64,000 nt of DNA, taken from the NCBI GenBank assembly GCA_039654915.1, contig CM077594.1, positions 107,832,893 through 107,896,892 of the forward strand, read 5' to 3'. The first letter of the stretch is position 1. Every line of letters begins with the position of its first letter. This DNA comes from Aquilaria yunnanensis (lineage: Eukaryota; Streptophyta; Magnoliopsida; Malvales; Thymelaeaceae). Positions 1-64,000 of the stretch are shown here, piece by piece. The position numbers and the translations under genes are program-made. Under the pieces are notes generated by a model. It was given only the letters and a program-made list of their open reading frames with translations. It did not search any database and was not told where the DNA came from.

Positions 1-1489
1 TCACTGTCAGCGTTCTGAACTCCTCTCTTTACACCAATTTTGGCAATTTCACATTTTTCCCAAAGCTTAATAATAGATGCAGCCAATCCATGAAGATTTC
101 TATTTCTTCCTGGTAAAAGATAGAAAAGATAGTCAAGGTAACTTAGATCAGAATTACACAATACACAGAATTAAGAGTTGGATTCACCTATTGCAAAATG
201 ACAGGGTAAGGATCGGCCAAGTCTTCTAAGAGTGGTCATTTCATCATTTGTTAGTTTCGGACTTGCACCATAGGGAAGAAGACGGAAGGGCCTCCTGTAT
301 CCAGGGATAACTGCTGGTAGAAGATCACCATCAACAGGTAGAGGCTCATAACCCCACCAATCGGTAAACCGAGGGCCCAATCCATCTAAGATGCGGTCAG
401 CTTGCTTCACAAGCTCCACTTCACCTGGAAGTTGGAAACGAACTCTAGCTGGAGAGCCAACACCATGTATTAAAGTCCTGCCAATCCCATTGGTTGGACT
501 TGATGCAGCAAGTTTTGTAGCATCCATTCTAGCTGAAGAGCTCTCTATCTTGTCGCCTACTTCACTATTTTGCATGTTTTGTTCCCGTGAAGCACCGGCA
601 GAGAAATATGGATATTTATAATCTGGCCCCCTATATAAAACTATCTTACTTCCAGACCTCCATATCACCAAACCTCCAGTTTTCCTCTGATAACGTCAGA
701 ACAAAAATAACATCAGATTTAGGCCTCTACTCTACAATACCGAATATAGTACTAATAGCTTGGATATTCTAATTGCTAACATCCTGAACAAAGGGAACCG
801 AACTCCAAACAAACCTCTAGCAAATCATGAGTGCTCTTCATGTTCTTCTTACAGATGTCTTCACAGACGATCTTGACCAACTCGGAAGACCTCCACCTTT
901 CATGAATCCCATTCACAATCCCCTCAGTGATCCCCGCCTTCCCAATTTTCAGCTTCTTCTTCAACCCAATCCCGAGCGTCCTCAGCCCTCGCAGTTCATC
1001 CGAGGGTAATTTCAGCTCTGCCAGCGTCGGAACTTCCTCTTTGACACGCGGCACCTTGTTCCTGTCACGGAACCTCACCATCAGGCTGCCCGGCTCTGAC
1101 ACTGGGTTCTCTGGCGTGCTCCAGCTGGTGTCTATAGTGTGGCCAACCCGGTGTTTGGGTAATTGCCTGGGGAGAGGGACGAATATCTCACCAGCGGAAT
1201 TGGAGGTGGGCAGAGCTTCCTCTTCGTGTGTTGGCTCCTGGGTCTCGGTGAAACCCAGCGAACGGAGCTTTTCGGCAATGCGTCGGATGGCGGACTGCGG
1301 GAGGGTATTGTTGTGGGCATGAGTTGGAGTATAGGGGTCGGCTGCCGAGCTCCGAACGTGGAGATTCTTGGAGGCTGGTGCTCTGGAGCATTGCGGCGGT
1401 GGGTTTCTAGAATGGAGTAGCGGGGGTGGAGGAGCTGTTGTAGTCTTGTGTTGGAGGGCGAGGGGCTGGTGATGGAGTCGAAGCAACAT
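1..1489 (-). CDS. CFM3: CRM-domain organelle group II intron splicing factor, CFM3-like (5' part; continues past the left edge)
   Basis: Three exons are visible on the minus strand: 815-1489, 188-686 and 1-109 (open at the window edge). All junctions are GT-AG and keep frame (phase 0, then phase 1). The start at 1489 is the first in-frame ATG; further upstream the frame has only a TTG. Residues 1-50 are Ser/Thr/Pro/Arg-rich, as in an organelle transit peptide. Then come the CFM3-type motif IPxHRVGxTIDTSWSTPxxP (here PKHRVGHTIDTSWSTPENP) and a first CRM (CRS1/YhbY) domain spanning exons 1-2, with GKAGITEGIVNGIHERWR and TGGLVIWRSGSKIVLYRG. A second CRM domain begins in exon 2 (PKLTNDEMTTLRRLGRSLPC) and runs off the window. 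In this family CRM domains bind group II introns of chloroplast or mitochondrial transcripts. Family assignment is firm; the choice of CFM3 over other CFMs rests on the N-terminal motif and inter-CRM spacing. Confidence 0.9.
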
Positions 1490-1564
1490 TTCATGGTGAT
1501 AGAGTTCACCAAGCGAACGAGTCAAGCTCGGAGAGCAGATTTTGGCTAACGCTAACTGTTACCT

Positions 1565-1570
1565 CACGTG
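1565..1570. promoter_or_regulatory. G-box CACGTG upstream of the CFM3-like gene
   Basis: A palindromic CACGTG lies about 75 bases upstream of the chosen CFM3 start codon. G-boxes bind bZIP/bHLH factors and are frequent in promoters of plastid-function genes. The position fits a proximal promoter or 5' UTR; use is inferred. Confidence 0.3.
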
Positions 1571-1650
1571 CTTCGGGCGTGATCTGCTCCCCTTGTGTGT
1601 CTTTTTTTTTTTTTTTTTAATTAAAGCAAATTCTTCTTTTCCCATAGGAG

Positions 1651-2690
1651 TGACTTGCACATGTGGCCTCTAATTTTTTATTATTGTACTATTTTAAACC
1701 TTATCTTATATTTTTTACATAGAATGTCCTAACCTCCTGAAAGTGTACAGTTTTGGACCTATGGACGGAAAGTGTTAATGTAGACGGATAACGCCACCGG
1801 AGCACGCCCCCGTGCGTGATTTGTCATGGTGGCACAGCTGTTGGTGATGACGAAGAAAATAAGAATTTTTTTTTTTAAAAAAAGAAACCCTACCCCTTCT
1901 ACCCCCGCCACTCCTCCTTCCACCCTTCCTCCTTTCCCAGAATCGTCGATCAAACGCTAGGCCACCTCCGATGAAGACGACGGCGGCGGCGATGGCACCA
2001 GCTGCGGACACTCCCGATGAAGAAGAGGACGACGATGGCGATGGCACCACCTCCCATGAAGATGAATAAGACGAGGACGACAACGCCGATGACCACCTAC
2101 GCGCTCGGCGTTTAGCCGTCAATTGTGGTTGATTTCAGCCAATCTTTGCCCATGATTTCGTCCGACCACCTACTTTGATCGCTTCTAGAAATTGGCCAAA
2201 TCGCCTGATCTCTTTCGCGTTAATCTCCCAAATCGAACGATAACGCCACCTCCAATGAACACGAGAACGACGGCGGTGGCGATGGCACCAGCTGCCGCCA
2301 CCTCCGATGAAGACGAGGACAATAATGGCTATTGAGGTCGATCGAACCAGGGAGAGAAAAGAGACACGTGTGATTTTAGGGCAAGCCCGTGTAAGTCCTG
2401 AATTTTTTCATTTTTTACAAAATAGGCCCTAAACTTCTTCAGCTTTTACAATTCTTGTGTCACTGGCCAATTGCAGGCAATTTCTGACGTTGCGAAAGTC
2501 TTTCCATGGCGAATCACCCATGTTGGCATGTCATGTAGCATTTTCCGTCCATATTAACATTTTTTTTATAAAAAATTTAAAATGAAACACTTAAACAAAG
2601 TTATGGACCTTCTATACAAAAAATACAGGTTAGGGTTCAAAGACATTATAATAATTAAAGGTTTGGGGTCACATGTATAATTTATAAGAT
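1651..2690. mobile_element. Probable non-autonomous DNA transposon with long imperfect terminal inverted repeats
   Basis: The left end (from about 1651, GCACATGTGGCCTC...) and the right end (reverse complement near 2690, ATACATGTGACCCC...) match as imperfect inverted repeats over about 130 bases. Shared blocks include a TATTTTTTxxATAGAAxGTCC motif and an ATGGACGGAAA motif. Inside are two related GC-rich pieces (about 1980-2060 and 2260-2330) with GGCGATGGCACC and CGATGAAGA repeats, giving spurious open frames. No convincing target-site duplication was found, so the exact ends are uncertain. A Mutator-like origin is inferred from the long TIRs. Confidence 0.45.
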
Positions 2691-3341
2691 TTTTAAAAAG
2701 TGAGTGCAACTTTATAAGTTATTATTTTAATGTCTTTTTTTTATTTCATTAATTAAAATTAAAATTATAGAAATGCTTTTTTTAACTAAAATAAAGTTTA
2801 AGTTTAGTTAAATTCGCAATCTTTAAAATATCATAAATTTTTCTTGGCAACATTTTAAATCTTATACTGGATATCGTACCATTTTCCTAATTATTCAGTA
2901 ATTAGTATTGTACCATAAGTGATGTATTGATTTTAAATCATTTATGCACATATACATATATGGAAATCAGATATATATAAATATAACATGTGTTACAAAC
3001 TAAAAATTGAGATTCTGTAAGTGTCAAATGCATGTGGTATGTACATGAAGTGATTAAGATTTTTTCTAATATAAATAACATATTACTTACAACAAAACTA
3101 TAATTTTAAGGCATAATAAATGAAAATTACAAATTCTTCCAAATATCACTAATTTTTTGTTATGCAATTATTCAGTTACGCATTAATAATATGCTTTACT
3201 TATAAATATATAAAACCTAAAAAAATAAAATTTATTTTTATAGTTAAAAAAGGCACCCAATAGAGGATAAGACACAACTTGGTTGTCCTATACAATTTCT
3301 AATATGATGTATATATTTTTAGTAAACAAAAAAGAAAGAAA
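2691..3341. other. AT-rich intergenic stretch
   Basis: Runs of A and T with no open frame of note, no tandem repeat and no promoter-like motif I can support. Confidence 0.5.
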
Positions 3342-3621
3342 CTACAAAGACGAGGTAGGTAACTGGTGTGCAAGATTGACTCCATTGCAACAAACAACTA
3401 TAAGGGTGACTTTTGCAATTTGGGTAATCATAAGTCTAACCTCCTTAATAGCATCTCCAGCCTCTAGGAGGACTGGATTGTAATTGACGACCCGAAGAAA
3501 AGCTTGGAGACAATGGATGAGGATAGAAATATTTTCAAAACCATAATTCCTGGCTTCTTGTATAGCAAATCCAATTACTTTCACCATCGCAATCAAAGTC
3601 AAGGAACATTCTCCAATAAAC

Positions 3622-5037
3622 TGTTGGGTTTCGGGAGCCAAACAGCGCAGCGAAATTTAACCGAAACCCTCCAGGATCCAAGTGAAACGGTGTAAACCGG
3701 GTGTTCGAAAATTTTCATACCTAATTTTCGGTTGAGATCTCTCACTCAACTGTAGAGTCGAATCACAAAACCTGAACAGTTGACGTGTTTAAGCTCTCTA
3801 TGGTATCCACACGAGCCTCTCGGGATCACCACGCTTCCACCACGTCCCGACGGATGCGTTTCTCTTGCGCTCGCAGTGCTAGCTTGCGTCCTCCAAGGAA
3901 TTGCAAGAGAAAAGTGCGACTGTCCTTTTGGGAGGCTAGGGCAAGGAGACTTGCGAATTTCTCACTTAAAAGTTGTATTTATAGTGAGACTCAACTTCCA
4001 GGCCTAATGGGTTTCAAAGCCCTAATCCAATTAGGATTTAATTTCGGGCTTAATAATGGCTCAACTCTTGGGCCCATTATTAATACGAAATTAAAGTGAA
4101 ACCATAACCCAAATAATTAGCCCATGCACTCTAATGATCCAAATTGCTCTATGTGTGCGACCCAATAGGCTCTTATCACGTTGGCAATGATCATAAATCA
4201 CATTTATGATCATAAGCAATGAGCGGTGTCTAGCAACACATCATTGCTACCCAAGTGAGAAGATTGTCGATGATTCGACTATACCTTTATGATCATCACC
4301 GATATATGCCATTGTCTCTTTGTCCAAGATATCAAGACTAAGCACGAGACATGGAATGTGTCACTCTCGTATAGCCCAATCTTTGGTTTCTTGATTACCG
4401 AGTAGACTAACTTAAACTGATGACATTGATATCGCATATCAACTCATCCGAGCATGGCCATGCATTTTCTAAGTCTCACTCTATCAAGGGGCCCAAAGAT
4501 ATCGCTCCCGTTACATAGGAGGGATAAATCTCATCTTGATCATACAAATCCCTCCGCATGATATGTGACATACCCAATGACCTCTTTCAAGTTCACTCAG
4601 TTACGAGCAACAAAGGAAAGTATCAAAGTATGTGACTCACATGTAGGGAACCTTGATGATCTTAGGTCGAAGGACTACATATACCCTGATCACTATGGGA
4701 ATCACTTATGACATTCATATAACGATCCATGTAGTGTTCTCATGGTGGGTCGGTCCAGTACACAAGTTCTCCAACTTGTACCCATATGTAGACTACATAT
4801 CTCATATTAGTCTCCACATATGCTAGTCGTTATGTATTATTGCAACCCGCTCCACAATAATACTAGACCAAGGACTTTTAAGAATATCATTATTCTAGGG
4901 TTACAATTATGTTTGTTAAGTTACGCAGGAGCAAAACAACAAACATAATTGCTGGATTAATGCCTTAATAAAATATCATGACTCAATATACAAAAATACA
5001 ATCATCTCATGATTGGCTTTTGGGCATAACACTAACA
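3622..5037. mobile_element. Solo LTR of an LTR retrotransposon (1,416 bp), TSD TAAAC
   Basis: The segment begins TGTTGGG and ends ACTAACA, with the near-inverted terminal TGTT(G/A)G/CTAACA of LTRs. It is flanked by the identical five bases TAAAC (3617-3621 and 5038-5042). There is no PBS, polypurine tract or internal coding region, so this is a solo LTR left by recombination between the two ends of a full element. It splits a minus-strand RNase H frame. The superfamily (Copia or Gypsy) cannot be told from the LTR alone. Confidence 0.8.
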
Positions 5038-5639
5038 TAAACATCATATTAAAGTGGTCTTAGAGCCTTGGTTAAACCAACCGACTGCTCTCCTTCTTAT
5101 GGATGGATTCCAAGCACCATCAACCTAGCAAACAAGCGGACAAGCAGTAGTAAGAGTGTTGGCCCAAGCTTTGGCCATAGGGGAGAGGGTAGAGCCTATG
5201 TTCATCTTATGAAGGGTTGTAAGTCATAAGTCCTAAAGGAGTTACTCCTTGGCTTGAATAATTTGGGGTACATTCATATATGAATTCTGAAAAACCATGG
5301 TATTTTGACCAAGCCATATGCACTAAAGGGTAGCACAAATCTGGTTCCTCAAGTCTAATTGCCATGACACATTGGATGGTAGGTTGTGAACAATCCAGGA
5401 AGGGAAGTCATCATTCCTACTCAGTTGATTAACACCCGAGATGCCATTCCAAATATTTTGAGAAATTGGACAACGAAAGAAAAGGTTAGCTAAATCCTCA
5501 TTAGTTGCACCACAATGAAGGTAGCAGTTGCAAACCAATATACCTCTCTTGATGAGCTCCTTTCTAGTTGGTAAAGCATTAGTGATACATTTCCATAAGT
5601 ACAGTATAGCATTAAAAACCATGATTCTTTATACTACAC

Positions 5640-7222
5640 CGGAAATTCTTAGATGCACCGGGTGGACATACACCCGGTTAAGAAACGTTAAGCAACGTTA
5701 AGCAGGCGGTTATTTTTTTAAAAAATATGGAAATTAGTTTTGGTTAGGATAATTATCACGATTAAGTGATAAGTGTGATCTATTTACCTTTAATAAAATA
5801 TTTAATATAGTTATTATCCATACCAATTTTAAATTCAGTGATTCTCACCTTCTTCACCCAACTTATAATTTATTCGACAATTATATCAATTTTTATTTAT
5901 TTATTTATTTATTGAAATAGTTCTGCGTTCCGATAGTTGGTATATCATAGTTTTTTACTTGAAAGAAAACCCACCGGTTGAAAATAATTTCGGAAATTAA
6001 ATGTATTAATCTGGAAATTTAATGTACCATTATATATATTCCTTGTATTAAACTAGAAATTACATGTATTATTCTGGAAATCCAATGTATCATTCTAGAA
6101 ATCCAAAATATCATTCTATACATTCCTTATATTAAACTGGAAATTCAATGTATTAATTTGGAAATCCTATGAATTATTCTATACATTCATTGTATTAATC
6201 TAGAAATCCAATGTACCATTATATAGATTCCTTGTATTAAAATAGAAATTCAATGTATTACCCTGGAAATCCAATGTATCATTCTGGAAATTCAAAGTAT
6301 CCTTTTATACATTCCTTGTATTAAACTTAAAATCTAATGTATTAATCTGGAAATCCATTGTATTATTCTATACATTTGTTATATTAAATAATTCAACCAT
6401 GTGATACATACTATAATCAGACCCAAAACCCCAATAATAAATTCCAAATATATCAAACTGCACCACAAATGTATCATTCTGAAAAATATTGGGTTGCTAC
6501 TTTGTTCCCATTCAGATCAATACATCTAACACTCAGATCAATACATTTCATGCTCATATCCATACATGCTTCACATATTACAGAATTGGACCCGAACAAC
6601 ACAACACACACATAGAACAATACAAACTGAACTTAGTTGTATTGCAAATCAATACAAAAAACAAAGGTACAATCAAATTGAAAAACACAATCTGAACACG
6701 CTCACAATACACCAATTTTGGTTTCATACGCAAGTTGATGAACCGATTCATTTTTACCAACGAAAAGCACAAATTGTGAATTACGAATCGTGAATCCCTC
6801 ATATGGCAAACTACCCACCGGAGCACATGCGTCCTCCCTTGTTCCCCTCCGAATGCAGGCCACCGTTGCACCTCTTGCGACGCCTTCTGAGATCCGCAGC
6901 GGCTTCCCCAACGACGACGCAACGACCCAACAGCGGAGGGCGAGAAAAGTGGCTCCAGCGGACGGCGCGTTTTCTATTCTGGTTTCTCTTTTCCGGGAGA
7001 GGGGGCAAGAATGAATTTTTGGGAGGCATAGATCGTGGGTTTTATGGTTTATTATTGGGAAGTTATTGCATAAAAGTAGGACTCTAAAAAGGATAATTGC
7101 TTGATTATCTCCAAATTTTTTGCATGTTCCATCTTTTTCAAAACTTCATAATGGACGTTAACTCTCTAAGATTTAACGGTGTTAATTGGTGTATATACAC
7201 CGGGTGGATATTCTAATATCTC
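5640..7222. mobile_element. Mutator-like non-autonomous element (1,583 bp), 9-bp TSD ATACTACAC
   Basis: Perfect 9-bp direct repeats ATACTACAC at 5631-5639 and 7223-7231 flank the element. The ends form imperfect inverted repeats of about 35 bases containing CACCGGGTGGACATACACC (left) against its counterpart near 7190-7215. A 9-bp duplication with TIRs is the Mutator signature. Inside are a degenerate tandem region (5990-6390) and a GC-rich segment (6800-7030) that opens short frames on both strands but matches no family I know. There is no transposase. The element at 59112-60368 has matching ends. Confidence 0.8.
5990..6390. repeat. Degenerate tandem repeats inside the Mutator-like element
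   Basis: Variants of TGTATTAATCTGGAAATCCAA and TTCTATACATTCCTTGTATTA recur roughly every 20-30 bases, in a loose higher-order unit of about 80-90 bases. It lies wholly within the transposon. Confidence 0.6.
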
Positions 7223-7231
7223 ATACTACAC

Positions 7232-8277
7232 TATGATAAGCATCACCTAGGTTTAGCCTTCTTACTAAATTTTGCTTTTTATTTCACTTATTGATCTCCA
7301 ACTAATTACATTAAAAAAAACTCCAAAACCTATTTTTAAAACATTAGTGAAAAGTTCAAGCTTTCCTAAGCCCATTCTCATCAATGGACTTTTGCCCCCT
7401 ACGTTTCCCTTCACCCTAGATTGTCTTGTAATACCTTTTACAGCTTAACATGTAGCAATGCCTTGATCAATCCCAAGTCTAATAGAAGCAAGTCCAACAA
7501 CAATTCGGTTGGTTAAGAAGTATGCTTAACTTTCATGTTTTATTTGGTAAATCAATGGAGTTTCTGGACATCTAGAAGCGGAGATTCAGTATAACAAACA
7601 ATAGGAAACTTGCATAATCCTATATGGTTGGGGATACCTACACTTTGCTCCATTATTTTTGAAAACCTACACTTTGACCCTACTTCTTTTATACTGTAAG
7701 ATAGTCATTTTCTGGTAATTTTGATATCTCTAATATTTTTTATAGCTAATAGACATTTTAACCATAAATATTTTTTTTTATAAATGCATCTTTCTCCCCA
7801 TAAATACAAATCAATTTTTTATTAATGTCAATTAAACCTGAAAATTATCAAAAATTTTTAAAATTATCGAAACACAGCCACTAGACAAGATACACTCAGC
7901 TTGTTTTAACTTAAGTCAATTGACTTTAAAATGACTTATTTTTATTCATATATTTTTTTACCCAAAATTAATTTTAATTAAAAGCCAATATTATGTAGTT
8001 GCAATAATATATTGAAAATACAATTTTTGTAATCTTACTAAATTTGTATGAATTTTTCTAGTTTAAGACATTAAACAAGAAAAATTCATAAAAATTTAAC
8101 AACATCATGAAAATTTATTTTCAAATGCGTTATTATATCTATATAATATTAGCTTTCAAATGAAATTAGTTTCAGGGAAAACAAATGTAAAAGTAAAAAT
8201 AAGTTAGTTGATTTAAGTTAAAATGAATTAGCCTTTAAATTAAGTTTCAAAAGTTATTGTGATACATGTAAAGTAAG
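7232..8277. other. AT-rich intergenic stretch
   Basis: No open frame or family match that I can defend. The first 300-400 bases may be decayed upstream LINE sequence. The rest is AT-rich filler up to the hAT-type element. Confidence 0.4.
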
Positions 8278-9034
8278 TAGGGGTGAGTATGGGTCGGGTT
8301 GGTTCGGATTTATGGTGGAACCGAACCAACCCAAAATGGCATCGGTTCCAAAATTTTTCTACCCAACCCAGAACCAAGAACCGAACAGAACCAGAACCAT
8401 GGTTCTGGGTTTCTCGGTTCTGATTCTCGGGTTTTTCGGTTTATACCATATACCCATAACAATACCAAAATTTAATAAATCTACATCCATAATCAGTTTT
8501 ATGACATATTCAACATAATATACAATTAAATTAATATTTAAATATAAGTACTTAGATACATTCAAAAGAGTTTAAAATATTGTTCTTACAAAATTGGTTC
8601 AAAAGAGTTGCTTGTGGAGCATCTTTTATCTCAACTAGTTTACTTCATTCCAGTAATTCCAATATTGATATGACATTCAATATAGAAAACTGAGCCTTTA
8701 AGATCTTCTTCAATATCAAAACCTAAAATATGTCGATGTAATAAATTTTTAATTTTACATGACTCAAATGAAAAAAATATCATAATTATGTCATAAAGAG
8801 TAGTCTGGAATAAAAGATCGAAAGCAAAATGACTTAGGAATGGTGGGTCTATGAAGAAAAGTGATTTAAGTAAATATGGAGAAATTTCGTAAATAATCCC
8901 ACAACTTCCATATTGTTTCAATTTGGAACATCAGTTTAAGAGTTTAATATAAAAACACAAAATAACTATCATAATACTTCAAATAAATGTGTGTGTGTGT
9001 AGATATATTAGTAATACTATAATTTTTATTATAC

Positions 9035-9093
<59 letters not shown>

Positions 9094-9254
9094 GAGTTAG
9101 TTTCATATGGAACCAGAACTAACCCAAAAACTGTTGGTTCTCCTATATGTGGAACCAACCCGATAACCATGATTAATTTTTACCCAACCCAACCCAACCC
9201 AATGGGGGTGGTTCGGTTTCGGTTTCGGGTTTACCCAACCCATGCTCACCCCTA
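8278..9254. mobile_element. hAT-type non-autonomous transposon (977 bp), 8-bp TSD AAAGTAAG
   Basis: The ends TAGGGGTGAG and CTCACCCCTA are perfect short inverted repeats, continued by GGGTCGGGTT / AACCCAACCC-type subterminal repeats. Identical 8-bp duplications AAAGTAAG lie at 8270-8277 and 9255-9262. An 8-bp TSD with (T)AGGGGTG termini is typical of plant hAT elements. There is no transposase frame. A TA microsatellite lies inside at 9039-9090. Confidence 0.88.
9039..9090. repeat. (TA)n microsatellite
   Basis: About 26 uninterrupted TA units within the hAT-type element. Confidence 0.95.
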
Positions 9255-9276
9255 AAAGTAAGTATGAGATAAAGTA

Positions 9277-9851
9277 TGAGTAAATTGCATAAATGGTCTC
9301 TAACCTTTAGTTATTATTTTTTTAGTTCCTAATCTGCTGAATGTTCTATTTTGGTCCTAAACCTATTAAAATTGTTTCATTTTGGTCCCTCACCATATAA
9401 AATTCATTAACTCAAAATAATTGTCTGACAGAAATTTTTAAAATTCAAATTTAAATATTTGGTAATTGTCTTCCGATAAATTTAAATAGTTTAATATTTT
9501 TTTACAATAAATGGACAATTTAAATTAGTAATTTTTTCTTTCTGAATGAAATAAATTCAATTGACAAAGAGAAAAAAAGGTGATTTGAATTTTTCATTAA
9601 CTGTAAAAAAATTATTATATAAATTAAATTTATTATAAAATAGTTATCGTATGATCTAAAAAGTTGTTATCAAACAAATACTTTAAGTTAACAAATTTCA
9701 TAAAATTGGGATCAAAATGAAATGTTTTCTATAAATTTAGAACTAAAATGAAACATTTTAATAGATTTAGGACTAAAACAAAACATCAATAGGTTAGAGA
9801 CTAAGAAGAAACAATGACTAAATGTTAGAGACCATTCATAAAATTTACTCA
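9277..9851. mobile_element. Long-TIR MITE (about 575 bp)
   Basis: The left arm (GAGTAAATTGCATAAATGGT...) and the reverse complement of the right arm (GAGTAAATTTTATGAATGGT...) match over about 150-170 bases, with shared TTTTGGTCC and TCTAACC blocks. Flanks ATAAAGTAT and ATAAAATAT look like a 9-bp target duplication with one mismatch. It starts only about 14 bases after the hAT-type element. A Mutator-like MITE is the best fit. Confidence 0.7.
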
Positions 9852-10318
9852 ATAAAATATAAGTTTTTTAAAATGAAAAGGGGCAAAGTGCTAGTTAAAC
9901 CAAACCATGAGGGGGTTTCTTTATTTTTCCATAAACAATAGTTGGCTTAAAATCAGAATCAGTTGGAAGTAACAAGTAGTGTAGTGGCGCTTTTGAATAC
10001 ATTTTCATCGGGCAACAGAATGAACATCAATTATAGGACAAATAATCAACAATAACATACAATATCAAACTTATTTACAACACCAACTTGCAAATTTGTA
10101 TTATAAACACTTCAATTCAAGAACAGCGGATCCCGTAATGCTGCTGAGGAATTGAGAATTGACGCATATCTACATGAAGACTGCATATTTGTCCCTGCAA
10201 ATTCAGACAAGAGAACATAAACAGGCGAAAAATAGATGCATCGACGAATGCAAAAATCGCAGTTTAAACAGCAATTTGGACTTTGGAAAAGATGGATATG
10301 GAATGTCTGCTTCATTAC
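9852..10318. other. Intergenic stretch and probable 3' UTR of the CREG-like gene
   Basis: No coding feature. The right part, just below the stop codon at 10319, is the expected position of the 3' UTR of the minus-strand CREG-like gene; I could not place a poly(A) site. Confidence 0.4.
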
Positions 10319-12079
10319 TCACATTTTATGCTGCAGGTATTGCTCAACTGTCAGCGGTTTAGGCCCACCGAACCAATCGATCAGAAAAATGTCTTTTATC
10401 TCCAATTTGAAGACACGGAAACGATGACCTTTCGGCCAACCTGTAAACTCACCGTAAGGAAACATGAATGATAATAAGAATAAAGAGAAGGACAGCAAAT
10501 GATGTCTGGCTACCACTAATAGTGCACGGTATAGATAGACGAATCAAAGTAATTACTCTGCATTTCCGGATGCTTAGCAAAAAGAGCCTTCTTAGCGAAC
10601 TCTGCCTCTTCCGTGTTTTCTTCGACCATGACCAACTACCAGACAGAAAGAAAGAATCAACTTTAGTGACGAATTTTGCAAAACAGAAAATTTACAATGC
10701 ATAGGAGTCGCTAATCTACAAAGTTTTGTTGTGTTCTATTCAGTGTTGAAGCAGTTGGCACAGGAAAAGATTCTCGCCAAATGGAGGGAGGACAAGGAAA
10801 AGGTTGCAAACTACAATACCTTCCCGGTCAGCGTTATTTTTGCACAAGTAGGATTCTCCGGGTCTGCCTTGCCACAGGTTCCAACTGTATACTCGCTGGC
10901 TGTGAATGAAGACCTCTCATCTTGTAACGCATTTCTTGCTGTTGGATCAAGAGTTGTGAGATAGAAGTATGGCACACCCGAACCCTTTCCAGGCAACCCA
11001 TCACTGAACGAAACAACATTCCTGCAGCAAACAGAACAAGCCTCTGAAGATGAAATCATCATTCTCATAATACTTATCTGTCTATTCATAGTCTCCAGCA
11101 GCAAAACATCCTTAGCATTCTCCTAGTGACACAGAGAAGCTTTCATATCATGAATACAAGTGAAGATGTATCCTCTGTTTTCTTTATCATACCGACTTTC
11201 ACCGAGCATTGCTTTAGCTTAAAGCCAAACAGCTCATGGAAATCATTCATTTTCCAAAAATGTGTCAAGCAGCAAGTCATGGTTGCTTAGTTTTTTGACA
11301 AGACAATGGTGGTGGGAGGATCATCATCATCATCATCCTACAAGTTATTACTACTCTCAATTTATATTACGGTCAGTCACATGAAGTTCATAGGTCCATT
11401 ACCATAAAAGTCATTGCCATTATAAATCCGTACAAAAGCAAAACAGCATTATCTTTTGTGGAATGCCTGTTTTGGCACTTTCAGCACAATCCACTTACAA
11501 GGGACTAATATTGAACTTCGAAAAAAAGGAAGAAAAAGGAAAAATAATCCTTCAGAATTGGTACAATGAGTAAACCGCTGATGAGTTACTGATTTGTGCC
11601 TTCTGGACTTACCCAAACGGTGCTCCATCCAGCTCACTTGATATTGTACTGCAAAATTAAAGTATGGTTACAAACGATGAGACCAAGTAACACTGCCAAG
11701 ATGAAACGTTCTAGACCAAACATGTCAATATAATATGTTAAACACCCCCATCAGTAATTTGTTGAGGGCCAAACAGAAGCGTCTATTTTTAGAATTTGAG
11801 TAAAAAATTGACCATATTCCTCAACTGGGCCATCCAATCCAATCATCACGGACGAAAACAAACTTATAAATTAAAGAGAAGCGCAAAAGGAGCATACCTT
11901 AAGACACCCCAAGAATTCTGGGCAACCAACCACCGAGCAGTGGAAGCAGCATCCTCCGGGTCTGGTTTTAAGTCTGAAATCGGCCGTCCCTCGACAAATT
12001 CCCGATAACCCACAAAAGACAAGATCGAAGTGAGCAGAAACAGACATCGAAGAGGAGATAGAGAAGAACTAGTCTCCAT
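10319..12079 (-). CDS. CREG1: CREG1-like secreted/endolysosomal glycoprotein-type protein (FMN-binding split-barrel fold), complete
   Basis: Five exons on the minus strand: 11898-12079, 11613-11648, 10820-11021, 10557-10635 and 10319-10440, all GT-AG, with a continuous frame of 206 codons plus TGA. The N-terminus METSSSLSPLRCLFLLTSIL is a clear signal peptide. The body matches plant CREG1-like proteins: STISSELDGAPFGNVVSFSD, then SGVPYFYLTTLDPTARNAL, ASEYTVGTCGKADPENPTCA and KGHRFRVFKLEIKDIFLIDW, ending in GGPKPLTVEQYL. The fold is related to pyridoxamine-5'-phosphate oxidases, but CREG proteins are not known as enzymes; the animal relative is a lysosomal glycoprotein. Exon 2 is only 36 bases. 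The length fits the family. Confidence 0.93.
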
Positions 12080-12155
12080 GTGCCAAGATCGTCCTGGTCC
12101 CTACACGAAGATAAGATCGATCAGAGATATGGTGATCGGCTGTGCAGTGTCCCCA

Positions 12156-12163
12156 TATTTATA
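12156..12163 (-). promoter_or_regulatory. TATA box of the CREG-like gene
   Basis: TATAAATA on the minus strand, 77 bases upstream of the ATG at 12079, implying a 5' UTR of roughly 45 bases. Confidence 0.6.
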
Positions 12164-12199
12164 CGCAGACCTCTCTCTAATACGTACAAGTCACAATTA

Positions 12200-14024
12200 T
12201 AAATACAGCTCAGACATCGATGACTTGGGTCCTTCAAGTTCCTCTGGCTTTTCCTACCTCATCCAGCTCCCCTTATCGACCAGAAAACAAATCAAGGGAG
12301 AGAATCAGCGATAAAGTCTGAGGGAGGTTTTTATCGTCTGCTGTCAAGTACAATGGAGACGAGAAAATCTGTTTGCTTCATGATCATACTATCGTACATC
12401 AACTCTCATTCGAGAATGTTGACCGGAAGGTAAAAACCAGAGACTAAATAGTCCACTGTTGCTTAGGTGGAATCGACCGCACTGGATTTTACGGTTGGAA
12501 ACAAATGATTGAGCAGGCTCGAGAGCCCGGGCCCGCAGGATGGGCTGCTAGACCTTTCCCCTGTTATGGGCTTCGTACCTAATCGGACTCACATGGAACA
12601 TCCATTATTGTTATTTCTCTCTTGTTCATTTCCATGGTAAACAATAACATTCTTTTGTTTTTTCAAACATGAATTCCGCTTGCCTTTAAATTTTGTACTA
12701 ATTAATTCCTCAAATAATATTTTATTAAAAAAATTTTGCTTTTTCCTTAACTAGTAAAAATTAATAAAAATACTCACTTTCTAGAAAAAATATTGAAAAA
12801 TTATTTTCGGGCTAATACTTCATTTTTAAAAATATTTGCTAAATGCATCTTAAAAGCAAAATACAATTTAACAGATTTCTTGAGACATTAATACCGTATT
12901 TAATTATATTTTTATTTGACCTTTTTTAGTACAGTAATAAATTTAACAGTTAAAAAAATTTTAATTTATAATTTAAAATTATATAATATTATAAAATACA
13001 CATATTTATATTTTAAAGTTCACAATTTTAATCCTAAAAAAAAATTACAGTTATTAGGTTATAATCTATATGGATAATGCATTATTTTTATTTCTACTTT
13101 TTTTCTGGAACCAAATCAATACTCTATTTACATAATAGTCAGTTGAATTATATTTTTTTTAAATTAATGGTTTAATTTTCCGTTATCATTTATAAAAATA
13201 TAAATAAAAAATTAAATTATTTTTCATAAAAAATATTTTAAAAGGTGGATTTTGGATTCAGTTGGGAGAAATCAAGTATAGTAGGTAGATAGTTAGATTG
13301 ATTTCCTACAGGTACAATTTAAGGAAAAATTAGTGTATATAAAATAGTTACTAATTAGTATTTTAAAAATTTCTAACATGGTTGCTAATAATTAATTTTT
13401 AAAAATTTCTGTCGCGTCCATATAAAACTTGAGAGGAGAAGAGAATGCAGAGGGGGCATGTGTTAACATTGGTGGTTTAATGCCAATTTTCATCCTCAAT
13501 TTTGTAATTTTTTTGGACTTTTACTTGTGAAGTTCCAAATGTGTCAACTATCTCATACTTAGGTTTAGGCCACCTGTCCTGCAATTGGTGTCCCTGTGCA
13601 GGCGTCTGTCCTCGACATGTTCCTCTGTATTATTTAGTTCACTAGATTTTTAGCACAGAAACTTTGCTATTTGATATTTTTTCCCCAGTTTTTTTTATGC
13701 TCTGTGGCTAATGACTTCGGTGTGGTATATGAGGGAGTTTTTGGCAAGTGTATGTCACTCATTGTCGTGTATTTTTTTTTTTTTAATCTTCTGCATGGTC
13801 TTATGTGGAAAGGAGAGAAAGGCAGGGGAATGAGGCATCAAACTTTTGTTTATTGGGTTGAGCCCAGTAGCCGTCATTGGCATGTCTGTTTGGTTGCAGT
13901 ACAGGCCTAAACAGGGTAGACCCAGAAATTCTTATTAGGCTGACTGTTAAGACCTTAAAATATTTTAATATAATAAATAAATCTAAAATATAGATATAAC
14001 TTATTTAAATTATACTCATCTTTT
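12200..14024. other. Intergenic, mostly AT-rich
   Basis: After about 300 bases of mixed-composition promoter sequence, 12.6-13.4 kb is very AT-rich without open frames. A short frame at 13671-13910 has no domain I recognise and poor coding character, so I do not call it. Confidence 0.45.
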
Positions 14025-14445
14025 TTATAGAAAATTAAATTCGTCTATAATTACATCGGTATCAATTTTTACAAGAAGTTCATTCTCTATATATATTAAT
14101 AAAGAATTCCTAAGAAAGTCATTATCCATCTTGATACGAAGTCGAGTCTTTATAATATTTATAGCAGAAAAAGCTCGCTCTGTAGACTCTGTAGAAACTG
14201 AAAGAGTACGCATAAGTCGAATCAATCTACCAACCAAAGGATATATTTCTTATTCCCACTTTACACTAGCCATTGATAAAACTCTAAAAGTATTGAAAAT
14301 TTTCTTGAATCAAAACTTTGTGGCATATCAATTTGATATAATCTCAGCTTATAAGGTAGATGTTCCTTCTCTTGCTCACTAAAATCTTTAGGATAATATT
14401 TCTAGGCAAGCTTACAAATTTTTGTAGCATCAAATGACTTAAGTT
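14025..14445 (-). pseudogene. hAT transposase relic (C-terminal dimerization domain)
   Basis: The minus strand reads VGRLIRLMRTLSVSTESTER followed by AFSAINIIKTRLRIKM (14237-14025), the hAT C-terminal dimerization motif (…LIRLxLTLPVSTATTERAFSAMxIIK…). Upstream, in another frame up to about 14445, YYPKDFSEQE and a following Leu-rich stretch match the preceding part of the same domain. A frameshift near 14250 and a stop before YYPKDF show it is dead. The rest of the transposase is absent. Confidence 0.8.
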
Positions 14446-15150
14446 TATTTTTTTAACAGTAAACTTAAACTTATTTTTTAAGAATTATTTATTTTAAATA
14501 GAATTTAATATAATAACTTAATTTAAAAGAACTAATCCTACTAATAAAAAACACTTTATGTAAAAAAGAGAGATAAAAATAGAACCAAACGTACAACATA
14601 GCTTGGGGGCCGACATATAAAACTCTCTTAGATATTTCTACAACTAATACTACCATCCTATGTATTTTTTAGATTCAAGGAATGGCCGAGGCACCTGCTA
14701 GCCCCTTTTTAGTTCCGCTCCTTGGTATAAACCAAATTTTCTAGGGAGCATGCCGGAGGAAAGAGCAATAGTGAAGCATTCTTGGAAAGCCTTTATTGTG
14801 TTCTTTCTACATACTCCATTCACTTTTTTTTTTTGTTGTTGCAAACAGAAATCCATGCAATAGTGGATATCCTTGTTTTGCTGCCGACGGCAGGTTTTGC
14901 AACAAAGCAGTTTTTCATAGAGGCGTCAAAATCAGGGAAGACAAGGAGAAATCCAAGATGAAACTAACACACACACAAAAAAAAAAAAAAAAACAAAGAA
15001 GACAGGTTACGTGGTTCTCAACCCAAACCTCCAAAACCTACTGTTTTCCCCAAAAACATGAGAAAGTAGACACTGGCCTGCGCGAAAAGGGTTATCTTCG
15101 ACCCTCACCAAGAAGCCTCCAACACATATTTATAGAACATAGGTTTTGTC
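14446..15150. other. Intergenic sequence up to the split host exon
   Basis: No supported coding feature. There is an A17 run at about 14978-14994. On the minus strand a TATAAATA at about 15125-15133 lies downstream of the split exon and could be a chance match. Confidence 0.35.
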
Positions 15151-15158
15151 TCCCTCAC

Positions 15159-15183
15159 CGTTGCCGGCGGTTGGTTTACTTCT
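15159..15183 (-). other. Candidate distal part of the host exon split by the retrotransposon nest
   Basis: Minus-strand continuation of the frame that starts at 43616. Across the GACTG target duplication the frame stays open for eight more codons (EVNQPPAT) and reaches a GT donor-like site (ACG|GTGAGG) at 15158-15157. With the 197-base part at 43420-43616 the exon would be 222 bases, a whole number of codons. Product unknown. See the entry at 43420. Confidence 0.35.
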
Positions 15184-15188
15184 GACTG

Positions 15189-15303
15189 TGATGCACGCCG
15201 ATGCCGCGACGATAGACCAAAAACAGAGTAGCTTGAGTTCAGGGTTCCAAGAACCGAGGCCTCTTAAGTCTGACTATGTCGAGCGAGAAGAAGAAGAGAT
15301 GCG

Positions 15304-15338
<35 letters not shown>

Positions 15339-15578
15339 TTCTGTATATTTCATTCATACCATTGATCTCCATGTACACGCTTATTTATACTTCCCATTTA
15401 CAGGCGGGACAAGATGAGAACGAATGGGGGGAAGAGAGGGCCAACGACTTTAACTGCCTCTCCCGCCATTTGCATGGGTTAATCACGTTTAGTGGCTTAT
15501 TATAGGAACGACGCCGTAGCATGTACTAATCATGTCTATTTTATAGGGATGACGCCGTTTGGGGTCTGTTTCGTATCA
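15189..15578 (-). repeat. 3' LTR of the chromovirus (390 bp)
   Basis: Begins TGATGC and ends TATCA on the plus strand (TGATA...GCATCA in element sense). It holds a GA microsatellite (about 15308-15340) and a minus-strand TATAAATA at 15382-15389. It matches the other LTR with about a dozen differences by eye. Confidence 0.92.
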
Positions 15579-15607
15579 TTGCCCTCCTCTTCAGCTGATG
15601 CTTGCCC

Positions 15608-17708
15608 TCAAGCATCAGTAAACTCAGGAAAACGCTGCTGTAGATCAAACAAGTATTCCCAGGTAGCTTCTTCAGGTCCTGAATTGGTCCAATGTACCAA
15701 AACCTTGGTGGCTGCCTGACGCCCTCTCTGTACCATCTTCCGTTCCAGAATTTTGAGAGGTTGCTTTGGTCGCTCCTCGTCCCACGTAGGTAGCTGAGTT
15801 TGTACTAGTTGGTCGCCTATCTTCCTCTTGAGCAAGGAAACATGGAAGACATTATGTATCTTGGCTCCATCTGGCAACTATAGCTTGTAAGCTACCATTC
15901 CCACTCGTTCCAGCACTAGGAAGGGCCCATAATATTTAGCCGCCAGTTTATGGCTTGGGGCTCTTTCCACAGAAGCTTGTTTGTACTTGCGTAACTTCAG
16001 ATACACCCATTCTCCTGGTTGAAATACCCTTTCTGACCTGTGTCTGTCTGCTAGCGTTTTCATTCTCTGTTGTGCTTTCTTCAATCTGTCCTTCAGTAGT
16101 GCAATCATCTATTCTTGAGCTCTCAAGCTCCTATCCACGGCTTCTACCTTTGAATCTCCAGAGATATATGGTAAGTGGATTGGGGGAGACTGCCCATACA
16201 TGATTTCGAATGGGTTATTCCAGTAGCTGAATGATAGTTGGTGTTGTACCACCATTCAGCCAATGGAAGCCACTTGACCCAGTCCTTTGGCTTGTCTCCT
16301 GTCATGCAGCGAAGGTAAGCTTCCACGCATCTATTTACCACTTCTGTCTGACCATCCGTCTGTGGGTGGTAGCTAGTGGACATATTGAGTTCAACCTTCA
16401 ACTGTTCCATGAACTCTTGCCAAAATTTACTCATAAACACTGTGTCTCTATCGCTAATGATGTCTTGAGGCATGCCATGCAGTTTATATATGTTGTCCAC
16501 GTAAGCTCTAGCCACCACCGACGCTGAATAAGGATGAGCTAATGCTAAAAAATGAGCATACTTACTGAGCCTGTCCACTATGACGAGTATGACTTCTTTC
16601 CCTTCTGATTTTGGCAATGTATCGATGAAGTCCATTGATATACTGCTCCAAACCTTGGAAGGAATAGGAAGAGGTTGTAGAAGGCCAGGGTATGCTGCGT
16701 TGTCATACTTAAACCTTTGGCAAGTATCACATTGACGTATGAAGTTTCTGATGTCTCGGCTCATGTTTTTCCAGTAACAAAAGGCAGCTATCCGTCTTCT
16801 TGTTGCCTCTACTCCTGAGTGCCCCCCGCTGGAACTGTGGTGAACTGATTTGATGATCTTATTTCTTAGGGAATTATCTTCCCCTACTACCAATACCCCA
16901 TTTTTCTTTAATCCTTGGGTATCGAGGGTATATCTGGGGTATGCCTGGGGGTTTGTCAGCTTCTCTTGCCATAACTCCTGTAGCTTGGCATCCACCTCAA
17001 CACTTCTGCGTATTTCCTCTATCAATGGCGTGGTGAAGGTCATCATCTGTAGTTGTTGGCAGGTGACCCGTGATAAGGCATCAGCAACAATGTTCTCCTT
17101 TCCCTTCCTGTACTGTATTTCATAATCATATGGCAATAGCTTTATAATGAACTTCTGCTGTAGGGGAGTTAGAATTCTTTGTTCCATCAAATGTTTCAGG
17201 CTTTGATGGTCAGTTTGAATGACGAACTTCCTTCCTATCAGATATGGTCTCCACTTTTCAACTGCGAAGATTAAGGCAAGAAACTCCTTCTCATAGGTCG
17301 AAAGTACCTGATGCCTAAGGGACAGCACCTTGCTTATAAACGCTAGGGGACGCCCTTGCTGTTGTAGCACGGCTCCAATTCATTCCTTGCTTGCATTTGT
17401 CTCGACCTCGAACTGCTTGTTGAAGTCTGGGAGTGCCAACACCAGCGCTGTTGTCATGGCCTTTTTAAGGTTACAGAAGGCTGTCTCCGCCTCCTGGTTC
17501 CAGTTAAATCCTTCTTTCCTCAGTTGTATAGTCAACGGCCTGCTGATAACTCCGTAATTCCTGATGAACCTCCTGTAATACCCTGTTAGGCCTAAGAACC
17601 CTCTCAACTGCTTCACGTTCCTGGGATTCGGCCACTTTTGCATGGCTTCCACCTTCTTAGGGTCAGTCGCCACTCCCGTCTGACTGATGATGTGCCCCAA
17701 GTACTCGA
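15608..17708 (-). pseudogene. Chromovirus pol, downstream part: end of RT, RNase H, integrase, chromodomain
   Basis: The minus-strand frame starts at the nested insertion site ([11 protein letters not shown]), continues through the RT thumb ([15 protein letters not shown]) and RNase H (TDHQSLKHLMEQR; LPYDYEIQYRKGKENIVADA), then integrase with an HHCC-like finger (…CDTCQRFKY) and a DDE core (SMDFIDTLPK, ISDRDTVF, PQTDGQTEVVNR). The C-terminal chromodomain lies at about 15620-15764 (VHWTNSGPEEATWE). Defects are a TGA at 17380-17382 in RNase H, a frameshift near 16210 in the integrase tail, and TAG at 16109-16111 and 15878-15880. Confidence 0.9.
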
Positions 17709-17713
17709 CTTGG

Positions 17714-20700
17714 TGTTGACACCCAATTTCGTCCGACCATTAAAAAGAAAATTTTTTTTATGAAAAAAAAAGTAATTAAAAAAATTAATTAATTATTATT
17801 TTTATTATTATTACTAAAAAAATTTTTAGTTTAAAATACATTTTTGTTTTGTGAAGATTTGATTTAAAATGATATATGTGTGTATTTGAAAGAAAAAAAG
17901 AAAACTCCAAAAAAAAAAATGGCAAAATTTAAAAGTTTGAGGTAAAAATGACAAAATTAAGAAGTTTCAGGCAAAATTGACAAATTCTGAAAGTTCCAGG
18001 AGCATTTAGTAGTTTGTCACATAAAATTTTGAGCCTGCCGACGTTTCTGGCCCAAATTGACAGAAAACGACAAAATTGTCAAAATCAGAAGCTTCAGGAA
18101 CTTATCCAGAGGCTGAGAGACGTAAAGGACTAAAATTGTCATTTTACCAATTTAAGAGATAAGTTTGAAATTTTTTATTAATTTATCCATCAACAGTTCA
18201 GCTAAACTTCCTCTATAAATAGCCCCCCAAATTTTGTGTTGAACACATAAAAAAATATCAAAAAACTTAGAGCTCCGTTTTAAAAAAAAGAGAAAATTAC
18301 AGCCCTTAGCCCCAGCCCTCTTCCCTTCTTCCCCAGAAAGCCAAATTTTTTTTTTTACTGCTGTTCCCTCTCTCTCTCTCTCTCTCTCTCTCCGCCGTGC
18401 CCCTCGCCGTCCGCCGCCGCCGTGCCTTCCTCCTCGCCGTGACGCCGTCTTCCTCCTTCGCCCCTGGCCGCCGTCCACTTCTCCCCTGCCGTGCACCGTC
18501 TTGGCCGCCAAAACCACTCCCTGCCCCTGCTCCCGCGTTGTTGCTCTGTTCTTCTTCATTCTTCAGATTCAAAATTAAACTGCTAGGGTAAAACCCCTAC
18601 TTAATCTTCTATCTTTTCATTCTTTTTCACTTTGGTTACTAACTTTTTCTTTTGTTCTTGCAGAATTAATTATTAACCTTTTTTAATTTTTACTTATTTG
18701 TTTATTATTTGTTTATTACTAACCCTTTCTTTATTGTTGTTATTAACAACTAACAACTAACAACTAACTTACTAACTTTTATTATTGTTAATTAATTAAT
18801 TTAATTAACTTTGTTAATTAATTTAATTAAACTTGGGTAACTTTTTATTATTGTTGTTAATTAATTAATTTAATTAACTTTGTTAATCAATTAATTAATT
18901 TGGCTAACTTTTATTATTATTGTTAATTAATTTAATTAACTTGACTAACTTTTTATTATTGTTGTTAATCAATTAATTAACTTGGCTAACTTTTATTATT
19001 GTTGTTAACAATTAATTTAATTAAACTTGGCTAATTTTTATTATTGTTGTTAATTAATTTAATTAATTTTGCTAACCTTTATTATTATTTATTTTTAAAG
19101 TGGATGGCCAAAAAGCCCCACTTTATTTTTTTATTTAATTCACCTTTACCCTTTACTAATAAATAAATAAATGAAAATTAAAAGAAGATTATTTTGTAAT
19201 TAATTATTAAGGCTAATAAAAATCATTTTTAAAAGCCAATTATTTTTATTATTTCTTTAAAGATAACAAAGTTGACTTTTTATTCCTTTTTGTTAAAATT
19301 AATAAATAGAAATAATTAAATAATTCTAAAAATATACAAATCAATTTTTTTTAAACATATCTTTAAAATAATGATCTTTAAAATTTAAAATTCAAGAAAA
19401 ATCCAATAAAATTATAATTAAAATTAATAATTAATTAAATAATTAAAATTTAATAAAAATTAAAACTCCATGACCAAATGATCCGCCAGGATCCATGGCT
19501 TGGAAATATTTTTAAATAAAATATATAAATAAATTTTTCTTTATTATAAATAAAAAACTTTGGACTAATATATTAATTATTTATTAAAATAATAAAATAT
19601 AAATTTTTAGTTTTCTTTATTAATAAAAAAGAATAAAAAGAGTAAAATTTTTGGATTAATATTTTTCAGTAATATTTTACTTATTTTTATAATATAACTT
19701 TTTAGTTTTCTTTATTAATAAAAAGAACAAAAAAGGGTAAAATTTTTGGGTTAATATTTTATTCAGTAACATTTTACTTATTTCTTTTAAAATAATAAAA
19801 TATGACTTTTTTTTAGCAATAAAAATAATGATAAAAGTAAAATTTTTGGGCTAATATTTTATTCAGTAATATTTTGCTTATTTCTTTTAAAATAATGAAA
19901 AGATATAACTTTTTGTTTCCTTTATAAAAATCTTAGCAAATGATTTCAAAAATAGAATAAATTCAAAAGAATTAAATTATCTCTTAAATATCTTAGACTT
20001 ATTAATTAAAATTATTTATCAAACAAAAAAAAACATAAAAAATGAAATATAAATATCAAAACTTTCCTTTATTTTTTTAAAATATACATATAAATTTTAT
20101 TTTTTTTAAGATCCTTGTTAAATAATCACTTCTTTTTAGTTAATTTTTTTTTATCAAAAAACAAAACATATAAATATCAAAAATTTTCCTTTATGTTTAA
20201 AATATACATAAAATTTTTTTTTTAGTTTCTTTTCTTGAATAATAATTTTTGCTTAATTCATTCAAAACAAAATTAAGACTTTTGTTCTATTTTTGAAAAA
20301 TACATATGAATTTTGCCTTCATCATTGAATAAATAAAATTTTAATTAAATAAAAAAAACATAAAATAAATCTAAGTCATGTTGTTAAGTCTAAAAATTTT
20401 TAGTTCATGGTATATTGGCTGGAAACTGTCTCGTGCCCGCTTTTGAGCTGCTTCACCTGGTGAAGAGGGTCTGGCTGAGTAACAATGCCCCGTACCATGA
20501 TCAATTTTTTTTTTTGAATTAACTTCTTATTAAAAAAAAATTAATTACTTTTTTTTAAGTAATTCTTTAAATAATAAATATCCTTCATTAAACAAGAAAA
20601 ATTAATAAAAAAAAAAAGAAAAGAAAGATAAGAAAATCAAAAGAAAAAAAAAGAAAAGAAAAAATAAATAAATAAATAAAATTTTTAGATTATTAATAAA

Positions 20701-21298
20701 TCTAAAAATTTCATAAACAAAAAGAATTACGAATTAGTAATTAAACTAACAATTAATTCTATAATAAGTAAGAATGTAATAATTAATTATAAAAAATTAA
20801 TTTCCATATCCGGATGATCCGGCAGGATCTACGGTTTTGAAAACTTTTTTTTTTACTAAATAAATTAAATAAATACAAAGATAAAAAATCCATATTTACA
20901 ATATGGATTAAATTATTTAAAAGTTCACCAAATTCCGTGTCCAAATGACTCGGCAGAGTCCATGGTTCGGAATCAAAATCTTCCGTGTCCAAATGACTCG
21001 GCAGAGTCCATGGTTCGGAAGTATAAAATTTCATACAAATTAATTAATTTAAAAAAATCCACATTTCGACTAATCCAGTTAAAATTTCTAATTTTGAAAA
21101 TTAACTGAAAATTTTTTAAAAGCAAAGCAAAACAAAATTAAAATCAACTAAGGTGCCAATTTTTGGGCGTTTTAACAAAGTTGTTTTAACGTAACCGTAC
21201 TCCCGATCCCCGAACTCTCGCAGACCATATTTTAGGTATCCAATCGACCTAAGAAAAAACAGATTGGTGGCGACTCCAGAAAATCCGACGTTGCCACA
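17714..21298 (+). repeat. 5' LTR of the Ogre-like element (3,585 bp)
   Basis: Contains a TATA box (18214-18221) about 500 bases in, then a GC-rich pyrimidine-rich block (18360-18560) and a very long AT-rich remainder. At about 18720-19080 there are repeated TTATTATTGTTGTTAATTAATT units. A motif related to CAAATGAxxCGxCAGxxTCCA occurs four times between 19470 and 21020. No gene is supported; the Arg/Pro-rich open frames near 18.4 kb are composition artefacts. Confidence 0.95.
18214..18221 (+). promoter_or_regulatory. TATA box of the Ogre-like 5' LTR
   Basis: TATAAATA followed by GCCCCCC; the same site recurs in the 3' LTR near 37695. It would place the transcript start near 18245 and make R-U5 about 3 kb long. 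Confidence 0.6.
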
Positions 21299-21301
21299 GC
21301 T

Positions 21302-21318
21302 TGGCGACTCCACTGGGG
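21302..21318 (+). other. Primer-binding site candidate of the Ogre-like element
   Basis: TGGCGACTCCACTGGGG starts three bases after the LTR end. It begins TGG as tRNA-primed sites do. Ogre elements are reported to use tRNA-Arg; I have not matched this to a specific tRNA. Confidence 0.55.
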
Positions 21319-21923
21319 ACTCGACGTTAGTGAGTCGAGCCTAAAGTTGATTTGTTTTGATTTACTTTGTTTTACTATTATGTGGATTTATATATTATAT
21401 TTACTTAAGTAAACATGCATAATGCATTCACAAAATGAAGCTCTATACCCGAGCTTCCTTAAATCAAACACGATTCTTTCTAAAGCGGAATTGGTGTTGC
21501 TGTCCTTGTGAGGCCACGGTCTCCAAGCCTTCACCGGTTTCAAAGTAGCAAAGTAGTGTATTGCCTTCTGAGACGGTTAGTCTCTGCATGGGCCCACGAA
21601 AAGCTACGACTCGAATTAATCCATTCCTTACATAAACCCTAGAGGGTAAGGAATCGGGCCGTCACTATGATTCAGTGACGGGATTCGGGAACTATCCCTT
21701 GCCTTTTTGATAAACCACCTTCTGCATGTAGAATTCCTTACTCTACCTTAGAACCAACCAATAAGAATTTCCCATACCTCGGTTCCCATTTCCATAGGTT
21801 TTGTTTTATCTATATGTTTGTATGATCCTATGTGTTATTTTTTTACTAACTCTATTTTTCCTTATTTTTCCGGCATATACATTTCATCATTAAAGATAAG
21901 TATTTGGTGAAAGAACTATTATC

Positions 21924-23603
21924 ATGGATATTCTCGATTATCTTCCCACGGCTGTTACTGGATCATGGAATGACACGGTAATCGAAACTCAGCCTGAAGC
22001 TATGGAATATTCCGAAACGGCTCAAAAGCTTCACGGAGATGCTCTGACATCCCACTCTCACGTACAGCTTAAGGACCAGGTATCGGTCCGGATAAATCAG
22101 AACGACACCACGGAATTATTGCAAGTCTGGAATAGTTGGAACTCTGCTGATCGGGAAGCTTTTACGGAAAAATATGGTCACATCGCTTGCCTACTAAAGG
22201 TTACCGTTGATGCATCACTTGTCCGGGCTCTAATACAATTTTGGGATCCATTTTATCGATGCTTTTCTTTCGATAAGATGGATCTGGTTCCAACCATTGA
22301 AGAATACAACAGCCTCTTGGGTTGGTCCTTTGACTATCCAATCGAGACTTATCAACATGATAGAAGAACGGAGCCTCATCGAGCCCTAGCAAAATTATTG
22401 GATATGCCAGCTTCCAGTCTTCAAACCAAGTTTGCAACAAAAGGATCTCAAAAATTTATCAGTTGGATCGACTTAAAACAATTAAGTCACGTTCTCCCTC
22501 AGAAAAATCAACGACGCAAGCTTTTCGCCTTGGCGATATATGGCCTGGTAGTCTTCCCAAGAATCGTCAGATTCATTGAAGGAGACATCATTACACTATT
22601 TGAGCAAATCTGCAATGCTCAAATAAATCCGACCTCAGTAATATTATGTGAAACTATCAGGGCATTAAACTTTTGTCGCTAAAGAGGGGGCAAATTCATA
22701 GGATGTTCACATCTCCTCAACATTTGGATCAAAAGCCACCTTCCTTGTGAGAAGCAACATTTTGGAAATCGCTTTTCAAAGGACTTCATCCCAATCGAAG
22801 CCTTTTTGAAAAGTGAAACCATTCATCACGACAGCAAGGAAGCATGGGTTGATTATTTCAAGAACATCACCGAATTCCAAATTGAATGGAGAGCCCCCTG
22901 GTCTACCTCCACCCACGTTGTCTACCGTTGCGGCAATTGCCCGTGGGTTCCTCTCTTAGGTATATGGGGAGGAACAAGTTATGCCCCAGCTCAAGTACGA
23001 AAACAATTTGGGTCCATGCAATTTATACCCATGACGCATAATCTGAGTAAGTTGGAATTTTCACACGAAGATCCAAATTCAAATAAGCTCGCAATGGGGA
23101 AAAGAATTTTCATATTGAAGTCGGGGCCTATTATTTCTCCCACTGCTTATTATGAATGGAGAAATAACCGGAAGGAAGGAATAGTTCTATCTGAAGAGGT
23201 CATCAGAAAATTGGCGAAAAGAGAGTTGGAGAAAGAACTAGAGGAAGAAAAGGAGAAGAACAAGAGGATGATCCTTGACATGCAACAGCTCGGTCACAAA
23301 ACACAACTCCTCGAAGAGAAAGTTGAATACCAAAAACAAGTCATCTCCCAATTGGTTGATGAAACCGATCAAAAAGAGATGAGAGTCAGATACTGGGAAG
23401 ATCAATACAGATTTTCTCAAGATCAATTGCAAACATTTTTGGTAGAAGTCAGAAAAGTTACAGAACAAGCCCAACTAATGGGCGAAGAAGCCAAGGAATT
23501 AGAAGAATTGAGCTGTCCTACTCCATCAGTAAATGTTCAAAGAATGATGGAGTTCATATCTAAGGCCAGAAAGCAGTATTGTACTTTGGGTCGTTTCTTT
23601 TAA
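21924..23603 (+). pseudogene. Ogre-like ORF1 (plant-mobile-domain-like N-part, coiled-coil C-part), one nonsense codon
   Basis: A single frame of about 560 codons is interrupted only by TAA at 22680-22682. The first part (FWDPFYRCFSFDKMDLVPTI, then EEYNSLLGW) resembles the DUF7745/plant-mobile-domain-like ORF found upstream of gag in Ogre and related Tat elements. After the stop the same frame continues into WVDYFKNITEFQIEW and FGSMQFIPMTHNLS. It ends in a long charged coiled coil (about 23200-23520, KRELEKELEEEKEKNKRM). Function is unknown in the family. The in-frame homology on both sides argues for a recent point mutation. Confidence 0.8.
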
Positions 23604-23791
23604 ACAAACCTTTTGCTGAATGTAATTGAGAAATTCTATTATAGTTCTTCTTTCACCAAGTATTTACAATATTCATGCATGCATCTATCACATCAATCAT
23701 ACACACATAGAATCTAATAAAATAAATATTCCTTTAAAAGGGTAAAATTGGACCTCAACACCGATATTCAACTCGACTCCAAACAAGATTA

Positions 23792-26700
23792 ATGGCAGAA
23801 CAAGCCGAAGGACGTCTCATGGAGATGGAGTCCAAGATTGAAAGTATGTCAGAACAGATGAGACAATTGATGGAATTAATCAAAGGAAAAGCAACTCAAG
23901 TCCCCATCAAAGAAGTACAAGATCCCACTTATCCCCCGGGATTCACCTCGCAACGAGTCTCAGTCCAAGAAAACATGTTTCAAGAATCAGGACCGTCTGC
24001 TAGTGTTCACCTGAAACAAGACACTGTACAGGAAGAGAAGAAGACATTACCAAAAGAAGCAGCAGAATCTCAAAAACTCGAAACAATAGAAAAGCGATTG
24101 CGAGCCATTGAAGGAGGCACTATATTCGGATCTCTCTCGGTGGATGACCTCTGCTTAGTGCCAGACGTCGTAATCCCTTCAGATTTTAAGGTGCCAGATT
24201 TCGTGAAATACGATGGAACGAGTGATCCCATCACTCACATCACATTGTTCCTAAAGAGACTACAACCACTCACAAAAGATGAAAAGGTGTGGATCGCACT
24301 TTTTCAGGAAAGTCTCACAAAATCAGCATTACAGTGGTATCTAAGCCAAGGTCCAAGGAACATAAAAACTTGGAATGACCTTGCTCAGGCCTTCATCGGC
24401 AACTATAAACATGTTATGGACTTGGCTCCGGATCGCCAAACTCTCCAAAACATGGAGAAGAAAAAGCCAGAAACTTTCAAGGAATATGCGCAGCGGTGGA
24501 GGGACTTAGCTGCACAGGTTCAGCCACCCATGACAGAAAGAGAAATGGTCACTTTGTTTGTCCAGACACTAAAATACCCATATTATGACAAACTCATTGG
24601 CAATTCGGCAACCAATTTCTCCGACGTAGTAATGTCTGGAGAAAGGATCGAGCATGGTATCAGGACCGGGAAGATTACTGAATCCTTTAGCGATCCTATG
24701 AAAAGAGGAGGACCTTCCAGACGAAAAGATGAAGAAATACAACAAATAGGAAGAGGAAGAGGGATTCCCTTCGTGGGCACTGTGGCCACCGGACCTCGCC
24801 TATCCTATTATGCCAATAAGCCCAATTATTATCCTACCAATAGGCCCAATGATTATCCTCCCAATAGGCCCAATGATTATCTTCCCAATAGACCCAACAA
24901 TTATCCTCCCAACAGACCTAATCAGTTACGGCCACCTGTTCCAACTCCTCCAGTACCTGCACCAAGACCAAGAGAAATCTTCGCACCAATTCCCATGACT
25001 TATACTGAGCTGTATCCAAAACTCATCGAAAGTCAACTTATTCGCCCAATTCCTACAAGGCCATTGGAACCCCCGTATCCAAGGTGGTATGACCCTAACA
25101 TAAATTGCCCATATCATGATGGTACCGTGGGCCACGGACTGGAAAATTGCATAGCATTGAAACGTATAATCCAACAATTAATCGAATCAAAGTGGTTGGA
25201 CTTTTCCGATGAGCCAAACGTTACTCACAATCCGTTGCCGCCTCATCAAGCAAAACCAGTCAATATGATAGAAGAACACTGGCCGACAAAGAAGTCAGTC
25301 AACGATATCATAACCCCTCTTAAGCATGTATATTCATGCCTTGTGAAAGAAGGGATTATCATGGGAAAGCCTTCTTTTGGAAATGGAGAGGTCGAGAATG
25401 AAGAGTGGTGCAACTTCCATGACAGTAAGAGTCATTCTATCCAAGAATGCTCAGAATTTCGTGAAAGACTGTAAAGTCTCATCGACTCCTCCCAACTCAT
25501 CGTTTTTATGTCAGATAAAGATGATCATGTGAATGTGATCATTAAAGAACAAGAATTCAATGCTATGCCAAGACCACTGGTCATACCAATTTCAAAACCT
25601 GCTTTTAAGCCTTTAAAAATTCAAGTCCCAAAACCATTCCCATACAAATCAGACAAAACTGTTCCATGGAGCTATGATTACACTTCTAACATCACATCAA
25701 CCCCGTTAGAAGTTGGGAGCATGACTAGAAGTGGTCGGTGTTATTCTCCGGAGCAAATGAACAAGCTCCAACAAGATAAGAATGTTACGACGAGTGGATC
25801 TCTTGATACAAATACATCTAAAGAGCAAGAGACGCCTCGAGCAGTAACAGATGAGCAAGCTACTGAGTTTCTCAAACTCATAAAGCAAAGTGAATACAGC
25901 ATCGTTGAGCAGTTAAACCGCCTGCCAGCAAAAATTTCCATACTTTCATTACTCCTAAGCTCTGATGCTCATCGAGAAGCTCTTCTCAAAGTCCTGAATA
26001 AGGCTTATGTTGAACAAGATATCTCCGTGAACAATTTTGACCACCTCGTCAATAACATCACGGCACAAAATCTCATCACATTCACTGACGATGAGATACC
26101 AGCAGAAGGAAGGGGTCACTCTAAGGCCCTACATATTTCGGTCAAATACAAAGATCGGATTATGGCTAGAGTTCTTATCGACAATGGGTCAGCTCTAAAT
26201 GTAATGCCACTCGAAACCTTACATAAGATTGGTTTAGACCCATCATACCTCAACAACAGTCATATTGTTATTCGAGCATTTGACGGAACGAAGAGAGATG
26301 TTGTTGGAGAAATAGAGCTACCAATAGGGATTGGTCCCTGTCTTTTCCACATCACATTCCAAGTCATGGATATTTGTCCATCTTATACCTGCCTGCTGGG
26401 AAGACCATGGATCCATATGGCCGGAGCAATTCCTTCTTCATTACACCAGAAAATGAAATTCATTATTGAAGGAAAGATAATCACGGTCTTCGCTGAAGAA
26501 GACATCCTGCTATCAAGACCTGCGGATGCTCAATATGTCGAAGTCAATGAAAATATACCTGATTGCTCTTTCAGGTCTTTTGAGATTGTCAATGCTGCTT
26601 ATGTCAGCGAATATGGAGAAGAACCCATTCCTAGCATCTCTAAAACAAGTCGTATGGTTGCCAAACTCATGATAAAAGGAGGATACTCACCGGGGTTAGG

Positions 26701-27102
26701 ACTGGGACAAGATTTACAAGGAATCACAGAACCATTGAAAATCACCACAAATGAAGGGAAATACGGCCTAGGCTTCATACCGACAAGACATGACAAAATG
26801 AAGGCAATAGCTGAAAAGAGAGAAAAGAGGATTGCACGATTAACAGGACATCCTCTCCAGGAAAGAAATCTGGATGTCCCAGAGATCACCGAAACGTTCG
26901 TGAGTGGTGGTTTGATTTCGAAAAATAACAATGAAGGCGCGCTGACCATCAACATCAACAAGTCTTTTGAAAGTTTTTCTATTCAAGCAATCATCAGCGA
27001 TTCACCTGAAGATGAGGAGCTCATTCAACCTTGTGGCCCACGGGATGTGCTGAACAATTGGGAGGCGATAGAACTGCCTGTTATAATCGAAAGCTTTCCA
27101 AA
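23792..27102 (+). pseudogene. Ogre-like gag-protease frame with G-patch, one nonsense codon; 3' end is an intron donor
   Basis: It starts at ATG 23792 with a short coiled coil (residues 1-35). The retrotransposon gag domain follows (about residues 130-270, VPDFVKYDGTSDPITHITLF), then an Asn/Arg/Pro repeat (about 24815-24930) and a degenerate zinc-knuckle-like CPYHDGTVGHGLENC. A TAA at 25472-25474 interrupts the frame, which continues (same phase) into the protease with active-site VLIDNGSALNVMP (DNGS replaces the usual DTGS) and a G-patch (GGYSPGLGLGQDLQGI). The frame ends at 27102, where GTAATCC looks like a splice donor; unspliced it would stop two bases later. Confidence 0.88.
24815..24930 (+). 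repeat. 24-bp tandem repeats in gag coding an Asn-Arg-Pro-Asn-(Asp/Asn)-Tyr motif
   Basis: Units of the type CCCAATGATTATCCTCCCAA repeat about five times and encode variants of RPNDYPPN. They sit between the capsid-like region and the zinc-knuckle-like motif. Confidence 0.85.
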
Positions 27103-27283
27103 GTAATCCAATAGTAAAAACCTCCTAAAGAAAGGTTCAATCAATAGGGTGTAGTCTTTGTTTAAGTGAACCTTTTAGTTATTGCTTTTTATTCCAATAA
27201 AGTTGTGATTTATGCACACTATAAATAAAGTACCAGTTTGTATCCATCTCATTCTTGCCATTTTTTTCCTCTGAATAATGCAG
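27103..27283 (+). other. Predicted 181-bp spliced intron between protease and RT
   Basis: Donor AAA|GTAATCC at 27103, acceptor AATGCAG at 27283 preceded by a T-rich tract. Joining 27102 to 27284 completes a Lys codon and keeps the frame into PETLFDDNKRMNFDNP and then pol. Ogre elements are known to carry an intron at this place, so sequence and family knowledge agree. Confidence 0.75.
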
Positions 27284-30200
27284 ACCTGAAACTCTCTTTG
27301 ATGACAATAAAAGAATGAACTTTGATAATCCTGTAAATACTACCGACTCGGATGACGAAGATCTTTAAATATCTCCTGAGCTATTAAAAATGATCGAGCG
27401 AGATGAAAAAGAAAGAGCAACAAGTCAAGAACCAACTGAGGCATTTAACTTGGGAGACAGTCAGAATGTAAAAGAAGTCAAGATTGGCACTCTATTGCCT
27501 CCTGAAGAAAAAGAAGAATTAGTCCACTTATTGAAAGAATATATGGATGTGTTTGCTTGGTCATACCAAGATATGCCTGGCTTAAGCTCAGACATAGTAC
27601 TACACAAAATACCCTTGAAACCTGGGGCGAAGCCTGTCAGACAAAAGTTACGAAGATTAAAGCCGGATCTAATCTTAAGAGTGAAAGATGAGATTCGAAA
27701 GCTGTGGGATGCAGGATTCCTTGGGGTTGCTGAATATACAGAATGGGTGGTTAACATTGTTCCAGTCGAAAAGAAAGAAAGCGGGAAACTAAGAGTTTGT
27801 CAGGACTACCGGCCATTGAACGAAGCCAATCCTAAAGATAACTTCCCACTTCCTCACATTGATACGCTGGTGGATAATACCGCAGGAAACTCCTATTTTT
27901 CCTTCATGGATGGCTTCTCTGGATACAATCAAATCAAACTTGATCCAGATGATATGATAAAAACTGCCTTTATAACCCTTTGGGGTACCTTCTACTACAA
28001 GGTGATGCCTTTTGGGTTAAAGAATGCTGGTGCTACATATCAAAGAGCCATGGTTGCATTATTCCATGACATGATGCATAAAGAAATTGAAGTATATGTA
28101 GACGACATGATCGCCAAAACTTTCACTGCTAAGGGGCATCTAAAAGTGCTAAGAAAACTATTCGATAGACTTCGCAAATATCAACTGAAGTTGAATCCTG
28201 CCAAATGTATTTTTGGAGCCTCTTCAGGAAAGTTATTGGGTTTCATGGTCAGCAAGGATGGGATTCGAGTTGACCCGAGTAAAGTCAAAGCAATACAAGA
28301 AATGCAACCCCCGAAGACTCCAAAACAAGTAAGAAGTTTTCTGGGCAGAATCAACTTCATAGCAAGGTTCATTTCACAATTGACATCCAAGTGTGAACCT
28401 CTTTTCAAATCACTAAAGAAGAACAATCCGATCGAGTGGAATAACGAATGCCAAGAAGCATTCGAGAAAATCAAGCAATATCTATCAAATCCATCAGTCT
28501 TGGTACCACCCCGATCTGGAGAATCGTTGATTCTATATTTATCCATACAGGATTCTTCATTAGGATCCGTATTGGGTCAACGTGATGAGACAGACAAGAA
28601 AGAGCATGCAATTTACTATTTGAGCAAGAAGCTTACCACATATGAAGCGAAATACTCAATAGTAGAAAAGTCCTGTTGTGCCCTTGCATGGGTAGCACAC
28701 CGACTACGACACTACATGCTCAACAACACCACATTGCTAATCTCCAAGACTGATCCCATTAAGTACATTTTTGAGAAACCAGCTTTATCAGGCAGGATCG
28801 CAAAATGGCAAATGCTGTTGTCTGAATACGACATACAGTATGTCACCCAAAAGGCTGTAAAAGGGAGTGTGATTGCTGAATATCTGGCTGATAGAGCATT
28901 GGATGATTATGAGCCAATGAAAATGGAGTTTCCTGATGGAGATATAATGACGATAGAACAGGAAGTCTCTAAAGATGATGAAACATGGAAAATGGCATTC
29001 GATGGAGCATCTAATGCTTTGGGACAAGGGATTGGAGCCATACTCATCTCTCAAAGTGGAGAGCAATTCCCTCTCACAGCAAAAATTACATTTCCTTGTA
29101 CCAACAATATAGTAGAGTATGAGGCATGTGCTATGGGACTCCAAATGGCACTGGAATTGAAAGTGCGAGATCTCCGAGTTTATGGGGATTCCGCATTAGT
29201 CATATATCAAATCAACGGAGAATGGGAGACACGGGATTCAAAATTGATCCCTTACCAAAAGCTCATACTAGACTTGGCTCAAAAATTCAACAGTATAAGC
29301 TTCCATCATCTTCCAAGGGAAGATAATCAAATACCGGATACTTTAGCTACTTTGGCTGCTATGTACAAGATCAGTGACCCCGAGCATACTTCTGTGTTCG
29401 AGATGAGAATAATAGATTCTCCAGCTTATTGCATGAGCATCGAAGAAGAATTGGATGAAAAGCCTTGGTATCACGATATCAAGAAATACCTCCAAGAAAG
29501 AGTATATCCACCAGAAGCATCAGAAAATGACAAGAAATTTCTACGAAGATTGTCAATAGGTTTTCTTTTAAACCTAGACATACTTTACAAGAAAACCCCA
29601 GACTCGATGCTACTTCGCTGTGTAGATACTCATGAAGCACGAAAGATCATGGAAGAAGTTCATTCTGGAATATGTGGAGCACACACTAGTGGTCATACCA
29701 TGGCAAGACAAATAATGAGGGCTGGTTATTATTGGCTCACATTGGAAAGTGATTGCGTCAATCACGTAAGAAAATGTCACAAATGCCAAATATATGCCAA
29801 CAAGATCCAAGCTCCACCTGCTCCTCTTAATGTAACAGCAATACCTTGGCCTTTTGCCATGTGGGGAATCGATGTCATTGGAGCGATTACCCCTAAAGCT
29901 TCCAATGGTCACAAATTCATCCTAGTTGCAATTGACTACTTTACTAAATGGGTAGAAGCTGTGTCTTATGCAAGCGTAACTCAAAAGGTGGTATGCCGGT
30001 TCATTAAGAAAGAAATCATTTGTCACTATGGACCGCCAGAGTGTATCATCTCAGACAATGCCACGAACCTGAATAATGCAATGATGCAGACTTTGTGCCG
30101 GCAATTCAAAATCAAGCATCTCAATTCAGCACCTTATCGACCGATGATGAATGGTGCAGTAGAAGCGGCCAATAAAAATATCAAGAGAATTGTTGAAAAG

Positions 30201-30713
30201 ATGATCGTCACTTACAAGGACTGGCATGAGATGTTACCTTTTGCACTACATGCTTATAGAACTTCTACCCGTACTTCTACTGGAGCAACACCTTTTTCTC
30301 TGGTATACGGTATGGAGGCTGTATTGCCCATCGAAGTTGAAATTACTTCATTAAGGGTACTAATGGATACTCAATTAAGAGAAGCAGAATGGGTCAAAGC
30401 TAGATACGAGCAATTAAAACTAATTGATGAAAGAAGAATGATAGCCCTCTGCCATGGGCAACTTTATCAAAGAAGGATGATTCGTGCTTACAACAAAAAG
30501 GTTCGCCCACGACAATTTCACGAAGGTGACATAGTGCTCAAGAAAATTTTACCCATGCAACATGATTCAAGAGGAAAATGGACACCAAATTATGACGGGC
30601 CATATGTCGTGAAGAAAGCATTTTCAGGAGGGGCACTAATTCTGACAGAAATGGATGGACGAGAATTACCGAAGCCAGTAAATTCGGATGCAGTAAAGAA
30701 ATACTTTGCATAA
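27284..30713 (+). pseudogene. Ogre-like pol: RT, RNase H, archaeal-type RNase H, integrase; one nonsense codon near its start
   Basis: The post-intron frame starts at 27284 and has TAA at 27366-27368; from ATG 27390 it is open for 1,107 codons. Residues are counted from 27390. RT has YVDDMIAKT at about 234-242. The first RNase H follows (KKLTTYEAKYSIVEKSCCAL). A second RNase H starts near 532 (MAFDGASNALGQGIGAILIS), the Tat-lineage hallmark. The integrase has an HHCC finger (…CHKCQIYA) and a DDE triad at D828, D889 and E925, spacing D-35-E. The C-terminus (FHEGDIVLKKI) matches the usual integrase tail. All catalytic residues I checked are present. Confidence 0.92.
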
Positions 30714-32013
30714 TGAAGAAATTTTCGAACAGAAGGGGAGAAGTGGATACAGGGTTACCAAAGTTTATTTGATCAAAGTTGTCAAAGAGAGCTTTCTTCC
30801 CTTACACTTTCATTATCTATCTGTACCCAAGATTTTTATATTCTCTTACACATAAATAAAAAGCCAATTCTCTTTAACTTACCTTAGATTCTCACGTTCA
30901 AAATGCTAAAGTCGCTTCTATCCAGTTCTTTTCCTTCAAATCTCACATTCCTACTAGCCTTAAGTGTGCAATAAATTGTGACTTTTGAAGGAAGAATAGT
31001 AATAATTAAAACTTAGAAAAAAACAAAGACCGTAGATTACTTTGATAAGCTTTATGAATTAAAACAGGTAAGATTGAGGTCCTGCTTTGCGAGCGGCATA
31101 GAACATAGGCTAACAAAGAAGAAGGAGTAACAAATCTTTGGGAGATAGCCTTGGTGGTAGCCTGAATGATCGTTTCAGAAGTCTTAACATGTCTATGTCA
31201 GCAAGAAAGAATCATGCTCACGAATATTTCAACAGGGACAATTATCCAGAGAAGCATAAAATATGAGGCGGGCATTAAAGAAAATTGAGGTCAAAATTCA
31301 AAAATAAGGCAAGGAAATGGGATTTTTGAACAGAGTTGGGCTTTTGAGACAATGGACAACAGCTGGAAAGCATAAAGAGATTCAATAATAGTCAGAGAAG
31401 GAAATCACAAAGAAGATCCAGTAAAGTAAAGCAAAGACATGAAGAGCTAGATCCATAAAAAAAAAAAAAAAAACCATCAGTTACACATGCCTTGCATTCA
31501 TGCATTTCACATCATGCATGCATGGCTTTTACATAACAGAGATCAAATGGAAAGTATGTCCGCAGCATGATTGCAGCAGTATAAGCTGAGATCTTAATGA
31601 CATCAGCTCTTACCAATTGGACGCATAGCTAATACGCTGGACCCAGCCCCATCAGGAATCCAAGGATAAAGTATACAATATCGTCAAAAGCCTGGCAATT
31701 GAGGCTACACCTAAAAGAACAGAATTGATGCCAGCTTAGCAGCATCCAAGATGAGTGATAGCTATCGTCAAAGATAAGGCAGACATCAAGAAATATTGTC
31801 GTTGAAAATTCGTCAAAAGCGGACAATGGATTCAATAATCAAGGATTGAATCGACGTCAGCTGGATGGAATATCTATCACATCAAAATAAAGTAGGATCC
31901 ACTGTTCCGGTTAAGCGGCGGATACGGTACTCCGTGACTCTCAAGTCGGTTCTCTCAGTTGCCCATAATAACTGATCCTTTCCTCCCTCATTTCTTTTAC
32001 TTTCTCCTAGAAA
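30714..32013 (+). other. Non-coding spacer between pol and the small-gene cluster in the Ogre-like element
   Basis: No supported frame. It contains an A18 run (about 31458-31475) and CATGCATGCATG-like palindromes near 31510. I see no TATA box just ahead of the first small gene. Confidence 0.5.
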
Positions 32014-32562
32014 ATGGATCCTACTTTTTCTGCCTTGCGAAAATATTTTCCTTCTCTCCCAATGAACATCCTCAAAAAGATCTAACAAGTTCGCTGTGAA
32101 CGATTAAGAGCTCTGATGCATAAAGGAATCCCTGAAGATGTGCGGTGGTTAATTGAAGCTAAGGTTCGTCTGGCAGGTGAAATCCCAGAGGCATTTGTGT
32201 CTCACATGCCTGGTGTAGGCAAAAGCTCTTATGCCAAAAAGCGAAGAGCGAGGAGACTAGGCGTCTGTCATAAATGCGGACGCTGGACCTGTAATACTAA
32301 ATGTCGTTCTTTAGGGATGATCTCTGATAATCGAGAAGATAAAATACGATTCATTAAGAATGACCTGAGTAAGGACTCATTGGATGATATCCAATTGACT
32401 CTTGAGACGCATTCTTGTGGATCCGTGCAACGTGAACTTCTCGATTTATGGAGCATTTTTCATGAAGAACAAGAACGATACAGTCCCGGGAATCTGACGT
32501 TAAACGACCCTATTTGCCAGCTTGTAAGAAAACTGGATGGGAAGCAAATCCTCGACTCATAG
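32014..32562 (+). pseudogene. Small basic zinc-finger-like protein, tandem copy 1 (one nonsense codon)
   Basis: A 549-base frame (183 codons including TAG) starts at ATG 32014, the position equivalent to the two paralogues. TAA at 32083-32085 stops it at codon 24, where both paralogues have a sense codon. The core SSYAKKRRARRLGVCHKCGR, then WTCNTKCRSLG, is a basic run directly followed by a C-x2-C-x4-C-x3-C cluster; downstream is KIRFIKNDL. This resembles nucleic-acid-binding proteins of plant Betaflexiviridae (carla-/vitivirus type), several of which suppress RNA silencing. Initiation at a later Met (32116) could give a shorter protein that keeps the core. Confidence 0.7.
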
Positions 32563-32721
32563 AAGCCGTTAATCCCGTTACTGGACATAAAACCAGTGGA
32601 AGATGTGAGCCACAGTCACAATCACTGTACATACAATTTATCATATTTAAAATTTTCCATTTTTCTTTTAATAATGTATTTACTCCCGTAAGTGTAATCG
32701 ACACGTTATCCATTTCATCGC

Positions 32722-32728
32722 TATAAAT
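32722..32728 (+). promoter_or_regulatory. TATA box before small-gene copy 2
   Basis: TATAAAT in the context TTTCATCGCTATAAATG, 81 bases before the ATG of copy 2. The same TTTCATC(G/A)CTATAAAT string precedes copy 3. Confidence 0.6.
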
Positions 32729-32808
32729 GCATGTTCTTCCAGTCGGTTATCTAAGTTTCCTTCAATAACTAATTCCTTTCCATCATCTCTCAAATTCTTC
32801 TCTCATCA

Positions 32809-33357
32809 ATGGATTCTACTCTTTCTACCCTGCGAAAATACTTTCCTTCTCTTCCAATAAAAGTCCTTAAAAAGATCTACCTTGCTAGATGTGAAAGAAT
32901 CAGAGTTTTTACACGCAAAGGCATACCCGATAATGTGCAGTGGATAATTGAAGCTAAGGTCCGTTTGGCGGGTGAAGTTCCAGATACATTTATGCCCCGC
33001 ATGCCCGGTTTAGGTAAAAGCCGTTATGCCAAAAGGCGAAGAGCAAAGAGACTAGGCGTGTGTTATAAATGTGGGCGATGGAATTGTAATACTAAATGTC
33101 GCTCTTTAGGATACATCTCCATAAATCGTGAAGATAAAAGAAAATTCATTAAGAATGGCCTGCGTAAGGAATCTCTGGAAGATATCCGAGAGACTCTTGA
33201 AACGCATTCTTGTGGAAAAGTGTAAGGTCAAATTGTCAAATTGTGGAGGACTTACCATAAAGAACGAGACCGTTACAGTCTTGGGAATGTGACTGTAAAC
33301 GACCCTGTCTGCCAGCTTGTAAGAAAACTGGATGGGAAGCAAGTCCTCGACTCATAG
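32809..33357 (+). pseudogene. Small basic zinc-finger-like protein, tandem copy 2 (one nonsense codon)
   Basis: 549 bases again, ATG 32809 to TAG 33355-33357, with an in-frame TAA at 33223-33225 that removes the last 45 residues or so; paralogues have a sense codon there. The N-terminus (STLRKYFPSLPIKVLKKIYL) and the core (RYAKRRRAKRLGVCYKCGR, NCNTKCRSLG, RKFIKNGLRKESLEDIRETL) are intact, so the truncated protein would keep the basic and Cys regions. It sits 795 bases after copy 1, with its own TATA box. Confidence 0.75.
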
Positions 33358-33507
33358 AAGGCATTGAAGCCATTACTAGATATAAATCAGTGGAAGATGA
33401 GAGCCACAGTCATGATTGCTGTACATATAAGCTGTCATTTGTCTTTTCTTTTGACAATAATGTACTTGCTTCTGTAAGTGTAATTAACGCATTATCCCTT
33501 TCATCAC

Positions 33508-33514
33508 TATAAAT
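33508..33514 (+). promoter_or_regulatory. TATA box before small-gene copy 3
   Basis: TATAAAT in TTTCATCACTATAAATATG, about 60 bases before the ATG at 33574. Confidence 0.6.
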
Positions 33515-33573
33515 ATGTGTTAGTTATTTTCGTTTCCTACAATCACTAATTTCTTTCTTTGCCTCCTTCATCA

Positions 33574-34122
33574 ATGGAGTCTTCTCTTTCCGCCTTACGA
33601 AAGTATTTTCCTTTCTTCCCAATAAATGTTCTTAAAAAGATTTATCAAGCTAGATGTGAACGATTCAGAGTATTTATGCACAAAGGCATTCCTGATAATG
33701 TGCGGTGGCTAATTGAAGCTAAGGTTCGTTCAGCTGGTGAAGTTCCCGAAGCGTTCTTTCCCCGTATGCCCGGCTTTGGTAAAAGCGCTTATGCCAAAAA
33801 AAGAAGAGCAAAGAGGCTAGGCGTTTGTCATAATTGTGGATGGTGGATTTGCGGCAATAAATGTCGTTCTCCAGGAGTGATCACCAGAAATCGTAATGAT
33901 AGAATAAGATTCATTAAGAATGGCTTGCGTAAGGAATCTCTAGAAGATATTCGAGAGGTTCTTGAAGCGCATTCTTGCGGAATAGTGCAATTTGAGGTTG
34001 TTGGATTATGGATAATTTTCCAAAAAGAACGAGATCGTTACAGTCTTGGGAATCTGACCCTAAACGACCCTGTTTGCCAGTTTGTGAGAAAGCAAGATGA
34101 GATGCAAATCACCGATTCGTAG
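33574..34122 (+). CDS. Small basic zinc-finger-like protein, tandem copy 3 (intact, 182 aa)
   Basis: Intact 549-base frame. I chose ATG 33574 over the upstream in-frame 33559 because it aligns with the starts of copies 1 and 2. Order: N-terminal amphipathic segment (SALRKYFPFFPINVLKKIYQ, residues about 5-24), KGIPDNVRWLIEAKVRSAGE, basic run plus Cys cluster (YAKKRRAKRLGVCHNCGWW then ICGNKCRSPG, about residues 71-100), RIRFIKNGLRKESLEDI and a C-terminal WIIFQKERDRYSLGNLTLND. The KKRRAKR run is a likely nuclear-localisation or RNA-binding element. Architecture resembles Betaflexiviridae nucleic-acid-binding proteins (known RNA-silencing suppressors); this is pattern-based and unverified. Confidence 0.75.
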   Translation: MESSLSALRKYFPFFPINVLKKIYQARCERFRVFMHKGIPDNVRWLIEAKVRSAGEVPEAFFPRMPGFGKSAYAKKRRAKRLGVCHNCGWWICGNKCRSPGVITRNRNDRIRFIKNGLRKESLEDIREVLEAHSCGIVQFEVVGLWIIFQKERDRYSLGNLTLNDPVCQFVRKQDEMQITDS

Positions 34123-34164
34123 AAAGCATTGAAGCCATTACTGGACGCAAAGCCAGTGGAAGAC

Positions 34165-34560
34165 GAGGATCAAAGTCACGATTACTGTACGTGCTAGCTG
34201 TCGCTTTTGAAATTTTCCTCCCCTTTTGGTAATAATGTATCCACTCCTGACATGAGCCATAGTCACGATACTGTACATGCTAGTTGTCGCTTTCGAAATT
34301 TTCCTTCTCCTTTGGCAATAATGTACCCACTCCTGACACGGACTACTGTATATAGCTGCCACTTTTGAAATTTTCCTTCTCTTCCAACAATCACGTACCT
34401 ACTCCTGACGTAAGCTACAGTAGTGACTACTGTACATGCTAGCAGCTATTTTGAAAATTTTCCTCCTCTTTTAACGATAGTGTACCCATACCTGACCAGA
34501 GTCGTACTTGTGACTACTGTGAATAGCTGGCAATAATGTATCCATTCTTGAAAATAAAAT
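34165..34560 (+). promoter_or_regulatory. About five tandem copies of a promoter-like module ahead of LOG
   Basis: A unit of about 80-95 bases (GCCATAGTCACGATACTGTA, then CATGCTAGTTGTCGC, GAAATTTTCCT and GGCAATAATGTA(C/T)CCACTCCTGA) repeats with decay. Single diverged copies of the same unit follow small-gene copies 1 and 2, just upstream of the TATA boxes of copies 2 and 3. It therefore looks like a shared upstream regulatory module amplified in front of LOG. Confidence 0.6.
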
Positions 34561-34582
34561 TATTGCCTTATCTCTTCATCTC

Positions 34583-34590
34583 TATAAATA
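34583..34590 (+). promoter_or_regulatory. TATA box of the LOG gene
   Basis: TATAAATA in TCATCTCTATAAATATATCC, 40 bases before ATG 34623; the context resembles that of copies 2 and 3 (TTTCATCxCTATAAAT). Confidence 0.55.
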
Positions 34591-34622
34591 TATCCTCTTT
34601 TCTCACAAGGGTAAGAATAGGA

Positions 34623-35252
34623 ATGGAGAAAACCCCAACTCGTAAATCCCGAAGTATTTGTGTATTTTCTGGGGCTTTTCCTGGAAAAGATGAAGAGTAT
34701 TTAAAGGCAGCCAACCATTTGGGTAGAGTATTAGCTGAGCGAAAAATACATTTAGTTTATGGAGGAGGTAGTGTCGGATTAATGGGAGGTGTAGCATCAG
34801 CAGCATCTTTAGGAGGAAGTCAAGTTTTGGGCATCATCCCTGGACCTTTGAAATTTGTTTCTGGGGGCACGATTGGAGAAGAATTAGTGGTTAAAAATTT
34901 GCAAGAGCGTGTGTTACAAATGCTTTTAAATGCTGATGCTTTTATCGCTCTACCAGGTGGTTTTGGCACATTAGGAGAAGTCTTTCAAATTGCTTCCATG
35001 GCCCAACTTAATTTGCATAAGAAACCCATTGGGCTTTTAAATGTTAACAATTTCTTTACAGGTCTGATAGCTTTTATGGATTATGCTATGCAGAAGAATT
35101 TCATATCAAGAGTGGCACGACGAATCATAATATCCGCAACAACTGCTGAAGAATTGCTAGATAAAATACAAGCTTTTGTTCCTGAACCAGATCCAGCAAT
35201 GATTCAGATAGACTGGACACGACAGTCTTTCCCGACCAGTTCACTCCCATAA
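34623..35252 (+). CDS. LOG: LOG-type cytokinin riboside 5'-monophosphate phosphoribohydrolase, intact and intronless, carried by the retrotransposon
   Basis: 209 codons, the usual LOG length. LOG enzymes release active cytokinin base from its riboside monophosphate. Visible features are SICVFSG at the N-terminus, HLVYGGGSVGLMGG (residues about 43-56), TIGEE, the conserved Arg in LQERVLQM, and ADAFIALPGGFGTLGEVFQI holding the signature PGGxGTxxE (residues 111-119); the tail KPIGLLNV and FISRVARRIIISATTAEELL also match. I start at ATG 34623 because the upstream in-frame extension (from 34536) crosses the TATA box and is not LOG-like. Plant LOG genes normally have several introns; none here, which suggests capture from cDNA. 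It lies in sense orientation between the small-gene cluster and the tandem array, without a stop or frameshift. It is diverged from canonical LOGs (for example FSGAFPG where CGSSSG is usual), so activity is not assured. Confidence 0.92.
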   Translation: MEKTPTRKSRSICVFSGAFPGKDEEYLKAANHLGRVLAERKIHLVYGGGSVGLMGGVASAASLGGSQVLGIIPGPLKFVSGGTIGEELVVKNLQERVLQMLLNADAFIALPGGFGTLGEVFQIASMAQLNLHKKPIGLLNVNNFFTGLIAFMDYAMQKNFISRVARRIIISATTAEELLDKIQAFVPEPDPAMIQIDWTRQSFPTSSLP

Positions 35253-35763
35253 TGGTCCTCTACTCACCCTGTTGAAGTATTGTGGAAGAAAGAAGCGATC
35301 TGATCCGTTTTTCTTGTCCTTTAGTTTTATTATCAGCATTTTCTTTCGCGTTTCAGTTTTTCTTTTCAGGGAATTTCTTTTTTATAAGATAGTTTCGTCC
35401 ATGCTGATATTAAAACCATAGGACAATGCCTTTAGGTTGGAATGGTTGAGTAAAGAGTAATTTTTGTTACTCTTGAGACGCATCCTATTAGGTCTACTAG
35501 GCATAACATTTTGGGGTAGTTAAGTTTTAACCTTATTCGGATGACATATCTCACAAGGGAATCTATATTTACTGAAGAAAATATTAGATGAACCTTGAAT
35601 ATTGATTCCAAACATCCGTTCCCTTTACATAATTTGTCAGTGTTATTGTCATCATCAAAATTCACTCATCTTATCGAAGTTTAAATTTTTGCACTCACCT
35701 ATTATGAAAATTCACACTTTCGAAGAAAATTATTTCAATTTCAATTGCTTTCATATAAATTTC
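35253..35763 (+). other. Spacer after LOG
   Basis: No coding feature. Presumably the 3' flank of LOG; T-rich near 35320-35400. It merges into degenerate repeat units at about 35764. Confidence 0.4.
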
Positions 35764-37088
35764 GCTCGAGGTCCTAAGGAAAGCTCCTTAGCCTCAAAAT
35801 CAATTTTCATCGGGGTTTTAAGGATGGAACCTTTGCCTCGAAATCAATCAATCAATCCGAGGTTTTAAGGATAGAACCTTTGCCTCGAGAACAATCAATC
35901 ATTCAGTCCATCTTACAACGATAGAACCTTTTCTATCGTTAGAGGTTCTAAGGACCTTTCCTTAACCTCAAACAAACAATCAATCATTCAGTCCATCTTA
36001 CAACGATAGAACCTTTCCTATCGTTAGAGGTTCTAAGGACCTTACCTTAACCTCAAACAAACAATCAATCATTCAGTCCATCTTACAACGATAGAACCTT
36101 TCCTATCGTTAGAGGTTCTAAGGACCTTTCCTTAAACCTCAAACAAACAATCAATCATTCAGTCCATCTTACAACGATAGAACCTTTCCTATCGTTAGAG
36201 GTTCTAAGGACCTTTCCTTAAACCTCAAACAAACAAACAATCATTCAGTCCATCTTACAACGATAGAACCTTTCCTATCGGTAGAGGTTCTAAGGACCTT
36301 TCCTTAAACCTCAAACAAACAATCAATCATTCAGTCCATCTTACAACGATAGAACCTTTCCTATCGTTAGAGGTTCTAAGGACCTTTCCTTAAACCTCAA
36401 ACAAACAATCAATCATTCAGTCCATCTTACAACGATAGAACCTTTCCTATCGTTAGAGGTTCTAAGGACCTTTCCTTAAACCTCAAACAAACAATCAATC
36501 ATTCAGTCCATCTTATAACGATAGAACCTTTTCTATCGTTAGAGGTTCTAAGGACCTTTCCTTAACCTCAAACAAACAATCAATCATTCAGTCCATCTTA
36601 CAACGATAGAACCTTTTTCTATCGTTAGAGCTTCTAAGGACATTTCCTTAACCTCAAACAAACAATCAATCATTCAGTCCATCTTACAACGATAGAACCT
36701 TTCCTATCGTTAGAGGTTCTAAGGACCTTTCCTTAAACCTCAAACAAACAATCAATCATTCAGTCCATCTTACAACGATAGAACCTTTCCTATCGTTAGA
36801 GGTTCTAAAGACCTTTTCTTAAACCTCAAACAAACAATCAATCATTCAGTCCATCTTACAACGATAGAACATTTCCTATCGTTAGAGGTTCTAAGGACCT
36901 TTCCTTAAACCTCAAACAAACAATCAATCATTCAGTCCATCTTACAACGATAGAACCTTTCCTATCGTTAGAGGTTCTAAGGACCTTTCCTTAAACCTCA
37001 AACAAACAATCAATCATTCAGTCCATCTTACAACGATAGAACCTTTCCTATCGTTAGAGGTTCTAAGGATCTTTCCTTAAACCTCAGA
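35764..37088 (+). repeat. Tandem array of about 14 units of 85-86 bp (plus degenerate units) with internal hairpins
   Basis: From 35901 the unit ATTCAGTCCATCTTACAACG / ATAGAACCTTTCCTATCGTT / AGAGGTTCTAAGGACCTTTC / CTTAAACCTCAAACAAACAA / TCAATC repeats at 85-86 bases about 14 times with few changes. ACGATAG...CTATCGT and AGGT(T)...ACCT form short inverted repeats in each unit. Units at 35764-35900 are more diverged. It lies in the 3' untranslated region of the Ogre-like element just ahead of the polypurine tract. Confidence 0.95.
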
Positions 37089-37177
37089 GTTTCGGCGGCG
37101 AGAAAGTTCTCAATGTCTAACTAAGGTCGAACGAAATTTGGTAAACGACTTTGCATACATCATGTCCCATGAAGCAT

Positions 37178-37192
37178 GCAAAGGGGGGCAGC
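37178..37192 (+). other. Polypurine tract of the Ogre-like element
   Basis: GCAAAGGGGGGCAGC immediately before the 3' LTR (TGTTGACACC), the position where plus-strand priming occurs. Confidence 0.8.
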
Positions 37193-40100
37193 TGTTGACA
37201 CCCAATTTCGTCCGACCATTAAAAAGAAAATTTTTTTTATGAAAAAAAAAAGTAATTAAAAAAATTAATTAATTATTATTTTTATTATTATTACTAAAAA
37301 AATTTTTAGTTTAAAATACATTTTTGTTTTGTGAAGATTTGATTTAAAATGATATATGTGTGTATTTGAAAGAAAAAAAGAAAACTCCAAAAAAAAAAAT
37401 GGCAAAATTTAAAAGTTTGAGGTAAAAATGACAAAATTAAGAAGTTTCAGGCAAAATTGACAAATTCTGAAAGTTCCAGGAGCATTTAGTAGTTTGTCAC
37501 ATAAAATTTTGAGCCTGCCGATGTTTCTGGCCCAAATTGACAGAAAACGACAAAATTGTCAAAATCAGAAGCTTCAGGAACTTATCCAGAGGCTGAGAGA
37601 CGTAAAGGACTAAAATTGTCATTTTACCAATTTAAGAGATAAGTTTGAAATTTTTTATTAATTTATCCATCAACAGTTCAGCTAAACTTCCTTTATAAAT
37701 AGCCCCCCAAATTTTGTGCTGAACACAGAAAAAAATAGCAAAAAAACTTAGAACTCCGTTTTCAAAAAAAAGAGAAAATTACAGCCCTTAGCCGCAGCCC
37801 TCTTCCCTTCTTCCCCAGAAAGCCAAATTTTTTTTTTACTGCTGTTCCCTCTCTCTCTCTCTCTCTCCGCCGTGCCCCTCGCCGTCCGCCGCCGCCGTGC
37901 CTTCCTCCTCGCCGTGATGCCGTCTTCCTCCTTCGCCCCTGGCCGCCGTCCACTTCTCCCCTGCCGTGCACCGTCTTGGCCGCCAAAACCACTCCCTGCC
38001 CCTGCTCCTGCGTTGTTGCTCTGTTCTTCTTCATTCTTCAGATTCAAAATTAAACTGCTAGGGTAAAACCCCTACTTAATCTTCTATCTTTTCATTCTTT
38101 TTCACTTTGGTTACTAACTTTTTCTTTTGTTCTTGCAGAATTAATTATTAACCTTTTTTAATTTTTACTTATTTGTTTATTATTTGTTTATTACTAACCC
38201 TTTCTTTATTGTTGTTATTAACAACTAACAACTAACTTACTAACTTTTATTATTGTTAATTAATTAATTTAATTAACTTTGTTAATTAATTTAATTAAAC
38301 TTGGGTAACTTTTTATTATTGTTGTTAATTAATTAATTTAATTAACTTTGTTAATCAATTAATTAATTTGGCTAACTTTTATTATTATTGTTAATTAATT
38401 TAATTAACTTGACTAACTTTTTATTATTGTTGTTAATCAATTAATTAACTTGGCTAACTTTTATTATTGTTGTTAACAATTAATTTAATTAAACTTGGCT
38501 AATTTTTATTATTGTTGTTAATTAATTTAATTAATTTTGCTAACCTTTATTATTATTTATTTTTAAAGTGGATGGCCAAAAAGCCCCACTTTATTTTTTT
38601 ATTTAATTCACCTTTACCCTTTACTAATAAATAAATAAATGAAAATTAAAAGAAGATTATTTTGTAATTAATTATTAAGGCTAATAAAAATCATTTTTAA
38701 AAGCCAATTATTTTTATTATTTCTTTAAAGATAACAAAGTTGACTTTTTATTCGTTTTTGTTAAAATTAATAAATAGAAATAATTAAATAATTCTAAAAA
38801 TATACAAATCAATTTTTTTTAAACATATCTTTAAAATAATGATCTTTCAAATTTAAAATTCAAGAAAAATCCAATAAAATTATAATTAAAATTAATAATT
38901 AATTAAATAATTAAAATTTAATAAAAATTAAAACTCCATGATCAAATGATCCGCCAGGATCCATGGCTTGGAAATATTTTTAAATAAAATATATAAATAA
39001 ATTTTTCTTTATTAAAAATAAAAAGCTTTGGACTAATATATTAATTATTTATTAAAATAATAAAATATAAATTTTTAGTTTTCTTTATTAATAAAAAAGA
39101 ATAAAAAGAGTAAAATTTTTGGGTTAATATTTTTCAGTAATATTTTACTTATTTTTAGAATATAACTTTTTAGTTTTCTTTATTAATAAAAAGAACAAAA
39201 AAGGGTAAAATTTTTGGGTTAATATTTTATTCAGTAACATTTTACTTATTTCTTTTAAAATAATAAAATATGACTTTTTTTTAGTAATAAAAATAATGAT
39301 AAAAGTAAAATTTTTGGGCTAATATTTTATTCAGTAATATTTTGCTTATTTCTTTTAAAATAATGAAAAGATATAACTTTTTGTTTCCTTTATAAAAATC
39401 TTAGAAAATGATTTCAAAAATAGAATAAATTCAAAAGAATTAAATTATCTCTTAAATATCTTAGACTTATTAATTAAAATTATTTATCAAACAAAAAAAA
39501 AACATAAAAAATGAAATATAAATATCAAAACTTTCCTTTATTTTTTTAAAATATACATATAAATTTTATTTTTTTTAAGATCCTTGTTAAATAATCACTT
39601 CTTTTTAGATAATTTTTTTTTATCAAAAAACAAAACATATAAATATCAAAAATTTTCCTTTATGTTTAAAATATACATAAATTTTTTTTTTTAGTTTCTT
39701 TTCTTGAATAATAATTTTTGCTTAATTCATTCAAAACAAAATTAAGACTTTTGTTCTATTTTTGAAAAATACATATGAATTTTGCCTTCATCATTGAATA
39801 AATAAAATTTTAATTAAATAAAAAAAACATAAAATAAATCTAAGTCATGTTGTTAAGTCTAAAAATTTTTAGTTCATGGTATATTGGCTGGAAACTGTCT
39901 CGTGCCCGCTTTTGAGCTGCTTCACCTGGTGAAGAGGGTCTGGCTGAGTAACAACGCCCCGTACCATGATCAAATTTTTTTTTTGAATTAACTTCTTATT
40001 AAAAAAAAATTAATTACTTTTTTTAAAGTAATTCTTTAAATAATAAATATCCTTCATTAAACAAGAAAAATTAATAAAAAAAAAAAAAGAAAAGAAAGAT

Positions 40101-40769
40101 AAGAAAATCAAAAGAAGAAAAAAGAAAAGAAAAAAAAAATAAATCAATAAAATTTTTAGATTATTAATAAATCTAAAAATTTCATAAACAAAAAGAATTA
40201 CGAATTAGTAATTAAACTAACAATTAATTCTATAATAAGTAAGAATGTAATAATTAATTATAAAAAATTAATTTCCATATCCGGATGATCCGGCAGGATC
40301 TACGGTTTTGAAAACTTTTTTTTTTACTAAATAAATTAAATAAATACAAAGATAAAAAATCCATATTTACAATATGGATTAAATTATTTAAAAGTTCACC
40401 AAATTCCGTGTCCAAATGACTCGGCAGAGTCCATGGTTCGGAATCAAAATCTTCCGTGTCTAAATGACTCGGCAGAGTCCATGGTTCGGAAGTATAAAAT
40501 TTCATACAAATTAATTAATTTAAAAAAATCCACATTTCGACTAATCCAGTTAAAATTTCTAATTTTGAAAATTAACTGAAAATTTTTTAAAAGCAAAGCA
40601 AAACAAAATTAAAATCAACTAAGGTGCCAATTTTTGGGCGTTTTAACAAAGTTGTTTTAACGTAACCGTACTCCCGATCCCCGAACTCTCGCAGACCATA
40701 TTTTAGGTATCCAATCGACCTAAGAAAAAACAGATTGGTGGCGACTCCAGAAAACCCGACGTTGCCACA
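37193..40769 (+). repeat. 3' LTR of the Ogre-like element (3,577 bp)
   Basis: Near-identical copy of 17714-21298, with a shorter CT microsatellite, a shorter CAACTAA repeat and scattered substitutions. By eye I noted a few dozen differences or fewer over 3.6 kb. Confidence 0.95.
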
Positions 40770-40774
40770 CTTGG

Positions 40775-43005
40775 GTAACCCCAAAACTGCATTTACTCCT
40801 TTTCACTAAGAGCTCGTTGCTTCGAAGTAACCCCAGTGCAGTTTCCACGTGCTCCAGGTGTGTACTCCAGTTGGAACTGTAGATTAAGATGTCATCAAAA
40901 AATACCAGTATGAACCTTCTCAAATACTGTTGAAAGATTGAGTTCATAAGGGATTGGAAGGTTGATGGTGCGTTGGTTAAGCCAAATGGCATTACCAGGA
41001 ACTCATAATGACCTTGGTGTGTTCTGAAGGCTGTTTTATGCACGTCTTCTTGAAACATTCTGATTTGGTGGTATCCTGACCTCAGATCCAGTTTTGTAAA
41101 GTAAGTCGCCCTATTCAGCTCGTCTAATAGCTCTTCTATTACTGGTATTGGAAATTTATCCTTGACTGTGGCCTTATTCAGCTCCCTATAGTCCACGCAA
41201 AGCCTCCATGTTCCATCTTTTTTCTTAACCAATACTATAGGCGAGGAGAAAGGGCTTTGACTTGGTTTAATAACCCCAGCTTGCAACATTTCTTTTACCA
41301 ACTGTTCTATAGCATCCTTTTGGATCGTGGGATACCTGTAGGGTCTAATGTTAATTGGTGCTGCTCCATGCGCTAGGTGAATATGGTGGTCGTGTTCTCG
41401 TTGAGGTGGTAGTCCAGTAGGCTCCTTGAATAGATCTTGGAATCTTTCCAGTAATTCTCCCATGTCGGTTTGTTGCTTCTGTGTGCTCACTTCTGCCCTC
41501 CAGTAGCTGATGCCTGTCCCCATGAACTGTATCGCGAAAGCTTGGCCTTCCCTTTTACAGGCTTTGTGGATAAGTTTGGTTGCCTGCCTGGAATCCTTAT
41601 GTATTTGGATCTGCGTAGCTCCCCTCAGCACCATCTTCTGCCCCTTGTACCTAAACGACATCTTTAGCTGTTCAAAATTCCATTTAATGTCCCCCAGGCT
41701 TCGAAGCCATTGCATTCCCAATATCATTTCACAGCCCCCTAAGGGAATCAGTAATACATCAAGGCCAAACTCGACCCCTTGAATTCTCCATTTCAGGTTT
41801 CTACACCTGCCAACTGTAGATATTAGTTGGCCATTGGCTACTAATACCCCCATAGGCCCAACCTCCTCTATTTCGCACCCTAGCTTCTTGGCAACTACTT
41901 CATCCAAGAAAACATGAGTGCTACCCGAATCCACCAACATGTTTACTCTTCTGTTTCCCACATAGCCTCCTATCTTCATGGTATTATAGTTGGGAATACC
42001 TGTAAGGGCATGCAAGGAAATGCAAGGACTGTTATCTTGCTGCCAAGACCCTTCAGATTCGCCATCACTGTCCTCACTCTCCACGTCTTCCGTTCTGACT
42101 ACCTCAATCCTGTTAAACTGAGGTTTCCTGCACTTATGACCTTGAACAAACTTCTCATCACACCAGTAGCATTCATTCTTCGCTCGTTTGTCACTTAACT
42201 CATTTTCTGTCAACCGTCTAATGTTCTTGGAGTGATTACTGGAACCATTAGCTATTGCTGGTTGCCTCGGGGTGGGCAATATTCCCTTCCCTACGTTGCT
42301 CCTTCTGTAAGCTGTTAGTACAACTTCTTGCAGCTTAGCAAAATATTGAGCTTCATGTAAAGAGCTGGGCCGTAGCGCCCTTATTGAGGCTTCTAACTCC
42401 TTATGTAACCCCCCCAGAAATTGGCCAATCAAATGATCTTCTGGTAGAGGGCTTACCTGTGTCAGCAGCATGTCAAACTGATTCTGATAATCTTGCACTG
42501 ACCCGTTTTGCTTTAGGTTCTTTAGTTCTGATGAAGGGTCCTTGTGGGCATCCTCGAATCTTTCCACAATGGCTGTACAGTATGACCCCCATGAAAGTCT
42601 CATTCGGCCTGGCCAATCGCGCACAAACCTCTTGTGCCAGTGTAATGCCGGACCTTCGAGATGTATTGAAGCTAGCTGCACCTTCTTATCTTCTGCAACT
42701 TCATCAATATCGAATAGCTGATTGCAACGGAAAATCCAGCCCTCCACATCAGTCCCATTAAAATGAGGAAAGTCTACCTTGCCGATTCTGGTCATTCCGC
42801 ACCCATTTCCTGGGTAGTGGTTAGCTGGTCTCCCATTCGATTGAGTGGCGTCACTGCCGTCTTCTTTCGAACAGATGGTGTTCTTGATTTCCTCGAACAT
42901 TCTTGATAACCGATCCTCCAGTTTCTGCTTCAGGTGCTGAACCCTTTCCGCCAGCTTATCCTCCAATGCCTTCTTCAATTCTTGGAAGCGGGTGCCTTCT
43001 GCCAT
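40775..43005 (-). pseudogene. Chromovirus gag, protease and most of RT (upstream part)
   Basis: Minus strand from ATG 43005, 33 bases after the LTR edge and just past the PBS. Order: N-terminal coiled coil (about residues 10-45), gag domain (KVDFPHFNGTDVEGWIF), zinc knuckle CYWCDEKFVQGHKC, protease VDSGSTHVFLDEVVAKKLG, RT (WRLCVDYRELNKATVKDKFP; FVLVFFDDILIYS-type catalytic box at about 40890). The frame is open until the CTTGG target site where the Ogre-like element entered. Its continuation is at 17708-15608. Confidence 0.92.
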
Positions 43006-43023
43006 AACTTCCTCAGGTTCGAT

Positions 43024-43035
43024 GCTCTGATACCA
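43024..43035 (-). other. Primer-binding site of the chromovirus (initiator-Met tRNA)
   Basis: Minus-strand TGGTATCAGAGC, two bases from the LTR edge; the standard plant PBS complementary to the 3' end of initiator tRNA-Met. Confidence 0.9.
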
Positions 43036-43037
43036 AT

Positions 43038-43419
43038 TGATGCACGCCGACGCCGCGACGATGGACCAAGAACAGAGTAGCTTGAGTTCAGGGTTCCAAG
43101 AACCGAGGCCTCTCAAGTCTGACTATGTCGAGCGAGAAGAAGAAGAGATGCGAGCGAGAGAGAGAGAGAGAGAGAGAACTTCTGTATATTTCATTCATAC
43201 CATTGATCTCCATGTACACGCTTATTTATACTTCCCATTTACAAGCGGGACAAGATGAGAACGAATGGGGGGAAGAGAAGGCCAACGACTTTAACTGCCT
43301 CTCCCGCCATTTGCATGGGCTAATCACGTTTAGTGGCTTATTACAGGAACGACGCCGTAGCATGTACTAATCATGTCTATTTTATAGGGACGACGCCGTT
43401 TGGGGTCTGTTTCGTATCA
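43038..43419 (-). repeat. 5' LTR of the chromovirus (382 bp)
   Basis: TGATGC...CGTATCA on the plus strand. Minus-strand TATAAATA at 43223-43230. GA microsatellite at about 43157-43180, shorter than in the other LTR. Confidence 0.92.
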
Positions 43420-43616
43420 GACTGGTGCCTGCTAGAACCAAAATGCAAGCTGCCCAACTCTTGGATGTAGGTCGAATGTGATTCCTGCTGCTTTTGCCTC
43501 CATCTTCCAATCCGTCGTTTCTCTTCTCTGCTTTTTGAACTCTTTGGTTTAGGTCTTCGACGCGCTGAACTCACGGGAAAGACTCTGGTCGGTGCTCCAA
43601 TTACAATACTTGCCAT
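43420..43616 (-). other. Candidate host first exon, interrupted by the chromovirus
   Basis: A minus-strand ATG at 43616 sits in a good plant start context (GAGCAATGGCA) after an A/G-rich leader. It opens MASIVIGAPTRVFPVSSARR, followed by a Lys/Arg/Ser-rich stretch, and runs to the GACTG duplication. Removing the retrotransposon, the frame continues at 15183-15159 to a GT donor-like site, giving a 222-base exon. I do not recognise the product; the basic Ser-rich N-terminus could be a transit peptide. It may equally be a chance open frame. Confidence 0.4.
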
Positions 43617-45040
43617 TGCTCTGCTTTTCTTCTTCTATTCTGTTTTTTGCGTGCTGATCAATCTCGAACATTCGTTTACTTTGCCTCCGTAAATCCTTGA
43701 CCTGCTATTGCTATTTGCATTTTTCGAGGAAGTTTTTGTTGTTTGATTAGCAAAGGAAGGACCAAGATGTGATCTTCTGATGGTGCCCCTTTCAAGTTGT
43801 GTATTTTCGGCCGTACTTGAATTGAGATCAAGGAAATCAAATCATCAAAATACTCGAAATTGGCTCGTGGGATTGGATTAATCTTGCAAGGGACATGGTT
43901 CATTCAAATGTCTCTGTATTTTTACATCTGGTCTCGCGTTCATGGATGTTCTCTGAATCAGCAAACTGAGGGAAATTATGCTGTCAGATGTAAAGGGCAC
44001 AGGCACATGGAGTATCTCGGAGGAAGAGCCATCGCGACTTTGTAGTTGAATTGCTACCTTGCTCTTATTTTGAGTCTGGTTGTTAGTGTTCTCTATTTTG
44101 GCTAAAGAAATGGTAATTCTGATGATTTTTAAAGTGTAGACCTGATCATTAGGAATGGAAATCCAATAGACGCAGCATGTCCGACATTTGACCTTGGATT
44201 CAGATAAGAACCGTGATAGTGTGGTCAGTGAAGAAGTTAATAGGGAGAGAGGGGAGCCATTGCGGGATTGGTTGCTAATGGTCATGCTTCTCATGGTCGA
44301 GGTAAAAGCAAACCTTGCAGCTCATATAAGCCTTCTATGAAGCATTACTTGTTATTCTTGCTGTAGTGTTGTTGAGGCACAGAACATGGCGATTGACTTT
44401 GTAAATGGATTCTACAAATTTGTAGGTTTCAGTAGTGGTGTTAGAAGATTCTGGGAATTTCTAACTTTAATGGAAGACAGAACCAATAGCTGCTTATACA
44501 TGCCAAAAGTTGATCCGTTGCTTCTGCTATATGCTAGAGGGCATACGGTTGTTGGCATAAGATTTTCATGTATGTTAGTTTATGCCTGAAATGCTATTTA
44601 AAGCTTGATCCTGAATGTTTGTCCACTTGAAGTGTGGCTGTTTAGAATTAAGAGTTGAGAAGACCATTGGATGAAAGTAGTATTATAGAGATAAGATGTA
44701 AACAGAAAACAATTCATTTCCTACTTCTAGGACTTACTGCACACACTTTTTGTGATGTATAACTAATATGCCAAACATCAAAAGTATTTTTATTATGTTG
44801 CCACGATTTCTAATAATAATCTAGAAATAAAGCCTCACTTATTCCCATCTTCACATGTGAGTCCTTGGTTGTTCACTTGCATCCTCTCATCAACAGCATA
44901 GCTGTTCATGTCCCCAGCACGTGCAACCTAGGCGAAGGCAATCTGTTCCTACGGACACAAACTAAGAAAGACACGCTTGCTCATAGCTTTTAAAAATATG
45001 CATTATTGTGGCATAAAGTTTCAGAACTCCTCTTGTCGTA
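43617..45040. other. Intergenic stretch, gene-like composition in places
   Basis: Less AT-rich than other gaps, with several short frames on both strands (for example plus-strand 44386-44589), none with a recognisable domain or splice context I can defend. It includes the promoter region of the 43616 candidate and the 3' side of the secreted-protein gene. Confidence 0.35.
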
Positions 45041-46073
45041 TCATTTGTATCCTCCTCCACCCATTCCGTTTTGGAGCATGGCGGTAGTAGTTGCGCGCTT
45101 CCCTTGCGCCCAAGTGTGTCTGGTGGTGTACTGGGGCATGGATGTTGGCAGAGTACGCTCGGTTTGTGCCCACTTGTTAGTACCTTGGGGCATGCGCTTG
45201 GTGTGTGACCATGATTCAGCAGTTTCTTGGGGCATGGATTCAGGGAACGTGTGGCGTACGATTGCTTCTTTGGGGATCTCCTGGGGCATGGATGCTTCTC
45301 CAGCGGCATCTGGATGCATGAATGTACTCTGTACCCTTTCTTTTGTATCGGCCTCACGATGCATGTAAGCAGTAGTCTCAGTTCTCTCTTGATTACCTGC
45401 GCCCATGCTTTGAACCGTTTCTTCTCTGGTATTATGACGCATGGATGAAGGGATTGTGTGATGTACTAGTGCTTCTCTCGTTTCATATTGGCGATTGGAT
45501 TCAGGAATGAAGCGCTGGGTCGTGGCATCTCTCGTATTTTGGTGTTGCAAGGAAATAGTTATGGACCCATGTGTTTCGTCTGGAAGCGGCTCTTCTTGTT
45601 GGCCATTGATTTCTTGGGGCCGGTATACAGGATTCGTGCCGTGCTTTAGTTCCCATCCGTGTGGCCGAGTTGATTCTTTTAGGTCGTCAGGAATCTGATA
45701 GTAATTGGTCAACTGGTTGGTTCGTGGGTGGTACTCGGAATTTGCTCGAGTGTAAGCTCGCTGCACGCGCTGCAGTGTTTTGTTTTTCAAGAGACGATTT
45801 TGAAATGCACCAACACAAGACAGGTAAGTAAAGATATTGGACGACAAAAAACTGATAACCATACCTCAAGGAAGGTCTCATCCCTCCCAGACTCAACCTG
45901 CAAAAACACAGCAAACACATCTATCATCAGAATTCCTTTATCTGATCACAGATTTATGGCATCTGTTCAAGTGCAAGATGAAACAGGGAGTAGGTCTTTC
46001 TACTTCTACATACCCCTATTAATGCCGATGAGAGACAAGCAAGTGCTATGAAGATCACAACTTTGGAAGCCAT
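45041..46073 (-). CDS. Putative secreted Gln/Thr/Arg/His-rich protein of 273 aa, unknown family
   Basis: Three minus-strand exons with GT-AG sites and phase-0 joins: 46014-46073 (60 bases), 45865-45897 (33 bases), 45041-45769 (729 bases). Exon 1 encodes MASKVVIFIALACLSSALIG, a textbook signal peptide; exon 2 encodes VESGRDETFLE. The body is hydrophilic, with recurring short blocks ending in (S/P)MPQET/SMRHNTREE/SMPQYTTRH-like units about 18-25 residues apart, and ends GMGGGGYK. There is no Cys cluster. I do not recognise the family. The exon model rests on splice consensus and the signal peptide; no homology supports it. Confidence 0.55.
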
Positions 46074-47544
46074 CTTTGAGATGTAGGAAGGGGGCTCTGC
46101 TCGATATGTTCGATTGCACCAACGGGGACTAAGAGGCTTCTAATAGAGATGATGGCGGAGAAAATACCAAATGAGTTTGCTTAGGAATTGCCTGGATTGA
46201 TCGGGACATGATCATTTGGCTACACTAATCACTATGGCAAGAAGGCAGAGTCGCGTCCTCCACAAGGAAAGTCCATTGTCGAACTCTGTCTCATGTGCAT
46301 TGTGAAATTCGCCTCCTGCTCTATTATTAAAAAAATGGAATGGAGCTGTGTCCGCTTCCCATTCATTTCCTCGCAATTAGTGACAAAAAAAACAACAACA
46401 ATGAGATCAATTAAATTGTGTCATAGAAAATTTTACAAAAATATAGCACCGTAAACTATGTAGTATGTCTTTCATGCGTAGATAGAGCACTTGATATGGG
46501 GCTGATATAATTATGAATATGTTGCTGTAGCGCTATGAATATCATGTTACCCTAATAACACGAAAATCATACATTAGTGGAAAAGTGATTTATCCATGTC
46601 ATTTTCTGTCTCCCCATTTTATTGACTAAAATGCGTGATTTTATATTTTGGGAACTACCAAGCCCTACCTCTACCTTCTGTGACTGGAAGCCCGGTGCTC
46701 CTTGCGACTTTGAAATGGGCCTTCTCCATGACGGAAGCCCATTTCGGGGCAGTGTCCAGACTGCGGCGCTACGATTTGGAATGTTTGCGTTTAAGTAAGG
46801 TTGGGGTGGAGCTGAACAGCCCTATTTCGCAATGCAAAATGGGAGGGAACAAACCGTGAAATTACATAAGACGGTCTAGAAGAAATTATTGCAAGGACAT
46901 CTGTATTTGTGGTAACAATAAGAGTTTATACAAAGTTTGGCTGTCATTTTCAAAAAGTAAATAAAAGTGTTTACTTTTATATTAAGAGATTATTTGCCCC
47001 GATTGTACACAAATTAAAATACGTTTTAGAAAACTGGAAAAAATTACTTCTGATTTCTTTTACAGAAACCATTTTTTTATTAATTTTTATTTTTCTTTTC
47101 GTTGGGAAACAAAAAAAATCATAAACAAATAACTATTTTATAAGAAAATACTGGTTAGGTGATTATTTAACTGATAAAGTATCAAACTCAAAATAATATT
47201 AGACAACTAATAATAACAATAATAATAATCAAAACAATAATAACTCAAACAATGGCACTTAATGCAATATCTCCAAACGTAATTGTCAACTTCTTTGTAG
47301 ATAGATGATTGCGAGAACAAAGAGCCTTCTTCTTCTTCTATGGTACATAAGTTGTTAGTTATTATTATTTTTGCAAATTTAATTGTTTTTTTCTTTTTAA
47401 GAGCAAGCTCACCTATATTTCTTAAGAATTGGTTAGGATTCAATTATTGTATCAAAAGAAAAAGTCAATGAAATACAAGAAGGTCTCAAACATCAATAAA
47501 ATATAAGAAAGTGCAAGCGCAAACACAAAAAAAAAAAAAAAAAT
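46074..47544. other. Intergenic stretch
   Basis: No supported gene. A GC-richer patch at 46660-46860 opens a plus-strand frame without known domain. The rest is AT-rich. The left end should hold the promoter of the 46073 gene; no clear TATA box seen. Confidence 0.4.
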
Positions 47545-49057
47545 GGGGTAAATGCCACACCAGGTCTCTTAGCTTATTTTTACATCTTAAATAAGTACCC
47601 TACCATATAGTTGTTCCATTGAAGCATCCTACCTCAGTTATCGTGTTTCAATTGAGTTTTTTTCATCAATTTCAGCGTTAAATCAAATGAAAAATACTGA
47701 TATGGCATTAATTAACATTAGAACAAATATAAAATAATAATTTTGATCCTCAAACATTTCCAATTAAAGATTTTAAACCTTCCAAACTCCCTAAACACCA
47801 TTATAAAACCCAAACTTTTAAAATTTTTCATTCTAACCACAAAATATAAAAAACTAACCCAAATTACAAAACAATTAACTCGAAATAGGCAAACAAGCAA
47901 CCGGATATTGGTTCAACCTCTCCCTTGCCACCAACCTAGATAGCAGCAGCCATTAACCCAACTCATCATGACTCAAGGTCACCAACCTAACTCATCGCGA
48001 CTTACAGCCACTAACCCATATTGTTGCCTTGTCATCAGCAATGAACAATAAACTAATGAACAACGTGTCTCATTGTCAAAACAAGAAATCTGGCACTGAC
48101 CTTCATCAAGAAAATGGGGTCTCTCCACCATTCAAGTATTATCTAAATCTAGGCGAATTCCACTGTTTTTGAACTCCATCATTGCTGGACTTCATTGTTG
48201 CTAGAGCTTTTAATAGGCAAACAAGTAACCAAATCTGGGTTCAACCTCTCCCTTTCAAATTGGAGACAAGAGGCTGTGATATCGGTGACAAATCCGAATC
48301 TGTGATTAAAAGAGGACCGTGGGTCTCGTGAGGACTAAGAGTTCTATGAGGACCAAGAGTCTCCATGTAGTTGTTCTGATGGTCAATGCCCACATTGATT
48401 GGAGATCTCATGATGAAATCGAAGATCCTGCCAGCCCTTCACTTTAGTCAATAAGTGCCACCGCCCTCCACCTCGGGAGTCTTGTGAGGATCGATCAACC
48501 TTCCTCTCTTGTTGAGCGATTTTGTTCACCGCCTCCCCTTGCTTTGTCGATTTCATCCCCCTTACTTTGTCAATTTTGTCCTCCTTGCTTCTCGGTGGCA
48601 ATCTTCTTGCTCGTAGATTTCATCAAAGATTGCCCTCTCATGTCCATAGACCACAACAAAGTCATGGTCAAACCACTGGTTGAACACATAGCCATGGGAG
48701 AATGCGTTGCCCAATCGCTGTGGCTTTTGACCAAAATTGAATATGACATAGGATGTTTCATTTTTTTTCTAGGAAAGAGGAAAATTAAAGAGTAAGGGTG
48801 CAAACATTAGTTTTCAAATTCCATGATTAGAATTATTAATTGGGAAAATTTTAAGTATGAAAAAAGTTATTTTATATTTATTTTAATGTTAAATAATGCC
48901 AAATCAATAACTTTCCTCCAATTTAATGGTGAAATTGATAGAAAAGGCTTAATTGAGATGCGAAAATAAACTAGGATACTTCGACAGGATAACATTAAGG
49001 TAAGGTACTGGTTTAGAATACAAAAATAAGTTAAGGGACCACCGAAGGAATTAACCC
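47545..49057. mobile_element. Non-autonomous DNA transposon with about 170-bp inverted repeats (1.5 kb)
   Basis: The left arm (GGGGTAAATGCCACACC...) and the reverse complement of the right arm (GGGTTAATTCCTTCGGTGG...) match over about 170 bases, including ACTTATTTTT/AGCTTATTTTT, AGTACC(T/C)TACC and TCTATCAATTTC/TTCATCAATTTC blocks, and TATGGCATT against TTTGGCATT. Flanks AAAAAAAAT and AAAAAAATT could be a 9-bp duplication but are low-complexity. The interior (48.3-48.8 kb) has mixed composition with short frames and no transposase. Mutator-like is the best guess. Confidence 0.65.
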
Positions 49058-51170
49058 AAAAAAATTCAGAAAAAAGAGTTATTTAAATTATACTATATTC
49101 TAAAAGAGGAGAAGATTTCATTGTTTATCAATAATTATTACTGTAGATGAACAGTTGGCGCATTTATTTTATTTTTTTACTTTTTCAAATGCGATTTGCT
49201 CTTTCTTTAGTTTGATCATCTTTTCGTAAATCACTCACCTTTTTTAGGGCCTCTGTTGCTATTTTCTTGGTTTTAGTCTGTTCCATGTTTGTTTCAGTTC
49301 AAATGCGGTTTTAGTCTTTAACTTTTTAATTTTTCCATTTTAGGCTCTAAGTTACATCCGTATTACATTTTGGTTCTTGAATTTTATAACCATTTAATTA
49401 GATTTTCTATTTGCAATCATGGTTTCTAAGCTTTTTTTTGTTGTTGTTGTTTTATGCACTATCTTCTACAATAAGACATTGGTGACCATAATTTATTTAT
49501 ATTTTAGTTAAACCATTTTTTATCATTATTAAGTTAATTGTTAAATCCTTAATACATAAATTTTTTACATTTTCTTGGACTTGATCCTAACTTTTTTTTA
49601 TTGATTTTCTTTATTATTTTTTTGTAAAATAAAATTTTAATCATGATAATTTGCCAACTTTTGGTCTATTTCTGGTTAATTCAGCTTTAGACTTTTTTTT
49701 ATTTTTATATTTATTAAGTTAATAGTTAGATTGTTAATTGAATAACATATATTAAACATAGTTTTGTATTTCGTTCCATTTTTTATCATTATTGATTAAT
49801 TACATTTTGTAGCATCAATTATTTACTTCAAGCTCTATAGTTTAATAAAGTAATTTGGCCCATAATTGTTAAAATTAAAATTAAATTTTTCTAGATAATT
49901 TTTTCATCAATATTAAAAATTAGAATTTGAGTTAATAAGAGATGGAATTTTTTAGTGAATTATTTTTTAATTAAAAAAAATATGCATTGCTTCAGAGCAT
50001 ATACTATGTTATGTTTCGATCATAACTAATCATTTTAATGATATAAATATAATATGAAGAGAGCCAAACTCAGACTTGAAATAAATAGAAATTTTAATTG
50101 ATTATCATGAATTGATTGATGAGAAATATTTATTTATTTATTATTAATATTTATTACAAAAACATCTGTTACAATGTATAGGTCACTAAACCTCTCCATT
50201 TGTTCTTTTGGTCTCTAATTTTTTTATTTATTATCTTATAAATCAAAATATTGGTAATTATGATTTGTTTCTTTTTTTTAATCAACCATAATGATTTCGT
50301 TTAACCTTTTTTGTTGGTTTTTTTAATTTTTTTTTTAAAACAAAGTTTTAGTTAGTATGAGTTGTCTATATTTTTTTATGGTTTGAGCTGATTCGTTTTA
50401 ACCAATATTTTCATTTATTTTCTTTTTTCCTTTATTAAATCAATGGTTAAGTCTTTAATTCCTGAAATCTTTATATTTGCTCTCTTGGCTTGAAGATCAA
50501 TTTTTTTATTTATTAATCATTAAACCTTACTTTTTCTCAATGAAATTACACTCTTTGTCTTATATTATTAACTTTTTCATATTATTATCTATTCTAAAAC
50601 AAAATTTTAATCACCACAGTTTATCTCTTAATACATAAAATCTTTTATTTTTTTAGCTCTCTTAGTCTTAAAACTTTATCTTAACTGTTTATCTTAGTTT
50701 TTGCTTTTCTTTTTTCATTTTATGAAATTTTTTTCCTTCATTAATAATTAGCACTATCTATATTTATATTTAATATTGATATGAATTGAATTGTTACAAC
50801 GCACAGACATCATAAATCTCATAGTTATTATGGTTTCATAGTTATACTAATAAAGTAGTAGCAATAATGATAATAATGAGGGCGATCACGCACCAAGCAC
50901 GGCACCGGAAAGGCCAAGCATTCTCACGCGGACGGCTGAAGACCACCCCATCCCCGCGTCTCTCTCAATTTGAAAACGAATATATGGGCGCTCCAAGTCC
51001 TGGTCCTACCAAATTTTCTTTAGGTTAATTTGCTTGAAGCAGTAAAGCTTCTCAATCTTACCAAATCCCCAAATTAATATAAATAGCTGCTGACGGTTTC
51101 AATTTCAAACCCCCGGACAGTACTCGATATGACCATCAACCCTCTCATCCCGGCCACCTCCTCCACCTGT
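49058..51170. other. AT-rich intergenic region upstream of the metalloproteinase
   Basis: Strongly T-biased on the plus strand with many near-repeats of TTTTTATxxTTATTAAGTTAAT, but no clean period. A GC-rich patch at about 50878-50975 may belong to the metalloproteinase promoter. No gene supported. Confidence 0.45.
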
Positions 51171-51173
51171 ATT

Positions 51174-51180
51174 TATAAAT
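51174..51180 (+). promoter_or_regulatory. TATA box of the matrix metalloproteinase gene
   Basis: TATAAAT within GTATTTATAAATAG, 121 bases before ATG 51295; implies a 5' UTR of about 90 bases. Confidence 0.6.
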
Positions 51181-51294
51181 AGATTCAACCCAGCCCATCA
51201 AACTCCACCACCAACAAGACCCAGCTAGCTCACGTACCCAAATTATTCAAGCAAGTGAAGAACTTCTATTTCCGCAACTTTAATTTGTTTGTGC

Positions 51295-52272
51295 ATGCCA
51301 CTAATCATTATGGCCCCCAACTTCTCTTCGCTTTTCTTACCTCTCCTCCTCTTTTTCCTCATCATATTTCACCAACCTTTTGTTGCTCACTCGTCCAGAC
51401 CCCTCAAGCCCGAGCCCGCGGCGACTTTCTCTAAATTTGAGCAGGTCCTGCAACGTCTCCAGGGCTCCCACCGCGGCCAAACACTTGAAGGGCTTAACCA
51501 AGTCAAGCGTTTCTTCAAACACTACGGCTACTATCCCGCCAACGTCGACAAGCTCAATGACGAGTTCGACGAGCCTCTCGAGTCCGCCCTCAAACTCTAC
51601 CAGAACAACTATCGTCTCAAACCCACCGGTCAGATCGATCCCGATACCATCAAAGAGATGACGATCCCTCGCTGCGGAAACCCTGATATAATCAACGACA
51701 ACTCCGGCTCAGCTGATGCTGATCACCAACACAGCCATCGCAAGTCCGCCGGCGAGTTCCACATTGTGGGTCACTACTCCTTCTTCGAGGGACGCCCTAG
51801 ATGGTCCAAGACCCACTTGACCTACAACTTCGACGGCGCCGCCCAAGTCATCCCGATTGACCAGCTCCGTCAAATCTGCGCTCGGGCTTTCGCCAGGTGG
51901 GCCCAAGTTTCGGGGTTCACGTTCCGTGAGGCGCCGGATCTGGGAACAGACGCCGACATTTTGATAGGCTTCTACAGGAGAGATCATGGCGACGGGCGTG
52001 CTTTCGACGGCATCGGCAGAGTGCTAGCTCACGCATTCCGCCCAGAGATCGGGCTGTTCCACTACGACGCGGAGGAGAACTGGAGCATGAACCCGGGAGC
52101 GGGTCAGGTGGACCTGGAATCGGTGGCGGTGCATGAAATCGGGCACTTGCTGGGACTCCATCACAGTTCGGATCCTAATGCGATTATGTTTCCAGAAATA
52201 CGGGTAGGAACTACCAAGAGGGAGCTCGGTCCAGATGATGTTAACGGAATTCGTGCTTTGTACTCCAACTAA
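51295..52272 (+). CDS. Matrix metalloproteinase (plant MMP, matrixin, family M10A), complete and intronless
   Basis: Zinc endopeptidase acting in the apoplast. From ATG 51295 it has 325 residues; ATG 51310 (MAPNFSSLF) is an alternative start with better context. Order: signal peptide (hydrophobic LFLPLLLFFLIIF), peptidoglycan-binding-like propeptide (LNQVKRFFKHYGYYP; LKLYQNNYRLKPTGQIDPDT), cysteine switch PRCGNPD at about residue 125, catalytic domain (WSKTHLTYNF) with the zinc site HEIGHLLGLHH at about residue 280 (consensus HExGHxxGxxH) and the Met-turn AIMFP. It ends RALYSN with no hydrophobic GPI-type tail, so probably soluble. Plant MMPs are usually intronless. Confidence 0.95.
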   Translation: MPLIIMAPNFSSLFLPLLLFFLIIFHQPFVAHSSRPLKPEPAATFSKFEQVLQRLQGSHRGQTLEGLNQVKRFFKHYGYYPANVDKLNDEFDEPLESALKLYQNNYRLKPTGQIDPDTIKEMTIPRCGNPDIINDNSGSADADHQHSHRKSAGEFHIVGHYSFFEGRPRWSKTHLTYNFDGAAQVIPIDQLRQICARAFARWAQVSGFTFREAPDLGTDADILIGFYRRDHGDGRAFDGIGRVLAHAFRPEIGLFHYDAEENWSMNPGAGQVDLESVAVHEIGHLLGLHHSSDPNAIMFPEIRVGTTKRELGPDDVNGIRALYSN

Positions 52273-52363
52273 GCGCAGAGCTAACTAGTTAAAGTAACTC
52301 TGCTTATTTCAATTGACAACACACAAGGAAAGAAAAAACAGGTCTTATTCACTAGTGGCTGTA

Positions 52364-54205
52364 TTTTTTTTTTTTAATGAGCAATCAAATGATTCTATTA
52401 AAAGTAAAAGAAAAATAAGAGATACATGCATCATCTAAAAAAAGAAAAATGATGGTTCAATAAACACCACAATACCCAAGGAGCCTAATAATAAGAAGAG
52501 GCTACAGAATAAAGCCCAAGAAAGATAAACATAAAAATCCACAACCCAAATAACTTAAGAAACAAAATAACTAAATAAAAGAGCCTCAATGACAGAAAGG
52601 TTTTTAAATAAGAACTTAAACCCAGAATAAGTTTAAATCCAGAACCAAAACGCAAAACCAAAGAAGAAATCCTATAATGGAGGAAAGAGAACTCACAATT
52701 CTTTTTGGACAATTTAGTCTCTCATTTCAATTTTTTTACCTCATTTTTCAAAGTCAAATCTTTTGACTTTAAACTCAACTTTTTATGCCCCTGCCTCTAA
52801 AACTTTATCTTATTAAATTTCTCCATAATACTTAGTGTAAGTTCTTCACACCCATCTAATGGCTCATCATTAAGATTGAATGCTTTATATCCAAAATTAT
52901 TGGTAAAAGATCCATTTCTCTAAAATCCTTCACTTCCTTAACAAACGTACCAAAATTAAATGGCCCACTAGTCACACAACAATTAAAAGGCCCATTGGCA
53001 GCCTCACTTCCTTCTTTTTCCAGGTTCAAGTCGTTGCCTCCTAATTAGAACCCCATTTTTTTTTTTCAAACTGTTTCCCCTGCTTTCATCTTTCCCAAAA
53101 AATATGCCACCAGTCTCACAACAATTAAAAGGCCCATTGGTAGCCCTACTTCCTTTTTTTTCTTCCAAGTTCAAGTCATCGCCTTTTAATTGGGACCCCA
53201 CTTTTCTTGAATTGCTTCCCCTGCTTTCATCTTTCCTCAGAAACATGCCACCACCATCTGTAAGCTTCTTCACTTCCTTATATTACGTCTTTCATGGCTC
53301 ACCCATTCTCGAGACAACCTTCCCTATGATGTAGTGAGTTCTCCTTTGCAATGCTTGAGTGCCATCTTCGGCACCCCTTTTGTCTTGAAATGCCAGCTTT
53401 GATAAGTAGTGGCTGCCGCTTAACTTGTTGTCTTTTCTGCCCGCACCAAATGCGAGGACAGCCTTCCTACTTCCATCTACCTTAACACCAACTTGCCTTT
53501 TTATCGTGTTATCCTTGTCACCAAAATACGCTCTCTCCTCCTCCAATGTGCTGGTTACATCTCTTAAAAGAAACAAACCACCTTGCAACCCCTATCCTGG
53601 ACAAAACCCAGAGACACAATTTCCAATAGGAAGAATCAGGACAGCCTCACTACTGTAGCCCACCACACCTGCCAATGAACACCCTTCGAATGTGCCTCTT
53701 TCACTTGGCCCTGATGAGAATGTTGATTTCCTGCCTTCGATTAAAAATTTGCGAGAGCACACAACATCTGGGAAATTCTCTTCCATCCCTGGAATTTCTA
53801 TCCTATGGGAATATTATGCTTGATTGACTACCCCTTTTCATTTCCACGAGTTCAAAGAATTTATTGTGATTATTCATCTTTAAGCTAAAAAAAAAACCCT
53901 ACCATTTGATTGAATTTGATGTTGTTTCCCCATTATTGAAATCTCAACAAATTCCTTCCATTTTGAGATAAATTAATGAATTTTTTCTCCTACTAGATCA
54001 ATCGATTGTTAATTACGCCAACCAATTTCAATAATACGAATAACATTTTCATATTTTCCTCACTCAACCAATGTATTGAAAGATTTTTGTTCAATAGTAA
54101 TGAAAATTTCAGCACCAAATCTCATAATTCCCTAGAAATTTTAGAGAGAGAAGCAGGAGCTTCTCATTTTAACCCCAAATCCCTTGCTGCTATATGAACT
54201 CCTAT
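52364..54205 (-). mobile_element. LINE-type retroposon (1,842 bp, probably 5'-truncated), 11-bp TSD TAGTGGCTGTA
   Basis: A 12-base T run (52364-52375) is the poly(A) tail on the minus strand, preceded in element sense by an AATAGAATCATTTGATTGCT-like 3' end. Both sides carry TAGTGGCTGTA (52353-52363 and 54206-54216). Poly(A) plus an 11-bp variable-length duplication is the target-primed signature. Broken minus-strand frames at 53786-53004 (CSRKFLIEGRKSTFSSGPSE; two diverged copies of a KDESRGxSxKK block) lack RT motifs. It may be an ORF1-like or non-autonomous derivative. Confidence 0.75.
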
Positions 54206-54216
54206 TAGTGGCTGTA

Positions 54217-55420
54217 ATTTAATTTTTCGATGTTCTTCTATTAAGATAAATATTTTATTTTTGAAAATACTATTTGTGTGATGGTTAAAAGTTGTGCGAC
54301 TTATTAATCAACAACAAACCAACAAATGTAAGCTTTGCCTAATAACAACATGTAATATTCCTTTGTCCAAAAAGGATCAAGTATTCTTTTTGGATTATCC
54401 TAAATAGAATGAATTACTTCTCTTTTTGGAAATATTTTAATATCTAACTTATCTTACTATCCTCATTTAAACTCTTTATACATAAAACTAAAACATTGCA
54501 TAGCCTTGGGCTTAATTTGAGTTGTTATTACATTATAATAAATACTATATACAATTGCCAAAATTTGAAATTCTTCAAGCATATCAAAACTAAATGTCAT
54601 GATATTTGCAATTAATATTTTTATAATTTGAGGATCTTTTAAGGAGAGCAAAATTTGGATAACAATTGAAATAAATTGATCCATCATATAAACTAGATTC
54701 TACCATGCCCAACAAAGAATCGGAGAATCTATTATGTCAGCAATCTCTCAAAGTAATGATCACAAAAGTATTTAAACTATTTTTGATTAAAGGTTTCAAA
54801 GTAATCTAAACTATTCTAGCATACAAATAATTATAATAATTTTTAAGTGGTCTTTTATCATGTATTTGGACAATAGTTCAAATTTATGATCTTCTTCTAT
54901 ATCAGAATGAACTAATAGTTCATTCTTTCTACATTTTTTTACGACTTAAGTCATTCTTAGATAAAAAATCACCTTTAGATAAACTTCACATTTATTAATC
55001 TTAGGAATATTCCAAGTTCCTAGTATTTTTCTACATCTCTGATTATCATAGCTTGAGAAATTTTTACCTTTCGATTCCGTATAGTTTCTTCATTTTCTTG
55101 CCTCTTTAAAGAGGACTTAGACAAACTGTTACCTGTTAATGATTTTACTCTAACTTATTGCCCCTTTTTGCTCAACTATGGGTCTTATCGTGGACACGTA
55201 ACTAGGGTGATAGGCTAGTAAAAATCTTATTAGTAATCTTTAATTACTAGTAGGATAAAACCTTTTGAAATTTGGCCAACTCTTTTCTTCAAAGAAATAA
55301 GATAGAGAATGCAAATGTAGAAACGTAAAGATGTTTAAAGGACTTTGGTTTTCCTTAAAAATACCTTTTCTTCTTATGGGTATTTTTGTTTGGGGAAAGA
55401 TTCGGGCCACATGGACCGAT
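54217..55420. other. Intergenic stretch after the retroposon
   Basis: The first part is the original 3' flank of the metalloproteinase gene, displaced by the retroposon. The rest is AT-rich with no supported gene. Confidence 0.4.
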
Positions 55421-55656
55421 GTTGCAAGATAGAAGTTTATAAAAAAATTTATCAACCTTAACTCCATTCTCACTTGCAAGTGTTTCAATTGTAGTAATGG
55501 TGAGTCAAATGTCGATCCCATAGAAAATTGTATGACAAAAAATTCAATCAAATAACAAGTACGATGACCTCACTTTAGCTAGATCAAACAAACCATGGAA
55601 AACAATGAATAAGAAGCTAAACTATCAAAATTATGGATTACCCAACCACCAAACCA
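55421..55656. repeat. Direct repeat, copy 1 (about 236 bp)
   Basis: Begins GTTGCAAGATAGAAGTTTAT and ends near CCCAACCACCAAACC. Roughly 80-85% like the copy at 56081, with conserved AAGTACGATGAC(C/T)TCACTTTAGC and AAACCATGGAAAACAAT blocks. Confidence 0.8.
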
Positions 55657-56080
55657 TATATATCCATATAAATCAAGAAATCGAAACCAAGATAACTTTT
55701 CTACCATACAAGGTATATCCATCCATCAAGCAAGAATCCATCTTCACATTCTACAAAAATAAAAAATCACAATCCAAGCTAAGACGTCTCAAAGTATGAA
55801 TTTGAAGGAATCTTTATGAAGTATAAGTTACATGTAGTGCAAGAAATAAAGTTTTGGTTAATTGAAAAAAAAACAAGTTTTGTGTGTAACATTGGGTTGT
55901 TCTTCCATTTGCATTGTAATTTAAGAAAAGTAGTAAAGAATTATAGCTTAAATTACTGAAATAAAAAGAAAATAGAGTATATGTACAAACAATGAATATA
56001 ACTCTAGTCTAAAGCAAAATCACCATAAGGATATTAATGGAATTCTTTAACAATTCCCTGGTAGCAGCACCAAAAATTTT

Positions 56081-56320
56081 GTCGCAAGATAGAAGTTTAT
56101 AAAAAGTCTTATCAACCGTAACTTTAATCTCACCAGCAAGTGAATGGTGTCAATTGTAACAGTAGTGAGTTAGGTATCAATCCCACAGAGAATTGTATAG
56201 CAAAAAATTCCAACAAACATCAAGTACGATGACTTCACTTTAGCAAGAGCAAACAAACCATGGAAAACAATAAATAAGAAACTAAACTATCAAAATTGTA
56301 GATTACCCAACCAACAAACC
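56081..56320. repeat. Direct repeat, copy 2 (about 240 bp)
   Basis: Begins GTCGCAAGATAGAAGTTTAT, preceded by GGTAGCAGCACCAAAAATTT. Same orientation as copy 1, offset 660 bases. The pair could be ends of a non-autonomous retroelement or a local duplication; neither TG/CA ends nor a target duplication is clear. Confidence 0.8.
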
Positions 56321-58900
56321 AAACAAACATAAACACATTTACAAAGTTTCTAAGGAATTTAAACCAAATGGGCTGCTACATAGATATAGCTTTGACATAG
56401 GTACCTATATAACCCAAATTATGCTTCCTGAAAGTTGCAAGCCAAAAAACTATATAGTATCAACCATTTTCTCTCAAGACAGGGTCAATTAGTTCCTTAG
56501 AACTCCGTTAGACATTCTCATACTAACCTGTTGTCCTAGAAACCATTAAAGTTAAGTTCTCATCTAAGGCCTCATAAGAATAATAGTTCTCTCAAACCTG
56601 CCCATTACCCATGCTCTATTAGCCCTCTTATAACCTTGGAAACCTCTCTCAAGCCTTTTCTAAGTGTAGCAAATTGTTCAACATAGGTGGCTCACAAATA
56701 AAGAACACATTCAAGCGTAAACTAAATGAGCTAACAAATCATGGAAATGATCAATGAGTTATGTATTTTCGTCAAATCATCCCAAATGGTTCACAACATC
56801 CATAGAAATAAATCTACACATATTTACAAGAATCTCAATCTAAAGAAAAAGAGGAGTTAGGATTAGAAGAACCAAATCCAAGTAGAAATTCTTATTGTAT
56901 AAGAGCTCATACTTCAATCCAAGTAAGAATCTCTGTCAAATTAGCCTCCTAACTCTATAATCCACAAAAATTCTAAAAAAACTAGTCAAAAAATGAGTTT
57001 GGAGGGTTTTGGGACGAAGGGGATCTCGTCTCACAACTTTTCATCGAGCATTTTTATAAATAAAGCAGGTTTCGGCGACGTGGCACCACTCCCGGCAATG
57101 CGTTGCCAAGACTCGATAGTACACATACTTTTCAGTATTTTGACCATAACTTTGTTCACATGTGTCCGATTAAGATGATTCAATAGCCCACACAAAGCTA
57201 AGAAGAAAGACTATGACTTTTATTCTTTCACCTAAGTTTGAATTTGCAAAGAAAAGATCCAAAATTGGCTTAAAAGTTACCTCTCTTCTACTCCAATTGT
57301 CTTCACCTGTAAAAACATAAGAATAACACTAAAAGTACCCTAACTCTAGCAATTATTGTCATAAAGTACATCAAATAAGGGTAAAATGATAGGCATATCA
57401 TACACTTAACAACCTATGACCACAATAGATATCACAGAGATCTTGAGTTCAATCTCTCATAGGGATGACAGTTGAGTGGGTGAAATCCGTCTCCCGTGGG
57501 TATCTGTCTATGATGGATGATAAACTATCCGTGACAAGGTGGACATTGGTAACAAATTATACTCGTCTGTTAGGTACGGATTGGTGGAGGATAAAGGGTA
57601 TCCATTACAGATAAATCTATCCCGCCTACCTGTTAGACTTGTCAAGCAAGAAAACCCTATTTTACTTTTAAAAATTAATACTCCATCTGTCCCACTTTAT
57701 TTAGTTCATTTGACTTTTTCGACTAATTTAACTTGAATTTATTCATATTATTATTTGTTAATAAAAAAATTAAAAATATACATTTAGAAACTATAAATCT
57801 TAATTTATAATTCATATATAAATTTTTTTCATTTATATGCTAAAATATTGAAAATAAAAAATTATAAATTAATTATTAAAAAGTGAATGGTGCAAAAAAT
57901 TTTGGACAGAAAGAGCGAGTAATCCTTAGCACTACTCTTCATTGGCATTACTTCAAGTTGCCTGCTACCAACGCTTAAAGTTGTTTGTTCTTAAGTCTTG
58001 AAAATTATTATTTTTTCCAAAAAAATTAAAAAGATAAGATAAAAAATATGTTGCCCTAGTATAAGTTTTCTTTTTCTTGTTGCTGATTTTAATATTTCAT
58101 ATTTAAAAAGAAAGCTTAAACCAGAGCTTATTTGTTGGTATGAATTGTCTATGTGCCACAGGTATAGGTGGGATATTTCATTATTGGTAGATATTCATAA
58201 AATGAGATATAAAAAAAATCACAAATATGAATGATGGGCAAAAAAACATCTACATCTAATCCCCCCTATTGTTGTCTCATCTCTTGAACCTCATATTTTT
58301 TAAAATATCTTCTAGCTAAACCAAGGCTCACGGTAAGGCGTTGGCGAAGAAGCATCATTGAAGGTCGCGGCCGCGGGTTCCATGAACTGCCGGGCAATTA
58401 ATAAGGGGAAATACAAAACTCCCCTTTCAAAACAAACAATTACACCATTTGTTTAGGAATCCTACATTTTGCCCTCCCAAACGTCAGCTCCGTTCATTGG
58501 CCTGTCTGATTGATCAATTGGCTCTGATTGACCTTTACAGGATTTGAAAAGTATTGACATCAACACCGATATTTTTAATATGATTTCTGATTGATCCTAA
58601 ACATTTTTTAATTTTATATTTCTACCCAGATATTCATAATCATAAATGTTCTATTATATTTTTACCTTATAATCCTTTTAACATCTTTATATGAATATTT
58701 ATTTATTTTTATAGTAGTACTACTTCTTTCGGATATTCTAATTTTAATTTTCTTTAATATTTTAATACCATTTTTTTTTCTAGTTCTTCTCTTGCAGCCA
58801 CTTAATAATTTTTTTTTGAAGGAATTCTATGATCATGCATTAATGAAGATCTTAATGAAGAACATCCAACAAGCACTTCGGAAGCGGAGGAACAAAGTAA
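56321..58900. other. Intergenic sequence of repeat-like character
   Basis: No supported gene. 56980-57180 is a GC-richer patch with a short frame and no known domain. 57660-57920 is AT-rich. 58330-58400 is a short GC-rich patch. Confidence 0.4.
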
Positions 58901-58919
58901 ACACGTATAGAAAGGGAAC

Positions 58920-59111
58920 AGGATGCTCGAGCAAGCCTATGAGCTGCCTTGTTGCATCTACGACTCCTAGACACAAAAGCTACTGAATGAAACTTAGAAA
59001 CTAAAGAAAAAAATGTCATCTAGAGTAACTCTAAAAGGAAAATTAAACTGCCGCTTACCAAAAGACAAAGCATGAATTAATGTTTGAGAATAGGACTCTA
59101 TATCCTTTGGT
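58920..59111 (-). pseudogene. LINE-type RNase H relic (C-terminal half), cut by a Mutator-like element
   Basis: The minus strand reads IESYSQTLIHALSFG, where RNase H usually has ESDSQxLIxAL (catalytic Asp replaced by Tyr), then after a frameshift HSVAFVSRSRRCNKAAHRLARASC, the usual end of plant non-LTR RNase H. The frame is lost at the element boundary near 59112; whether more persists beyond 60369 is unclear. Confidence 0.55.
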
Positions 59112-60368
59112 GGCAAATTCTGAAATGCACCTAAGTGCTTGTACACCTATTAGATGACGTTTGGATTTAGTTAGTTTTAGATTTAAAAGGAAACTTGAAT
59201 CAATTAGGATAAATTCATAATTTTTGTGATAATTATCACGAAGTTTCCTTTTATAAATTAGTAAATTTAGTAATTACCATTTAATTCCCGTAATTTTCTC
59301 TCTCCTACCAGTAATCTTTTTCTCTCGCTCTCGCTCTCCGTCTCTCTCAGTCGCTCTTCTCCTCTGTCACTCGCTCTTTCTGCTTGCTCTCGCTCGCTCT
59401 CTCTGCTCACTCTCGCTCTCCGTCGCCGACTGACCTCCTATGCTCGTCGTATGCTTCCCGATCTTCCGCCTTGGCTCACCTCGTGCCAGATCTGCCAGTG
59501 CTCCGCCTTGGCTTCGATCCGCCAGTGCTCCATCGCTCTCTGCTCCATCGCTCGCTCTCGCTCTCGCTCTCCGTCGCTCTCCGTCGCCGATCGGTGGCCT
59601 ACGACGGTACCTGCAGTGGGTTGTGAGCAGGACAAAAGGTGCAATCCCGGATTTCAAACATTTTTTGTTGGATTCGTGTGTTGTTTGTCACGATTTGTAT
59701 TGTTCTGTCTTCTGAGATTGTTTATCATAATCTTGATGTATTATCTAGTGGTGGGTATGTATGATCTCAAGTTCGATTTGTATGTCTATGTGATTGTGTG
59801 TATGATCCCAGGAGCGATTTGTTTGTCTACTTTTTTATGTGAATACTTCTGACTAATAGGATGACACATGTGGTCATGTATGCTCCCATGTTCAAAATGT
59901 GTGATATGTATTATTTGGGTTCGATTTGTATAAATATTGTATGCGTGATTTGGGTCTTGGATTTACTGATTTTTTTATTTATATTGTCTGGTGGTGTTTA
60001 TGTATTAAACTGACAACCAATTGTATGAAACTGATATTTGAATGTATGTATATTTTGGTTATGTGAAAAACTGAATGAATAGCTATTTTGGTTATGTGAA
60101 AAACTGAATGAATAGCCTTGTTTTTAAATAATTACCATATTTATCATATTATATTTATTTGTTTCATTATTATTATCTTTTCAAATGAATTCAAATTTAA
60201 AATTTTCCCATAGCTAAAAATTTGAATAAGGTTAATACATTCCATAATTATACTAATTAAATATAACTTATATTAAGAAGTAAAAGTTACTATTTATACT
60301 TAAAACTAACGGAATTCTAACGGTGTTAATTAGGTGCTTATACACCTAGGTGGATAGTCTCAAGGCTC
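59112..60368. mobile_element. Mutator-like non-autonomous element related to the one at 5640-7222
   Basis: Left end GCAAATTCTGAAATGCACCT and right end (reverse complement near 60368, TATCCACCTAGGTGTATAAG) resemble the termini at 5640/7222, including the right-hand ACGGTGTTAATT block. Both elements also share GATAATTATCACGA. Flanks CCTTTGGTG and CCTTGGTTG are an imperfect 9-bp duplication at best. A GC/CT-rich interior (59320-59640) opens frames on both strands from CTCTCGCTCTCG-type repeats. No transposase. Confidence 0.6.
60053..60117. repeat. Short tandem duplication (about 32 bp x 2)
   Basis: TTTTGGTTATGTGAAAAACT followed by GAATGAATAGC occurs twice in direct succession without visible change, inside the Mutator-like element. 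Confidence 0.85.
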
Positions 60369-60633
60369 AACCTTGGTTGTCAACTGGCCGCCATTTTTCC
60401 ATCATAAAATGGACCTATGTTTTTTTTTTACCGAATTAGCAACCTCTTTGTTGGTTGCCCATGTCAACTGCTCCAATCCGTTTCTCTTGTAATGAATTTA
60501 GCACTAACTGTTAGTGTTAGAGGTTAACATTAGTTATTAGTGTTAGAGTTTAACTTTTCAATATGTCAATATTTGATAATTAATAAGTTTAAGTAAAAGT
60601 TGTAATATTTTGTAATTACCTAAACCCTCAAAT

Positions 60634-60638
<5 letters not shown>

Positions 60639-60709
<71 letters not shown>
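60639..60709. repeat. (TA)n microsatellite, about 35 units
   Basis: Uninterrupted alternating T and A for about 70 bases. Confidence 0.97.
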
Positions 60710-60712
<3 letters not shown>

Positions 60713-62079
60713 ACTTAAAAAAATATTCCCGAATCTTATTAAAAAATTAATACAAAAAAAATGCCTTCACAGCTAAAAAAAATACAGCTAGTAACTATTC
60801 TTTTTCCCACTAAATTATTATTTTTTAAAAAAATAAAAAAACTCCTCAGCACAAGTCCTCTGTTGCCTCTCTCATTTTCTGTTCATCTTCTTCTTCCCGC
60901 ATCTCTTGTTCATCTCTTATCTGAATTTCAATAGATTCTTTTTCCCACATAATTGATTGTTGTCCAAACTAGCCCGTTTTGTTTCTTCTTGAATTAATTA
61001 TAGTATAAACTTATATTTTGTTTTTTGTCAAACGTTTGATATGCCTACAAAAGTTGGAGGGATGGAGTGTTCCAGAATCCACATTGCATTTTTTGAGCAT
61101 TTAGCATTTGAATTTTGATTGGGCTTGAAGGACGGTAGTTGAGCTTAAGGATGAGCGCCAGTTTGTGCAATATTCAAGCTCGGGGGCCAGGGTTTCTAGG
61201 AGAAGAAGGCTAGGGTAAAAGTTGTCGTTTCTCTCTTTTTTTGATTGGGCAGGCCAACCACGGAGTCAACAAAAACGTTTTTCACAAATTGATGATTCTA
61301 CAAACTTAATTATGTTAGACAACGATCCTCATCGGACAAATGAAATTTAAAGAATTGTTTATAATATTCCTTTTTTATTAATATATATGTGCCACATCGT
61401 TTCCCTTTTTAAAGAGAGTCATTTTCTCGGAACTTACGCACTCCAATCGTATAATTAAAACACCACACCGAAATTGTGCAATAAATAAATATCACACTCG
61501 ATAGAAATTAATATTACGGAAAACCTTTTGTGTACCCCGTTTACCTGTAAGTTGGGACATAGATTACTTTTTTTTTTTTTTGTTCTTTGCATAATTTACG
61601 TTTTGTTTAATATTTGGATTTTTGCTAGCTTTACTTTTCCCTGTTTTATTCTCTTTCTTTAATTTTTTTTATTATTATCGTTCCTTCACCTTTTTGCTTC
61701 TATTTTTTCAGTTTTTCATTTTTTAGTTTTTTATTATTACCCTTTTTTTCATATTTCACTTTTTCCAAGATTTTATTTACGTTTAGTTTTTCCCTTTCCT
61801 CTATTTTTTTTATTTTTTTCATCTTTATTTTCCTCTTTTCACAATTTTTTATCCTTTTTTATTTTTTGGTTTTTTGCTAGTTTTTAACCTTTTTCCCCAT
61901 TTTACATCTGACTCTTTCACAGTTTTTTAAATTTTTACTATTTTTATTCCTTTTTATGAGTTAGATTGCTAACAATTAGTTGTATTGCTTTGTGGACTTG
62001 TGTTGCGGAGCATGTTGCCATAAAATTGGTTCATAACATATGGTGACAGATAGATGTGTTGAATGATAAGTTGAGTAAA
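60710..62079. other. Intergenic, including a pyrimidine-rich tract
   Basis: 61560-61960 is almost pure pyrimidine plus A on the plus strand (TTTTTxACTTTTTCC-type runs). No gene supported. Confidence 0.5.
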
Positions 62080-62870
62080 AAAGAAACAACCTGTAATAAG
62101 AGAACAATGAGAAACTGATAAAGGACCAAAAATTGCATGAAAAAATAATAAAAGAACAAATAATAACTGATAAAAGAACAAATAACAACTAATAAAAGAA
62201 CAAACAGCTAATTTATCAAATGAACAAGTATGAATTGATAAAAGAACAAACAGTCATAAATATATAAAAGTACAGACAATTAGCTTATTTAAAGAACAAG
62301 TAGAAATTAATAAAAGAACAAACAACTATTAATAAAAGAATAAATAACCACTAGTAAAAGAACTAACAACTAATTTATCTAAAGAACAAACATAAATTGA
62401 TAAGAAAATAAACAATTATTGAAAAAAGAATAAATAACTATTAATAAAACAAAAAATAACTAGTTTATTGAAAGAACAAGCATCAATTTTTAAAAGAACA
62501 AATAATTACTAATAAAAAAATAAGTAACTACTAATAAAATAATAGACAATGTCTAAAAAACAATCAGAAATTTATCCAAGAAAAAATAACTGCTATTAAA
62601 AGAACATATTACTACTTATAAAAGAATAAATAACTACTAATAAAATAATAGAAAGCTAGTTTATATAAAGAACTAGTAGGAATTGATAAAATAACAAGCA
62701 ACTAGTAATAAAAAATTAATAACTAGTAATAAAAAAGTATAAAACTAAATTATCAAAAGAACAAGCAAGAATTGATAAAAAAAAAATTGATAGTAAAAAA
62801 TCAATTGCTGATAAAAGAATAAAATGCTGAAAAAAGAATAAATAGAAACCGATAAAAAAATGAATAAGAT
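62080..62870. repeat. Degenerate minisatellite, unit about 90 bp built from 20-24-bp subunits
   Basis: Subunits ATAAAAGAACAAACAACTA and ATAAAAGAATAAATAACTACT alternate. A higher-order marker TTATxxAAAGAACAAG(C/T)A recurs at about 62213, 62286, 62374, 62464, 62652 and 62750, giving a period near 90. The array is strongly purine-rich on the plus strand. Confidence 0.75.
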
Positions 62871-63570
62871 CTTAATTTTTTAATGTTAGCTGCTTTGATT
62901 TGTTCTTTTTTAGATTGTGTTAAATTTCAGATTTTTTTTTACATATTGGGTGAAAGAACAAATTAGAGCAAAGAATGAAATTAGATAAAATCTAAATAAG
63001 AAATAAACAATGAAAATATTAAAAAATTGTAAATCAAAGTGAATAATGGAAATCAGAGCAAAACTAAAATCAAAGTGAACAGCTAAAATTAGAGCAATGC
63101 ATAATTAAATTCAAGTAATAGAAAAAAAAACAGTGTAATATGAAGAAGAGATTTTTTTTGTTCCAAGAAAAAAGAAGTGGAAAATAAAGTAGCAGAAAAG
63201 TGCCAATAGGTGTTGCCACTTGACAAAAAATAGGACAAGAAAAAAAAAGGCAAAGATGCAAAAGTTAAAAATAAAAACTTATAGAATTTTTGTGAACTAG
63301 TGATGTGATGTGATTGATTTATGAAATTTTGGGCCAAATTGTTAATTTTTATATTATAGGAGAATAACTTATGGCATAAGGCAGGTTACATAAGACTTAC
63401 TTATTCTTTATATTGACTTATCGCTACTATTTCAAAAAATTTGAATCGAGAAAATGTTACTCCGAAAACAATTAAATGAAGTAGTATCTTTTAGTTTCCA
63501 TTTCTCGAAATCCTTAGAAATAGCTCATTAGTCATCACCGTATATGGCATGCTACGTAGAGCCTAGGCCT
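62871..63570. other. AT-rich intergenic stretch
   Basis: Short poorly coding frames only; some AATCAGAGCAAAACTAAAAT near-repeats around 63050. Confidence 0.45.
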
Positions 63571-63578
63571 GGCACATC

Positions 63579-63587
63579 TATAAATAG
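63579..63587 (+). promoter_or_regulatory. Candidate TATA promoter followed by a leader-like sequence
   Basis: TATAAATAG is followed by an A/C-rich leader (CATCAATCACAAGCACAAAC) at 63611-63630 that resembles a plant 5' UTR. The next ATGs (63630, 63638, 63679) open only very short frames; the one at 63679 has a hydrophobic start (MVLRLFALLPP) but stops after 26 codons. A decayed gene or a gene with an intron I could not place. Confidence 0.3.
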
Positions 63588-63902
63588 CATCAAACTCAAA
63601 CATTAAGCTCATCAATCACAAGCACAAACATGCCCATATGATCCTTTGGTTGAGTAGTATTAGGTAGGCTGCTCACAACATGGTCCTAAGACTTTTTGCT
63701 CTTCTCCCACCTCTCTCCACTTCTCTTTGCTTTCCTTCTTTGTTTAGACACTATATATGAAAGCTTTGATTGGAACAAAATCTTGAAAGAAACGGCAACC
63801 AAATTCCTTTTTTATACATGGGAGGTGACTATTAATCCAAATGTGTAATAGTGGAGCACAAACAATGAATCATCCTAAATTACATATACAAAAATTGAGA
63901 GA

Positions 63903-64000
63903 TCAAAAAGTCTTAGCTAAAATAGTAGGCAGGGAGCTCATGTGTTTTCTTTGCATTTGATCCAATAGCTTGATCACCCCAGCATCAATGTGTGATAACG
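63903..64000 (-). CDS. Possible C-terminal end of a minus-strand gene running off the window
   Basis: The minus-strand frame entering at 64000 is open for about 32 codons (LSHIDAGVIKLLDQMQRKHM and more) to TGA at 63903-63905. Composition is protein-like, but the piece is too short to assign a family and may be chance. Confidence 0.25.
   Translation of the reverse strand, partial: LSHIDAGVIKLLDQMQRKHMSSLPTILAKTF

What the first reader, a model, noticed from the sequence alone, without database searches (positions are those of the whole stretch)
32014..35252. Ogre-like retrotransposon carrying a three-gene zinc-finger cluster plus an intact cytokinin-activating LOG gene
Between pol and the 3' LTR, where Ty3/gypsy elements normally have no genes, there are three tandem paralogues of exactly 549 bases and a full-length LOG homologue, all in sense with pol and inside the LTRs and CTTGG duplication. 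LOG is intronless, unlike typical plant LOG genes, and keeps PGGxGTxxE. While ORF1, gag, pol and small-gene copies 1 and 2 each have one nonsense codon, LOG and copy 3 have none. My inference is a mobile element that acquired a hormone-activation gene, which could alter cell division or meristem state in cells where the element is expressed.
Basis: partly seen in the sequence, partly recalled or inferred. Interest (0 to 1): 0.92.

Follow-up and report, generated by a model that had tools for sequence, protein, structure and literature searches.

The report
Retrotransposon carrying virus-like and cytokinin genes
A very abundant plant jumping gene carries, beside its own machinery, small proteins related to a plant-virus nucleic-acid-binding protein and a plant-hormone-activating enzyme, and its copies look as if selection keeps these passengers working.

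Summary
A 23.1-kb Ogre-like Ty3/gypsy element (17714-40769) carries, between pol and the 3' LTR, three 549-bp paralogues and an intact LOG gene (34623-35252).

Three things change the picture. (1) It is no single oddity: the genome gave 4045 first-look LOG candidates; 148 of the 150 scored (the best) are open. In copies not picked by LOG, changes shared between copies are enriched for synonymous ones (N/S per site 0.26; 0.08 if shared by three or more close copies), so selection kept LOG while the element replicated; likewise NABP3 (0.17) and NABP1 (0.14), not clearly NABP2. (2) The 'zinc-finger genes' match the flexivirus nucleic-acid-binding family: 63 of 71 relatives match each of two viral Pfam models, 0 of 10 controls do. 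(3) LOG and NABP copies 2 and 3 each have a TATA box.

LOG in Ty3/gypsy elements is in print; NABP beside it I did not find in 10 searches of open papers.

Best reading: an accessory cassette that helps the element, perhaps by countering silencing and promoting division of carrying cells. Selection is measured; mechanism is inferred.

The parts
17714..21298 (+). 5' LTR of the Ogre-like element; target-site duplication CTTGG at 17709-17713
21302..21319 (+). primer-binding site (begins TGG, 3 nt after the LTR); the tRNA was not identified
   Evidence: read from sequence
21924..23603 (+). ORF1 (DUF7745, with sub-threshold plant mobile domain similarity), one nonsense codon at 22680
23792..27106 (+). 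gag-protease frame with a G-patch after the protease, one nonsense codon at 25472
27107..27389 (+). gap between gag-pro and the first pol ATG; intron-like as in Ogre; the pol frame has a stop at 27366
   Evidence: intron inferred from published Ogre organisation (PMC6317226, passages)
27390..30713 (+). pol: RT, RNase H, additional RNase H (RVT_3), integrase
32014..32562 (+). NABP copy 1 (flexivirus-type nucleic-acid-binding protein family), nonsense codon at 32083
   Evidence: (open piece 32116-32559)
32721..32728 (+). TATA box CTATAAAT, 88 nt upstream of NABP copy 2
   Evidence: present in 20 of 20 other loci that align there
32809..33357 (+). NABP copy 2, nonsense codon at 33223
   Evidence: (open piece 32809-33222)
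33507..33514 (+). TATA box CTATAAAT, 67 nt upstream of NABP copy 3
   Evidence: present in 46 of 48 other loci that align there
33574..34122 (+). NABP copy 3, intact, 182 aa, C4 zinc-binding motif C85/C88/C93/C97 and adjacent basic stretch
34174..34496 (+). degenerate tandem repeats (about 86 and 158 bp) between NABP3 and LOG, possible upstream promoter
   Evidence: role inferred
34582..34590 (+). TATA box CTATAAATA, 41 nt upstream of the LOG ATG
   Evidence: present in 79 of 79 other loci with a LOG start (1 of 80 loci had none), 73 of them at -41; at least one element is counted twice
34623..35252 (+). LOG (cytokinin riboside 5'-monophosphate phosphoribohydrolase family), intact, 209 aa, no intron
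35890..37086 (+). 86-bp tandem array, 14 copies
37180..37192 (+). polypurine tract AAAGGGGGG...
37193..40769 (+). 3' LTR; target-site duplication CTTGG at 40770-40774

Best explanation
This is one copy of a very numerous Ogre-like (Tat, Ty3/gypsy) retrotransposon family that was active recently. Between pol and the 3' LTR it carries an accessory cassette: flexivirus-type nucleic-acid-binding protein genes (NABP, three here) and a LOG gene; LOG and NABP copies 2 and 3 have their own TATA box. Shown: the anatomy, its repetition across the genome, and purifying selection on changes that were passed on when the element replicated. Inferred: the accessory proteins are made from short separate mRNAs; NABP works in the nucleus as its viral relatives do (RNA-silencing suppression and/or transcription activation) and shields element RNA; LOG releases active cytokinin bases in cells where the element is awake and promotes division of those cells, so that new insertions reach more daughter and germ-line cells. 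My own odds: real, selected, element-borne cassette 0.93; NABP a true relative of the viral family 0.85; LOG still a cytokinin phosphoribohydrolase 0.65; NABP acts against silencing 0.4; the cell-division benefit 0.35.
Against: No expression data. In the partial lists integrase paired with LOG and with NABP3 only in the window itself; the direct integrase-LOG pairs come and mostly from the other LOG group. Best Foldseek E against viral proteins is 0.12 and the NABP model is poor (pLDDT 61). NABP2 shows no difference between singleton and shared changes (0.40 and 0.39), and the NABP3 contrast alone has p = 0.07; a simpler count on the 3' part of NABP3 gave 0.58. Singletons are not fully neutral (ratios 0.37-0.64), so the split into before and after insertion is imperfect. 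In LOG samples not picked by LOG, 10 of 46 usable copies have a nonsense codon, and of the 51 loci 2 have a frameshift and 1 has no LOG. The NABP array varies: copy 1 falls under 90% identity in 13 of 51 loci and copy 2 in 15 of 51. The window's LOG differs from most relatives at E118 (E in 107 of 113), W126 (W in 110 of 113) and C16 (C in 82 of 113), so its activity may have changed. NABP copy 1 has no TATA box. NABP2 and NABP3 are duplicates, so their TATA boxes are not independent.
Confidence: 0.6

Rival explanations
1. The cassette is passive baggage: host or viral sequences were swept up once and copied along without use.
For: LTR elements are known to carry host gene pieces (recalled). 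10 of 46 usable LOG copies carry a nonsense codon, and the window's own copies 1 and 2 are broken.
Against: Shared changes are enriched for synonymous ones in LOG, NABP3 and NABP1, paralogue dN/dS is 0.20-0.41, 7 columns are invariant and many nearly so across the 71 aligned proteins, and a TATA box is kept in 79 of 79 loci with a LOG start.
Confidence: 0.07
2. NABP is not a silencing suppressor but an RNA-handling protein of the element (nuclear export, splicing control of the gag-pol intron, packaging), with the same zinc finger and basic patch as the viral proteins.
For: C4 zinc-binding residues and the KKRRAK stretch are nearly invariant; [quoted passage not shown]
Against: The nearest described family is that of flexivirus cysteine-rich proteins, several of which are reported as silencing suppressors (PMC12172455, passages). 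Neither function was tested.
Confidence: 0.4
3. The LOG protein has been re-used: it binds or hydrolyses another nucleotide, so cytokinin is irrelevant.
For: About 45% identity to Arabidopsis LOG3 and LOG8 and changed residues in and near the motif; related folds serve other nucleotide-binding proteins.
Against: R96 and E119 (the catalytic pair by my recollection of LOG work) are kept in the window; E119 is E in 111 of 113 relatives; the best structural match is a LOG enzyme with AMP.
Confidence: 0.3
4. Transfer ran the other way: flexiviruses took NABP from a plant retrotransposon, or both took it from a plant gene.
For: The plant family is long (182 aa), abundant and named in several rosid genera.
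Against: Untested: no tree with viral sequences could be built.
Confidence: 0.3

Closest known systems
LOG/YgdH-bearing LTR retrotransposon consensuses of Citrus and Populus trichocarpa (PMC9289625 section 12 read, citing Steinbauerova et al. 2011, which is not held and was not read)
   Same: LOG-family domain inside plant Ty3/gypsy elements
   Different: The section and passages read name no NABP, no own promoters, no selection test on LOG and no link of it to a virus
Ogre elements (Tat clade of Ty3/gypsy; PMC6317226, passages)
   Same: 5' extra ORF, gag-pro and pol in two ORFs with a gap, additional RNase H, 5-bp duplication
   Different: The NABP-LOG cassette in sense between pol and the 3' LTR
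Flexivirus cysteine-rich / nucleic-acid-binding proteins (Pfam PF05515, PF01623; functions in PMC12172455, passages and section 5)
   Same: C4 zinc finger, basic stretch, profile similarity over about 85 residues
   Different: Borne by a retrotransposon, 182 aa with conserved N- and C-terminal parts, in tandem copies
Viral helicase domains in insect LINE retrotransposons, one reported to suppress silencing (PMC5563155, abstract and outline)
   Same: RNA-virus gene fixed in a retrotransposon, with a proposed anti-silencing benefit
   Different: Insects, non-LTR elements, helicase
AlkB demethylase in orchid Ogre-related elements (PMC9289625, abstract and passages)
   Same: Extra enzyme gene in a giant Tat-clade element, proposed to bear on host control
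   Different: RNA demethylase instead of LOG and NABP

Membership tests
Ogre (Tat, Ty3/gypsy) | additional RNase H (defines Tat in PMC6317226, passages) | tested here: met
   RVT_3 at residues 545-655 of pol, between RNase H (378-480) and integrase (745 on)
Ogre (Tat, Ty3/gypsy) | gag-pro and RT-RH-INT in two ORFs separated by an intron-like stretch (mean 274 bp in PMC6317226) | tested here: met
   gag-pro ends at 27106, first pol ATG at 27390 (283 bp); stops in all three frames between. Splicing itself not tested
Ogre (Tat, Ty3/gypsy) | 5' extra ORF with plant mobile domain (57% of Ogre in PMC6317226) | tested here: inconclusive
   ORF1 matches DUF7745 strongly and PMD only below its cut-off
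Ogre (Tat, Ty3/gypsy) | primer-binding site for tRNA-Arg | tested here: inconclusive
   a PBS beginning TGG lies 3 nt after the LTR; the tRNA was not identified
Ogre (Tat, Ty3/gypsy) | RT-RH-INT phylogeny with reference elements | not tested
   no reference set at hand
LOG (type I) enzymes | PF03641 above cut-off and PGGxGTxxE motif | tested here: met
   105.9 bits against 27; motif kept
LOG (type I) enzymes | LOG fold | tested here: met
LOG (type I) enzymes | releases cytokinin base from ribotide | not testable with these tools
   needs enzyme assay
Viral nucleic-acid-binding protein (PF05515 / PF01623) | profile score above the curated cut-off | tested here: met
   copy 3 and the open pieces of copies 1 and 2 pass both cut-offs; 63 of 71 family members match each at E <= 0.001; 0 of 10 controls
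Viral nucleic-acid-binding protein (PF05515 / PF01623) | C4 zinc finger beside a basic stretch | tested here: met
   C85, C88, C93, C97 and residues 75-80 (KKRRAK) conserved in 90% or more of the 71 aligned; zinc binding itself inferred
Viral nucleic-acid-binding protein (PF05515 / PF01623) | shared fold with viral members | tested here: inconclusive
   8 of the best 9 matches are named viral members but the best E is 0.12, on a model of pLDDT 61
Viral nucleic-acid-binding protein (PF05515 / PF01623) | silencing suppression or transcription activation | not testable with these tools
   needs plant assay

The most novel reading that the evidence does not exclude
An old lineage of plant LTR retrotransposons runs a two-part host-manipulation cassette: a flexivirus-type nuclear zinc-finger protein that blocks silencing or reprogrammes transcription, and a cytokinin-activating enzyme that makes the carrying cells divide, made from promoters of their own. 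The element would thereby behave like a virus that stays inside the genome and enlarges the germ-line-bound cell lineage that carries it, and relatives in several plant orders would do the same.
Probability: 0.35. Interest if true: 0.92.

Novelty: new variant of a known kind. Interest (0 to 1): 0.76.

Why it matters
It offers a selected, testable example of a plant retrotransposon that carries host-directed genes like a virus, and links a viral silencing-suppressor family to transposon biology. It may also explain multiplied 'LOG genes' in plant annotations: 41 of the 120 listed LOG clusters come from Reevesia pubescens alone (counted by eye; whether those lie in elements was not tested). Such copies could mislead annotation and cytokinin studies.

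Tried and rejected
Scans of viral contigs with NABP3 and with its alignment gave no confirmed locus, so no tree with viral proteins and no direction of transfer. A coincidence of contig lengths between NABP and LOG hits was looked at but not used as evidence. Selection on LOG was first measured with loci among which 8 of 11 had been picked by LOG itself; I dropped that ratio (0.025) as circular and used loci picked by other parts. In one search only codons with single-base changes were counted in the singleton/shared split, identical copies were kept once, L027 was left out as the same element as L001, the window itself (L009, L013) was left out, and the reference was the window, so its own stops in copies 1 and 2 count as one shared nonsynonymous change each. 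One search stopped with an error after printing its rows and was redone. In one search integrase-LOG and integrase-NABP3 pairs were found only in the window itself, because the partial top lists hardly overlap; with another LOG list gave 16. Papers: 10 searches; no listed title or start of abstract was about NABP in LTR elements; the lists showed 11-20 papers of up to 8,894 (3 of 3). Passages of PMC7264820 (no hits), PMC11728184, PMC11963269 and PMC3136472 named no NABP in LTR elements. Three papers asked for by id were not held, among them the 2011 extra-ORF survey, and no supplements could be read. An absence in print is therefore only for open papers and these searches.
Full report
The element. 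The window holds a complete LTR retrotransposon of 23,056 bp (17714-40769). Its LTRs are 98.6% identical (28 mismatches in 3597 columns) and flanked by CTTGG. At a rate recalled from rice (1.3e-8 per site and year) this is about 0.3 million years. Pol has RT, RNase H, an additional RNase H and integrase; gag-pro and pol are two frames with a 283-bp gap; ORF1 is a DUF7745 protein. These are features of the Tat clade and of Ogre within it (passages of PMC6317226). The clade was not confirmed by a tree. The element lies in antisense in the gag-pol frame of another Ty3/gypsy element.

The extra genes. Downstream of pol, in sense, come three 549-bp frames and LOG. The window's copies 1 and 2 have one stop each, copy 3 and LOG none. 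Of 80 other loci searched, 34 and 35 could be read at those places and all have a sense codon there, so the window is a slightly decayed member and intact copies of these genes exist.

What the small genes are. Copy 3 and the open pieces of copies 1 and 2 match Pfam Viral_NABP and Carla_C4 above the curated cut-offs. Of 71 aligned family members, 63 match each model at E <= 0.001, and 0 of 10 shuffled or reversed controls match either. Four cysteines and a basic stretch are nearly invariant. A Foldseek comparison with predicted viral structures puts proteins named silencing suppressor, nucleic-acid-binding or RNA-binding, from viruses that I recall as flexiviruses, in 8 of the first 9 places (the ninth has no name), but with a best E of 0.12 from a weak model. 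Described relatives are silencing suppressors, and one is reported as a transcription factor that causes hyperplasia (passages of PMC12172455).

Abundance and order. In the same 842-Mb assembly first-look candidates number 4045 for LOG, 8787 for NABP3, 2273 for the 3' noncoding stretch and 22,727 for integrase; only the best 150, 150, 40 and 142 were scored. Of the scored LOG matches 148 of 150 are open, of NABP3 150 of 150; these are the best matches and so favour intact copies. A search with a Reevesia LOG scored 150 of 3615, 148 of them open: a mix of copies with the window's frame of 241 codons and a group with 233 codons (about 53, counted by eye). Neighbourhood tests by coordinates: 16 NABP3-LOG, 5 NABP3-3' noncoding, 4 LOG-3' noncoding and 6 integrase-3' noncoding pairs, the window being one in each, but integrase-LOG and integrase-NABP3 only in the window (partial lists: 86 of 150 NABP3, 149 of 150 LOG, 90 of 142 integrase, 40 of 40 noncoding places). 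With full lists there are 16 integrase-LOG pairs, 14 of them with the 233-codon LOG. All pairs are on one strand in the expected order, at 0.96-1.22 kb (NABP3-LOG) and 4.7-5.7 kb (integrase-LOG), and no control shows a pair. So at least two groups of copies carry LOG behind pol.

Selection. I compared copies that had not been picked by the gene under test. LOG: 51 loci, 46 usable (2 identical to others, 2 with frameshifts, 1 without LOG), 10 of the 46 with a nonsense codon. Changes seen in one copy only: 31 synonymous, 61 nonsynonymous (ratio per site 0.60). Changes shared by two or more: 43 and 37 (0.26); among the 42 copies within 5%, shared by three or more: 12 and 3 (0.08). Fisher test singleton against shared p = 0.009; shared against the site expectation p = 5e-9. 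NABP3: 28 loci, 23 usable, singleton 0.37, shared 0.17; NABP1: 51 loci, 30 usable, 0.52 and 0.14; NABP2: 51 loci, 31 usable, 0.40 and 0.39. So constraint acted while the element was replicating, and cannot be told apart from later decay for NABP2. Stops are 10 of 61 singleton nonsynonymous changes in LOG but 1 of 37 shared ones. A simpler count against the window, over loci picked by noncoding DNA, gave 0.21 for LOG (28 of 29 loci) and 0.58 for the 3' part of NABP3 (24 of 29 loci), so the NABP3 result depends on sample and stretch.

Promoters. The octamer CTATAAAT occurs four times on the + strand of the 15.9-kb interior: once in the gap before pol and 88, 67 and 41 nt before NABP2, NABP3 and LOG. 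It is present before LOG in 79 of 79 other loci with a LOG start, before NABP3 in 46 of 48 and before NABP2 in 20 of 20 that could be aligned. A first-order simulation gave three of four genes in 0 of 20000 runs; NABP2 and NABP3 are duplicates, so the true chance is larger. NABP1 has none within 200 nt.

Spread. Named NABP relatives come from Xanthoceras, Acer, Citrus, Populus, Parasponia and Diplodiscus. Gene models of Citrus, Acer and Diplodiscus fuse NABP and LOG pieces in this order.

How it may work. The measured part is that changes which were transmitted spare the LOG and NABP protein sequences. The inferred part is the gain: protection of element RNA by NABP and more divisions of carrying cells through LOG. 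Nothing here shows expression or activity.

Known or new. LOG (YgdH) in LTR elements of Citrus and Populus and G-patch domains in such elements are in print (PMC9289625 section 12). A viral helicase in insect retrotransposons with a proposed anti-silencing role is in print (PMC5563155 abstract). I found no report of flexivirus-type NABP in LTR elements in 10 searches of open papers (listed under tried and rejected); subscription papers and supplements were out of reach. I file it as a new variant of a known kind.

Noticed in passing
15189-43419: The Ogre-like element is nested in antisense inside gag-pol of another Ty3/gypsy element (LTR pair of about 390 bp at 15189-15578 and 43038-43419, 95.6% identical; gag-PR-RT at 40720-43116 and RH-INT at 16144-17370 on the minus strand).
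   Followed up: partly
25508-27106: A G-patch domain follows the protease, as reported for some other plant LTR elements and type D retroviruses (PMC9289625 section 12).
   Followed up: no
35890-37086: 86-bp tandem array of 14 copies before the 3' LTR.
   Followed up: no
G000: A group of copies with an integrase 98% identical to the window's, many with the same score and an open frame of 1144 codons, carries a LOG with a 233-codon frame; the many equal scores suggest a very recent burst.
   Followed up: partly
L033-L035: LOG variant 91-92% identical in DNA to the window's, dN/dS 0.26-0.27 against it.
   Followed up: partly
L026: A copy whose 3' noncoding stretch is 98.7% identical to the window's but that has no LOG in the stretch fetched.
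   Followed up: no
51289-52272: Open frame for a matrix metalloprotease (Peptidase_M10 with a peptidoglycan-binding domain).
   Followed up: no
776-1525 (minus): Frame with a CRS1/YhbY (CRM) domain.
   Followed up: no
5993-6387: Tandem repeat based on a 21-bp unit, about 18 units.
   Followed up: no
P0083, P0100, P0115, P0118: Public gene models fuse pieces of NABP and LOG into single predicted proteins, an annotation trap.
   Followed up: partly
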